Source: Megalonaias nervosa (Eukaryota > Mollusca > Bivalvia > Unionida > Unionidae). Taken from it: a stretch of 64,000 nt of DNA. This document shows, in pieces, positions 1 through 64,000 of this stretch. Under the pieces are notes generated by a model. That model did no database searches. It was not told the DNA's origin and saw nothing but the letters and a program-made list of their open reading frames with translations. Numbering within the stretch: the stretch's first letter is position 1; every line of letters begins with the position of its first letter. Both the position numbers and the translations under genes were made by a program. Location: the NCBI GenBank assembly GCA_016617855.1, contig JAECUM010003706.1, positions 1 through 64,000 of the forward strand, written 5' to 3'.

Positions 1-262
1 ATGTCTGCATTGTGACAGTTTATAGTGATGTCAAGCACTGGGGCATCATGCAGCAGACATGTAGCATGATGTCCCACCCAGTCACATTATCTTGACACCA
101 GGCCGACCAGTCCTAACACTAACCTCTTAATGCTGAGTGCCAAGCATGGTAGCTGTTAGTACCATTTTTTTAAAGTCTACTGTATGACTCGGCCAGGGTT
201 CGAACCTGCAACATCCCGCATCTGAGGCAGACGCTCTAACCACTAGGCCAGTGGAGCAGTCA
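1..262 (-). repeat. tRNA-derived SINE, copy 1 (cut by window edge)
   Basis: Read on the minus strand, the head at about 262-185 looks like a tRNA gene. It has an A-box-like stretch (TAGTGGTTAGAGCGTC) and a B box (GGTTCGAACCC). A non-tRNA body follows that recurs at 14118-14372 and 52915-53175. The three copies share the tRNA-like head or body segments such as ctcttaatgctgag and gacatcactataaactgcca-like runs. The shared non-tRNA body marks it as a SINE and not a functional tRNA gene. The family name is not assigned. Confidence 0.75.
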
Positions 263-2367
263 AAGAATACAAAGCATAACAGATATGCATGTCTGACTGA
301 GAACAGTAACATGAAAACATAAAAGTATTTGAATTGACTATTTTTGTGTACTGCAAACATCTAGAGTTTCCAACATTACCCCTGGATTTAAAACTAAAAA
401 AAATTTATGTCGCGCTTAGAAGATGATCCATACTCTACATGAATAGGATTTTCAATAAAATAAAAAACACCTGTCGACTTGTGAGCAAATGTATACTGTA
501 TTGTCTAGAATATTATGGGGATCTGATTTCATACAGAGAAGCAAATGGATGAGAAAAATGTATGGTGCTTTGTTGGCTGGAAACATCATGTATTTTTTCA
601 AATACAATGAAAAAAACCATGTTTTAGGCAGCCTCAGTAATGACTTGCGAAATTGATCATAGCAGTACATATACATATCTTAATGTAATTAAATGTTTAC
701 TCCATTTTATCAAGAGGATACCTTAAATTTGAAAATCTACCATCAACTACAAATATTCAAAGGCATAGAATTTTATATGTTTGCTAGTTTTGCCAATTTC
801 ACACTGAATAAACTGCCAGTGAAGAACTACCTTACACTATTTACATTGGATTGAACTATGATCATATGATTTTTTTATTATGAGAAGCAAAATGAACATA
901 ATTATCTTCCAATAATGTAGTTATTATTTCATTTTTCAAACTATTTTAAGATTAGAAGTATTGCCAATAATGTCATTGTTTAAATCAGCTTTCAGCGCAA
1001 CATTAAGGTATACACATCAGACAAGTGTCAAACGTGGGTAAAACCAGGGGCCATACTACCAGGCGAAGTGGGTGACTAAGTTGCCTAAAATACGTAAACT
1101 TAGCCTTCTTCTGTTAGGAAAGCGAAAACGACTTTGCCCTGTGATTTCTTATGAGGTACAGGACTAACCATACCTTTTGAGATGCCCCCCTCACCTTAGC
1201 CAGGTTAGTTCTAGTGTTGTAGTGAAAGGTATTCATCAAGCCATCAGTAGCTAGGCCTAGTTTTGATATCAATTACACTGACAAACAAGCTCCTGCACAT
1301 TCACAGGCATGTGTTTTGATAACTGACTGACCATTAACCATTTCGTGAGTAGGCCCCTATCACTTCCTAATTTACGCCTGTTATCCTTTGATGATAAAAA
1401 CATACAAACTATTGTTTCAAAATTTTAACAACAGTACGTAAATAGCAATTTGTGCTTTAAGAATAGAATTGGTTATCTGGATATTTTAACTGCCTCTTGT
1501 ACACTATTTCGTCATAAAATTAGTTTGAAACTAAGTGTACCAGTAGTGGGGAAATAATGGCCGACATCACTTTGTCTGGGAATTACCAGTTTATTAGATT
1601 TTCTGTTTTCGTAATCATCGGGCAGATATATTCAGAAAAATATATAATTCATAGAAAGCAAAGCCTATGTATTATGTTATTTAAGATTTAACTTTGAAAT
1701 GCAATGATCATAAATATATGGAACAATGCTTTGTTGTGGAATTCATGAGAAGTACTGCAAGGTCAAAGTTGTTTTCTGACTTGACTCGTATTTGTGAAAA
1801 TATTGAAAAAAGCTGCGAAGCAAATAACATTTAATCAATGCCCAAAATTAATACAAGTATGTAGACAAATAAATAAACCACAAATCTGCAATCCTATCAA
1901 TGGACTGTTGTAATAAAGCTATATAATGTGAGTGATTACATTATGAAAACCCCTCCTTCTAAAAATAGATGCACTCATGTCTGTGTTGATTCAGTTGGAA
2001 AGAAGGGTTTAGTTCATACACCGACTATAAGGTTGTCATGTCTGTAATTATATGCATTTTAGTGTGTTATGTATGAAAAGTTATGGTAATGTTTTATCTG
2101 CAACAAAGAAATGAGGATGAGTAGTGTTATCTGAAGACACATGTTCATTTGCCCTCGTATACGTGGTACAGGGGTCATTTCAAACACATTTAGAAATATC
2201 TGAAGTGCCAATATTGTAAACTTTTAGAAAGTATAAAAAGAACAAATTACAAAAATATACAAAAAAAATGGATTAAGGGCAGTTGATTAAGCATTTTTAC
2301 TATCTTGCAATTAAAATACTGTAATCTGGTTACTCAGTTAAAATTCGTTATAATGTAGTTTCTATTC
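263..2367. other. Non-coding AT-rich stretch, probably ILK intron
   Basis: No convincing gene was seen. Short open frames here are AT-rich, lack recognisable motifs and have no relatives elsewhere in the window. By position it lies downstream of ILK exon 6 on the minus strand, so it is probably ILK intron 6. Confidence 0.5.
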
Positions 2368-2379
2368 TCTTTTAGACTC

Positions 2380-2516
2380 GCCAGTAGCTTCTTGTGGGTT
2401 GGTGGTTCTTTCCAGGGTTTTCCTGGGTTCTTCCTCCACCGTTAATACTGGCCGCCATGTATAGCCTATCGTGTGCTGAAAAATGGCATTAAACCCTACA
2501 ACAAAAACAACAACAA
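2380..2516 (+). mobile_element. 5'-truncated SINE-like retroposon with 12-bp target-site duplication
   Basis: The 137-bp body ends in a CAA-rich tail (2502-2516). It carries a 3' domain (tttccagggttttcctggg ... ctggccgccatgta ... ggcattaaaccc) of the kind widespread in invertebrate SINEs. It is bracketed by a perfect 12-bp direct repeat, tcttttagactc, at 2368-2379 and 2517-2528. This is a target-site duplication expected of LINE-driven retroposition. No tRNA head is present, so the copy is 5'-truncated. Confidence 0.7.
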
Positions 2517-2647
2517 TCTTTTAGACTCACATGGCCAAAATAACTCAGAAAAGTTTGTGCTTGAAAATAAAGTATTGCTTAAATCCAATGTTAATTGCAA
2601 ATATGAATGCTGGGAAACAGACAGCGTAATTCAAACGAGAATACACA

Positions 2648-2671
2648 TTATATATATATATATATATATAT
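2648..2671. repeat. (TA)n microsatellite, left part of the LTR-element insertion site
   Basis: This is an alternating TA run directly abutting the 5' LTR. The matching TA array continues right after the 3' LTR (9241-9325). The retrotransposon therefore inserted inside a TA microsatellite, and its short target duplication (atat) cannot be told from the array itself. Confidence 0.85.
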
Positions 2672-3594
2672 TGTTACGTATATGTAATTAATTATTTGTG
2701 TGTTAGTTTTAAATTCTCTTTTATTTTATTTTTATTTCATTACATGTTATTGTAATAATTTTATTCACTGGATTTGATATTTTTCAAGAGAAATTCGGTT
2801 CAGTTCTTTTAGCCTGATTAGAGCGCAAAAATATTGCTCAGTTATATTTTTAGTTAACCTAGTTCTTGACCTTGGTTCTGATTTTGTAAACATTGAGTGA
2901 AAATGATTGGTCATTATCAAGCTCATGTTCAGCCCACGTGTTAGTCTGTTTTGTAAACAGTTTTATTTTTTTAATTTATTTCCAGTGTGGGAATCTGATT
3001 CTTAGATAGGGCCATTCAAGTGTACGTGCAAATTGTCATTTTTATTACTGTGCTGTTCAAGTGACCACGTGAGCCACCATGTGATCTAAAGTCGTGGGTT
3101 AAAACAGACATTTTCTAGTGGATTTGATCAGTCGTAAAATATACCTTCAGACCGAAAGGTATTCCTGTTGTTGCCATTTGAATTGAGTTTTTTATTTAAA
3201 ATAATTTATTCATCCTGGAAAATACTCTTTTTCATCAGAATTCTTGGACAAAGACATTACTAAATTATTTGGAATTCAAAAGCCGGAATTATATTCTTGG
3301 CGACTCAACAAGGAACTGTTGACACATCAACACAAACTGGTTATAGAGGATGTCATTGCCTTCCATATTGGAACTTCATCGAGATTCGAACTTGGATTCA
3401 ATTAGAACTGTTTAGTGATAGGACTTATATTTTTCAATTCTAGGATTAATTTTTGGATTATTTTCACAAACTGTCAGTCCTATTTCATATTTTTGCCTTG
3501 TTTTCTAGGGAAATAAATTATTTTGTTAAAATTTACAAAGCTTGTTGACTTCACTCTTTTCTTTTCTTACTTTTGTACGAGCCTACACATAACA
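2672..3594 (+). repeat. 5' LTR of Gmr1-like Ty3/gypsy element
   Basis: This 923-bp repeat begins TGTTACG and ends TAACA, so it has the usual TG...CA termini with short inverted ends. It matches 8309-9240 along its whole length with scattered substitutions and small indels. By eye the divergence is a few percent, implying an old insertion. It contains the promoter and polyadenylation signals of the element, which I did not resolve individually. Confidence 0.93.
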
Positions 3595-3598
3595 AAGG

Positions 3599-3900
3599 AA
3601 AACTGGGGTGCTTGTCCTTGATATATATGAATTTTGGCTAAAATATTTCAAAAAAATTGTTTTTGAAATTTCCCCAAGTTTTCAGAGTATTTTGAATCCC
3701 AAGTACTATTTCATATTTTGTTTGTAATTTTAGTGGAATTAACAGGAAAATTGGGGTGCTCGTCCTTGGGATATATGAATTTTGGCTAAAATGTTTAAAA
3801 AAAAATTGTTTTTGAAATTTAAATTCCCCTAGTTTTCAGAATATTTTAAATCCCAAGTACTATTTCACATTTTGTTTGTAATTTTAGTGGAATCAACAGG
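3599..3900 (+). repeat. Duplicated leader with primer-binding-like site
   Basis: Two tandem copies of about 150 bp (3599-3746 and 3747-3900) share the core gggatatatgaattttggct and end in aatt/caacagg. Each begins with TGGGG, at 3604 and 3752. The second copy, TGGGGTGCTCGTCCTTGGGA (3752-3771), resembles the complement of a tRNA-Pro 3' end as used by gammaretroviruses (TGGGGGCTCGTCC...), with small differences. The first copy lies nearest the LTR, 9 nt from its end, and is the more diverged. Confidence 0.65.
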
Positions 3901-3913
3901 CTTTTTTTTTTTG

Positions 3914-5062
3914 CAATGTCATCAAAAGTGGAGACTTTTCTTTCTAGTTCTACTCAGGAGCCAGTTGGATAGTTTGAAAAAAGATCAGTTGCTTGAACTT
4001 GCCAGAAAATATAATCTTTCTGAAGCAAAATCTTCCTTAACGAAGCAAGAAATTAAAAACATTTTGATTCAGGATTTGGTAGACAAGGATGTTTTCGATA
4101 AAAGTGTTTTCGGTTCGATCAGTAAGTCTGCATCAGACTAATATAAAAGTAAAGGAATTGACATTAAAATACAAGATGGAATTAGAGTTAAGGAAGCTGG
4201 AACTTCAGAAAGATAAAGAGGAAGTAAGACAAATGCAGTTTCAGAAAGAGAAAGATGAAAGACAAATGCAATTTGAGAAAGAAAAACTAGATATGCAAAT
4301 GCAAAGAGGAATTAGGTTAAAAGAATTAGAGCTGGCAAAAGGAAAACACTCTCCTACTTTGATGTTTTCAAAAATATCAAGTTAGTGCCCCCTTTTCTGG
4401 AAAAAGAAGTAGACAGATATTTTCCTCATTTTGAAAAAATTGCAGAAAATCTCAAGTGGCCAAGGGAGCATTGGACTCTATTATTACGATTTGTACTTAC
4501 TGGTAGAGCTAGTGATATTTATTTTTCACTGTCACTAGAGCAGAGTGCTGACTATGATGAGGTTAAGGACTGTATTTTGAAGGGTTATGAGTTAGTCCCT
4601 GAGGCTTATAGGCAAAAATTCAGGAATTCTAGAAAATCCACTGACAAGACTTATGTTGAATTTGCATGGGAAAAAGCACAACAATTTGATAGATGGTGCT
4701 TAGCCGAGAAAGTTGAACATGATTATGAAAGTCTCAGACAACTCATGTTACTTGAAGAGTTCAAGAACTGTGTCCCTAGCGATATTAAGGCTTATCTTGA
4801 CGAGCATGAGATCGAAATCTTGGATAATGCTGCTCGTGCTGCTGACTAGTATTTCTTAACTCATAAAGTTTCTGTTGTAGGCAAGTCTTTCACTCAGCAG
4901 TCTACTGGTAAAAAGGTATTTCAGCCTAATACGACTCCTTCTAAAACTCAATCTGGCACAACCTTTAAAAATCAAGCTTCTGATAAACTTGATTCAAAAT
5001 CCTTGTCTCTTCCTACGTGTACCTATTGCAAGAAGAAAGGACACGTTATTTCTGATTGCTTC
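3914..5062 (+). pseudogene. gag: gag of the Gmr1-like element, frameshifted
   Basis: Gag forms the particle and binds the RNA genome. The likely start is the ATG at about 3914. That frame meets a stop within 20 codons, and the protein-like sequence continues in another frame (about 3966-4140, with KKDQLLELARKYNL). A charged coiled-coil segment follows (4149-4345, repeated RQMQFQKEKDE-type units). Next is a capsid-like SCAN-related block (4385-4849, with PFLEKEVDRYFPHFEKIAEN and VPEAYRQKFRNS). A CX2CX4HX4C zinc knuckle (CTYCKKKGHVISDC, 5018-5059) closes it. At least two frameshifts and an in-frame TAG (4846-4848) break it. Fold assignment rests on motif recognition only. Confidence 0.8.
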
Positions 5063-5144
5063 AAATTGAAATATAGGCATCAGAATCAAGACAGACCTAT
5101 CCCAAATGCTCTTATTTCCAAGAGGTTAAGGTCACGGCCATGTA

Positions 5145-5661
5145 TTGAAAGCAATACATTTGTTGGGTTTCAAAAACCCTAGTCTGATTTTATTATGGAG
5201 AATTATGAACTATTCATGTCGAAGGGTTCTATATCACTCTTGGGTAATTTGGCCAATCCTATCCCTATTAAAATTTTTAAGGGATACAGGAGCTTCTCAG
5301 TCTTTTATTATCAGGTACTTTGCCTTTTTCTGAGAAGTCCTGTTCTAATGAAAGTGTTCTCATTCAGGGAGTAGAGTGCAGCTTTGTTAATGTTCCTCTC
5401 CATTCTGTAAATTTGTCATCAGACTTAGTTTCAGGACCTGTGACAGTCGGCATAGTATCTACTTTACCTGTTGAGGGCATTCATTTGTTACTAGGTAACA
5501 ACCTAGCTGGAGACAAAGTTGTGGTTAATCCACTTGTAACTGACAAGCCTTCTTTGGATCAGAATGTTGATCCAATTGAAAAAGAATACCCTGATTTATA
5601 CCCAGCTTGTGCAGTTACTAGAGCTATGGCAAGGAAAGCTCTTGAGAATGATTTTGATTAG
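5145..5661 (+). pseudogene. Aspartic protease region of the Gmr1-like element
   Basis: The retroviral-type protease active site reads LRDTGASQSFII, with DTG encoded at 5283-5291. The catalytic triplet is intact. The frame is lost about 40 nt later and continues in another frame at 5320-5661, with a plausible C-terminal protease half (GIHLLLGNNLAGDKV). A linker toward integrase follows. The enzyme would cut the Gag-Pol polyprotein, but the frameshift disables it. Confidence 0.75.
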
Positions 5662-5797
5662 GAAAGTATTCCTTTAGCTGACACATGTATTGGTCAGGCT
5701 ACTGATGAGGTCACTTTCACTCCTTGTTTGGATCAATCAAAAGGTATTGATCACAGTGATCCTCTTTTAACTACTCATTCTCTTTTATCTAATCAGG

Positions 5798-6660
5798 GTG
5801 TTTAAGCAACAATCACTTGTTGTCGAACAGGAAAAAGATCCTGAGATCTCCTGTTTGTTTCAGAGGGCCATTAGTGAAACTGAAGCCACTGAAGTACCTG
5901 TCTGTTATTTCATTAAAAATAGAATTCTTATGAGAAAATGGAGACCTCCCGAGGTACCTGCTGGTGACGAGTGGTCAGTAAACTATCAGATTCTAGTTCC
6001 AAATCTTACAGACAAGAAATACTTAGTTTGGCCCAAGAAACTCCTCTGGCTGGTCATTTAGGGATTAATAAGACTTATCACAAGATCTTAACTCACTTAT
6101 ATTGGCCAAAAATCAAAAGTGATGTTTGTAAATTTTGTAGATCTTATCATACTTGTCAAACAGTAGGAAAACCCAATCAGAAGATACCTAAGGCTCATCT
6201 GCAACCTATTCCTGCGTTTGACGAAACATTTAGCAGAATTATGGTAGATTGTGTTGGTCCCTTACCTAAGACCAAGTCAGGCAACCAATATTTGTTGACC
6301 ATTATGTGTGCATCAACAAGATTCCCAGAGGCAATTCCTTTGAGGAATATTAAAACCAAAACTATAGTAAAAGCTTTGATAAAGATTTTTTTACTCAATT
6401 TGGTCTTCCCAAATCTGTCCAATCGGATCAAGGGTCAAATTTTATGTCTGGAATTTTCCAGCTAGTTATGCTTGAATTTGGCACTCAGCAATTCAAGTCA
6501 AAAGTGAAATTATGGTTTCACAAAACTTTACTTGAGAGAAGTTTTGAGTCTTGTAATAGAGTTCTTTCTCTCTGGCTCATTCTTCAAAATTTTCTTCAAA
6601 TTAGATTTTACGGCCCTTACAAAGTAAAGAAGAAAATGAATGAGTTAAATTATAATAATA
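5798..6660 (+). pseudogene. Integrase of the Gmr1-like element, upstream of RT
   Basis: The N-terminal part (5798-6061, with ILMRKWRPPEVPAGDEW) shifts frame near 6000. It continues at 5971-6465 as the zinc-binding domain (GHLGINKTYHKIL ... CRSYHTCQ, in which one expected cysteine position is Tyr). The catalytic core follows, with the first Asp in IMVDCVGPLPKTKSGN. After another frame change the second Asp sits in SDQGSNF (about 6420-6445). The stretch 6480-6600 looks shortened or rearranged. A GPY/F-like motif (FYGPYKVKKK, about 6605-6640) marks the C-terminal domain. Its position before RT is what classifies the element. Confidence 0.82.
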
Positions 6661-6682
6661 GTATTCTGATGTAAATAAATTA

Positions 6683-7440
6683 ATGGAGTACTATTATACT
6701 GAAAGAGATAGCCAAGTAAATCCTGCAATTAACTTAGTTGTACCTGTCCCACCAACTGAGGATTTAAGTGAAGTAATTCAATCGGACTCTACTGATTTTG
6801 GAGCGACAAATCTTTGGAATTCAAAAATCATGAAAAATCTGGACCAGAAACTTTTACATTTGCAACAACAGGAAAAGAATGAACTTAAACAGCTATTATT
6901 TGAATATGAGCACTTATTTTGAGATATTCCTACGGGGACAAACAAAATTTGTCATGATGATGAAATTGTGAATTCTAAACCTGTGAAACAACACCCTTAC
7001 AGGATGAACCCTCTCAAAGAGGAATACTTGAAAAAGGAAATTCAGTATTTATTGGAGAATGATTTCATAGAGCCCAGTAAAAGTGATTGGAGTTCACCAT
7101 GTATACTTATTCCGAAACCAGATAAAACTTTCCATATGTCCACTGATTATAGGAAGGTGAACAGTGTGACAAAAACAGATTCATTTCCATTGCCAAGAAT
7201 CGATGACTGTATTGATAAAATTGGAAATGCCAAGTATGTCACCAAATTTGACCTTCTGAAAGGATTTTAGCAAAATCCACTAATGGAAAGGGCAAAGGAA
7301 ATTTCGGCATTCATGACTCCAGATGGACTTTATCAATATGAAGGGTTTGCCAAGTACTTTTCAACGTTTGATGAATATGATTACCTCTGGTCTAGATAAT
7401 TGTGATGCTTACATCGATGATGTCATCATCTACAATGACA
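6683..7440 (+). pseudogene. Reverse transcriptase of the Gmr1-like element
   Basis: A linker (6683-6919) ends in a TGA. The RT core follows: FIEPSKSDWSSPCILIPKP, then STDYRKVN, then YVTKFDLLKGF, where a TAG at 7267-7269 interrupts it. A frameshift falls between about 7330 and 7370. The catalytic box AYIDDVIIY (about 7408-7434) is intact. RT copies the genomic RNA into DNA, but the nonsense codons and frameshift make this copy inactive. Confidence 0.87.
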
Positions 7441-8178
7441 CCTTGAAAGAACATCTAGCAACGATTCGGAAATTCTTTGACAGACTTAGTGATGCAAGTT
7501 TGACAATTAACTTATCTAAAAATGAGTTCTGCCGTGCTTGTGTAACATTTCCAGGACATATTAAGGTCAAGGCTATCTCTGAATTCCCTGTGCCTGTCAG
7601 TAAAAAGCAACTGATGCGATTTTTAGGTGTGGCTGGATACTATCGAAAATTTTGTTCCAATTTTTCTAATATTGCTGAACCTCTGACAAACTTATTGAGC
7701 AAGAAAAACAAGTTTCTTTGGACTGATAAATGTCAGGAGGCTTTTGATAGGTTAAAGGCCATACTTAAAAATGCGTCGGTTCTTACTGCTCCAAATTTCA
7801 ATCAACCATTTAAACTATCTGTTGATGCAAGTGATGTTGGGGTTGGAGCAGTATTGGTTCAAGAAGATAGAAATGATGTTGATCATCCAGTTGCTATTTC
7901 TCTAAGAAATTAAATAAGCACCAAACAAATTACTCAACAATCGAGAAGGAATGTTTGGTTTTAATATTGGCATTACAGCATTTTGAAGTTTACATTAGTT
8001 CAGCTCCTTCTCCAGTTGTTGTTTAGTGATCACAACCCCCTTACTTTCATCAACAAGATGAAAAATAAAAATCAAATATTATTAAGGTGGAGTTTGTTTT
8101 TATAAGAATATAATCTTGACATCAGGCACATCAAGGGAAAAGATAATTTGATTGCAGATGCACTTTCCCGTGTTTAGA
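7441..8178 (+). pseudogene. RT connection and RNase H domain of the Gmr1-like element
   Basis: The open stretch to 7911 carries the gypsy RT thumb/connection (FLGVAGYYRKFCSNFSNIAE) and the RNase H start (KLSVDASDVGVGAVLVQED). A TAA at 7911-7913 and further breaks follow. Other frames carry DHNPLTF-like sequence, LLRWS, and the C-terminal HIKGKDNLIADALSRV, ending at 8178. The pol region stops here, just before the 3' purine tract and LTR. Nothing resembling a second integrase lies between, which confirms the unusual domain order. Confidence 0.87.
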
Positions 8179-8308
8179 AATATTATTTCATGTACACTTT
8201 GTATAATCCATAAGAGTTTTCTTATGTAATTTTGTTTTACCTCATGTATAATTTACATATGGTAAGAAGAAAGCTTTATTATATCAATCTTTTTCTTTAT
8301 GGGAGAAG

Positions 8309-9236
8309 TGTTACGTATATGTAATAAAATTACTTGTGTGTTAGTTTTAAATTCTCTTTTATTTTATTTTTATTTCATTACATGTTATTGTAATAAGTTT
8401 ATTCACTGGATTGGACATTTTTCTAGAGAAATGCGGTTCAGTTCTTTTAGCCTGATTAGAATGCAAAAATATTGCTCAGTTATATTTTTGGTTAACCTAG
8501 TTCTTGACCTTGGTTCTGATTTTGTAAACATTGAGTGAAAATGATTGGTCATTGCCAACATCATGTTCAGCCCATGTGTTAGTCTGTTGTAAACAGTTTT
8601 ATATTTTAAATTTATTTCCCGTGTGGGAATCTGATTCTTAGATAGGGCTATTCTAGCGTACGTGCAAATTGTCATATTTTTTTTACTGCACGGTTCAAGT
8701 TAAGTGACCACGTGAGCCATCATGTGATCTAAAGTCGTGGGTTAAAACAGACATATTCTAGTGGATTTGATCAGTCGTAAAATATACCTTTAGACTGAAA
8801 GGCATTCCTGTTGTTGCCATTTGAATTTAGTTTTTTTTATTTAAAATAATTTATTCATCCTGGAAAATACTCTTTTTCATCAGAATTCTTGGACAAAGAC
8901 ATTTACTAAATTATCTGGAATTCAAAAGCTGGAATTATATTCTTGGTGACTCAACAAGGAACTGTTGACACATCAACACAAACTGGTTACAGAGGATGTC
9001 ATCACCTTCCATATTGGAACTTCATCGAGATTCGAACTTGGATTCAATTAGAACTGTTTAGTGATAGGACTTATATTTTTCAATTCTAGGATTAATTTTT
9101 GGATTATTTTCACAAACTGTCAGTCCTATTTCATATTTTTGCCTTGTTTTCTAGGGAAATAAATTATTTTGTTAAAATTTACAAAGCTTGTTGACTTTAC
9201 TCTTTTCTTTTGTTACTTTTGTATGAGCCTACATGT

Positions 9237-9240
<4 letters not shown>
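8309..9240 (+). repeat. 3' LTR of Gmr1-like Ty3/gypsy element
   Basis: This 932-bp copy of the 5' LTR begins TGTTACG and ends TAACA. It is preceded by the purine tract gggagaag that would prime plus-strand synthesis. Differences from the 5' LTR (for example gtaattaattatttg against gtaataaaattacttg near the start) are scattered along its length. Confidence 0.93.

Positions 9241-9325
<85 letters not shown>
9241..9325. repeat. (AT)n microsatellite flanking the 3' LTR
   Basis: This is a pure AT array of about 85 bp, the right half of the insertion site of the LTR element. Open frames through it are only Tyr-Ile repeats. Confidence 0.97.
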
Positions 9326-9326
<1 letters not shown>

Positions 9327-12300
9327 CATTTCTAGCTTTGCGTCCACTTCTCCCTGCTCTATCTAAAAGGAGAAGTCTCTTCTCCCTAAAATTCAAGTCT
9401 TGCTTGACCCCTGTAAAACTCCACATGCATTATCTAAATGATCTTATATTGAAAACAGCTCCAATCCAGTAATGGGCAGCAGTTAACTAAGATTTTACAT
9501 GTATATACAAGGTACATGTTCTACTAACACAAGCGTATTTTGGACTATTTCCACCATTAAGCATCATTCTCTCTTGTAATTAGGTTTGCATGGCGTAAAA
9601 TTTATTAGTATAAGTGCTACTAATTTAAGGTAATAGTAAAGTATTTCCTGGATAATTTCATTGTTGTGATGGATGATAGTATGATTAATAATATTTATTT
9701 ATTCTGGGTTACAGGAAGACAGTGAATACATGCCCTCTGATGATGAGCAATAAATCTCCGGTTCATAATCTAATGACTCGTGTGCTTCAGATGTAATACC
9801 ACATTGGCTTAAATTGAATCGCCGATACCTGATGAATATCCAGAACCCAAGGCTTCAAAGAAAACTAAGACAGCATCCATGAATGATATATAATCCAATT
9901 AAATGTCCGTATCAAAATGAGCAAACGTCAATAAACTGACTACATACCAAAATAACAACTAAAGTTGCAAAATCAATCGTAAATATATTAGTCTGATTTA
10001 ACTGTTCAGTATTCAGCAGGATGGGGCCGCTGACAGTCCCCAAAATGAACAAGAGGTGAAAGAGAAAGAGCTCCTAGATAAACTACTTCCAAGCTGTCTA
10101 AGACTAAGGCCCATGTCCATACTGTATTGGTTATTTTGTCAACAGGGAGCTCTGGTGGCACAGTTGTTCTTTTAAACTACCGAAAAAAGAGGGAAGACGA
10201 CAAATGATGGATCCATCAATTCAATACTTCTTCCCGTAATAGTTCCTCATATCCTACACACAGAATGAAGCAGTAAGAAAATATTAAGCTAAACTTTCAG
10301 AAATTGTGTTAGCTTAGACATTTCAACTGATATCAGACCATAAAATACTTGGAAGCTTTACATGAAAAGAGAGCAATGGTTTTCATTAATCAAACCTGTT
10401 TTAATTCACCATCGCGAACTGTACAATGTGCATGTTTGCAGCATGGTATGGTACAAAAGAACCCAATAAATTAACATCTAACAAATTAAGAAAACAAAAT
10501 GCGGCCATGTCACAACTGATAAGCATGAAGACAACAGATTTTATATTCTAGCCAGTCATCTGTGCCACGATATCCGGGGTTAGAAAAAAGTACTATTCAA
10601 TTCAGGTACCACAAGGCAGCAAGCTCCTGCTGAGGATAGAGGATGGTGGAAAAGCTTGAGGTTCAGGAACTCTCTAGATTCCATAAATCTAGGAGAGAAG
10701 GATGAAAATGAAGTGGAGAACACCATCAAACAATATTCTTGATGGATACCTTTTAAGCAACATTTAGAATGAAAGTTGTTAATATGCTACAGAAAAACAA
10801 AGTTAAAGAACACTCTTCATAAAATGATTTTGTGTTGAATCTTGGCTGAATGACAAGTTCCATTGACTATATGATACAACCAAGCCTGAAGTGTTCTGTT
10901 AAGTCAAGATTGCATGACACGATTTTCCAGCAGAACACAATATTTAACTCTATTATTTGTTCCTTAACTTCTCCAATAGGAATATTTTATTCCTTTTTGT
11001 ATATAATATTGGGACCAACATACTTCCATTTTCACATCTGGATGCTTGCATTTTGTTTGATGGGTATGAACAGAGAGATTATAAACTACCCCAGCAAGCC
11101 ATTCTCTTCTACATATGATTGGAAAGGCAAACTGATATTCTCAGATCTTGTTTTACCCATTAAGTTAAAAGGTATTATCTACAGTTTTTCTTTTGCTTGG
11201 GTTTATCATACCCAGGGTAAAATTATTGCTTCTATAACTGATTTTAGGACTTAGTTATTTGTATAAAAAAATCAAATATTTTAATCAGCTACTTTACGAA
11301 GGTCATATTTAAACAACCCTAAAATTTTAACAGAGGGTCTACCAACAAAGGATGGAACACGCAGTATCAATTAGTTTCAAAATGCCAACAAGGGAGGGTA
11401 AAAATGTAACTATTTCCAAATGCTAGAACCTCTGTCATAAGAAGTCTGATGTTACAACAACAGCATAATAATTAAGACTAACCAAAACAGTCCAGCTCCA
11501 TGCATTTATATACCAGGAAAATGGGTGAAAATGCATTTTGCTACTACTAGCTATGTGACGTTTCGCAAATATCCCACATCGTAAAATAATCGACCTGACC
11601 TAACCCATCCAATGGAAAATAACCTAATTTTTCTAAGAACCCACCTTGCCCCACCAGCCAATGAGAAATTACCCCAAAGTTGGTTTTATTATTGTTTGTA
11701 AACTCCTACGTCAACAACTACTTAGAGTTCCTACGCAATCTACATTCTCAATATTTTCAAATAGCATTTTATACCCATTGCCAATAAACTTAAGTATCTA
11801 CTATCTTCACTATAGATGCTCATTACAAATTAGTCATGGATAAAATCTACACATAATATAGACAGCCATATACCAAGAGTTACAAAAAAATATATAAATA
11901 TATAACACCAATGTGTTCTTTTTCCAACTCTTTGCTTACCTTACCTTAGAATTTTTATTAATATAGAATTGAAAGAAAAAAATGTATGTAAATAATAAAT
12001 TGTTAGCTTAATATACTGTTGAATAAACAAGTGAAAATAAAACTAAATAATTATCATTGAGAAGCTGCTTTCCATGGATCAAGTCATTTTGAAGCTTCAT
12101 TGTCAAAAGCTTGATCGCAAATATACATTAGAACAATATTTATTATTTCTCGCCACTAATACAGAGTGTACTAATGTTTCTCAGGGGTCAAAACTAAAAC
12201 CAGCAATGGCTATAAAAAGAGTAATGCTTCGTATGTTGCCAAACTAAGAAAACTGAACAAAATGTGTTTATTTTCCTTCTCCACATGAATTATGTATTCG

Positions 12301-12834
12301 CTTAAAGATCTTTAAAATATTTTTGAAGTACTTGGAAATTTGCCAAAATACTCTCAAATATATGTTGTCAACATCAAGACTCAAGAGGATCTTTTCTAGT
12401 ATGAAATTTGGTGTGGTTCCTAATACTGAATGGGACTAGATTCATACATTTATTCTGGGGCTGTTCATTCAGAATGCTAAAATGTTGTTATATTAGGGTT
12501 CATAATAAAGAGAAAGGTAGGGTTGGTAGCCTGGGGCATTTCATATCCACAACCTTCAAAAGATCATACTGGGTGAGAACATTTTAATACCAAAAACTGC
12601 ATTTTCAGTGATTATCAATGGGTATGCTGACTTGCACATTATTTTGGTTATTTATTATGAAATGTTTACATATTCCTATGCATAGTTTTGATATTTTTAT
12701 TCATACTGATTGTGAATATTGTCATACACACGATCAAAATGTTTACTGAGAACAGAAAGTGAAATTCTTCTATGCAGCCTATAGGCTTTTTAACATATAA
12801 ATACCAAGAACACTTTGAGGCTGCCAGTCTGGGC
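9326..12834. other. AT-rich non-coding stretch, no gene seen
   Basis: The longest frame (10850-11254, plus) is hydrophobic and AT-driven, with no recognisable motif. A short acidic run near 9716-9752 (EDSEYMPSDDE-like) could be a relic of a transposase N-terminus, but nothing downstream supports it. It is probably ILK intron 6. Confidence 0.5.
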
Positions 12835-12905
12835 TGGCCTGTGCGGGCATTGAATCTATGACTGTTAGACTACAAAGCTGATGCTCAACCAACTAAACTT
12901 CTGCA
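12835..12905 (-). repeat. tRNA-like SINE head
   Basis: On the minus strand the stretch reads tttagttggttgagcatca (A-box-like) and, about 30 nt later, agattcaatgcccgc (B-box-like, degenerate). The tRNA-like spacing without a complete, foldable tRNA suggests an old tRNA-derived SINE distinct from the 1-262 family. Confidence 0.5.
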
Positions 12906-13513
12906 GTTCTATAGCCTAATGCACATAGAAATGTTTTCATATGTAAAATATGAGATATGCAAAATAGGAGCATTTCCATATCAATAACCTAAACGTGGTT
13001 AATGTGAACCCAGGAGATATTTTGAAACACAAACTTTGAGGTGGTACATAAAAACTGTAATTCTGTTATATACACAACCATTACATTTTCAAGACCTATC
13101 AAGGGATTTTCATTCATACCATTTAAAGATGCTTATACCAAGCAAGAACATTTTCATGAGCACAAATCTGATGTCGTGTATATGGAATGGAGACACTTTC
13201 ATGCAAATGGTATTTTATATGCTAAATAACATCAATATGCATCCGACCATATCATGATAGATACGAAAAGGGGACATTTTCCTTTAAACAGCCTCGACAT
13301 GGAATATGTAGATAGTAGACATTTTCAAACATGCAACTTTGTACATAAAAAAATGAGGATAGTTTCACACAAGCAAAGTACAAAATGCGTACAGTTTTAA
13401 ATGTGCTCTTCACATGTTATATGCAATACAGGACTTTTCCATACATAATTTTGAAGTGTTATATACAAAACGGGGACATTTACATTTTCATATACACAAT
13501 CCTTAACTGACAA

Positions 13514-13806
13514 TACTATGGAAAAGTGACTTCACAGGACCTTGCAATAGGAAAGTGGATTTACACAGACTTGTAGTAGAAAAGTGAATTCACAGGACCT
13601 TGCTATGGAAAAGTGAATTCACAGGACCTTGCTATGGAAAAGTGAATTCACAGGACCTTGCTATGGAAAAGTGAATTCACAGGACCTTGCTATGGAAAAG
13701 AGAATTCACAGGACCTTGCTATGGAAAAGTGAATTCACAGGACCTTGCTATGGAAAAGAGAATTCACAGGACCTTGCTATGGAAAAGAGAATTCATAGGA
13801 CCTTGT
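13514..13806. repeat. 29-bp minisatellite containing GAATTC
   Basis: About ten head-to-tail units of cacaggaccttgctatgg-aaaagtgaatt are present. The inner units are almost identical. The first two and the last are diverged, the usual pattern of an array growing from its centre. Most units contain an EcoRI-type palindrome, gaattc. Confidence 0.93.
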
Positions 13807-14117
13807 GATAGTTCAGGAGCATACATACAATAGCATAACTAAAATTGGAAGAGATGCAGAACTCAAAACCAAACAGCTTAAGTTGATCTGCTACCAATGC
13901 TAAAAGTGGCAGAGCTAGAGATATCAATTTGAATCAATCCAGACCAAGACCAGTCAAGGGAGGCATTGATCTTGTTAATATGGATGGTAGAATTAATTCA
14001 TGCTTGTTGAAAGTACTTTCACCATTATGTTATAAATCTTTGTCTGGTTTGCAAGTGAAGGATAATATCAAGTTTATCTAGAACAGATTTGACTCTGTCA
14101 GGGGCCAATTAAAAAGA

Positions 14118-14372
14118 CTTGTCTTTCCTTCCAAAGCCTCGGATGTGGAAGGTCATGGGTTTGAACCCATACCAAGTCATACCAAAGACTTACAAAAATG
14201 GTACCAGCAGCTGCCTCACTTGGCGCTCAGCATTAAGAGGTTTGTGTTAGGTCTGGTCGGCCTGGTGGCAGGATAATGTGACTGGGTCGGACATGATGCT
14301 ACATGTCTGCGGCATGATCCCCAGAGCTAGACATCACTATAAACTGCCACAATGAAGCCAATGCAGTGATGT
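14118..14372 (+). repeat. tRNA-derived SINE, copy 2
   Basis: This plus-strand copy has a decayed head (tgggtttgaaccca as B box at about 14156-14170). The shared body follows: gcctcacttggcgctcagca, taatgtgactgggtcggaca, gacatcactataaactgcca. It is the same family as 1-262 and 52915-53175. Confidence 0.72.
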
Positions 14373-14547
14373 AAAAAATTGTTAAAGCTACGTTAAAAAT
14401 CCAAATCACATACACACATGTACAATGACTTAGGAAAACTACAAAATTAAGCAGTTGCAAATAACAACAGCTATTTGATCCCATGTCCTTAGTAATGGCG
14501 TGCTACAAGAACATCACATGATACTTCTTTTGTCATTTTAAACTTAC

Positions 14548-14633
14548 ATCTCCTGAGTGTGTAGTGGCAATGTGAGCACTTAGACTCAATTGGGAAAGGT
14601 CTATACCAGTATGCCTGGACAAAAGAGCATCCC
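14548..14633 (-). CDS. ILK: ILK coding exon 6 (entry to pseudokinase domain)
   Basis: The exon joins exon 5 in phase and encodes [20 protein letters not shown] and a terminal THSGD. This is the conserved segment just before the ILK pseudokinase lobe. The acceptor is ttttttctgcag and the donor GTAAGT. Confidence 0.9.
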
Positions 14634-17600
14634 CTGCAGAAAAAATAATAATTTATTTATTTCGGTGATATACAGTATAGAAGATCTTACATGAGTGCCC
14701 ATTTAAAATGAAATTTATTTATGTATTATTATACAGTAGTGTTTTAGGACACCTGAGCAGAATTTGAAACAAGCTGAATATTCTATTATTTGTAAGCCAT
14801 GGTGGGGAAAAAAAATCACATTTATTAGATGAGTATCATAAATTTCATTAGAAATAAGCACAAAAGTAAGATTTACAGCATGCCAAAATACTGATTCTTT
14901 TTTTTTTTACCAAACCATAGAATAATAGTGAAATATATTCAAATGCTTTGGTCATTACACCTTTCATTTGCATGAATTCTGATATTGTTTCTGACCTTGT
15001 GAAGTATTATTACAAGTGTTTCATATGTTAAAATTATGACTCGGATAAATTAACATAATTAACAGAATGTAATAAAAGCATTTCTTACTTGGAAAGTCAA
15101 TGTGTGCTGAAAACATGCAAGTAATACTGCTTTAAGTTTTGCAAAAGAACCATTCATTAGAATGTATGCATGTGTGTAGGATTATGCAAAATAACTCTTA
15201 AAATGAAAGAAAAAAGAATCAAGCATAATTTAGAAAACAAGAGTTCCTCAAAGGGACTGTTACTCTTTTAGAATTTATTTATAGCAGTACAAGATAAGAC
15301 CATTTCATCTTTTTAACTGCTGACTGATCTCTGACATTCTGGAGTGAAAAGAATTTTCAAGCTGGCCAACACTGTGTCCATACTGGATGTAACATCAGTA
15401 CTGTTTTCATTAAGGACCAGCTAGACATCAAAAGAAGTCTTCTGGTGAAAACCCCATGTCAATATGACCATACAAGGAGTAGTGACACGATTTTCAAGAC
15501 GGCCATCATGGTGGTCATATTGGATATAAGATCAGCACTATTTTCATCATGAACCAACTAGATATAATATCAGATCTTTTCATAAAAACCACATGTCAAT
15601 ATGACCATACATTCAGGAGTAGCGATAACAAGATTTTCCAGATGGCTGCCATAGTGGTCATACTGGATATCAGATTGGCGTCATTTCATTTAGGATCAAC
15701 TTGACACCATAAGTCTTCTGGAGAGAACTGCATGTCAATACAACTTTCCATTCTGGAGCAGTAGTGATAAAAAGATTTTCAAGAAAGCTGCCATGGTGGT
15801 CATATTGGATGTCCAATTACCACCATATTCAGTAATAACCAACTAGACATCATTTAAATTCTTCAGCGAAATTCCATCCATCCAGGAGGAGTAGCCATAA
15901 AAAGATCTTCCATATGGCTCTTGTGGCAGTAATACTGGAGGTCACAGCAGCACAACATTCACTTACGACCAACTAGACGTGAAAAGAAGACTTCTGGTGA
16001 AAACCTCATTATAATGACTTCATTTAGAAGGAATACTGATAGCAAAATTTTCAAGATGGCCAGAGAGATGGCCATACTGATGTCCAAGTAACACCATTTT
16101 CATTTACGACCAGCTAGTCCTAGGGATGAACGTGCATGTCAATTCTGTAGTGCTAATGGATGGACAAGACAATGGACAACAGATAAAAGACCATTCCAAG
16201 GGCTCTTCTAGTCTATGACCAATACAGCTATCACTGGAGCATGACAAGTTAAACATTACATCTTTGTCCATTATATCTTTGTCCAAGGTCACAAATGTGT
16301 CAAATTTCAGGGAAATTCACAAAAGTTGTGGGACTAGCTGCACACAATGAAATTATCAAATATATATATATTAAACACCACATGATGCATAGTTCAAAGG
16401 GACTGAGGCTCTACTGTCCAAATAGAATATCCAGGAATTCAAGATAAGACCATTTCTTTTTAACTTCAAGCCATCTCTGATATACTTGAAATTTTCAGAT
16501 TAACCACTGTGCCAGATATATTGTATATAAGCAGCACTGTCAACTACTGGTGGACACCATTGGACGACTTTTGGTGAAAATCCCATTTTGATATAGCCAT
16601 CAACCATCTCAATCCGTTTCCGAACTAAAGAAGTACAGTAGCATCAACAAGATTTTCAAAATGGCTGCCAGAGTGGTCATACTGGATGTCAAATCAGTAC
16701 TATATTTATATAGCACCAACAAGACACCATAATAAGTCATCTAGTGAAAACCAAATACAGTGAACTCCCATTACAGCATACTTCATTATTGCACTGCCAC
16801 TAATTTGGATATAACACGACTGTGGCATGGCTCCTTTAAAGTTTTATATTTGTTCAAAGTACAAAAGCTAATGTGTGAAAAAGTTAATTATCCATTTGGA
16901 GAAGAGATTGTGTATGAATTCAGATATAAATGATCACAGTGTGGTTCCCAAGATTTTATAATTTCACCAATTTCTTGAAAAAGTACATATTTTGTGCCAA
17001 AATACACAAGTTCTATTTAATAATTTGGCAAGATATGATGCATTCTTCGAGAAAAAAATGTCTTCTGATTGCATTTATCTTGATATGTATAAAGATATTC
17101 AAAGTTTCAATTAATTTCAGTAATTGTTAATCATCAAAGTTGATCTCACTAAAAAGGTTGTTCAAATTATGAGGCAATGATTTATACCCACCCACCCCAA
17201 ACCAAAACAAAATGAGAAAGTTGCCATCATGTGCATGTGGCCTTGTGGTGTCAACAATAGTCACTTACTCAGTTGACCAGTGAATACTATTCTGCATTCC
17301 TTAAAAAATTACCATATTTACCGTATATGTTGGGACACCATAAATTAATTTTGAAAGTAATTTTTTGTACACAGTATGTTCTGGGATGCATCGTTTTTTT
17401 GAGTCATAAGTTGATGGACACCTTTTAAATCATTCAAAAATTGCATGTTGGAAAATGCACTCCAACTGAAATTTCATTTCAAAAAATATAAAACTGAGTA
17501 CTTGAGATAAAACTCTTTAATCCACTGCAGCAGCATCTTATCAACACAAATCTTCTCCCGCACATGTACAATCTATTCTTTTGGTGCATGAATATTTTTT

Positions 17601-20600
17601 TTAGCTTTCTCATACCGTGAAAAATTACTGTTAGAGGCAAAACATCACCTGAAGCAGAAACTGCAAAGGACCAAAGTGAGATTTTTCAAACCTGCACCAG
17701 TTGAGCTCATTTTCACACTTTTGACCTCAATCTTATCGTCAGTCTGTCCAGGAATGAGATCAAAGTACACTAGAATTTCATCAATGTTAATGATCATATT
17801 GTCGGCAAAATCATCTGCTTCTCTTCTGGCCTTCACGAATTCATTAAATGATTTTATTTTCTCTAAATCTTCTCGGCGACACTGGGTCATCGATGTCTGT
17901 GCATGAAGTGATATTGTGTCACTTTCAAAACTGTTCCCTTGTTTTAATATATTTTCAAAATTCCAGTGAATACCGGTGATAAGGAACCAAAGTTAGCTTC
18001 CATATCTCTTCCTTCTTTGTATATTAAAATTGTTTTAAAAAAAAATAATTTGTACACTTAAAAGAATCCCAAGTCAGCTTCCGAGGTCGGCTTGCTTTGC
18101 AATAAAATAACCTTTGTATTGATATCCTTTAAAAAAGAAAAACCTGCTTCAAAGTGTCCAAAGTCGGCTTCCAAGGTCAGCTTGCTTTGTCTGTCAGTAA
18201 GTTCAAAGAATGAGTTTACTGCTCGCTGCCAGTTGTGTTTATTCACCACCAGGGCTTCTATGTGCTTGGTATCTGTAGTTATAATTAATACAAATGGGCA
18301 ATGATATCTGCAGGTAGATAGTATACACAGCAATAACTTGCTTTAATGATACTTTTGTAACCTGTGCCAACAGAAAGATTGTCACTTGCATGCAAGTGAA
18401 TGTATTTTCAAATAATGATTTTTATTTTCAAGATACTGTCATATAGTTGACCTGGATATAATTCAATCTTGGTTAGTTTGCACCTAACACCATGTCATGT
18501 GTGAATGGCAGTTGTCTTCAAGATGTCGGATGATTATTTCCCTCTCTTTTGCGAAATCATCTGCCTCTCTTCTGGCCTTCACTAATTCATCAAATGATTT
18601 TATTTTCTCCAAATCTTCTGGGTGATGCTGGGTCATTGATGTCCATGCACAAAGCACTATTGTGTCACTTTCATACTTGTTCCATTATATCAATTTATTT
18701 TCAAAATTCCAGTCAATACCTGTGAAATGGAGCCAATGTTACCTTTTGTAAATTCAAAAACTAAAAAAATGGCACTCTTTAAAAGAATCCCAAGTTGGCT
18801 TCCAAGGAGGGCTTGCATTGTAATAAAATAACCTTTGTATTGATATCCTTTAAAAAAAAGGTTGGCTACCAAGGTCGGCTTGCTTTGTAATAAAATTAAC
18901 CTTTATCTTTGACGTCCTGTTGTTAAGTTCAAAGGATGAGTTTACTACTTGCTGCCAGTTCTGTTTATGCACCACCTGGGCTTCTATGTGCTTGGCATCT
19001 CAAGTTATAATTACAGTGTGACCCCGCTATAACACGGTAGTTGGGAGCTATAGAACCCGACTGGGTTATAGACAGAACCATGTTATAAGCAACCAGGTCA
19101 GTTAGCAGAAGAAAACGATGCATGTACCCAAAGAAATGTGCGGGGAATTGGGGGGTGGGTGGGTAATAAATGCGGGTGCAAAAATACGTGCTTCATTGGC
19201 ACAGATATCATCTTAAATCGATGCATATTAAATGAGAAATACACCTGTAGTGAAAACAGAAGGCATATATAATAATTTACTTTATTCAGAGAACCACGCA
19301 TTGGTACATATACGTGTATACTTTTTTTTATATACATGTCTAATGCATAGCAATGAATAAAGTATCAACACCGTGTACTCACCTGCGAATCTCGTCACAT
19401 ACATTGAATCCACAATACAACTAATTCCATCGAAAATATGCACACACACGCATTTAAAATATTCAATCATTTTGTCACAGGTCATATAGGTCTGAATTCA
19501 GTGGAAAAAAAATAGCAGAATCATGTAATGAATGATGAAGCACATTTACTTTTCAGTACGTCCCAAGTCAGTAAAAGTCAGTTTGTGTTTTAAGCTGCCT
19601 TTGGTAGTGTTCATAGGCATAAACTTATTTCCTGCAAAAAGGAAACTTTCACGGCACAGTAAATGTGTTCTAGTCATGCTGGAAAATAAAACAATCCATC
19701 AGATTCCATTGCTTTTATTTAAGTTTGGTACTGACTTCCTTTGAAGAAAGGTTCTTTGTTTTTATTGATGATTGTAGTCGACTTTCTTTGATGAAGTACA
19801 TGCGTTATTGAAGTGACTGCTAAAGAACAGCTCTGGAGAACCAAACAATGCCTGTTTCTTATTGTGGCGGCAACATGAAATAACTGTACTGCATGATTGA
19901 AACTGATTTTTTTCCATTTGCTTAGTATGCTTTCATAACAATCGGTGCTTCAAATGTAATGTTTTCTTTGAAATCTCAACAAACTATTTGATCTGGGTAC
20001 ATTTTTATAAAAGGAATTGGCCGTCGTCGGGTCTAGTGTAGTTACTGTTCCTCCCTGTCTACTGAATAGACTAACAAGTATGATCTTGCTTTGTTTTTGT
20101 TTTTTTTTAACATTTGTTGAAGTGGATGCTGCCTTCCATGCATTCGTCAGAAATTTAAAAAGGGTCAACAGATGATACAGATGCAGGTGTTCTGGTCTGA
20201 TGACTGGGATTACTACAGAAAATGTGAGTGTTCTGAAGGATTTAATTCTGACTGAAAAGAAAAGGAATTTTACTTTCCATCCACATACAAATGCTAGTCT
20301 TGGTAAATATATTAAGTACTAGCAAGTGGCCGAAAAACCGAGGAAAGATAGATTATGAGATAATGTCTCGTCCTGTTGATCTTCGCTACCAGATATGTCA
20401 ACCCCGCCCCCCAATATCTCACAACATACAGACTCATGCTAGATGTTAACATAAGCGGATTATGATATAATAATACACTGTTAAGATGGTTTGTCAATAT
20501 GGACAAAGAATTTGTTTATGTAACAATAGAAATGCCAGTGTATTTTATATCAAGTTTGCGGTTTCCTTTCATGGGGCCTCTGAATTTCTCCACTCCAAAC

Positions 20601-23600
20601 CAACGGTTGTATATACAAGTTTAAATAGCCAACAATGTCGCCAATAAAAAAAAAATCACCAGATGGTATATTTTGCCACCAGTAAGGAAACAAAGTTGCA
20701 ATTTACGACATCGGTGAAGCCCTGCGCAATCCCTGAATAAACTTTACACGTTATTTTTCGTACTTTTAAGAAGAAAAAACTATTTTTTTCATGTACGAGA
20801 AAACCACATAAAATTTCAGGAGCCACGTCACGATCGTCTTGTATTATTCATATGCGATCTCTTCCCCAAAAATGATAAACTTTTTATGGTTTTTTTGTGC
20901 TTTACAAAATATTTTTTTTTTGGTGTACAAGAAAAATACATGTATATGAAATTTCGGGAGCCACATCACAACCATGTTAAATCTGAATTCATGTTATAAT
21001 GGAGCGTGCTATAGAGGGGTCACACTGTACTTCCTGATTTCATATTTAGATTCTTATTTATTAAATTTACCTTAACCCTTATAGGGCTATATGGTTTTGG
21101 AGCACAAGATCCCACAGTGCTAAAACGTTTGAGAAAAGAAATGAAAATTTCAATCTACTTTTAAATTATCTGTATTTTAATTTGGCTTGTTAGTCTGACA
21201 ATTCTATATTAAATTTCCAAATACTACTGAAATTGGAGGGGTGGTGGTGACCAGCAAGCTATTTTTATCCATCCAGCATGTACATCAGACTCATATTTAA
21301 CACCATTTTGGGGTTTAAAAATCACTCATTGATATCTCCAGTAACACTTTCCCAGCTCCAATAATCTTATATACTTTATAACGTTAAAAATAATTTGCCT
21401 TCATCACTATCACCAGCTAGTATTGGCCAAATGAAATCATCATATACTCAGGAAATTTGGTTTTTCCAGCTAGCCTGCACTATAAACATTGATTTGTAAA
21501 ACTTCTTCAATGCAAGGTTCAAACTATGACAGAATGCTTGCTCCAGGGCCCAATGTGCAGATCAAATTCAGATTAACAACCATTTATATCAAGACGAAGA
21601 ACCCATGTGTAAACAGTTATGAAAAAAGACATCATGGCAAGTGCTACGATACTGCTGCCAGCATGACTTATATTGTGACAAACACTTTATGGGGGAATGG
21701 CTGAATAAATATTGTATACTGTGCAGAGGATATTTTCATATGCACAACTATTTGCTGGAGTTCTTGTACATCAATCGTCTCCACATGCACAAATTCATGT
21801 AAATTTTTTGCAATTCACACGATCGTGTAGCATGAGAGCACATCTTTTCTGTTACACATTATAAATCAATAACAGTCTGCATGATGAATGTGAAAACATT
21901 CACAAATTCAATTAAAAGGGATAAAATGAAATGGTAATTAAATATATACAGTGGAACCTCATTAATCTTGTCACCTTTGTCCCCAGTGACTTTGTCCGTA
22001 TTAACAAGTTTTCCAGATAACTGAATCATGCAAATTTTTAATTTGCTAGCTGTACATGTACTGTATATTCAATAATGGTATAAAAAAATTAATGAATATA
22101 TGTATTGACTTGTGTGTTTGTTTCACTTTATTATTACATGCACTTGTACTTAAACATAAATATAGGTTTAAACAATTAACACATCAATCAGAACGCACTA
22201 TGTACACGTATGGTGAGTGCAGGTTAGTTCTGCTGAGTCAGCAGGTATGGACCACCACTTGTCCTTGTTTTTACATGATATCTGCAGTTGTCAACTTGAC
22301 AATATTTACGGATGAGTCAGACATAATATGGATCTCTTGAATGGTAGCTTTTGGGTGATCTTTGTGCTGGCAAACCTTTGTTATGCTAGGGGCTGGTATC
22401 TCTTCATCTATGCTTGCTTGATGATGTCATCCAAATAGTGTAAAAAGTTCAAAGAATACACACTGATACCTCACAGTTAAGTGTGCAGTCATTTTAACAA
22501 CTGTTATAGTTGCTAATGAGACAATAACTGACATCACTTTTTATTCTGAAATGAAGCCCAATACTGTCGAAAGATTAAGTTAATCAACTTTATCTGTACA
22601 GCCATCAGCAAACTGACTGTTACATACAAGTGGTGAAAAACAAAAAGACTTTATGACACACTAAATTTATTAACCATATGTTATGTCAGAAGCGTGGAGG
22701 AATTGATTTCAGTGTGTTTATTAATTATTAAAACCCCCAATGGCGAGTAGCAAAAAAAGACATTGTTTACACAATCCCTGGTTGCAAAATGGTCATGCTA
22801 GCTCAGTTTTTCCACACACACATGATCACATGATCAATTTTTAACATTAACATGCCCCTAGAATTTGGCCAATCAGAGAATGATTAATTGACACACCTCC
22901 AAATTTTCATTGGTGAATCCACCCAACTTATTTTCATATATGAGTCTTTGAATTTTCCTCTTCTGGAGAGATTATTTCCAGATTATCAAGGTAAGTTTTA
23001 TAAGAATTTTACACTTTCATCCCCAATTTTGATTTCCAGATCAGGAACACGGATTTCTGGATTACTGGAGCAAATTAATTTTACAAATTCCATTCCTGTT
23101 AAACTATGTCAGGATACCAAGATTTCTAGATAAATGGAGTCTGGAGCTCTTCTGCACTGAAAATTTTATAAATGTATCCTAAACATATCAGAATATAGAG
23201 ATAATATGTCTGAATAAGTGAACTTATTAAAAAAAATGACTGTCCTGCGGTACTATGTAGCTGTAAAATATGGCATTATCGACTGTATGCATGTTCTCAA
23301 ATAAAGCGGGAACAAATTCACAAAAATATCTGAAATTTCACCCAATTCACAAAAATGTAGCATACTCTGCCTAGTAGGATTGTTTGACTTACTGTACCAC
23401 CAAAAAAGTCCTGTTGGATGGCTAACAGAAGAAATAGAAATATATGGATTATCTGAGTCCTGTTGACAGTTTGCAACGAAAGTTACAACTGATGATATTC
23501 AATATATGGACTGTCACCCAGCAGGGTACTGGGAGATATTCTGTAAGAGTTACTTCCCATTGTCTGTACAAAGTGCAGACAGAGAGACTTTTCAAGTTGA

Positions 23601-26600
23601 TAAGACAGCTGGATTCTGGAGGTAACAAGTAAATCCTAACGCTAATGTGATTGTGTATTTAATGAAGAAATGTATGCCAATGAAAATACAGGTATTAACA
23701 GTATTTGGAACTCCTTGGTATTTTTTATTATTTCAATACAAAATGTGCAACAGATGTTTGGCAACCGCATCATCCTCAGCCAATCTCATAAAAGCAAAAC
23801 CTCAAATGTGTGGCAGGGAAAGCCATTTCAAATTTCGTTCACAAAAATGAACCAGTCACATGAATGAAATATGTTGCAAAATACTCGTCACTGTGTATAT
23901 AGAAACTAAAGTACAGTATTGTTTAATTCAAAAATTAAAATTCAAAAGCTGCTTTTTGGTACCAATATTTTTTTTAACTGGGATATGTTTAATTTACCTG
24001 CTATTTGGCACATTTACATTCTGGAAACAGATCATAGACTGCATACTTTTTTTGTTGTGCAAAGAATTTTGTGTTCATTTGCAGAGGTATTTTCTGGCTC
24101 AACAAAAGCGACAGAGGTCGCTCCAACTGAGATATTATTATATAATTATTTGCACAACATGGATTTCAAAGAATGCAGTGTTTGACTATGACTTGTTCTA
24201 GTAAATGGCTTGAAAAAAATTAAAATAGAATCTGAACACTGCTGCTTTAAAAGTAATATCATACTTGCTCGCTCACATGTCAGTGTCAACTACAAACAAC
24301 ATAAAACTATATCTGCCATATGATCATGCAGCAACAGATCAGGGTTTATGCTGCTGGTATTACTGTTTACTTCTAATAAACTGCATAGACCCAGAAGGCC
24401 AGTACTTTATGTGAAGCAGTGTTTCCCTTTACCCTCATTTGTGCCGAGACCCTCACATTTTTAATTTGACCCTCTCTTTTGACACAAGGGTAGGTTTTTA
24501 ATTCAACCCAACCCCAGTTCAGACACATGAGGATTTTCGACTCCCAATCTTGCTCTCCTAGCGGATAAGATGGTGAAGTCAGATGTGGGTCTGTGAAGTT
24601 TGCAGTTATAATGATATATATGGTACCTGTTTTACCATCTGCAACATGCAGGCAATAACAGTAAAATTTGGGGTTTGCACAGCAAAATGCAAAACAAAGA
24701 CGTTACTTTAAATGCAATTTAAATCAATCAGATATTGCCACTACTGGATTTTTAGCTATGTATTCTTTCAATGAAAAATTTAAAAGGTAACTTACTACTT
24801 CTAGTCTTGTATCCTAAGAAGCTTCTGTCTTTAAAAGGAATCTTCTGCATATCCTGTCCCAAGGCCATAGCTCGATCTGCAAAATTTTGGGAAAGACAAT
24901 CATCCATAGCTGCCAACCCCCAAGTACAAAAATACTGATTACTTATGACAAAAATACTGATTTTCAGGACCAAATACTGATTTTTAAAATTTTAATGCAT
25001 ATGTAACTACTTATAACATATACAACCATCAGTAAGGTAGGACAGTGACTTACATAATTATTTAATGTCAAAGATGCATGTGTTGCACACTTGCACCTTC
25101 TGGACGGGCACCCTGTTCCATTTGGATGCCCATTCAGAAGGTGCAAGAGTGCAACACACTAAGACACAGGCTGTTTATAGGAGCCTTTTCCACACCTTGT
25201 TTATTTATTTCAATTATTATCGATTCCAATGTACCAACTGTCATTGATAATCTCAATTCTGTGTGATTTTCTTACTTAACTGTTTTCATTCTAGCATACG
25301 AGTAATCCTTTGCGATTTTACCGTCTGGAAAACGCGTGCAAAATAAATCGCCAGCAACACTTGTAACTGAAAGAGGAAGGTTCATTTCTAAAAGAAATTT
25401 AATAACCCGAATTTCGATCGAATTACATCAAGGTTCTCTCTGGTATTTATATACATCCAAGTTCAGGCTGAGTTGTGTATGATGAAGCAGCAAGCTGATG
25501 TTTATTAGTTTTTTCGTGCTCTTGTATTTCATGTGCACCTCCATGCCCAATAGCGAAATCACATTACACAATTTCCAAAACGTAAAGTCTTCTCCTTTAC
25601 CAGATGATTTCACAAATCTAAACAAGACGGCATATTTGTCCTTTTAGTTCTGTTTTCTTGTCTTTTCTGGTGAAAATTCTGAATATTCTGCTTTCCTATT
25701 CAACATGATTAGAAGTTGAATATTACGAACATGAGACACAGTGGTTGCGGTGACCGTTTGCGAAATCCAACATGGCGGATAAAGACAAGCATGGAAGCCT
25801 CGATTTCGAATGAACCAATCATATTGTAGAACTGTATTCCTATATACATGCGATACATTTCTATCAGAATGGAACCGAGTGCACGTTCTAAGGTGAAAAT
25901 TGCAAGGAAATTTTTTATTATTTTTTTTAAATTAAAAAACGTATTTCTTGCAAAAAAAACATACACCTGTATTCAGGTCCAAAATACGGGACAAATACAG
26001 AAAAAACGGGACAGTTGGCAGCTACGATCATCTTTAGGTAGCTGAATGAGCAGTCTGAACACTAAATATACTCCAACCTCTCCCATACCTACCTCATGAT
26101 GCAGATGAGTGCCTAGTGAAGAAACGAAAAACACCCTTGTTAAAATGGTGCAATGACTGGTCAACATGGATATCTTCTGATGATGTCACATCACATGTAC
26201 CAAGTTGCACAACAATCCACTAACAAGAGTCCCTTGATGGGATTGATGCCCTACATGTGAAAGAATTTCCAGGATATCAAGATAAGACAATTTCTTTCTT
26301 TTAACTGCTGAGTGTTGAAACCATCTCTAATATTCTTCAATGATCACAAAATTTTCAAATTAGCTGCTGCAGTGGACATATTGGATGTCAGATTGGCACC
26401 AGTTTCAATTAGAACAAAGAAGACATCATTAGAAGTCTTTTAGTCAAATCCCTACATCTACATGATTTGAACACATTAAGACCTTCATGCCAGGTTGCCT
26501 TCTGTCAAATTTGGTACAATTCTGTGATTGGATTTAGAAACAAAGTTTAAAGGTTTTTGTATTTTTGGAAGTGGAGATCAGCATCCAATGTTAAACACCC

Positions 26601-29600
26601 TGATGGTCAGAATGCTCCTCACAAAATCATCAACAAATTTGTCAAAAGAATACATAGTTAACTTGCAAATGAGAACAGATGATGTCCAACTCACTTCTGA
26701 CAGGCAAGAGAAAAAGGATTGTACTATAAGCTCACTCGGCCTTATGGTCAGGCGATCTAAAAACCAGCCTCGGTTTTCATATGATTGTGTGAATAAAAAT
26801 AAAAATAAGGAACGGAACAAATAATTACATGAATAGAATTCACAGACTCCTTCTGACAGTTTACTGCTCAACAGAAGCTAATATTCACACAACCGTTTCA
26901 AAAACTCTGAAAAATGGCTTGTTGATGCAACTTTTTGCAAAATATTTTAATGACTCTTGCTGCCACTTTGGTAGTTTTTCTCAAAACCAATGTGTTCAGA
27001 AAAACTAGGAATGCAAAATATTTCCCACCACTAATTATAAATTATGTATAAAATTCCATAACAGATAATTGTTTTAGAAAGTTGTGTCTCTCTCATTAAT
27101 GATCCTAAAGAAAAGCTTACCCTTCAGCATCTTAGCAAGCTTTGTTTTTGCCTTATCCAGTGGTGTTTCACCAAACTTATTTGTCATGGCAATCAAGGCA
27201 CCATAATTGACTAGTTCCTGCATGAAAAGACAAGAAAATATTGTTATGTAGACAATACAAGTATTTAATACATACTTACCACATATATTCACTCACAAGT
27301 CAAAGTCCAACTGCAAACTGCACAGATCAAGATCTGTCATTGCATAATGTCTTGGCAGACCTGCGTCAATGCAGTTTGTTTGGAGTAATCAGTAGAACAA
27401 AAAACAGACCATGTTCTGCAAACACATTGTGTGATAGCTGATCTGGGTCTATGATGTTAGCTGTTGGACTGGGGTTATAACTGAATATATATGGTAAGTA
27501 TAAACTTTTAATATCAAATATTTATTGTTACCATACATCCTTTACAAGATATCAACATTTAACTGATTATTTTTTAATTAATATTTAAGAATACTATTTA
27601 TGATTTCCTGTCTATAGTTTAAAGACCAACATTTCCCATACATTGAATTATGTATCCCTTCCTCCCTCTCTGACAGTGACAAAGAAGTTTGTAAAAAAAT
27701 ATACAAAGATGTCACTGTGATTGCAATTTTGTATGTTTAATCTTTTGATCCCTTCCCAGGGACCCCTATAGCACGGGGAAAAAAATTATACCCCTCTAAC
27801 AGCCAATTAAAATATGCGTAACTTGACCTAAACAAGCTGGTGAATTTACAAACAGTGGTTCATGAAAAGATGGAGTTATAGACAGATGGATACACTGTTG
27901 GATGAAGAGTATCACAACATTTGAGATGTTTAAATGCCAGGGTAATGACATAAAAACTTTTTTCAATTATGCCAGTTTACGTAATGCTGAGCTAATAATT
28001 TAATAAAGTAATTAATGAGGATGAACTCTTGATATGGAGATACGCAAGGTAACAGCTTATAAGGCTGTCAAATTTGTGCAACCTACTCCAAGTACATACA
28101 GCTTGTCACTACAGTAAGATAATTAAAACAGATTAGTCACATCAGATTACAACTTTATAAATATACTGCAAGATACTGCTAAGACAAAATTTTAATATGA
28201 ATTCAAATTGTAACCAAATTATCTCAGAACTAAAATCAATAAAAACTTTCAGTCACCTTCAACAAACTGACAGCTTGTCATATAACTGAAACTAACAAAC
28301 CAATGTCAAGGTATGGACTAGTACTGCTGCCAGAGTTAAAGAGCTGACAAAGTGGTCAAAGGATGGACTAGTACTGCTGCCAGAGTTAAGAAGTTGACAA
28401 AGTGAAGTCAAGGCATGGACTAGTACTGCTCCCAGACATGAAGAGCTAACAAATATGGCAATATCATACGCATGTAGAATATCACTGAATGTTGAAAAGA
28501 AAATGAGAAACAATCCCTTAATGAAAACTCTGGTAAGTATACATATGTCTACATATTTTACATTTATTAAAATCAGTTAACCATTAGCATGTCATTTTCT
28601 TTTACATTAATGCATTCATGTATCAGCATATCCCATATTCACTTATTTCTACATCTTTCTGACATAAACCTTGACACATATAAAAAAGAATAGCTCAAGA
28701 CCTTGCTTATTTCATGTTTTCATTCCACAAAATTGCAATGTACCAGTATGTGATGCTGAAATCAAGCAAGTAAAATTGTGTTTGGTTACCTCAGCAATCT
28801 GATCATATCCCCAGAAGCAGGCATAATGCAGTGGTGTGTTACCATGTTCATTTATGGCATTTATATTTGCTTTGTTGTGTAGAAGCTGAAATTAAAAAAA
28901 ATACAATGAAAGAGTGAATACACTAAAAGTATAGAGAATGAATATATGTGTTAATTATATAATTAATTTCTGGTTTGTTCTGGTTTGGGAAACTGTAAAC
29001 CTTATCACAACCAAAAAACAAACAGCTACATACTGTCAGCAGAAAGAATGAGTTTGATATGTTGCTGGATCCTGTGTAAGCAATAAAGCTGAGATGTATT
29101 CATACAACTTATCAACTGACTCTGAAAAACACTAGTCCTTTCAAGGACAGATTGACAATGGAGAACAGGCCTTCCCACATGCTCTTCTGGTCTCTAAGCA
29201 GTAAAGCTAACAACCTGAATGCAGTTTTGTTTTTATCACAAATCCATTTTTTCTTGCTTTCCAAAACTTTTTATATACACTGTAAATGGAATTCAAAATA
29301 AATCTGGCTATATAAAAGTTTGATTAGATGCAGTTAAAAATTGCAATGACCAGATGTTTGTAAAAACATCTAAACAACTGCAGTATTAGTCTGCATGTTG
29401 GAAGTACATGTAGTTACTGAACATCCATATAAAACATCATGTAAGATAAACAGAGTATTATATCATCAATAGATAAGACAAAAATCCCACCAAAAGCAAC
29501 AACAAAACAGAGATCAAAAAACAAATTTTTAAGCAAATTATGTTTCTCCAATAATACTTACTCAGTCACATTATGTTAGGAATATTAACCTGCTAACTCG

Positions 29601-32600
29601 TGAATCCAGTGCTACTAAAGACGATAAACGTCTTATCTATTTTTTAGATAGACAAAGGGCAGTAACTCTTGCCCATTACCTTCCCTTGATACCACCAGGT
29701 GACGCCAGTTTTAGCTTGGCAAAACACAAATGCAGATGCTCACATGGCGGGGTGGTTGGAAGGGTTTTTAAATAATATGATTGGATAAATATTCTCAGAG
29801 ACACATAATTTACTTAAAAATTTGCTTTCTCCTTTGAATACATTCCCCAATAACATGAGTACGTTAGGAGAGTAAGTAATAGGAGGAGGAGATGCTGAGC
29901 ATCCAACCTCTACCTCGGGTATCCTTCTGGGGGATGAGTGACTGGATTCCCCATATGAATGATAACCCATTCTCATAATGACATAAGCTACACAGCCCAG
30001 GAGTTTTTGATCTGGGACTCTTTTATGGTTGAGAAGATACAGTTGAAATCTCCTCACCTACAAAAATTTTAACTCTTGAATCCAGCGATGCTAACAGGTG
30101 GTGTTGATTAATCTATTTGGGTCTGGTGGCCATCTGTGCTGCTGCCACCGGCTCTAGTAGATCCAAGTTTGTCTCTGCAATGCAAAATTTCTGAGGTAAA
30201 ACTTATAAAGGTTGACTCTGCATGCCAGCCAACAGCTTCTATAATATCTCTGATTGAAATGTTGCATTCAAAAGCCAGGCTTGCAGAAATGGCTCGAGAC
30301 TTCTCAGCAGTAATCTACATGAGGCTAATCTGATCTAGTGAGATGTCAGAATACACCAAGCATATGACCCACTTCAGCCCCGAAGAAAGGGACTGAAGGG
30401 TGATATCATGTGTTCCAGCTCACAGTGGAAGGAAGCATCATCTGCGCGTCCCATGACATATCTCTGTGCGCTGCAAGCAAGTCCTTGAGAGTGTGAACAG
30501 GATCATGCATGGTTGCTGTTCTCGACCTGGCTGTGGAAGAGAGCAAGCAAGGGATGATTGTTTGACTACTGATGGTAAAATATGTTGGGTTACGATACCG
30601 GTGGCATCATGAGAACCACAGAACCCTCTCATCTGAACTTAAAAGAAATTAGGGTCAACAAAAGGGGTATGCAGCCCTCATATCCTGCATTCTCAAGCTA
30701 AAGCTATCAGGAAACAAGGTCTGTATGATTGTGACTTTAGCGATGTGTAGGCTAGAAGTTCAATGGGGTTTGAATCGAGCCATGTTAAAACCCAGGATTG
30801 GATCCCTTTGGAGACAAAATAAGGGAAATAGGTTAAAGAGACCAATATTGTTTCAAAGATCCAACAGGTCTCTATCCCACCCAAAAACATGTTGCCATGA
30901 TGCCGGAATGTGACCAATATTATGGGGCAGTAGCCTTTGGTAGGAATTGGGGTCTGGCTGTTTCTCCTCATTGAACTGAGTCAGAGAAAAGTCGGCTAGT
31001 TGAGGGATAGAGACATGCAGAGAATGATATAGTTGGTTACTCTGGAGATTCTCTCCACAAATGAAGGTTGGAATTGTTTGACTCGCAAGGCTGTCCTGGT
31101 AAGAACCAAGCATGTAAAGAATAGGGCAGTCGATTTAGGTTGGCCGAAATCTTCTTGGGTATACTATCGTTATGAAAATTAGATCAGTCACTCAGGGCTT
31201 GTCCCCTCAAAGAGGGTCTCTCAGAATCATCTTAACCCTGTAACTTTAGCACTGTGGGAGGGGCGGCAGAGGCCCACAACCCCTCCCAGATAACTGACAG
31301 TGCATCCACAGCCCAAGCTTTTGTGCCTCGAACTGGGGAGGCAAAGGTGGGTAGCTTTTGATTCCACCTTGTTGACAAGAGGTCGATCATCAGATACCTT
31401 TGAAGCGTGCAAATCCGAGTGAAGACCAATTGATGGAGTGGCCATTCTGTGTGAAGTACAGGACCACCTCTGGATTGCTTCATGGCCAACGCACTGATGC
31501 TGCCAGAAGTTGTCTGATTTATATGTTGATATGGAGATTGTTGCACCCACACAGAAAATGCCAAGTCAGAACACACACATCGAGTGGTTTGGTACCTCCT
31601 TGTTGCGGAGATAGGTCACCACCACAGAGTTGTCAGACCAAAAGAGGACCGTTATCGCCTTAGAGGCTATCTTTACAGAAATTAAAGGTACTGATGACAG
31701 CCTTCATTTCTAGGATGGTGATGTGTAAAGGCCATACCCCAGGTGTCACTGACAGTAATGAAGGTAAGCAACAGGTGGGCACCCCCACCATGCACACAGG
31801 TGGCAGTGCCTTCCATTATTTCTTCCTGGTGGTTCTTCAGTGGGATTCCAATGGTCAGCCAACCTGGATTGCCCCACTTACATAGGAATGATTGAATCTC
31901 TGGCATGATCATGACTGTTTGAGGACATAAAACAGGGCACCAATGTGCTGACAAGGCCCACAGAAAGAGACAGCCAAGGAGGATCAAATCCGCTGCCGTA
32001 TAATAAACCAGGGAGTTGCAAGAACTATCCTGCTGAAATCCAAGTCCTGTTGGAAACGGACTTGATGAGTTCAACAATTCTGGTAACACGAACACAAGGA
32101 GTCATGCCAGATTCCAGTTGGTTAAGAACTCCATACCCAGATGGATGAAGTTCTGGGATGGACGGTGGTCTGACTTTCTGTAGGATGCTACCCAGGTATG
32201 CTGCTGTTGATTTAGATGATGTCAGGCGGAACAGGGAGACGATGCAATACACTGAGTGAAAGTTCAGGGGCTGATGTTGTGGACAAAGAGAAGAACCATG
32301 AATTGATAACTGTGTGGTGGTAAGCAAAATGGGGAAACTTCGGATAGATGGGGTGGATATGGGCATGAAAGTATGTGTCTATGAGATTAAGACTTAAGGC
32401 AAACTCACCCTGTCTAATGGAGAGGCAGAATGACCTTGTAGTCTCCATCCTGAATTGGGTGAGGAGACTCCAGTCAATGATGGGCCTCCACCTGCTGTTT
32501 GCAATCTGAAAAGAAAGTCTTGAATAAAATGGTGGGGAATGTGGCCTTAGCACAAGCTCCCGTGCCTGTATCCCATGTTGTTGAAAGGCATCCATCCCCT

Positions 32601-35600
32601 GGATCTGATGGTGTATTTGGTGAAGAGGGGATTGTAGATGAATGAAATCCAAAGCCCCCCAGAATTACTTGAATCAGCCCCCTCCCCCTTTCTGAGGTCC
32701 GGAGAGCTCAAAATGGCTTCATACCACCCTGTACAATTGCATCCCAGGGATCGATGTTGGTACATGGGAGTAAAGAGATCCCCCGTCTTGAGGCCGCTGA
32801 ACATCCCTTCACACTGATGAGGACTGAGTAGTACCAAATCCAAATACCCATGCGGTTTGAGCGGCAAGGTGGAGGGGCAGTGCCTTAGCGATGTTAATCG
32901 CACACATGTGGCATGTCATATCAAAAACAGACTGGTTGAACCCGTCAATGAGTTGGCCATGATATGGTGAGCAGCCCTGGTCAAATAACCTAGCAATCCT
33001 GACCGTCACCTCCCAAGCGTGGGTGTTACTGTATGTCTGCAACGACATCCCTAACCAGCTCTTATAGGTATGGAGCAGATAGTCTGCCCTAAAAAATGGA
33101 CGAGTGTATATAGAACAGCTACTGCATACTTGTCAAGTGCCAGTTGATTGGTTCTGAAGGTGTCTGTCACATTAAGTCCGTTTCTTTCTCCTCAATGAGA
33201 TCTACTGATTCTTTAGAGCGCTGCAAGGGTGGGGGTATTCTGAAGTAGCCAACACCTGGGGAAAAAAAAAGAAATTGTCTTCAACAGCTAACTTTAGTCC
33301 ATTAAGAAAGATGATGACTGGATGTGGAAGCAAACCCTCCCGTCTGCTGGGATGTTGTAGCCACCCCCTGTCCCAGGCCTGGTTGAACGGACAGATTTCT
33401 CATTGAAATTTCCAGCATGGTAATGATAAGATACAGACCGCATTGCACGGTCAGAGATTTCTCATTGAAATCTCCGGTATAGTAATGATAAAGGTATCAA
33501 CAGCTTGGTTACACGTACAGATATATCACTAAAATCCCCCTATAACTATTTGGCTGGACCATTTCAACGAAAGGGTCCCCATGCTGGGAAAGGTGGGTTG
33601 CTGGTGTTGGGTGGATGGCTGGTAATGTTGTGACAACTGCTGGTGTCAGCTGGAAGGCTTGTGTCGGTGCAGCAGTATTGTTATTTGGATGCAATGAATC
33701 TATCATTAACCCCATGCACCTGGACTTACAGGCCTGAAGGCCATGCTCAGACATGGTGTGTGTGTGGAGGTCTTATACCTCCTGAGCCGCCTAAAATGGG
33801 GGAATATTCCCCATTACGTTGGTATCACCAACAACGATCCATTGGTTGTCTTCCTCGATTTATTTCGTCTTTATTTCCCTCCTGTGCCGAACTGGACAAT
33901 CTCTGTGCACGTGCATGCCATTCGTAGAGAAAACATTCCTCCAACTGAAGAGAAGAAAAACCAATCACAGATAGCAAATTAGTGACTAACTAGCTAATAG
34001 CATAAAATGCATATAGTAAACATTCCTCCTGAAACGACTCACAAAAAAAACAAAGAATACATTAGCAAATTTAGAATGTGACTAACTAGTTAATAGCATA
34101 AATTGCCAATCAGTATATGACTAATTACCTAAAAAAAGGAAGCCCAGACTTCCACTGATTATGTATTATAGATGCTGCATATCAGAGACAATGCATACAT
34201 AATATAGACAAGGCAAGAGTCATGGTACACTTGCATGCTCTGAAGTTGCATATAGATCATTTAAATTAATATTCTGCTGAAACGTCACAAAAGGCGCAAA
34301 CTAAAGCAGAAACTAGTAATGAGTTGAAATTACTAAGTCGCTTAAAACACTGTCATAACTAACAGGTCAGTGAAAGTGTCATAACAGAAACATACGGCCC
34401 TATATAAACTTATACACAAAGCTTAGTTAATAAATAAACCATAATTCTATCAGAACAGCTTGAAAGCTGAATAAACTAAGCATAATTATCAAGCAGCACT
34501 ACAGTATTTCACTAATAAGAACTCTGTAGTGAACAGAGTGAACGAATAAAGTCTAAGGTACGCTAACTAATAATGACCATGTATAAGGTCAGCAATAGCA
34601 TGGTGGGATGGTGGTCTTACCAAGCAAAGTCCTGACAAGTTATAAATCACTCAAATTTTGACAAAAATTGTAAAAAAAAGCATACAACCTGCAGTAGACT
34701 GATAAAAATGCACAATATATCTAAAATAAATGTTGGATGTGGTCATAGGAACACAAAAAAGGCTGGATTGTTTGAGGCTATTGCACTGTATGTGCTAAGC
34801 TAAGCAATGAAGCTAAAAACTGGTGACACCTGGTGGTATCAAGGGGAGTAAATTGGCAAGAGTTACTGCCCTTTGCATATCTGAAAACAGCCAGGATCAT
34901 GCATCTTTCATCTTTAGTAGGGCTGGATTCGTGAGGTAGCAGGCTAATATTCCTAATGTAATATGATTGGGGAACATATTCAAAGGAGAAAGAGTACTGC
35001 TTGAGGTTTTCAATCATGCATATACAGTAAATGTTAAATGAAAGGTCTTTTTCTGTACTAAGTCAATGATTTAGAAAAGTCACAACATGTTGGGACTGTA
35101 AATTATAACACATAAAGCATGGGTCTGAACAAACATTTTTTATTTCAAAGTAAAAAGATAACCAAAAAAGGAAGTTTTAAAAATGGTCCAAAAAATCAAA
35201 TCACAAGTTAAAATGAAATGTGTGTAAAACCCCTTTTCATGTTGATCAGCAAGCTAGACAGTCCTTACTCAGAATTTTCATAAATTATATGAAGGTTACA
35301 TTTAAATTTTTCATTTAAAGTAAATCTCGAATATGATTAGAAATTATTTTCCGACTTTCCACCTCAAAATTAATCTTAAAAAATGGGACTATATATGGTA
35401 TATATATATATGCCCATCATTTGGTAAATAGTCTGTGGTAAGGAATTATTTTAAGCATGAAATTAGGGAAATTTTTTTCAAAAAGCTTTATCAAAAATAA
35501 ATCATAATAGACCATCAAGTTCACAAGCTATCAGCTTCTAACAAGAACTTTGGCACATATGAAGCACATACTCAAATCTCTTTTTATTCTCTGGCAGATA

Positions 35601-38600
35601 TGCCAACCCCTAAGCGTGTTTGACAGAAATACTATATTAAATTTTTTGGGACTGTAAACAACCCATCAGGAATTGATCACATGTTAATAAAAAGCAAAAG
35701 ACTCACACATATTGTATTTTCCTGTGAACCTATAATACCTCTACACAGAAACAATCAAGGTCAAATGACAATACGGTCAAGGTCCAATGATAAATGGTGA
35801 ACCCATTCCTCCAATTCCAAAACCTTGAACGCCTCAAACACCTTTGGTCAAAACAATACATCATGAACATTATTTTTCAGCACAAATTATCTCCATCTTA
35901 CATTTCTCATCTCTGGAACTAAACACAATCCAGTTGAATGGTTTCTTGATATGTTCATACAAATTTTTTTCCATGAGAAATTATGACACATTTTATGCAC
36001 CAGTAAATATACTAATGATGAAGTATTTTTGTCCCAACCTGTGGCCACATAGAAAATTCCCATTGAAAAATGTATCATATACAATTTTGATTACCCATAA
36101 TTTCACCAATATGATTTGGAATGCAAAATGCTAAAATCTGTTATAATTCTGAATGGTTGGTGTCTCTGCTCAGGGTGGACTAGGTGCTACTTAACATTCA
36201 AATGAAAAGTTAGGCTACTATGTCATTTTGGTCACATGATACATGCAATGCCTCTTTCATCTGACAGCAATTGTTACAGACCATGAGGACTATATCTCCA
36301 TGCCCGTGAGCAGCAGCCAGGTGGAGTGCTGTGTCATCCCCCATATTGGTAGCATTAATTCGGGCTCCACGCTGGATTAGCATATCCACAATGTTGCCCT
36401 TACCCTCGAGTGCTGCCCAGTGAAGTAAGCTGAACCTGTGGTCATCACTAAAACAGAATAAATAATGATATTAGCATTACAAGTCCATATACATGTCATA
36501 TATTAACAAAATATATAACCATGAATACAGTACATGAATGGATTGCATTTCCAGAAAGTAAATTATAATTCTGTTATCATAACTTCAATGAAATCATTTA
36601 ACATTATTGGAATTTAACATCTGAAACTAACATAGTTTTGACATGTCAGTGAGAACTTTTTATATGATTAAAAAGGTTAGACCTAACTCATAAAACTAGC
36701 ACTATGATAAAGGTTTTCAAGGTATGTAAAACAAAAAAAAGAACTGATTCAAAATCACTGTAGGTCATTATGAAAGAGATTTTAACTGACACAAGAGCAG
36801 ATGATTTAAACACTACACAGCTTCCACTGATTTTGTCTAAAACAGCCCTATAAATGCAAAAACTAGAAAAAAATATGTATCTAATAGGTAAAGTTCAGGT
36901 TTTTTTAATGTACTTCAAGAACACCTTGATGTGTTATATACATGCATATTTACAAATTATTATACACTTACTGACCTTTGATGAATATGAAATTTTATAC
37001 AACAGTAAAGCCAAAAGTGACCTTTTTGTCAGTCAATATCAGGTTTACTGGTTCATAAAATTTTATATTCACCAAACAAAGGTCTATAATGTAATTATTT
37101 TACTACATGTTTCAGTAAAGTGAAAATGCTATTTCAACCGTTCAACAACAACAAAATGATATGACACGACAGTGAAATATGAATGACTGCACATCTTTTG
37201 ACATCAATTTAGCCGATGAAAAAAAGCACATTTCACTGGAATTTTGTAACAAAATGGCTTAAAGCATTATACTAATTTTGTCAGTTCCCACTTAAAAATT
37301 TTCTTTCCATCCTATATTTCCCTTCAAATTCTTTCAAAAACCAGTCCAAAAGCTCCTGTCCATAACAGTTTATTTCTGTGAAACAAGTATCCCTGAGTGA
37401 ACCAGTCCAAAAGCTCCTGTCCATAAGTTATTTTCTGTGAAACAAGTGCCCCTGAGTGAACCAGTCCAAAAACTACTGTCCATAACAGTTATTTTCTGTG
37501 AAACAAGTGCACCTGAGTGAACCAGTCCAAAAGTTCCTGTCCATAAGTGATTTTCTGTCAAACAAGCATCTCAGAGCAAACTAGTCCAAAAGCTCCTGTC
37601 CACAACAGTTATTTTCTGTGAAACCATGTGTCCCTAAGATGCATTTACAATTATGTTATGCAATTAACTCCAAATTACCTATGCACCAAAGAGCCTTCAT
37701 GTATTGTTAGGCTGTAAAATACCAAAGGCAAACAGAAGCAAAACTCAGCAATCTTATGAGGCACCCCTCTGTGTTAGAAGGTTGTGGGAGGAAACTACTT
37801 CTGAGGAGTCTCATATTGCTGAGTTGGGGGCATCAATTAAGGAAACAATATTCCTTGATTCAAGGAGGCAAAAATGGTGTTGATCATCCAAAGCGCTAAT
37901 TTTCTAAAATATTTAAACAAGCACCAGTTAAATTACTGGGTAGTGAGAAAACTGGCATTTAAGATGGCATATCTACTACAAATTGAATTTTCTTCATGGG
38001 GTAACCGTATTAAGTCAATTCCTGAGTTCTGTTGTTCCAACAAAAGACAACATTAAAGACTGAATACACAATTCTCTTTCCCGTGAAAACAGTAACACAC
38101 CAAACCCAGTTAACAGTATGACTCCCTCCCCAATTCACTTATTTATGTATGAATGAAAATAGTCTCTGCTTAAACAAAGCTAAAGTATCTATGAAATTAG
38201 AGTCATATTATCTCATGATTTCTTTCTCAATTTCAAAGAGTAAACTGGCATCATTCATGTCTGTAATAGACCGTATTCATGTGACGTCATTAGTTTTAGC
38301 GTGCGCCATATTGGATTACAATGCCATGTGTATGGCAACATTACTAGTACGTTTCTTTCACGTTGTAAGTTTGGTTCAGCAAAAATGGTAAACTTTTGTG
38401 CCATGTTCAGGTGTGGGAATCGTGCTGACTGTGAGAAAGACTTGTCATACTTCAGACTTCCCCCAGTATGGCAGAAACATGGCGAACAGACACTACAGTT
38501 GTCGGAGGAAAGACAGCGCATGTGGCTTTCAAATATTGGATGTTCGGACATAAAGATCAGCAATTTTCCGTACACACATGTATGTTCAGTCCATTTTGTG

Positions 38601-40691
38601 AGTGGTAAATTGAAATGAACTTTGGAAATTTTTGTTATTCATATAGTAATATATCAAGACAGCAGTTCCAACCCCACTCCCTTCGATTTGCTTTGTTCTC
38701 TTAGTCAAGTTGAAAGGAAATCGAAACTAGCATGACTAGATTTTGGCTACTAATAATCATAACTTATCTTAGTCTTAGGCTGTTGAATATCTGTTTACAA
38801 AATATATCACACTTCTTAGTTAGAATAAGTATGTATATCTGTCTGTAGGTATACAGCCTTGCATGTAATTAATCTATATGTACATTTAAACATTTTGAAT
38901 ATTGTCTACAGTTTGTAAATGACAAGCCACTGTTTCTTAATATGTAAATGCAAACTGTCACTAAATCAAATCTGTCCATGTCTGCCAGCAGCATCTTGAT
39001 AAATTTTAATGATGTTAACCTTTTGTGTTGTATTATAAATGGGATGTGATTGTAGATTGAAGCCCATGAGATTGCAATATGTTTTCATACTTAGGTGATA
39101 AATGTATTTGTAGATACACAAGCTGAAACAAAGAACTGAATGGTACACTAATTGTTTTACCAAATCACCAAATGAAAGACTGTTAACATAAAATTATTTT
39201 CATTTTCAAATGTTAATATACCGGTAGTGTAAATTGCTTTGCAGGTAAACCTGCTGACCTGTATGACAAGACAAATGTTGACTGGGTACCGACCTTGAAG
39301 CTAGGTCATGTCAAAGTCTTTCCATCTCCATCAGCTGCCACTGATAGATACAACAGAGTATTGGGTCGCATCAAGAAACAGAAGAGACTTGATACTGCTG
39401 AAATCCCTGTATCACTCCAGGACATATTGGTTGATGACCAAACATGTGAGACAGAAGATTCTGTGGATCACAACATGAGGGAGATCCAAACCGATATAAA
39501 GGGTCATATCTTTAGGCAATTCAACAAGAGTTGAGAAGAATGACTGTGGAAAACATGGAGCTGAAGTCAGAAATAGCCAGCCATAAGATGACTGCAGAGA
39601 GTTTGAGGGAGATGATGACAAAGTCAACTATCTGACTGGTTTGCCCACACACCACATCTTAATGCAAGTCTTTTCGCTTATTTCTTCATACTTGACAGAG
39701 ACTCATTTATCATCCTTGAGAAAGTTTCAACAACTGATGCTAATATTAATGAAGCTACGACTCAATGTTCATAATGAATTTCTTGGGATAATGTTCCAGT
39801 GTGCACAGCCAACAGTGTCGAAAACATTTCTGAATCTCTTCATGTGCTGTATCGTTACAGCCTCTTATCAGATGGCCTGAGAAAGAGAGGAGATCAAGAA
39901 GACTATGCCCATGGAATTCAGGTGTTACCTGAATGGTAAAGTTGTAGTAATTATCAACTGTTTTGAAGTCTTCATTGAAACCCATTCAAATGCAGAAGCC
40001 AAAGCTCTGACATGGTCTTCATATCAACATCATCATATAGTTAAATTTTTGATTGGTGTAACTCCACAAGGGACCATCTCTTTCCTTTCCCAAGCATGGT
40101 GTGGCAGAGTGAGCGACAAGTTTGTCACAGAAAATAGTGGTTTTCTAAATAAACTGCTACCTGGAGATGTTGTTATGGCAGATTGAGGTTTTGATATAAT
40201 AGACAGCATAGGAGTTATGATGTCCTCTTTCAAAATACCAGCTTTATTTACTAAAGGAAAAAAGCAAATGCCAGCTTTAGAGCTAGAGGAGTCAAGAAAA
40301 TTAGCTCACCTTCACATTCATGTTGAACGAGTCATAGAACTAATGCAATAAAAGTATACTTTTTTGTCTGGAACTGTGCCTATTGACCATTTGCGGACCA
40401 CTGATGAAATAAGGGTTGACAACTGTTGATAAAGTTACCATAGTGTGTGCTGCATTAACAAACTTGTCACCAAATATAGTATCATTTGATTAAAAGTGAT
40501 TATGCTATTGTCTAGGAATGTAGTAATGTGGGATGTTGATGTATATAGAAATAGGGAGGGAGGTTTGTTAATCTGGAATACATGAGAGAGAGGGAGCATA
40601 AACTTCCTATGGCTGGTAAATGTAATGATTAAGTGTACATGTGTGAGAAATTATAAATGGAGAGTGAGAAAAGATATGTTATAAATAGAAC

Positions 40692-40737
<46 letters not shown>

Positions 40738-41023
40738 GTATTAAAGAAACCAAAGCTGTTTATTGTATGTTTTTTGTCTATAGACATTTTCAACTTAAAT
40801 AATAAATTAATAAATACAGTGCAAGTTATGTACCGATATTTACTTTCTTCATTGAAACTGAAAATTGTTTCATAAATTGGCATCAAATCTCTACATCTCT
40901 CTCTTTCTCTCTCATATATGCACTAATCATAATACAATACTGACAGATCAAAACACGAGACTTGTCTGCATTATGTCTCTTGAACAGATACAACACAATC
41001 ATTATGAAACACACAAGTATGTA

Positions 41024-41108
<85 letters not shown>

Positions 41109-41913
41109 AAAATGAAACCACTGAAATTAGCAATTTTGGTCATGACAGGCAACCATCTGTCCATATTCCTCCTTCTTGCAGAAGCACCATACAGACTCTG
41201 ATGGCTGGTGTACTGCACTGCTTGGTCCTGGTGTTGTCATTTTACTATTCTGTAGTGGCAAGCATGTAGGCTGTGACGGCTGGTCTATTGCACAGCTTGG
41301 TCCAGGTGTTACCCCTCTGCTATTCTGTAGCAGCAAGCGTGTATAACATCTGGCCAACAATTCTGGCAGAACTCCAACTCTAAGCACATGGAGTGCTTTT
41401 GGAAGCATATCTTCCCAAAATGCATGGCATTTTTGAATCCTCTCAATATGAATTGATTGTCTTGTCCAGACTACAAAGTCCGCATAATTTGTATCACATA
41501 CAAACAATTGGCATTGAACCTGGTAATAGTACTCATGTCTTCTGTCAAGAGTTAGCCCACCATTGCAATCCCTCACAAAGAATGACTTATCAAAGTCAGC
41601 TTTACTCAGGTCCATGTCTCACAGTGTATATGGACACTTGATCTCTAAAGATCCAACTCCACAACAGTTGCGTGATGTGATGCCATCAGGTGATGCTCCA
41701 ATCTCTGGATGAGGTAAATGAATGACAAGACCAGAAGATCGAACCATGAAGTTTGTATGATTTTTCTTCATAGCTTGTGTGTATTGATTCTTGGCTTTTG
41801 GCAAATGCTTGCATATGAACCAAAGTTTGTGACAGCTCATCACGAAAACTGGCATCTAGACTAAATATTTAACCAATTTATTTTTGTTGGAGGTGTAAGA
41901 GAAGGGGTGGTGG

Positions 41914-41955
<42 letters not shown>

Positions 41956-44900
41956 AAATGATGATTATGTGTATGTTACCTTCCCCCGAACAATGTGGTA
42001 TCCATTTTTCACGCACAAAGCAACTTCTCTAACCCATCCAGAAGTAAATAGATTGTATGCGTCAAGGCTTTTCCAAGCTTTCATTTCCTCTAAGGTATAG
42101 GTGCTCTTAGCATAAATCAGATAATTTACTATATCTGGGTACTGAATGCATGGGAATAAGACCTCTGTAGTACTCCACTCTCACTCTGGTATTTGATAGG
42201 GATCTAATCACCTATCAGCCGGCATTTACTTAAATATCTTTGCTGCTATGTACTGTTTAATGTGTCGATATATCTCTTATTTTCTTTGATTTTCACTGGC
42301 TTCAACATTGTTATATACTCCACATCTGATTAGCAACCACAACTGTCAACCTCCGCTTGTAATCCAATATGGCGGTGTGCTAATGCGTGCACATGAAATT
42401 CTGATGTCACTTAATACGGTCTATTATTTGGTACATTTGATAAATGGTTAGCATTCCAATCTTGCCAACAAAAGGGTGTGGGTTGGAATCCTACCATCAG
42501 AACAATTCAGATCAGTTACTGTTATGCTACCTTGAGAAGGGCACTTTACATTAATTGTCCCCCACACTAAATAACATATACTTGTGCATAAACACCATAT
42601 CAAAACAATATTATATGCGATTAGTCAGAGAACCAATTTTCCATCTGATGCTATTTCACTTTTATAACATAATTTCTTTTTTAACATCTATGGTAATTGT
42701 TCTAACATACCTAAAGCTGTCAAAAGATTCTTGGGTACTTGAATACCTGCCCATTCACAATTACCAGGGTAATAAAATTAGCTACAGGGTACCCGTTTAG
42801 TCCGTGTAAAAAAAATGTTTCCAACTTCAGAGCAAAGATTATGTCTGGCGATGTCAAAAGTGAGACACGGAATAATGAGTACAGTTCAAGGCTCATGTTG
42901 TGTGATGATGGCTGCTGCACATTTATCCATTGCAGAACTCTATGTACTGATCTTATATTTTCGACATGTTTGACCATTTGGTTATGTACAATGAACAGTT
43001 TCCCTATTTTGTATTTATAGTAACTGTATATGACATGTTTCCAAGAAAGAAGGGCAGAAGGGTAAAAGTTTGAGTTCTGTTGTTTTTTCTTTGCTAAATG
43101 GACCCTTTATTTTCGTATCCAGACCACTTTTTGTTCCCAGTGCCCATCTTATCATACTTTTTGCAAAGGTTTGCCTGTCTGTGTGCAGTTCAGAACAGTC
43201 TACCTCAGATCTGAGGCCAAAAAGTCTAAAATCCAACACAAAATCGGATTCCGACGATGGGCGCATTTTTGGTTGGAAAAAAATTGGGTCCAAAAAAGTA
43301 GTTTTTTTTGCTCTATATTTTGTAGTGCAACAAGAAAGTCCAGACTATCTGGTATCACTGTAGAGCTACATCTGTCTACCTTTATATAATACCACCCACT
43401 TTAGTGTATCTTAAATGACCCTGACAGTACAGAGCTCGGAAGTAGGCTACTACCTCCTGACGTAAACAAGGCACCAGGGGTTAATGAGTTGAAGTGAATG
43501 TTGTGTAAAAATAATTTATCATTTTGCTTTGTCACTTTTGTGTCTCTATTTTTTTACTAATCCACATGGATTTTGCTGATTTGTGACAAGAATTACTGCA
43601 GATCTGGGTAAGTAGCAAAAATAAATGTATATTTTTCATACAGTTTTCTGTAATTACATTATGTAATATAGAGTACTCTTCTCATGCTCAGATTATCCTG
43701 TTTTGACACTTAAAGCTCTTAGAGGGTTGGCATGTATGAACCTACAACAAAGCAGTTCAGGTTCACATATAATATCATTTCCCTTTATCGGGTAAGAATA
43801 TAACATACTACTAATATAAATTGAAATAAGCGTAACATACTACTAATAAAAGCCAAAATAAGCATATTTATAACATGGTTTCGAGGACTTTAGTAAGTTT
43901 GCAGTAATTTTTCTTATAGAAACTGAACTTTCTCCATATTTTCTTTAACACTGCATAAATTGAGTACAGTGCTATAAGAAAGGAATACTAATCCATCTGT
44001 CTGTGTCATGTGTCATTGGATTCACCCAAATGTAACCTATTTGTATTTAGTATTCATTATTTTGAGGAAATATGCAAGAACAAAAATTCTAAATTTTAAA
44101 AGTGATGTGTATTATTTGGCTTTAATGTTCTGTATTCCTTTAATCCAATAATATATATATATATCAGAGAGATTCTTAAATACCTCTATTTGCCAGAGAG
44201 ATTCTTAAATACCTCTATTTGCCAGACAAAGCCGGTAGGTCAACGATTTTGACCAGAACATACTCTCTGAGCAACCAGACATCAGTTATAATCTACCAAT
44301 ATCATTAAAATAATGTGTCATTGATTTGTTATACATTATACTTCCAAATAAACACTTTAATGAAGTAAAATTTCAATGGTCACTAGGTCAATTTTACAGA
44401 TTGTTTCTTTGTCAAGGAATCAATAAAGATGTTGCTAAGCTGGATTCAAAGGTGACTACATTATTTTTTGGACAATCAATAACTGTGTTGCTAAGTGTGT
44501 TTGGTTATTAATGTTTCCCAATCATTTTATTATGACTATATGGTCTTGAACTAATTGACAGAAAACAGTGAAAACCAACAAGTTTTCTAAAATTCAACAA
44601 TTTCTTTCTTTATGATGCAAACTGAAAATTTAAAAAGAACTAACAGAATAGTGAGTTAAATCCCAAATAGTGCTAAATGTTCTATCACAAGTCCAAAAGT
44701 ATGGAGTTCCAATGGTGTTCTAAATGAATTCTGATATTGAGTGTGCTGATGTACCAATAGACAGGAATATGGCAATGTGTTAACTGTCTTGATGTATCAG
44801 AATGATATAATCCAAAATGTCCTTAAATGAATTCACAGTAATCACAAAATAGTGGTATAGTACAAGAATTATTAATGAGCACTTTGTAATTCCAGTGAAT

Positions 44901-47900
44901 AATTCAAATTAAAAAAAATCCTCTCAAAAATAAGAACAAAACACAACAATAAGACTCATTCCACTTCAGATGTTAAGATAAGAATGAGTAATTCTGAAGT
45001 GGACAACTTTATATACCTCTCCACTTGATCTATATCACAATTATCATTTTCTAAAAATACTCTGTCATCTTAATGGAAATTTACTCAATGTATAAACAAA
45101 ACTTGTTTCTGGAATCTTCTACGTCAAAAAGCTGCAAACATGTTTACCTCCAAATAATAATGATCTTAATAAATAATATTAAACCACAGATAAATTTTAG
45201 CTATCTAATATGTTGTCTATGAAAACAAAACAAATAGATGTACATAGCTGGGCCCTAAATTCTATTACTGACTAAGGTCAATCACTCATTAAAGATATAC
45301 ATAACATATAATCATGGAGAAAAGCCAATACACAATATATATATATATATATATATAAGTTTAAACACTCCATTGCCTCAAAACACAAAATAAAGGTGTG
45401 AAGCTAGTCTGTGGATTTAGTAAAAAGTGTCCCAGGGTCTGTGTAAAGGTGCCTCTCACACTTTCAACATTACGTTAGTCCCTTAAACTGTGTGGTTTTG
45501 TGTGTAGCAGTGTGTCAGGACATAACTATAGAAGGGAAATACTTCAAGCACTCTGGTCTAATAAAAAGATTAATGAAAAACCACACCCCTACAATTTTTA
45601 AGCTGTATTATTTGACAAAGGTATGTGGAGAATGTCAGCCACTTCCTGCTGTGAAGCCAACAAGGAAATATTACAATCTGCAAACTGAGCCTATCCTACA
45701 AAAAAGGTACACTCAAACCACTTAGTGACATTACAAGATGTATGCATTTATTTTTCTGTTTATCTGATGTACAACAAATTCATTCATGTCTTCTGTTTTT
45801 GTATATTAATATTTCTCAAAAGAAGAAATTCTGAATTTAAATCACTAGTATCAAATTTTTTATCACAAAAAGTGTCCCTTGCTTTCAGAGAGTGCACATT
45901 TTCAGTCAAAGTGCCCCTCTTTCCCTCCTCTCAGTAAAAGCTGAAGTAATGACAAACTTTTTTTTCAAGAACATGTACACATGTTAAAGACCCTGTAGAA
46001 GTTCCTTCTGCCATTCCATGTGACATTGCAAAATGATGCTAAGGTCCAGTAACTGTGCAAACTTTTTTTTAAAAAGTATGCTAGTGAACATAATAACAGA
46101 AATGACAATCTTCCCCATCCAAAAAGGAAAAAAAGGTAGACCTAAAAACTGCTAACGAACTCAACAAAGGAAAAAGTATAAAAACAACAGCAACAACAAA
46201 TGAAAAAACAACAACAGACTCCAAAAGCTAAAGGGAAGTCATTAGAACAAATTGGGAAACAACAACATCATATACATCAGCAACAAGAAAGTCATGGAAA
46301 AGAAGAAGAACAACAAAAACACATGTATAAGCAAATTAAAGGTTAAGAACTACAACAACAGCTGAGAGAGAGAAAAAAAGGGAGACAGAACCTGAAGATG
46401 AAAGAAAAACAAGACAAACTTGGGGAGAGATCAGAGAATAAAGACAGTGGAGAGAATTAAAAGAAAAGGAAAAAGGAAGAACAAGAGAAAAATAGTAAAG
46501 TCACTACCAATTAAATTATGATGAAGACCTAGAAGTGCCAGTCTACGACAGCTGAGAGATGAACTATATTTCTGAATTTGTAATAAAATGAAAAAATTAC
46601 GAGACACCCCCCCAACAACAACAAAAAAAAAAACCCCACCAATTTTACAATCATAAAGTATAACACCTTTGGGTAACAATACAATTTAAAAAAAAAAAAA
46701 AGACTGAAAAATTTTATAACCATGAAAAGGGGGGGGGGAAACTAACTGGTCTGAAAGGATCAAACAGGGAATAACCACCACCTCCCAAAAAAAGTAAAGA
46801 GAATAAACACTATTTAATAAATGTGCATCAAGCTGCCTCTCACACTTTCAACTCCAACATTACAGGATGAATATTTGACACCTTACTCAGATGTGTTAAA
46901 AATCACGTATCAGTCAAAGCTTGCCTAATAACAAAAATTCAGTAATAACCACATGCATCTCAATCATAGGATTCCATGTACAGTGCTGCACCTTCCTCAA
47001 GCTGTTAGGGGGATACATTTTATGTACCTGTCTTCCCCTATGATGACCATCAAGATGCAAGGAATTTAGGAATACTAGCAATCTGCAGTCAGAGAATCTT
47101 CCCCAGCCTAAATGAAGACATAGGAGAGAAGAAGCTGCTAAAATCTGTGTAAAAATATCAAGATTTTCTTGAAACTTACCACCTTGCGTAACTTGTCCAT
47201 TACCATTTTGTGGCACAAATAAACCTCAACAAGAAGGCCACAGCAGCAAATTAAGCCCTTGATCAAAGCATTGCTGTTCGACCTTCACCCCAAAGGTTAA
47301 GCAGTACATATCTCAAAATGATTTGTCTTTTCTTAAGAAATGATTCACTCAAAGTACAGTCTTTGGGTTTTGGAAACAAAGCTGTAACACAATTCTTCTA
47401 TTACTGTGATGCTAACTCCGAGGTCAAAGTGGAAAATGAGTCTCTTGCTTAATGAACATGGAACTTAATATCCATCACAAGTATGGACAAATATAAAAAA
47501 AACTTTGACAAACACAGTAATGGCACTTTTCTATGAATATGACCTTGACCTAATTTCAGAGTGGTGAGTAAACAATTCACAAAATAAATTGTCCTAGCTT
47601 CATTATAATCCATTCTAAGTATGAACAATCTCTATCAAGACACTTAAGAAATATAAGCAAATGAAAAACTTGAACCAAAACCGTAACACAAATTTTTTTA
47701 TGACTGTGACCTTCACCACAAGAACAAAGACAAGCATTGTCTTAGCTTCATAATGATTACTGCCAGATGTGACAAAAATCTAGGGGTTAAAGAATGTGAA
47801 ATGATAATGAAAAACAATGAAATAAAAAACTTGAATCAAAATGTAAACAAACTATTGGCTGATATGGTCTGTTTCTGAATTTAAAGGAACTTACACTGCC

Positions 47901-50900
47901 TTGGCATTAAAGTCTTTCATATGCTGCAGTGCAGTTAAACTGCAATCAATCAAAGTAAGATGGATGCAATAAAGCTTTTCTTTTACATATTATATATACA
48001 TATGATACTATAATAATTAAAATTAAAAGGAAGCCGTCTTCTGAATGTTACAAGAAATACAGAAAAATGAGCAATATAGTACATGTACTTCAATTTGCAT
48101 TAAAGTTCATCTGCAATCAGCTTTTCTATTCCCTTGATGTGCTGAACATCAATGTTGTATTCCTGCAACACCAAACTCCATCTACAAAATCTCGGAATTT
48201 TGTTTTCATTTTGTGAGGGAGTTGTGATCACTGAATATAAAAATCAGAAAAGGAGCTAACTATACACTTCAAAATGTTGCAAAGCCAATATCACAGCCAA
48301 ACATTCCTTCTCAACTGTGGCATAATTTCCCTGGTGCATGCTTACTTCTTTTTTTAAGAAAAACTGCACACTGGATGATCCACAACATTTTTATCTTCTT
48401 GAATCAATTCTCCACCAACCCCTGCATCAACAGACATTTTAACTGATTAACTAAAATTTTGAATTGAAAGAACTGGTGCACTCTTAAGTATGGCTTTTAG
48501 TTTATCAACAGAAACACCTGTTGACACAGCTGTGACAGTAGAATTACAGTTCTCATGGTTGAATACAAAAGGGCATATAACATTTATGATGATTACATTG
48601 GAGCCAAATTAAAATACACACTAAAACACAAATTTCACTTGACAAAACTAATCATGAAAGTGTTGCCACCAGTAGGCATTAGTGCTGTTTTCACTAACTG
48701 AGGGTTTATCAAAGATTGCTATCTACAGCATACAGTGTTTTATCTACAAATGGCTTCATGTAAGTCATTTGACTCATCAAGGCAAAAAACAGTGAGTCAA
48801 AATCCAAACCTATGAGTCCTATTCAAGCCAATGATCAGTCTAAAGCAGATTTTAAAAAATAATTATATTGTTTAAATACACAACAAAAATATTAGTTATA
48901 TAATGTGACTAAAGCCAATAAGGCAATTCCTTTGCCAGAAGCATCTGAACATTATATATTTATTAAAAATCTTGTTGATGGTTTCATATCATCAGAAATA
49001 ATCTGAGCATATATGACAAGGCGTTTATTGTTGGCTATGTCAGTACTTTCATCTGCCATTGCTGTCACAAATGACGAATTTTGCAGGTCACGTATAAGAT
49101 TATCCTCAACAACATTTTGATAGGCTCTCCAGTACCTCTGAGCAGGTAGTAGCCAAGTCATACTGAACAGCGGAATTCTTCAAAATGCCAATGACACCAA
49201 TTTCTTTAGCAGTTAAGTCATGTATTAGATTAAGAAGAGATTTTATTTTTAAAATGGGATGTCTTTTACACTCAGCCAATGTACACACTTAAGTAGCACT
49301 TTCGCTGCTATTTCTTGTTTGTAAAACTGCATTAAAATCTGCCTGGTGTTCTGAACCTTCCAGAGGTCTCGGAAACGCTTAATCACGCGTATTTGGACGC
49401 CAATTTTTTTATCTGGGACACAGAAAATCACTTAGGCAGGAGTCCTCTGTACACAGGTAATAGGTGGGCGGCAAAATTCAAAGACTTACCAGTCCTGCTT
49501 CAGCCACCTGCTTAGTGAGAAAATGTATTGATAACTTAGCTGTGCAAATATTTACAACTAGAGAATTCAGTGGCTGAAAGACCCCTTGATGTACATGTTA
49601 TCATTATAAGCGTACATCAAAAGAGCATGGCGCAATAACTGGGCAGAAAGTTCAAAGACTTTGACTGGTGGCAGGGTGGAAAAATGTGCTGATATTTACA
49701 ATGACAGAATTAAGCGGCTGAAAGACCTCCTGATGTACATGTTGCCATTATAAGAGTATGTCAAAAGAACATGCAACAGCTGGGAGGCAAGTTCAAAGGC
49801 TTTGACTGGCGGCTGGGTGGGAAAATATACCGATATTTACAGTGATTGAATTCAGAGGCAGAAAAACCCAGAGATGTACTTGTGGTCATTTATAAGAGTA
49901 CATGAAATAAACAATTTTAAGTTTCATAATTGTGTTCATTTCCGAGTGTAGCAGAATAAGCAGTGCATGTGATCTCGGAATCAAGATATGTTGAGACTTG
50001 GACAAAATGCCATTCACAAATTTGAATATTATTTGGAGTTCAGTCAACAGTTCATTTTCTGGCAACACAGCATGCCTTCCCAGTGTACTGTTATGAAAGT
50101 TATAGTTTTTCTGCACATTTGGTCATCGAGGTTTTATTTTAGCCTTTGGACATATATGGCAAAACATAAAGGCGCCTTCACTGTCACATTCTTCACTCGA
50201 TTTAACTTCTTTTGGAAAACGTAGCCAGCTGTATGTTTTCAACCACCGGTGACGATTTTTAGACCAAACCTTTATTTTGTGTTAATCAGCAAAAACATAA
50301 CAATTTTTGGGTGCGTCAATTTACGTACCGGCGACGATTTTTAGACCAAACCTTTGTTTTGTGTTAATCAGCAAAACATAACATTGGGGTGCGTCAATTT
50401 ACGTACCGTCGTCGACTTTTGTGCGTCAAATCGGAAAATTCTGTGTATTTGACGCATGATGCATGGGTAGATAAAACACTGAGCATACTGAGCATTTTTT
50501 TAGTAAAACAATGTAACAAAATATAGGACTTCTTATCAAAGTTAGAATTTCATGATGTGGATTCAAATTCCAGACACTAGTCATGTTTTACAATAAAATA
50601 AGCAATATGTCTAGGTGTCATTTAGCAACTTTGATCAAGGTTTTGTTTGCATTCAACAAATGAGGGTTAATTCTCTTGGCATCTTCTTTAAAAAAAAATT
50701 GGATCCACGCCTACCATCGCATTATAAATGTGTTTGCAAATTATTCAGTCATGAGTTATTGAGGCAGCTGTGCATCAGTCAGATGAACAGCAGAATTATT
50801 TGCCACTGAATAATAGAGCAACATGGGGTATTTTATCAATACCATATTATCATCCTCAATGCATACATTAACTCTTTTCGACTGTGATAATAATTCAACA

Positions 50901-53900
50901 TGAAAAGTGTAATGCCTATTGCAACTGGGTCTCAAATTTCACCGGTAGCAGGTGTTTTCATATTCAAGTTGTTTCGTACAAGCTGGAAATTTTATTCCCA
51001 AAGGAGAGTGATCTGTTCCTAAATGACTGCTTTCATACCTATGCACTGGAGTTTCTTATCTGATTATTCCCCGGAATAATTTAAACATCACATGGCTAAT
51101 AGCAGTCTTTTGAAATCACACAGGATCAAAAATTGTGCTACTCAAGAAAATCGAATAATATGAAATAAAAATTGATCAACAACAGTGCAAAGCTGGTATG
51201 ATACCAGACCAAGCTGGATTAAAATGTTTTACAATTTATAAATGTACCTGAAACTAAACATTTTAACATTTATTGAAATCTTTTATTTGACATTTATAAA
51301 TCTGGGGAAAATACAAGATTTAAATAACAACAGGGGAAAATACATGCTAGTATGACTGAATATTTTCTTTCTGGTTGGATGAATATTACATCTTTCTTTT
51401 TTCGTTCTAATGGGATTTCATTCTGATGAACTGTAACTGGTCCATCTTGCTTGAATGTGTGATGTACATTGCATTATGATATCAATTTTGTTATTGCCTT
51501 CTATCATAATAATAGCAATATGTCAAAGTTGTAATGGTTTCAAAGATATACACTGTCTGCTTTTCATATCCAAAATGAACAAAAACATATAAAATACAAA
51601 ATATATATGAGGGTACAGATCTTCCAACTGGCATGTATGAAACCACTCACACAGGAATGAATATAATATAGCCCATATACTAGAGTTGCTTCCCCTGTCT
51701 TATGGGAGATGATCATTTTTTTTTTGCTGCCAATCTGACGTGCATATTATCTACACACCCAGACTATCATTTACACCAGGGGTCTCAAACTCACAGCCTG
51801 TGGGCCACATGTGGCCTGCCAAGCCGTATCCTGTGGCCCGCAAAATGATTGGTGTCATAAGGTGTCATGAGAGAAAACTAAGGTGATGCAGCCCTTGGGC
51901 CATAGAAAATGCCCTCATGTGGCCCTCAGGGTGTTTGAGTTTGAGACCCTGATTTACACTATGCTTTTATTATTCATTTATTGAACTGAGAAATATTTTC
52001 TTCTATTTATACTCAGTTAGTTTTTCTTTTTTCTTATCTGATTTCATATTTTCTGGTTGTGATGTCAACAGCATCACAGCATCATTAATCTGGCTGAAGA
52101 TTATCAACAAACCCAGACTAACTTGATCTTTAGTTGGCATGAATTCCCAAAGTGAAGTCAGACTCTTAGTGATGGAAATCGGTCAGAATTTCATAATCGA
52201 TAATCAGTTCTACTTAACCAACTGATAATCGATTATAATCAGTTACTAAGAGCAAATTTTAATTTTTTGATTGTTATACAGTTTGAACTTTGCTCAAGAG
52301 TACAAAATGTTAATAAATGTACAGGAGTAACCTCATGCTGACATGTATACTTTAACCTGCTAGAAATATTGCATTTTTTCTATAGTGTTGTGCTATTTTT
52401 GTTCTACAACTTTGTTAAAAGGATGCTGATTAGTCTTAAGTAATTGAAATACTGTTGCAATCCCCTAAAATCCTTTCATTCATATGTAATGTGTCTATAA
52501 TATAAAATATAAAAAGACTTGGTTTTCTTGTCATGTTTTACAAATATCGCAAAGGATGTTACATTTAAACTGAAAGAAATTATCAAAATGTGTTTAAATT
52601 TATTAAGTCAATAATTTAATAGCTTAATCATGTATTCATTACTGTATGATCCTAATTATGAAAGTATGCACAGGTCTACAGAATATGGTATGGTTTTATA
52701 TTTGTAAGTTGTGAAGGGAATAAATAATTCAGATCAACTTTAGTGGAATGGAAACCCTACTGAGCTTACTATTTACAAACGAGTTTTACTAACCTTTGTT
52801 TTACATGCAACTAAAAAGAACCAACTTATGATTGATAATAATCGATAATCTGTGTGTGTGTGTGTGTGTTTTGGATTTTTAACACAGCTTTAAAAAATTT
52901 TCAGTCATATCACTACGATGTCTGCAGTGTGGCAATTTATGGTGATGTCTAGCACTGGGGCATCATGCCACAGACATTTAGCATCATGTTCCACCCAGTC
53001 ACATTATCCCAACACCAGGCTGACCAGTCCTAATACTAACCTCTTAATGCTGAGCGCCTAGCGAGGCAGCTGTAAGTACCATTTTTGTAAGTCTTTGGTA
53101 TGACTCGGCCATGGTTCGAACCCGATACCTACCACATGAGGTGGAAGCTGTAACCACTAGGCCATCGGAGAAGTCAAATAATTGATAATTGGAACAACAC
53201 TATTTACTACAATGTGATATCTCTGACAAAAGCAAAATTAATGAAGCGTAGTCATTCCTTGACAGCAATACAGATTTATGTGAGTCAGAAGATGATGTAA
53301 CTTTCCATTTACTTCAGCCTTTCATGGTACACCAGCATACACCAAAACCTCAATAATGGCAAGGAAAGATTCTCAATGATATATGATTTTAAATGAAAGT
53401 TTGACTGTTTCAATGCAACTGTAGCTAACAAACAATAATTTTATTCCAGATGTGGTATTAACAGACCTGTGTCAAATATAACCAAGGTTGCTTCAAGTGA
53501 AGTTTTGTTTTTTGCATCTCTTACTAAATAAATGCTGTCATAAGTCACAAATATACATGTGTAAACATAATAATGGGTAAAAACAGATATTCTTTCATGC
53601 CAGCTGGTCCTATGCACAAAGGTTATTAACCACTGCCATGAATTAATGGGGAAAAAAAAGAGGAGAAAACCAAAGACCCCATATGTAGCCTCTGCTGTTA
53701 CAGAGAGCATCTATTTCTGGACTGTACAGTCTGGCAGGGGTCCAGCACAAGTTAGAGGATCACAAGGGAAAATTAACTTACATAAATTTGCGTTCCTGTT
53801 ATTTACTAACAACTACCCATACAATCAGTATATAAATTTATGAGTTCAACAATGCGTATACTTTCAGGTGCTTATGACCTCTACAGTTTAGAAACGCTGC

Positions 53901-54249
53901 TGTTGATGAATAAAACACATCTGAATAGGCTACAAAGACGAAAGCAAGAACCATTGAGGGTGGACTATGCAAATTCCCACACAAACCTATGGAATGGTGA
54001 AATCATACTTTGTGGCGAATTGTCAGTGAAAGGAAGAATAAATAAATATTTTAATTTTCTTAATGATTAATACTTCATACTTTGTTCACTGATCATAAGG
54101 TGTGAAGATGGCATTCCTGTGCATCTAATATTAAGAAAATTACCACAATACGAAACTTACCCCTGGTTCAGATCGTTTTCTGTATTATCAAGCCATACTC
54201 GAACATGAAAGGCATTGCCTTCCCGGACTTTTGTAAATATATCATCCAT
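14548..54249 (-). CDS. ILK: Integrin-linked kinase gene (ILK), first six coding exons
   Basis: ILK is the cytoplasmic scaffold of focal adhesions. It binds PINCH through N-terminal ankyrin repeats and parvin and integrin tails through a pseudokinase domain. Six minus-strand exons, all with AG/GT borders and compatible phases, give about 205 codons that follow the ILK family order. The exons carry, in order, the [12 protein letters not shown] start, ankyrin repeats ([62 protein letters not shown]), the linker ([14 protein letters not shown]) and the lead-in to the pseudokinase domain ([10 protein letters not shown]). Introns are about 17.7, 7.4, 1.6, 2.2 and 10.2 kb, with a sixth running left. 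No kinase-domain exon was found down to position 1, so the 3' half should be outside the window. All exons are intact. Confidence 0.96.
15352..16145. repeat. Diverged tandem repeat, about 130-145 bp unit, six copies
   Basis: Units start near 15352, 15489, 15631, 15773, 15903 and 16046. Each opens with gattttcaaga(t)ggc and continues with a tggtcatactggatgt-like segment, an accaactagacat segment and catgtcaatatgacc. Copies are old and uneven. Two more partial units lie at about 16490-16760 and one at about 26345-26460, so this is a dispersed intronic satellite family. Confidence 0.8.
16490..16760. repeat. Two further units of the 130-145 bp tandem repeat
   Basis: The second unit (from about 16650) is well preserved: gattttcaaaatggctgcca and gtggtcatactggatgtcaa. 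The first is more decayed. Same family as 15352-16145. Confidence 0.65.
17510..17906 (-). pseudogene. pogo/Tigger-type DDE transposase fragment
   Basis: The minus-strand frame 17645-17890 contains [15 protein letters not shown] and [19 protein letters not shown]. These resemble the first catalytic block of pogo/Tigger (CENP-B-like) transposases, typically N-x-D-E-T-P-x-x-F-D followed by TTG-x-EK. The next region downstream (17510-17640) carries a PKE ... MLLQWIKE piece from the same domain behind a stop. There is no start, DNA-binding domain or later catalytic residues, so it is a relic. Confidence 0.72.
17804..18290. repeat. Segmental duplication, copy A
   Basis: This segment recurs at 18551-19013 in the same orientation. 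Shared landmarks include ctcttctggccttcac, gattttattttctc-aaatcttct, attgtgtcactttca, ttcaaaattccagt-aatacc and ggcttctatgtgcttgg. It includes the end of the Tigger fragment. The copies differ by many substitutions and indels. Confidence 0.8.
18551..19013. repeat. Segmental duplication, copy B
   Basis: This is a direct copy of 17804-18290 shifted by about 750 bp. Its end coincides with the left terminus of the TIR element at 19014. The duplication may therefore predate that insertion. Confidence 0.8.
19014..21027. mobile_element. Non-autonomous TIR DNA transposon with TA duplication (Tc1/mariner-pogo type)
   Basis: The left end reads CAGTGTGACCCCGCTATAAC. The right end, read inward on the minus strand, is CAGTGTGACCCCTCTATAGC. 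The inverted termini match at about 20 of 22 positions. Both ends are flanked by TA (19012-19013 and 21028-21029), the target of Tc1/mariner and pogo elements. No transposase is recognisable inside 2014 bp, so it depended on a related source or has lost its gene. Confidence 0.82.
21953..21990 (+). repeat. Solitary Tigger-like terminus
   Basis: The sequence tacagtggaacctcattaat is the classic form of a Tigger/pogo terminal inverted repeat preceded by TA. I could not find the partner terminus, so the element is either truncated or too decayed to delimit. Confidence 0.55.
21991..24795. other. ILK intron 5, no further gene seen
   Basis: Open frames here (for example 22888-23133 and 23860-24201, plus) are AT-rich, lack family motifs and overlap each other. 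Nothing else stands out apart from the solitary Tigger terminus on its left. Confidence 0.5.
24796..24876 (-). CDS. ILK: ILK coding exon 5 (linker)
   Basis: The exon contains [18 protein letters not shown], matching the conserved ILK linker that follows the ankyrin domain. The acceptor is attttgcag and the preferred donor GTAAGT (24795-24790). An alternative GT three bases earlier is possible. Confidence 0.93.
24907..26024. mobile_element. Possible MITE-like element with TAGCTGCCAAC termini
   Basis: TAGCTGCCAAC at 24907-24917 is inverted at 26014-26024 (gttggcagcta). A similar terminus (tatgccaacccctaagcgtg) recurs near 35598. The 1.1-kb interval has no coding capacity and contains a long hairpin at 25079-25158. 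The termini are short and no target duplication is clear, so the boundary is tentative. Confidence 0.35.
25079..25158. repeat. 80-bp hairpin (32-bp arms, 16-nt loop)
   Basis: The left arm (25079-25110) begins tgtgttgcac and includes cttgcaccttctg. The right arm (25127-25158) is its reverse complement at 28 of 32 positions. The size and imperfect pairing resemble either a microRNA precursor or the palindromic core of a foldback element. ILK intron 4 holds it. Confidence 0.75.
26345..26460. repeat. Dispersed unit of the 130-145 bp repeat
   Basis: The unit reads acaaaattttcaaattagct, cagtggacatattggatgtc and agaagtcttttagtcaaatc, in the order of the units at 15352-16145. It is a single degraded copy in ILK intron 4. 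Confidence 0.55.
27121..27217 (-). CDS. ILK: ILK coding exon 4 (ankyrin repeat)
   Basis: The exon encodes [20 protein letters not shown] and [12 protein letters not shown] plus one base. This is the last ankyrin repeat and the start of the linker. The acceptor is tttcatgcag and the donor GTAAGC. Confidence 0.96.
27218..28302. other. ILK intron 3, nothing else seen
   Basis: AT-rich with no open frame of interest. The tandem repeat at 28303 follows. Confidence 0.5.
28303..28456. repeat. Three-copy tandem repeat, about 50-55 bp
   Basis: Three units share caagg-atggactagtactgctgccaga and aagagctgacaaa. The third has drifted furthest. It lies in ILK intron 3. Confidence 0.85.
28790..28885 (-). 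CDS. ILK: ILK coding exon 3 (ankyrin repeat)
   Basis: This phase-0 exon of 32 codons includes [20 protein letters not shown], a hallmark ILK ankyrin repeat. Its acceptor is ttaatttcag and its donor GTAACC. Confidence 0.97.
29571..29860. repeat. Left terminal repeat of the DIRS-type element
   Basis: The inverted counterpart is at about 34770-34990. Key shared runs are ggaatattaacctgct, gggcagtaactcttgcc and cttgataccaccaggtg. The segment 29823-29851 corresponds to the outermost part of the right repeat. Confidence 0.78.
30150..31113 (-). pseudogene. Tyrosine recombinase of the DIRS-type element
   Basis: The N-terminal part (31113-30853) carries a [20 protein letters not shown] segment. The middle (30971-30693) has the diagnostic [15 protein letters not shown] stretch, comparable to the LTLKTVFLLALAS motif of DIRS recombinases. 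The C-terminal end (about 30330-30170) reads [20 protein letters not shown] and [16 protein letters not shown], the usual last block of that family. Frames change several times and a TAG interrupts the C-terminal block, so it is inactive. The plus-strand frame at 30136-30333 is only its antisense. Confidence 0.75.
31227..31810 (-). pseudogene. RNase H region of the DIRS-type element
   Basis: The fragment [16 protein letters not shown] lies at about 31735-31690. A later frame gives [19 protein letters not shown] and [16 protein letters not shown] (31400-31240), the conserved tail of DIRS RT/RNase H proteins. Overlapping frames show that several frameshifts have accumulated. Confidence 0.75.
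32025..32652 (-). pseudogene. Reverse transcriptase of the DIRS-type element
   Basis: The minus frame 32652-32212 carries [20 protein letters not shown] and DWSLLTQF. It continues with [20 protein letters not shown], where DIRS elements typically have SLDLQDAYFHIPIH. The stretch after 32330 is frameshifted. The fingers and the first catalytic Asp region are recognisable, but the downstream catalytic box is not clearly preserved. It would have copied the element RNA and is now inactive. Confidence 0.82.
32809..33760 (-). pseudogene. Gag-like region of the DIRS-type element
   Basis: This is assigned only by position upstream of RT on the same strand. Open frames at 33048-32809 (with [16 protein letters not shown]) and 33754-33509 are broken, and no zinc knuckle is visible. 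Treat it as an inferred domain. Confidence 0.45.
34770..34990. repeat. Right terminal repeat of the DIRS-type element
   Basis: This is the inverted counterpart of 29571-29860, with ctttgcatat, ctaatattcctaatgta and caaaggagaaag at its ends. Divergence from the left copy is obvious by eye. Confidence 0.78.
34991..36281. other. ILK intron 2 remainder
   Basis: AT-rich with no gene. A terminus resembling the candidate element at 24907 occurs near 35598. The frame at 35844-36134 shows no family signal. Confidence 0.45.
36282..36447 (-). CDS. ILK: ILK coding exon 2 (ankyrin repeats)
   Basis: The acceptor is tttag at 36448-36452 and the donor is GTCTGT. The exon completes the split glycine codon and adds 55 codons containing two ankyrin motifs, [15 protein letters not shown] and [15 protein letters not shown]. 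The donor is GTCTGT and not GTAAGT, so it is relatively weak. Confidence 0.96.
37341..37640. repeat. Minisatellite, about 60-bp unit, five copies
   Basis: Units share ccagtccaaaagctcctgtc, cataa-agtta-ttttctgtg and aaacaagtg-ccctgagtgaa. On the minus strand the repeat happens to be open (37561-37370), giving a repetitive peptide. That is a by-product of the repeat and not a gene. It is in ILK intron 1. Confidence 0.9.
38385..40350 (+). pseudogene. THAP-domain DDE_4-type transposase, broken
   Basis: Exon 1 (38385-38604, 73 codons) encodes a full THAP zinc finger. Its ligands are C5, C10, C67 and H70 (VCSVHF), and W47 is conserved. The intron runs to the acceptor gcag at 39241-39244. Exon 2 starts [20 protein letters not shown] after joining in phase. 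It then has stops and frameshifts near 39532 and 39630. The catalytic part follows: [10 protein letters not shown] (to 39880), then [12 protein letters not shown] from 39905. The first catalytic Asp position is Asn (AAC, 39956-39958). The second Asp motif (VVMAD) is followed at once by a TGA, and the Glu motif is HVERVIEL. Such enzymes cut and paste the element, but this copy cannot. Confidence 0.85.
40694..40738. repeat. (AG)n microsatellite
   Basis: An AG run of about 45 bp lies inside the ISL2EU-like element, between the two convergent genes. Confidence 0.95.
41029..41105. repeat. (CT)n microsatellite interrupting the PHD-type end of the YqaJ gene
   Basis: A pure CT array of about 77 bp. 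On the minus strand it appears a few codons after the start of a PHD-finger-like sequence, replacing the remainder of that domain. Confidence 0.95.
41106..42180 (-). pseudogene. YqaJ-type nuclease with PHD finger, internally deleted and broken
   Basis: A first exon (42180-41980, donor GTAACA) encodes [20 protein letters not shown] and [14 protein letters not shown], the usual N-terminal part of these proteins. After an intron with a GA repeat, the second exon (about 41862-41127) encodes the YqaJ core, with [12 protein letters not shown] and [14 protein letters not shown] interrupts it, and [14 protein letters not shown] follows. The protein ends in a PHD-like [15 protein letters not shown] start, truncated by a stop and the CT array. 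The SWIM-like part and front of the nuclease expected between the exons are missing, so the copy is internally deleted. It is convergent with the transposase. Confidence 0.8.
41921..41950. repeat. (GA)n microsatellite in the YqaJ intron
   Basis: A GA run of about 30 bp between the two recognised YqaJ exons. Confidence 0.93.
42440..42565 (+). repeat. tRNA-derived SINE next to the ISL2EU-like element
   Basis: The sequence aaatggttagcattccaat (A-box-like) is followed 25-30 nt later by gtgggttggaatcctacc (B-box-like). A body ctaccttgagaagggcactt comes next. It starts 14 bp after the transposon target duplication. This is a different family from 1-262. Confidence 0.6.
42566..48112. other. ILK intron 1, largely featureless
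   Basis: No gene was found in these 5.5 kb. There is a two-copy 29-bp direct repeat at 44165-44222 (cagagagattcttaaatacc), a short (AT)n at 45337-45357, and an A-rich, low-complexity stretch at 46110-46730. Open frames through the A-rich stretch are compositional. Confidence 0.55.
48113..48440 (-). pseudogene. RNase H relic of a Gmr1-like gypsy element
   Basis: Minus-strand frames give [40 protein letters not shown] and [13 protein letters not shown]. They match, in order, the RNase H end of the element at 2672-9240 (VDASDVGVGAVLVQED; HIKGKDNLIADALSR). It has stops and frameshifts and no LTR nearby, so it is an isolated 3' pol fragment of the same or a sister family. Confidence 0.77.
48952..49431 (-). 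pseudogene. hAT-type (DUF4371/ZMYM6-like) transposase relic
   Basis: Three overlapping minus frames carry consecutive parts of one protein: [20 protein letters not shown], then [20 protein letters not shown], then [20 protein letters not shown]. The DESTDI block is the hallmark of the DUF4371 part of domesticated and free hAT transposases. Two frameshifts and missing ends show it is dead. Confidence 0.77.
49500..49915. repeat. Three-copy tandem repeat, about 137 bp
   Basis: Units share gatatttacaa-tg-agaatt, ggctgaaagacc-c-tgatgtacatgtt and ttcaaagactttgactggtgg. The last unit is incomplete. Confidence 0.8.
50247..50407. repeat. Two-copy direct repeat, about 80 bp
   Basis: Two adjacent units run from cgacgatttttagaccaaac to gtgcgtcaatttacgtacc, with a few differences. 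Confidence 0.9.
51777..51951. mobile_element. hAT-type MITE with 8-bp target duplication
   Basis: This 175-bp element has ends CAGGGGTCTCAAACTC and, inverted, CAGGGTCTCAAACTC. It is bracketed by a perfect 8-bp repeat ATTTACAC (51769-51776 and 51952-51959). Terminal CAGGG with 8-bp duplications is typical of hAT elements. There is no coding capacity. Confidence 0.93.
51960..52914. other. ILK intron 1, AT-rich, with (TG)n at 52852-52869
   Basis: No gene was seen. The only structured feature is a short TG microsatellite. Confidence 0.5.
52915..53175 (-). repeat. tRNA-derived SINE, copy 3
   Basis: The minus-strand tRNA-like head contains ctagtggttacagctt and ggttcgaaccatgg. The body is the same as at 1-262, including ctcttaatgctgagcgcc and gtcacattatcccaacacca. 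This is the best-preserved full-length copy of the family here. Confidence 0.78.
54161..54249 (-). CDS. ILK: ILK coding exon 1
   Basis: The start codon is at 54249-54247, and the exon encodes 29 residues beginning [12 protein letters not shown]. This is the conserved ILK amino terminus, which settles the start. It ends after two bases of a glycine codon at the donor GTAAGT (54160-54155). Confidence 0.96.
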
Positions 54250-54526
54250 TTCTCCGAAATAGTTCTCGCTGAATATGAGTCACAGATGAATGTGTTCTAC
54301 ACAATATTCCCTGCTATGGACCCCCTCCAATGTCCCAACTGACTTAAAGCGTCGTTCTCCAACTAATCCTCGGTGCAGCCTATACTTATGAACAGAGAAT
54401 AAAAGCTTTAAATGCCCTATATCATTTCCACCTGGTTACATAATCGCAAAATCCATAAACAATTCAGATAAAAATAATAATATTCCTCAATGATTTGCGG
54501 CCCAAACCAGAAGCGCCCATTTTTGT

Positions 54527-54599
54527 AATGACGATAAAGCGCGAGAAAGCAACGAGAGTCGGTACGACTCTCGTTGCTTTCTCGCGCTTTATCGTCATT
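54527..54599. repeat. Perfect 35-bp inverted repeat with 3-nt loop
   Basis: The left arm, 54527-54561, starts aatgacgataaagcgcgaga. It is repeated inverted without mismatch at 54565-54599 around the loop GTA. It is unusually GC-rich for its surroundings and lies about 280 bp upstream of the ILK start codon, probably in or near the promoter or 5' UTR. Confidence 0.97.
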
Positions 54600-55460
54600 T
54601 ACTTAGGTGGCAGGGTACAGTTTCGTATATTGGCTCCTGTGCAAATTTCTTAACTTAAGGCTATGGTGTGAATTTTTCAGCTATTATTGTTTACTAATTA
54701 AAGATATGGATATATTTGTGAACTAGATGTTTCGGGCTTGTGTTGTTTTTGAAATTGATGTCTTGCATATACATCTTCCATAGTTACTCTGCAGTATGTT
54801 GATAGTGAAATACCAATAGTCGGCTAGCAAGAAGAGCTAGCCTCCCATACCCGTAAACACATGGCTTTGGGGCAAATAGAATATCTCAAATACGGCTTGG
54901 ATGACAACTATTTTCAATTGCATCAGCCTGTTTAGTACACATTGTTTTGCAGAACTGTCATCTAGGAAAAGGTCTTGTGTTTGCACTGTGAGCATCACAT
55001 GGTGTCAAAAATGACCTTTGGACATGAAAATTGCAGGTATAAATTTGGGGTTGGGGTGCATAAACTTCTGCTATGAACTGCCATTGACTTCTCTGGTCAA
55101 GTGGATAATATTCTTATGCTTTGTTCTAATATAGGTATCTAAAAATATGAACCATTTTGATCTCACTTGTGTATTTGATTTTTTATGATTTTTTTTATAC
55201 TAGGTCACTGATTGCGGCATTAAATTTGTACATAAAAACTGGCCCCTGCCCCTTATCGTCTTTATCGTAGGGTAAAAAAACACCCATATTCCGTTGATGC
55301 TGTAGCGGATAAGAAGATAGATCTCTGTCTTGAGGAAAGATCATTAATATGTTTTATGCCTGTGCATCATTTTATTGTAACTGTTATTTCTTTATTTTTA
55401 AATATATCAATAAAAAAATCAGGAGCCTTCCACATATCGATCAACATGAACATATAATTG

Positions 55461-55510
<50 letters not shown>

Positions 55511-55744
55511 TTTAATAATAATAATGCAGCAGGGGTGGGGGTGGGGGTTCACCGACCTTTTTGGGGCCTTAAAAAAAATACTGAGATCTCGTATTAAAAA
55601 CGCCCATCCGATCCTTCCACGACTGCACCACGAGGACCGCCCTCTTGTAGGAGGTGTCCATGGGGGTAGGAGGGGTGTTATAAATTAAATGACTTATCAC
55701 TGATGTGTAATTAAATCGTTGTTTTAACAACAATAATAATAATA
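54600..55744. other. Gene-free stretch with an (AAT)n microsatellite
   Basis: It holds an (ATA/AAT)n array (about 55462-55510) and G-rich sequence just after it, and no gene. The left end of the Polinton-like region should lie here or further left, but I could not identify a terminal inverted repeat. Confidence 0.5.
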
Positions 55745-56825
55745 ATGAGTGATTCCGCTCAGTCTATGGAATCGCGTACAGCTAAACTAACTCGACAACG
55801 ACTAGAGGCAATTAAGAAATATCTCCCGTCTGTCATTCTGTCGAACAGCAGCTACAACAGCGTCAGTAAGCTCAAGTGGAAATAACAGAAGTTACAGAAC
55901 AAGTTATTTAAAGCAATTGTAGAACCAACCAAAAAATTTGTTACAGCAACCGAGGCAACTCAAAAAGCTCTTGAAACATTACCTGCTGATATTGATGGTC
56001 GTCTTCAACCCGCTCGACCGGCACTCCAGCAACGTAAAGTTCAAACATCACCAGTGGAGTCAACTCTGGGTGTTAGAACTTACATAAACGATACATTTGC
56101 TGAGGAAGGTGTTGCTACGATCAGGGTTAAAGAACAAATACTTGATATTGTTGCATTTGGATGGGGTCGTACGGATTAATATGTAAATCCCGAATATATT
56201 TATAGTCTAAAAGCTGATGATTGGGTTAAAGATGTATATAGCGTTGCTAATAATACTCAACAAGTCAAATCTAAAGAAGATATAAATTTTGAAATCTTTA
56301 GTAGAGGAACATGCTGCAAGAGTAAGACAAGAAAGGGGAAAAAATGTGAAGAAATGAAATGTAAAATTAAAAAAAGCAGCAGAAGAAAAGAGAAAATCAG
56401 GCATAAAACCTGTATCTGAAACAAGGAAGGAAAAAGGAAAAGCTGCGTCAAAGGCGCTCCAGCAGCGCGCTCTGGAACCATAACCAGATTCGCATCACGA
56501 ATAGTCAACTGAAGAAAAAATCGGAGAGGGTCTAATCTGTGATGTCTTGAACATCGTGGTTGTAAAATACAAGGTGGTAATATAATCCCTAAATCGCAGG
56601 AGATTCTTGATAAACTTTGTCCCAATTACATCCTCGCTGACGTTGATCGACCAGAAATTCGGATTAGTGGAAGACGAGCCGGCAATAATTCCTCCGAAAT
56701 CATCAATGAAGTTGCTGAGATTTTCCAGCGTTTATTCACAGATGGTGTCATGGACAGACACGTCTATCGGACATTGATCGATGCTATTATTGACGACGAC
56801 GACACAATTAGATCGGTGATAACAA
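55745..56825 (+). pseudogene. Broken ORFs at the left of the Polinton-like region, unidentified
   Basis: An ATG at 55745 opens a frame (MSDSAQSMESRTAKLTRQRL) that runs, with TAA stops, to about 56180. It then continues through Lys/Glu-rich sequence and, in another frame, ends at 56828 with a segment including RPEIRISGRRAGNNSSEIIN. The reading is protein-like: few stops over long stretches and normal amino acid use. I do not recognise the family. Position just before a capsid-like ORF suggests a virion or assembly protein of the element, which is an inference. Confidence 0.45.
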
Positions 56826-56831
56826 AATAAC

Positions 56832-57215
56832 ATGATCATATATATTGCCCATGGTAGACCAGTAATGGTCAGGGTGATAAATTCACGATTACCAGTATAT
56901 AAAGTTAATTACGGTGGTCCCAAAGCAATCCCGATTGCAAAACCATTCTTAATGAAAGCCATCGATGTCGTTCGTGATAAATTTAATTGCGCCGTTGGTG
57001 ATGTTGCTGGTAAAGCATTCAGAGACAGATTCGCACGATTAATACTACGAAACCTGCAGCCAGTAAAACTGATTAGCATCGAAGTGATGCCAGCAAATAT
57101 CAGTAAAATAATAAATCTAGCTGCAAAAGAACGACTAAACGAATTAGCTGGCATGCCGTCGTCCAGTGATCTTCGACTGACAAAACAAGCTGATGAGAGA
57201 AAAAAATATATATAA
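56832..57215 (+). CDS. Hypothetical protein in the Polinton-like region
   Basis: This is an intact frame of 127 codons with protein-like composition (GGPKAIPIAKPFLMKAIDVV; FRDRFARLILRNLQPVKL). It has no recognised motif, signal peptide or membrane segment. The ATG at 56832 is the first in frame, but the gene could start later. It follows the broken frame ending at 56828 almost without gap and precedes the capsid-like ORF by 69 bp, so the three look like one block. Confidence 0.5.
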   Translation: MIIYIAHGRPVMVRVINSRLPVYKVNYGGPKAIPIAKPFLMKAIDVVRDKFNCAVGDVAGKAFRDRFARLILRNLQPVKLISIEVMPANISKIINLAAKERLNELAGMPSSSDLRLTKQADERKKYI

Positions 57216-57284
57216 CTGCAAGTCTGATAGCAGGAAGTGGGCTGACTCGACGTCGTTTTAAACAGCTGTTATTATAATAATAAA

Positions 57285-57826
57285 ATGTTCAAGCATGTAT
57301 CTGACTCCTCATGTGACATGGACGCGCCAGTCCTCAAGGATTAATCAAGGCGAGATTAGCGGTATTATTCTTATGACGCACGTGTACCTGACGCACATGA
57401 ACGAATCTAACTACAAATCCAAGATACAAGCAGATATGTCTTGCCCGCCGAGGCATTCATTGCGACAGAAGATCAACTTTTGAAAGCTGATAATACAAGA
57501 TATGGAATTGGAGACCGAGTTGGTTTTGGTAACAATGGTGTTATGGCCCTATTTAACAGTGCCATATACATGATTTATGGAAAGAATATTGAATCATGTC
57601 TCGAAAATGTTGACTTTGATAGGTCTCGCAAGATATTCGATGATCCCTCCATTATGTTCGCCAAAGATTCCACTGATCATCCTGTGAGCCGTAACATAAC
57701 AATGTATACTGCTGCAGATGCAGTCGCATCGATGAATGAAAATTTTAACCAAGGATTCTCAGCACGTTGATCAATGTTATACGGCGATGAAGAATTTCAT
57801 GTGTAATTCCACTGTCACCTATCTTT
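57285..57826 (+). pseudogene. Major-capsid-protein-like ORF (double jelly-roll type), broken
   Basis: The frame from ATG 57285 has three stops before 57420, is then open to 57770, and is followed by further stops. The open part contains YVLPAEAFIATEDQLLKADN, then FGNNGVMALFNSAIYMIYGK, and ends NQGFSAR. This pattern (NNGIMxLFSxIxY followed later by NxGFxxR) is what I associate with the major capsid protein of Polintons, adintoviruses and related elements. The length is far below a full capsid protein, so it is truncated. The assignment is by motif memory, without alignment. Confidence 0.5.
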
Positions 57827-57927
57827 GGTTTCTGCAGAAATGTTAGAAAAGTTATTTTCGGTGCTAAACACCAAGTCGTACTAGTTTGAAAAGCCACCGA
57901 CAACGATGCAATTTTGCGAGTAGTGTA

Positions 57928-58083
57928 TTGGGGTACTATAGCCCTCATCATGCCAAAGAAGGAAAATCAGCCTGGGGCACTATGGCCCCACGATTTGTAG
58001 GCCAAAAACCACAGCCTGGGGCATTATAGCCCCAATGGAAATTTTGTATAGCGACTAGCACACGCTGCGCCTGTATAGCGCCA
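57928..58083. promoter_or_regulatory. Array of GGGGC...GCCCC palindromes with TATAGC cores
   Basis: Imperfect palindromes ttggggtactatagccctca (57928-57947), tggggcactatggcccca (57973-57990) and tggggcattatagcccca (58017-58034) are spaced 44-45 bp apart. A variant gcgcctgtatagcgcc lies at about 58067-58082. Regular spacing of palindromes suggests protein-binding sites or a terminal/subterminal repeat of a mobile element. Confidence 0.6.
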
Positions 58084-58104
58084 AGAGGAATGGAACGGGT
58101 AGGG

Positions 58105-58160
58105 TGACGTCACGGTACTGGTCATTGGCAACAATGTAGCAAGGTAGTACTGTGACGTCA
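58105..58160. promoter_or_regulatory. Two perfect CRE-type palindromes (TGACGTCA)
   Basis: TGACGTCA occurs at 58105-58112 and 58153-58160, 48 bp apart, in similar contexts (ggtgacgtcacggtact and gtactgtgacgtcatgcc). It matches the consensus for CREB/ATF-family factors. Function is inferred. Confidence 0.6.
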
Positions 58161-58272
58161 TGCCACCTGTGTCATTGCTATAGACGAACACGAATCAGTC
58201 GCGTTCGTGTTTTAGTAGAGTATGTTTTATATATTCGTTTTTTTCCCATAGATTAATGAACATCAATCTATC

Positions 58273-58386
58273 CTACACAAATTTATAAAATCGATTAAAC
58301 AAATTTTTAGGGAAGAGAGAGAATAAATATCTACACAAATTATAAAATCGAATAAAATTTTCTTTTAGGCAAGAAAGAATTAATAT
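58273..58386. repeat. Two-copy direct repeat, about 57 bp
   Basis: Copies start ctacacaaat at 58273 and 58331. They share tataaaatcga, aatttt and ttaggcaaga-type segments. They lie just downstream (minus sense) of the histone-type processing site. Confidence 0.75.
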
Positions 58387-58393
58387 CTTTTCG
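58386..58393 (-). promoter_or_regulatory. Histone-downstream-element-like motif of the minus gene
   Basis: CGAAAAGA on the minus strand lies exactly 12 nt after the stem-loop at 58406-58421. The same octamer at the same spacing follows the stem-loop of the plus gene (59609-59616). In histone pre-mRNA a purine-rich element at this place pairs with U7 snRNA. Confidence 0.7.
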
Positions 58394-58405
58394 AGGCAAT
58401 GAAGT

Positions 58406-58421
58406 GGCCCTGAAAAGGGCC
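58406..58421 (-). terminator. Histone-type mRNA 3' stem-loop of the minus gene
   Basis: The minus strand reads GGCCCTTTTCAGGGCC, a 6-bp stem with loop TTTC. It fits the metazoan histone stem-loop consensus GGYYYUHHUHARRRCC at every position, with CAAC before it and AC after it, as in many histone genes. It starts 27 nt after the stop codon of the 58449-58682 gene. Confidence 0.85.
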
Positions 58422-58448
58422 GTTGTTTGTTATGTTAACATCATTCCG

Positions 58449-58682
58449 TTAACATAGAGGGCATCGCATAGGTCTTCTTCTCTTCCTCAAACTTCGTCTA
58501 ACCTCTGGTCCATAAACCAGAACTCTCTTCAGACAGCCTTGTCTTTCCACATAAGTCCTTCTTTTCCAAATGCTTGTCTCGGTGATCCTAACGATTCTCC
58601 ATGCTGATCTGACATACATGGGTAAATCCGTACGGAAAAACAACGACGATACGAAAGTAGACGATTCAACGTTGGTCCACAT
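58449..58682 (-). CDS. Small Arg-rich protein with a histone-type 3' end
   Basis: An intact frame of 77 codons starts MWTNVESSTFVSSLFFRTDL and ends in a strongly basic RRSLRKRRRPMRCPLC tail. The composition suggests a nucleic-acid-binding protein, for example a virion core protein condensing DNA, but I recognise no family. It is not a histone: no histone-fold sequence appears in any frame. A TATA-like box (58724-58733, minus sense) lies about 42 bp upstream of the start. The 3' UTR is very short and ends in a histone-type stem-loop. It is divergent from the 58915 gene and shares a promoter region of about 230 bp. Confidence 0.7.
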   Translation of the reverse strand: MWTNVESSTFVSSLFFRTDLPMYVRSAWRIVRITETSIWKRRTYVERQGCLKRVLVYGPEVRRSLRKRRRPMRCPLC

Positions 58683-58914
58683 CTTTGTGACGAGAACAGG
58701 TGAAGGGAATGAAGTGATCCGCGTTTATTTATAGTGGAAGACCGGATCGAAACGGATTGAAATTGTTCACCAATCCCAACACGCGTTACAAAATTCAGTC
58801 ACTTCGCGGAGTCTGTCTTCCAATCCGAAGAGAGCTACCTGTTTCGTCACATTCCCTATATAGGTGCGCTAGCGTCTGTGCGCAGTGAATCGATGCGGCA
58901 TTGTTTTGTGAAAC
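58683..58914. promoter_or_regulatory. Divergent promoter of the two histone-end genes
   Basis: It contains a minus-sense TATA box (tttatttata, 58724-58733), a plus-sense TATA box (ctatatag, 58856-58863) and two CCAAT boxes (58770-58774 and 58820-58824). Divergent gene pairs with TATA and CCAAT boxes are also the layout of many metazoan histone genes. Confidence 0.7.
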
Positions 58915-59546
58915 ATGACGGAAACTAAGAAGACAATGAATTGGGGTGCACCGGCTGTGGAGACGAAAAGCGATGGCATAGCAGCGGCTACCAAAGTTAA
59001 CACAGCGCTACTTCCAGAAGAGGTTGATTTCAACTGGGATTTAGTAGATTTTTTCTCTTCTTCGCAAGAATTTGTTCCGGTACCAGTACCTTCGCCACCT
59101 TCTCCTTCTTTACCACACGTCGACGATTTTAAACAAAGACAGAAAGAATAACTGGAGAAATTTTTACAGCAGCAGAAAGAGGCAGAACAAGCATTTCTCC
59201 TTCAACAGCAACAGCGAGAAGAAGAGGCAGAAGGAAACGACAGGAAGAAGAAGCAGTAGAGAAGAAACAAAGGCTAGAAGAGAAGGAGAACAGTGAACCT
59301 CAAACGGTAACGGTACTCTTGGACATTTTGGCCGAGTTAAGAAGTCTGAAACAAATGTATCAGACTTCTTTATTACGACCCAAGAGAAAAAGACCTTCCC
59401 GAACCAAACAGCCTAACCCTGTTACTACACCAGAGATACCACCCCTAGTGATTTCTACTAGATCATTGACAAGAGCAAGTCCAGAAGTAGGCCTTGGCCT
59501 TGGCAAAGGCTTAAGGCAGTTAAAGCGGATTGCTTCTCGTTCCTGA
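58915..59546 (+). pseudogene. Coiled-coil/basic protein with a histone-type 3' end, frame-broken
   Basis: From ATG 58915 the frame encodes an N-terminal part with EEVDFNWDLVDFFSSSQEFV and a proline-rich run. A TAA lies at 59149-59151. In the same frame a Gln/Glu-rich coiled coil follows (LEKFLQQQKEAEQAFLLQQQ). The frame then shifts by one base around 59215-59235 and stays open to 59546. That part contains AELRSLKQMYQTSLL and a basic C-terminus (RPKRKRPSRTKQ; GKGLRQLKRIASRS). I do not recognise the family. A TATA box lies about 52 bp upstream of the start and a histone-type stem-loop 34 nt after the stop. Confidence 0.65.
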
Positions 59547-59580
59547 GTTTGTTCTAAGGAAAAAAAAACAAACACCCAAT

Positions 59581-59596
59581 GGTCCTTTTCAGGGCC
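59581..59596 (+). terminator. Histone-type mRNA 3' stem-loop of the plus gene
   Basis: GGTCCTTTTCAGGGCC fits the histone stem-loop consensus GGYYYUHHUHARRRCC completely, with one G-U pair in the stem. It is preceded by an A-rich stretch with ccaat and followed by actca. It lies 34 nt after the stop codon at 59544-59546. Confidence 0.85.
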
Positions 59597-59608
59597 ACTC
59601 ACTTCTTT

Positions 59609-59616
59609 CGAAAAGA
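59609..59616 (+). promoter_or_regulatory. Histone-downstream-element-like motif of the plus gene
   Basis: CGAAAAGA, extended to cgaaaagagaga, starts 12 nt after the stem-loop, identical in sequence and spacing to the minus gene. Purine-rich elements such as AAAGAGAG at this distance are U7 snRNA targets in known histone genes. Confidence 0.7.
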
Positions 59617-59857
59617 GAGACTATTCATTTTGCCAAAATCAATTAAAACTTCAAAATCCCTTCTTTAACCCTATGATGTGCGTGTTGTGAGTGTATGAGT
59701 GTAGGTCCTTATTATTCTAAACAATCAAAACCAAGAGACACTTACGTTTTTTCAGTCTGGTCTATTCTGGTACAAATTTTTACAATTCAATATCACAACA
59801 TAACACAACAGAACACTTTTAAAAAGTTCATAGCCTTCTTCTGTGTCTTTTTTTTTT

Positions 59858-60298
59858 TCACTCTCTCTGTTTTTTCAATTTCTTCACTTTTACACTTTTT
59901 TCCTCTTCTTCTTCTTCTTCCTCACATTTTTCTCGTCTTCTTTTCTTTTCTGTCTTCTCTTTCTGAACGTGACGGGGTTCTTCCTTTGCCGAGGGCACCT
60001 CTTTTTCTTCTTCCTCCTCATGCTCCTGTTGTTTCTTAGAGCACTCTGAAGACCAATGTCCTTTCTCTTTACAATGATAATAGATATCTTGACTTTTGTC
60101 TCTTCTGACACTGGTCTTGCTTTTATGACGATCTGGACATTCTGTAGCCCAATGCCATTTCTTCTGACGGATATAGCAAGTATCATGACTTTTATCTCGA
60201 AAGGAGGGAGAGTAGTCCGTCGGTTTGTCTGAAGAAAACTTTCGTATGACACCTCGCAAAGCTCTAATCAGAAGTTCGATCTGTGTGGGTTCTTCCAT
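59858..60298 (-). CDS. Zinc-knuckle-like protein with acidic/basic C-terminus
   Basis: An intact frame of 146 codons. After an N-terminal helix (MEEPTQIELLIRALRGVIRK) come two CCHC-type knuckle patterns. CYIRQKKWHWATEC has Arg where the second Cys belongs. YYHCKEKGHWSSEC has Tyr where the first Cys belongs. The C-terminal half is alternating Glu and Lys/Arg, likely a coiled or disordered tail. Such knuckles bind nucleic acid in Gag and in some virus-like elements. With each lacking one ligand the zinc affinity is doubtful. A TATA box (60352-60360, minus sense) lies about 53 bp upstream. It is divergent from the polymerase gene. No histone-type stem-loop follows it. Confidence 0.65.
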   Translation of the reverse strand: MEEPTQIELLIRALRGVIRKFSSDKPTDYSPSFRDKSHDTCYIRQKKWHWATECPDRHKSKTSVRRDKSQDIYYHCKEKGHWSSECSKKQQEHEEEEEKEVPSAKEEPRHVQKEKTEKKRRREKCEEEEEEEEKSVKVKKLKKQRE

Positions 60299-60433
60299 CG
60301 TGCTGATCGGTTTGAGAGTGAAATGAATACTGAGAGGGAAGTCAACAGCCCTTTATATATGCACTAAGCCTAACATGGATATATAGGGGTCCATGGCGTT
60401 TCAAATGTAGTCATTTGACTTTTCGCAGTCAAG
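60299..60433. promoter_or_regulatory. Divergent promoter of the zinc-knuckle and polymerase genes
   Basis: The 135-bp interval carries two TATA-like boxes back to back: tttatatat (60352-60360), usable leftward, and atatata (60379-60385), about 49 bp before the polymerase start. The layout copies that of the other divergent pair. Confidence 0.65.
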
Positions 60434-63400
60434 ATGAAACGATCGCATCATTTCGTAAAGAAAGGAGAAGAAAGTAAGAGGCAGAAACGTGATTTATCGC
60501 CTCGCACAGTAGCTGAAGTCTTGGCTCAAATTCATGCCGGCGATTTTGAAGATGAGATGAGTGAACCAGAATCTAAGCCCAGAGTGTCTACACTCAGTCA
60601 AAGTCCATCACTACCAGTAAACCCTGAAAAGTACTACCACATTCGAGAGACGGGCAAACGCTCCTCCAGAAAATTTAGAACCACGGCCTACACGTACACG
60701 GTGAAGTTTAAAGATTTCAAGTCCGACGTACCGTTGGAGAAAGCAGAAGGGTTCATAACCGATGTGTGGGATTCTTTGTTAACCACACTGAAACGGCAAT
60801 GTCAAGCCAAAGAAGACGATCGCTTGAGACTTTCCATTCATCACGACAATCTGAAGTCCCCCGTTTGGATCGAGTTTAGCAGCCCAGCAGAACTGACACC
60901 TTCCAAAGTCATCGACAAGATTCAACACGTACAACAATCCAACGACAAGTTTCACATCACCGACGGAAAAGCGACACTATTCATGACCCACGTGTCTCTT
61001 CCCCAAGGGACGGGACGCAAAACAGTGATCTTGGTAGACAATCTTCGCAGCACCAAGCGCAGCATCGTTCAAATTAACAACCCTCAAGACCAGATGTGTT
61101 TAGCCCATACCATCGTGGTGGGACGAACGTATGCCGACAAAAACGACACGACAGAATGGAAAGGGCCTGGAAAACTATTCAACAATCGGACCAAACCAAA
61201 CAACGAAGAGAAGCAGAACTCCTGTTACAGCAAGCGGAGATATCCAAAGACAGTCCCTGCAGTATTCCTGAAATGCAAAAATTGCAAGACGTCTTGGCTC
61301 CACGCTACACCTTGAAAGTACACCCTCAAGAAGTGTGCGGACCTCTGTTGTTTCGAGGAAAAGATTTCAAAGACGGAAAATACATTCACGTCTATCATCA
61401 CGATGAACATTTTGATGCCATTACCAGTATCACTGCATTCCTGTCATTCAGTTATTACTGTGAGAAATGTGACTATGGCTATAACAATCGAGAGCAACAC
61501 AAGCATTGCGCATCGAAATGCTCAGGATGTTTAGCCTCTAAACCTTGTCTGGACAAAGGACAAGAACGAGTGCATTGCTCTGCTTGTCAGCGCACGTTTT
61601 TCAGCCCTGCCTGTTACCAACAACATCTAAAGACGCAAGGTTCACAGCGGAAATGTGCTTGCCAACTCTTGAGATTGTGCCCTACTTGTGGACAATGCAT
61701 ATGTACCAATAGTGCCAAGACTCACGTCTGTTCAGGAAAGAAGCAATGTCACATTTGTCGCCAAGTCGTGGACTTGGAACACCAATGCTACATTAAAAAA
61801 TACCAATCCAAACATGAAGAAGAAGAAGATAATGACCAGAAGAAAGGCCATTTCATCTTTTTCGATTTCGAATGTATGCAAGAGACTGGCATTCACATTC
61901 CTAATTTCTGCATGGCTCACCGAGCGTGTGAGAAGTGCATCTAAGAGCCTATCCTGACTCATTGCCCTCACTGTAGCAAGATTCCTGGAGGACGTGAAAA
62001 AATCTTTCGGGGACCGAACACGCTAGCCGATTTCGCCCAATGGATCTTAAACCCTATTGACGAAACATGGAGCCAAGAAGACATCGAACGTTACGGAGAT
62101 TGTCATCGCTATGCTACGGTGATGGCTCACAGTTTCTCGGGATACGATGGACAGTTTCTGTTGAGATACTATACGGAACAAAGTACCGAACGTCCGAAAG
62201 TAACTTTGAACGGAGCCAAAATCATTTCCATGCAAGTGGGTCAAGTGCAGTTTAAAGATTCGATGAGTTACTTGGCCATGCCTTTGAGTCGCATGCCTAA
62301 AACGTTTGGAATGACAGAAATGGCCAAAGGCTATTTTCTGCACTTTTTCAATACCGAATCCAATCAAAACACCGTTCTACCCCATTTGCCTGAGGCTCAC
62401 TACTACGACCCCGACAACATGCGTACCGAACAACGAGAAGCTTTCTACGCTTGGTACCAGACTCACGCCTCGGACCCTTTTGACTTTCAGGAAGAAATGT
62501 TAAAATATTGTCGTTCCGACGTGGACATTTTACGGCGTTGCTGTGGAAAATTTCGAGAACTGTTCATGTAACACGGAGGGATCGATCCTTTGAAAGAAGC
62601 CTGCACCATTGCCAAAGCGTGTTCCTTAGTGTATCGCCAACGATTTATGCCCGAAAACACCCTAGCTGTCATCAGTCCTCAAACAACCAATTTTGTCAAA
62701 CGTCAATACTCGGTCAAAGCCTTACGCTGGTTACATTACTTGTGTGACAAGGAAGACAAATGGATCCAACACGCTTGCAACGGAGGAGGCGAAAAAGCCA
62801 TCGGAAGGTATTCAGTAGCTGGTTGGGACTTGGAAAACCCCAAGATCGTGTACGAGTTTAACGGGTGCTTATTTCACGGATGTCCTATCTGCTACCTTCA
62901 ACGTAACACTAAAAATCAGTTTTTACAACGGACCATGGAAGACTTGTACCAGGCCACTTGTCAGCGGCGCTTGAAGTTAGAAGAGCAAGGATACCAAGTG
63001 GTAGAAATGTGGGAACACGAGTACGATCAGCGATTAAAAACCGATCCCGAGTTTAAGCGCATCGTGGAAAGTTACAAGCTGGTGGACCCACTAAACCCAA
63101 GGGACAGTTTGTACGGAGGACGGACGAATGCCACCTGTTTGCTATACCAAGCCGACGAAGAGAGAGGAGAAGAAATCAAATACTTGGACGTGTGTTCTCT
63201 GTATCCGTACGTGTGCAAATATTGTCACTTTCCCGCAGGGCACCCACAATTGCTGACGGAACACATCGACGTGGACAATATTCGACAATGCGAAGGATTG
63301 ATCAAATGTAAAGTCTTGCCTCCCACGTACTTGTACCATCCCGTTTTACCACATCATTGCCAAGGAAAACTGATGTTTCCCTTGTGTCGTACTTGTGCCG

Positions 63401-64000
63401 AAACGTGCGACCAAGACCAACCTTGTCAGCACACTCAGGAAGAACGCGCCTTGACGGGAACGTGGGTCAGCGTGGAATTGTTTAAAGCTCTGGACTTGGG
63501 ATACCAATTGTTAGAAGTGTACGAAATTTACCACTTTCCCAAGACAGAAAAATACTACAAGGGCGACGAGACTCAGAAAAGCATTTTTGCAGATTACGTG
63601 AATGCCTTTTTGAAACTGAAACAAGAAGCTAGCGGCTATCCTTCCTGCTGTCACACTCCCGAAGACCAAAAGAAATTTAAAGAGAAGTACTGGGAGCAGG
63701 AAGGCATCACTTTAGACCACGTCGAGAAAAACGAAGGAGGGCGATCGTTTGCCAAAGTTATGTTGAATTGTTTGTGGGGCAAAATGGCACAACGACCGTG
63801 TTTACCCAAGACGGAGTATTTGACAGAACCTTCCCGCTACTTTCAGATGATTCACGACAAAACCAAATACGTGAAACACGTGGACGTCCTTCGTGAGGAC
63901 TTGATCTTAGTTTATTACGAAGAAGAACTGGACTTTGTAGAAGCCGAGGAATTTGGAAATGTCATCATTGCGGCTTACGTGACAGCCTATGCTCGCTTAA
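60434..64000 (+). pseudogene. Protein-primed-type family B DNA polymerase (Polinton/Maverick-like), 5' part
   Basis: This would replicate the element. A long N-terminal region (60434 to about 61140) is followed by a frame change at the A-run 61139-61143. Next come a Cys/His-rich zinc region (61460-61790; CEKCDYGYNN, CPTCGQCICT, CHICRQVVDLEHQC), an exonuclease motif (FIFFDFECMQETGIH, about 61850), and the polymerase palm with a DxxSLYP block (LDVCSLYPYV, about 63187) and a motif-B-like KVMLNCLWGKMAQ (about 63757). In-frame TAA stops lie at 61942-61944 and 62569-62571. After 62572 the frame is open to the window edge. The YxDTDS block should follow beyond 64000. The order and the cysteine-rich insertion match Polinton-type polymerases. 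Confidence 0.85.

Follow-up and report, generated by a model that had tools for sequence, protein, structure and literature searches.

Small accessory genes of a Polinton/Maverick-type element in Megalonaias nervosa end in histone-type 3' processing signals

We analysed a window of 64,000 nucleotides from Megalonaias nervosa, near the right-hand end of which lie two small divergent genes (referred to here as the minus and the plus gene), a CCHC zinc-knuckle gene, and a family-B DNA polymerase gene (Table 1). Both small genes are followed by the same type of module, with the TAA stop on the minus side followed after 27 nt by the hairpin GGCCCTTTTCAGGGCC and, a further 12 nt on, by CGAAAAGA, and the TGA stop on the plus side (59544-59546) followed after 34 nt by GGTCCTTTTCAGGGCC and, again 12 nt on, by CGAAAAGA. 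Rechecking the sequence confirmed two observations of the original prediction, i.e., that both stem-loops agree with the histone consensus at 16 of 16 positions at these distances past the stops, and that the octamer stands at exactly 12 nt past each of them. The consensus GGYYYTHHTHARRRCC has these 2 matches and no others in the 64-kb window, against a chance expectation of 0.06, and two matches at once were seen in 0 of 100 shuffles of the window. With the Rfam model RF00032 (Histone3), the minus hairpin scores above the cut-off and is called a histone 3' stem-loop, and the plus hairpin scores below it (E = 0.0017 in a 14-kb search; bit scores in Table 1). Both parts of a histone 3' signal are present, namely a 16-nt stem-loop shortly past the stop (with the plus site under the Rfam cut-off) and a purine-rich element within the usual ~12-15 nt past the hairpin.

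Table 1 Features of the element in the window (positions are those of the 64-kb stretch)
Feature	Position	Strand	Basis or remark
Left terminal inverted repeat, enclosing the complete minus gene with its 3' module	57919..58923	.	outer end 57919, starts AG; inner limit approximate, 58873-58923
Minus downstream element CGAAAAGA	58386..58393	-	position common to copies
Minus stem-loop GGCCCTTTTCAGGGCC, histone-type	58406..58421	-	consensus match; RF00032 36.2 bits, cut-off 34
Minus gene, 77 aa, Arg-rich C-terminus, open in the window copy	58449..58682	-	median dN/dS 0.23, 667 pairs
Plus gene, first open piece, ends at an in-frame stop in the window copy	58915..59151	+	open frames
Plus gene, last open piece, other frame, predicted coiled-coil and basic C-terminal part	59133..59546	+	open frames, model of a relative
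Plus stem-loop GGTCCTTTTCAGGGCC, histone-type	59581..59596	+	consensus match; RF00032 25.4 bits, below cut-off
Plus downstream element CGAAAAGA	59609..59616	+	position common to copies
CCHC zinc-knuckle gene, same element	59858..60298	-	zf-CCHC 21.0 bits, cut-off 20.8
Family-B DNA polymerase gene, broken, continues past the window	60434..63999	+	DNA_pol_B_2 matches in two pieces

The minus gene is open in the window, whereas the plus gene, which had been described as running up to 59546, is present as a decayed copy broken into two frames. The minus protein has a median dN/dS of 0.228 (667 pairs, 47 open copies), with no pair above 1, and the minus gene is under purifying selection. Its product ends in an arginine-rich tail and has a predicted structure of mean pLDDT 49.6; neither this model nor that of the plus family is strong enough for a fold search. 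For the plus product, the structure model of a relative (mean pLDDT 66.8) contains a long helix at 68-153, and by eye the N-terminal part is acidic and the C-terminal part basic; on this model it resembles a coiled-coil protein whose C-terminal part is basic. Both products look like regulatory or DNA-binding helpers, although no family match backs this reading. The earlier suggestion of basic core proteins is not shown, as the arginine-rich tail of the minus product comes with no Pfam match and a poor model, and the plus product seems to be coiled-coil-like and basic in its C-terminal part. Replication-dependent histone genes encode histones, and Pfam found none among the minus product, the plus pieces, and one example each of three further families described below (fam3, fam4 and fam5).

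The most fitting label for what had been called a virus-like element is Polinton/Maverick, given its family-B polymerase (PolB), terminal inverted repeats, and a weak packaging-ATPase match, and the best explanation is that the window holds the left end of a Polinton/Maverick-type element of ~20 kb, i.e., an integrated DNA virus or virus-like transposon. The polymerase gene matches DNA_pol_B_2 at 90.2 and 47.9 bits (cut-off 25.8), which at the level of a family match is the protein-primed type of family-B polymerase expected of a Polinton. The contig runs 3.4 kb beyond the window and ends at 67431, with the polymerase remainder, two BIR-domain frames, and an ATPase-like frame in this part; the last of these matches FtsK_SpoIIIE (FtsK/A32-like packaging ATPase) weakly, at 20.1 bits, below the cut-off of 24. 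The two BIR (inhibitor-of-apoptosis) frames, at 500-1656 of locus L186 (contig C3107, past the window), lie between the polymerase and the ATPase-like frame. Related loci, as distinct from the window's copy, have an rve integrase above cut-off upstream of fam4 (L087) and a weak match to the adenain-like Peptidase_C5 upstream of fam3 (L107; 13.2 bits, cut-off 21.3). A scan of 54001-64000 that allowed up to two mismatches found no histone-type hairpin after the CCHC zinc-knuckle gene.

Terminal inverted repeats, as expected of a Polinton, were delimited by comparison with other loci. At the outer boundary, the match to the window ends at 57918-57921 in 14 of 29 other loci and at 57914 in one more, with none of these ends falling at a locus edge. 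On the inner side, L155 and L173 match the window only up to 58923 and 58873, respectively, and L172 and L173, which are inverted copies on one contig, share 99% identity over 1,922 bp and diverge at the minus gene's inner side. These boundaries and inverted copies place the minus gene in the terminal repeat, which is ~1 kb long in the window's type. Within the repeat, the stretch at 58128-58217 recurs several times, in steps of ~76 nt or more, in L172, L173, L179 and L181.

Spacing across the genome is consistent with this build. Places with the strict hairpin-plus-downstream module number 6,500 in the genome and 0 in a reversed control, and among the first 100 listed, on which the spacing analysis was done, 39 pairs lie within 26 kb. 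Seven of these 39 pairs are ~1.14-1.21 kb apart and divergent, corresponding to the minus/plus gene pair, and 11 are 19.3-20.3 kb apart and outward-pointing, corresponding to the two element ends. The gap between minus gene and polymerase, 1.75 kb in the window, is by eye 1.73-1.78 kb, again in divergent orientation, on at least seven other contigs (C33738, C11530, C3291, C10460, C50482, C3616 and C32310). By eye, the database protein P0023 seems to fuse the beginning of the plus gene with a portion of the polymerase gene, in line with a linkage of the two.

We also asked how the module fares in other copies, searching the window's own 2.19-Gb assembly, where a first look gave 7,069 candidates (not counted copies) for the minus gene and 17,931 such candidates for the polymerase part. 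A protein-fetched set (L152-L181, L152 being the window) consists of the best 30 of 150 hits with the minus protein alone, at 96-100% identity. Of these 30 loci, 26 have a perfect minus hairpin and the other 4 a single mismatch in it; of the 25 loci in which the plus gene was followed to its end, 19 have a perfect plus hairpin, 5 differ from it by one mismatch and 1 by two; and GAAAAGA is exact in 28/30 minus and 21/25 plus sites, with the others one letter off. In most copies the hairpin is also preceded by CAA and followed by AC. Nearly all of these loci have the module behind both genes, so the notion that it is absent from all other copies is refuted, although conservation among such close copies partly reflects shared descent.

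Loci fetched by one hairpin provide the other as an unselected partner, and their proteins are more diverged. As such a partner, the plus hairpin has no mismatch in 10 of 14 loci, one in 3 and two in 1, and the minus hairpin is perfect in 15 of 21, with one mismatch in 2; the minus hairpin is absent from its expected place in 4/21 unselected copies and in 3/50 of an overlapping set. For a comparison with four-fold sites, we used unselected copies that have the hairpin (44/48 minus, 34/34 plus) and pairs with a four-fold difference of at least 0.2, a choice that favours the contrast. In the minus gene (438 pairs), differences amount to 31% at four-fold sites, 5% in the hairpin and 5.7% in GAAAAGA, and in the plus gene (139 pairs) to 24%, 14% and 8%, respectively, a modest contrast. 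By these values the module differs less than four-fold sites between copies, with a strong case for the minus gene and a weaker one for the plus gene; copy counts are not independent, given shared descent, and a single element may enter the counts twice, once for each of its repeats.

Stem cells are paired in 272 of 282 and 223 of 234 instances in copies of the two genes. Covariation as proof of these stems was rejected after a recount of changed stem cells, in which those that break the pair (21) match those that keep it (18) in number. The 23 database protein relatives come from public assemblies whose hosts may be the same or near species; two database relatives read through stops into tails that fit the hairpin and GAAAA with one mismatch each, and 23 and 5 of 2000 shuffled tails do equally well, which makes for weak support.

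The module is not limited to the minus and plus genes. We considered, and rejected, the idea that host histones account for the top RF00032 hits: among the 75 best places (taken from the best first-look candidates), 47 loci carry a minus or plus gene match, and 21 of the other 28 carry one of two further families, fam3 (14) or fam4 (7), which leaves 7 unassigned. No H3 or H4 match was found among these 75 loci, and the two histone places with a hairpin lie outside them. In five loci (L107, L113, L125, L127 and L146) the last frame ends 14-27 nt ahead of the hairpin. The fam3 and fam4 loci were retrieved through the hairpin, so its presence in them is not independent evidence, and what counts is that it terminates genes of different kinds; for fam5 the hairpin had no such role as bait. 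Fam5 lies ~1.1-1.5 kb ahead of a fam3 or fam4 hairpin, with frames in L099, L120, L127, L135 and L146, and is followed by a variant hairpin in which the closing G-C pair is replaced by A-U, and then by GAAAAGAG. This variant is fully paired in L099 and L127, has one broken pair in L135, is also present in L069, L073 and L092 (where the hairpin alone was read), and scores 23-24 bits with RF00032, below the cut-off.

Judged by these matches, three further non-histone families of related elements (fam3, fam4 and fam5) end in the module, which brings the total to at least five. The original prediction of two products ending in the module is right for both, but the families that do so across related elements number at least five, not two. 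Five elements were listed with both ends and the plus module (C16, C154, C161, C181 and C192), and no further strict module was seen between their ends, so fam3-fam5 probably belong to related yet different Polinton lineages of the same genome. A match of one fam4 example to UL78 (22.4 bits, cut-off 50) was rejected and taken as coiled-coil likeness. Frames before fam3/fam4 in L120, L135, L146, L125, L127 and L099 by eye reflect long minisatellite or CA/TG tracts.

For the host's own histone genes, PF00125 gave 11 matches among 28 candidates in the genome, and four loci were fetched; the assembly seems to lack the main histone cluster or to have collapsed it. An H2A gene (L184) carries GGCCCTTTTCAGGGCC followed after 12 nt by GAAAAGA, one nt closer than in the window, and scores 37.8 bits with RF00032. 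In an H2B-like pseudogene (L183) the hairpin deviates at one position, and the two other fetched histone-fold matches have no such hairpin within the short stretches read. The comparison with host histone genes proposed at the outset has therefore yielded an identical hairpin and GAAAAGA in the H2A gene, which marks the element's hairpin and downstream element as being of the host's own type. No host U7 snRNA was found with the Rfam model among the 65 scored of 657,865 first-look candidates, and a U7-like pattern has 6 matches in the genome vs. 7 in a reversed control.

We favour, with a probability of roughly 0.8, the reading that the window holds the left end of a Polinton/Maverick-type element whose small accessory genes carry what appear to be working replication-dependent-histone 3'-end signals. 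In the histone 3' pathway, as outlined in excerpts of two papers, the hairpin serves SLBP, the downstream element serves U7 snRNP, and the RNA end lies 3-6 nt past the hairpin (PMC9756948, PMC1924863). Host SLBP would accordingly bind the hairpin of the element's messages, U7 snRNP would pair with the GAAAAGA downstream element, and the RNA would be cut a few nt past the hairpin. The messages would have no poly(A) tail, would rely on SLBP for export and translation, and would be confined to S phase, and the regulatory and coiled-coil proteins would be made while the host replicates its DNA; genes that lack the module, such as the polymerase, would take another 3' end. Capture of the host histone 3'-end pathway, as originally proposed, is supported for the signal itself, which is present in at least five families, is of host H2A type, and is conserved between copies; its functional steps are read from sequence, which suggests messages without a poly(A) tail, made in step with DNA replication.

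Polyadenylated transcripts have been described for some replication-dependent histone genes (in excerpts of PMC9756948 and PMC3661734), and the element's module could be put to a similarly bimorphic use, being processed in cycling cells while bulk transcripts are cleaved and polyadenylated downstream, like those of some histone genes in differentiated cells. We consider this unlikely: a single ATTAAA 96 nt past the plus stop could serve polyadenylation, but no AATAAA was found on the coding strand in the 900 nt past either stop.

The other two alternatives deny the module a role in RNA processing. In one, the hairpins would be DNA elements of inverted repeats that serve replication, packaging or transposition, with the histone likeness incidental. 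The position of the minus module inside the terminal repeat would suit such a role, as would the poor stem covariation and the 46-nt inverted repeat (78%) that the minus and plus modules form together. The plus module, however, lies outside the repeat, the hairpin is oriented along its gene in the copies examined, the non-palindromic loop and GAAAAGA are kept, the same hairpin and GAAAAGA occur in a host H2A gene, and genes of other families also end in the module, all of which leaves this reading very improbable. The resemblance to the H2A 3' end, along with the very high copy number, could alternatively reflect a histone 3' fragment that was captured once, multiplied passively with the element, and is functionless now. 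We give little credence to this scenario, since copies diverge less in the hairpin and GAAAAGA than at four-fold sites, with a strong contrast in the minus gene and a modest one in the plus gene, and since the module is common to several unrelated genes.

Under the preferred reading of histone-type 3'-end signals on Polinton genes, the element combines traits of known systems. With replication-dependent histone mRNA 3' ends (RF00032) it shares the hairpin, the spacing, the flanking CAA/AC in most copies, and GAAAAGA, whereas its genes are non-histone and belong to a mobile virus-like element. With Polinton/Maverick elements and adintoviruses it shares DNA_pol_B_2, the weak packaging-ATPase match, terminal repeats of ~1 kb, the ~20 kb between outward terminal modules and, in related loci, rve and the weak adenain-like match; unlike them, it has histone-type 3' ends on several genes, BIR-domain frames beside PolB, and a gene inside the terminal repeat. 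The adomavirus 'Histoid' genes, as presented in an excerpt of the source, encode histone-like proteins in a DNA virus (PMC11071296), so that both cases tie a DNA virus to histone biology; there, however, it is the protein that is histone-like, and here the RNA-end signal. Literature searches for the histone stem-loop, SLBP or U7 in viruses, Polintons, Mavericks and adintoviruses gave no such report among the matches listed, with subscription journals mostly outside their coverage. IMG/VR yielded no relative of the PolB piece, the plus family or the minus family, and neither an exact canonical histone hairpin GGCTCTTTTCAGAGCCAC nor a strict module on any contig; the bare hairpin is present in 68 IMG/VR stretches. 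No plus-family relative was found in GTDB genomes.

The histone stem-loop pathway is generally regarded as reserved almost entirely for histones. We lean towards the wider view that an animal Polinton lineage moved a whole set of accessory genes, from five families or more, onto the host pathway for replication-dependent histone mRNAs, with messages predicted to be non-polyadenylated, SLBP-dependent, and tied to S phase. If true, no other class of non-histone genes, whether of viruses or of cells, is known to us to have done so systematically before, and the pathway would be open to capture by a multicopy virus-like element for several unrelated proteins. The thousands of element modules in this genome might then compete with histone messages for SLBP and U7 snRNP, viral expression would be timed to S phase naturally and without a poly(A) tail, and the study of SLBP and U7 would gain natural non-histone substrates. 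Poly(A)-selected RNA-seq would also under-represent messages of this kind, and the gene class could thus escape the usual surveys.

Outside the element, several plus-strand frames at 55886-57770, just to its left, by eye resemble one decayed protein-coding gene, two pieces of which gave no Pfam match. Further left are an inverted repeat with perfect 35-bp arms around a 3-nt loop (54527-54599) and, at 4316-7913, frames that by eye resemble a gypsy-type retroelement.
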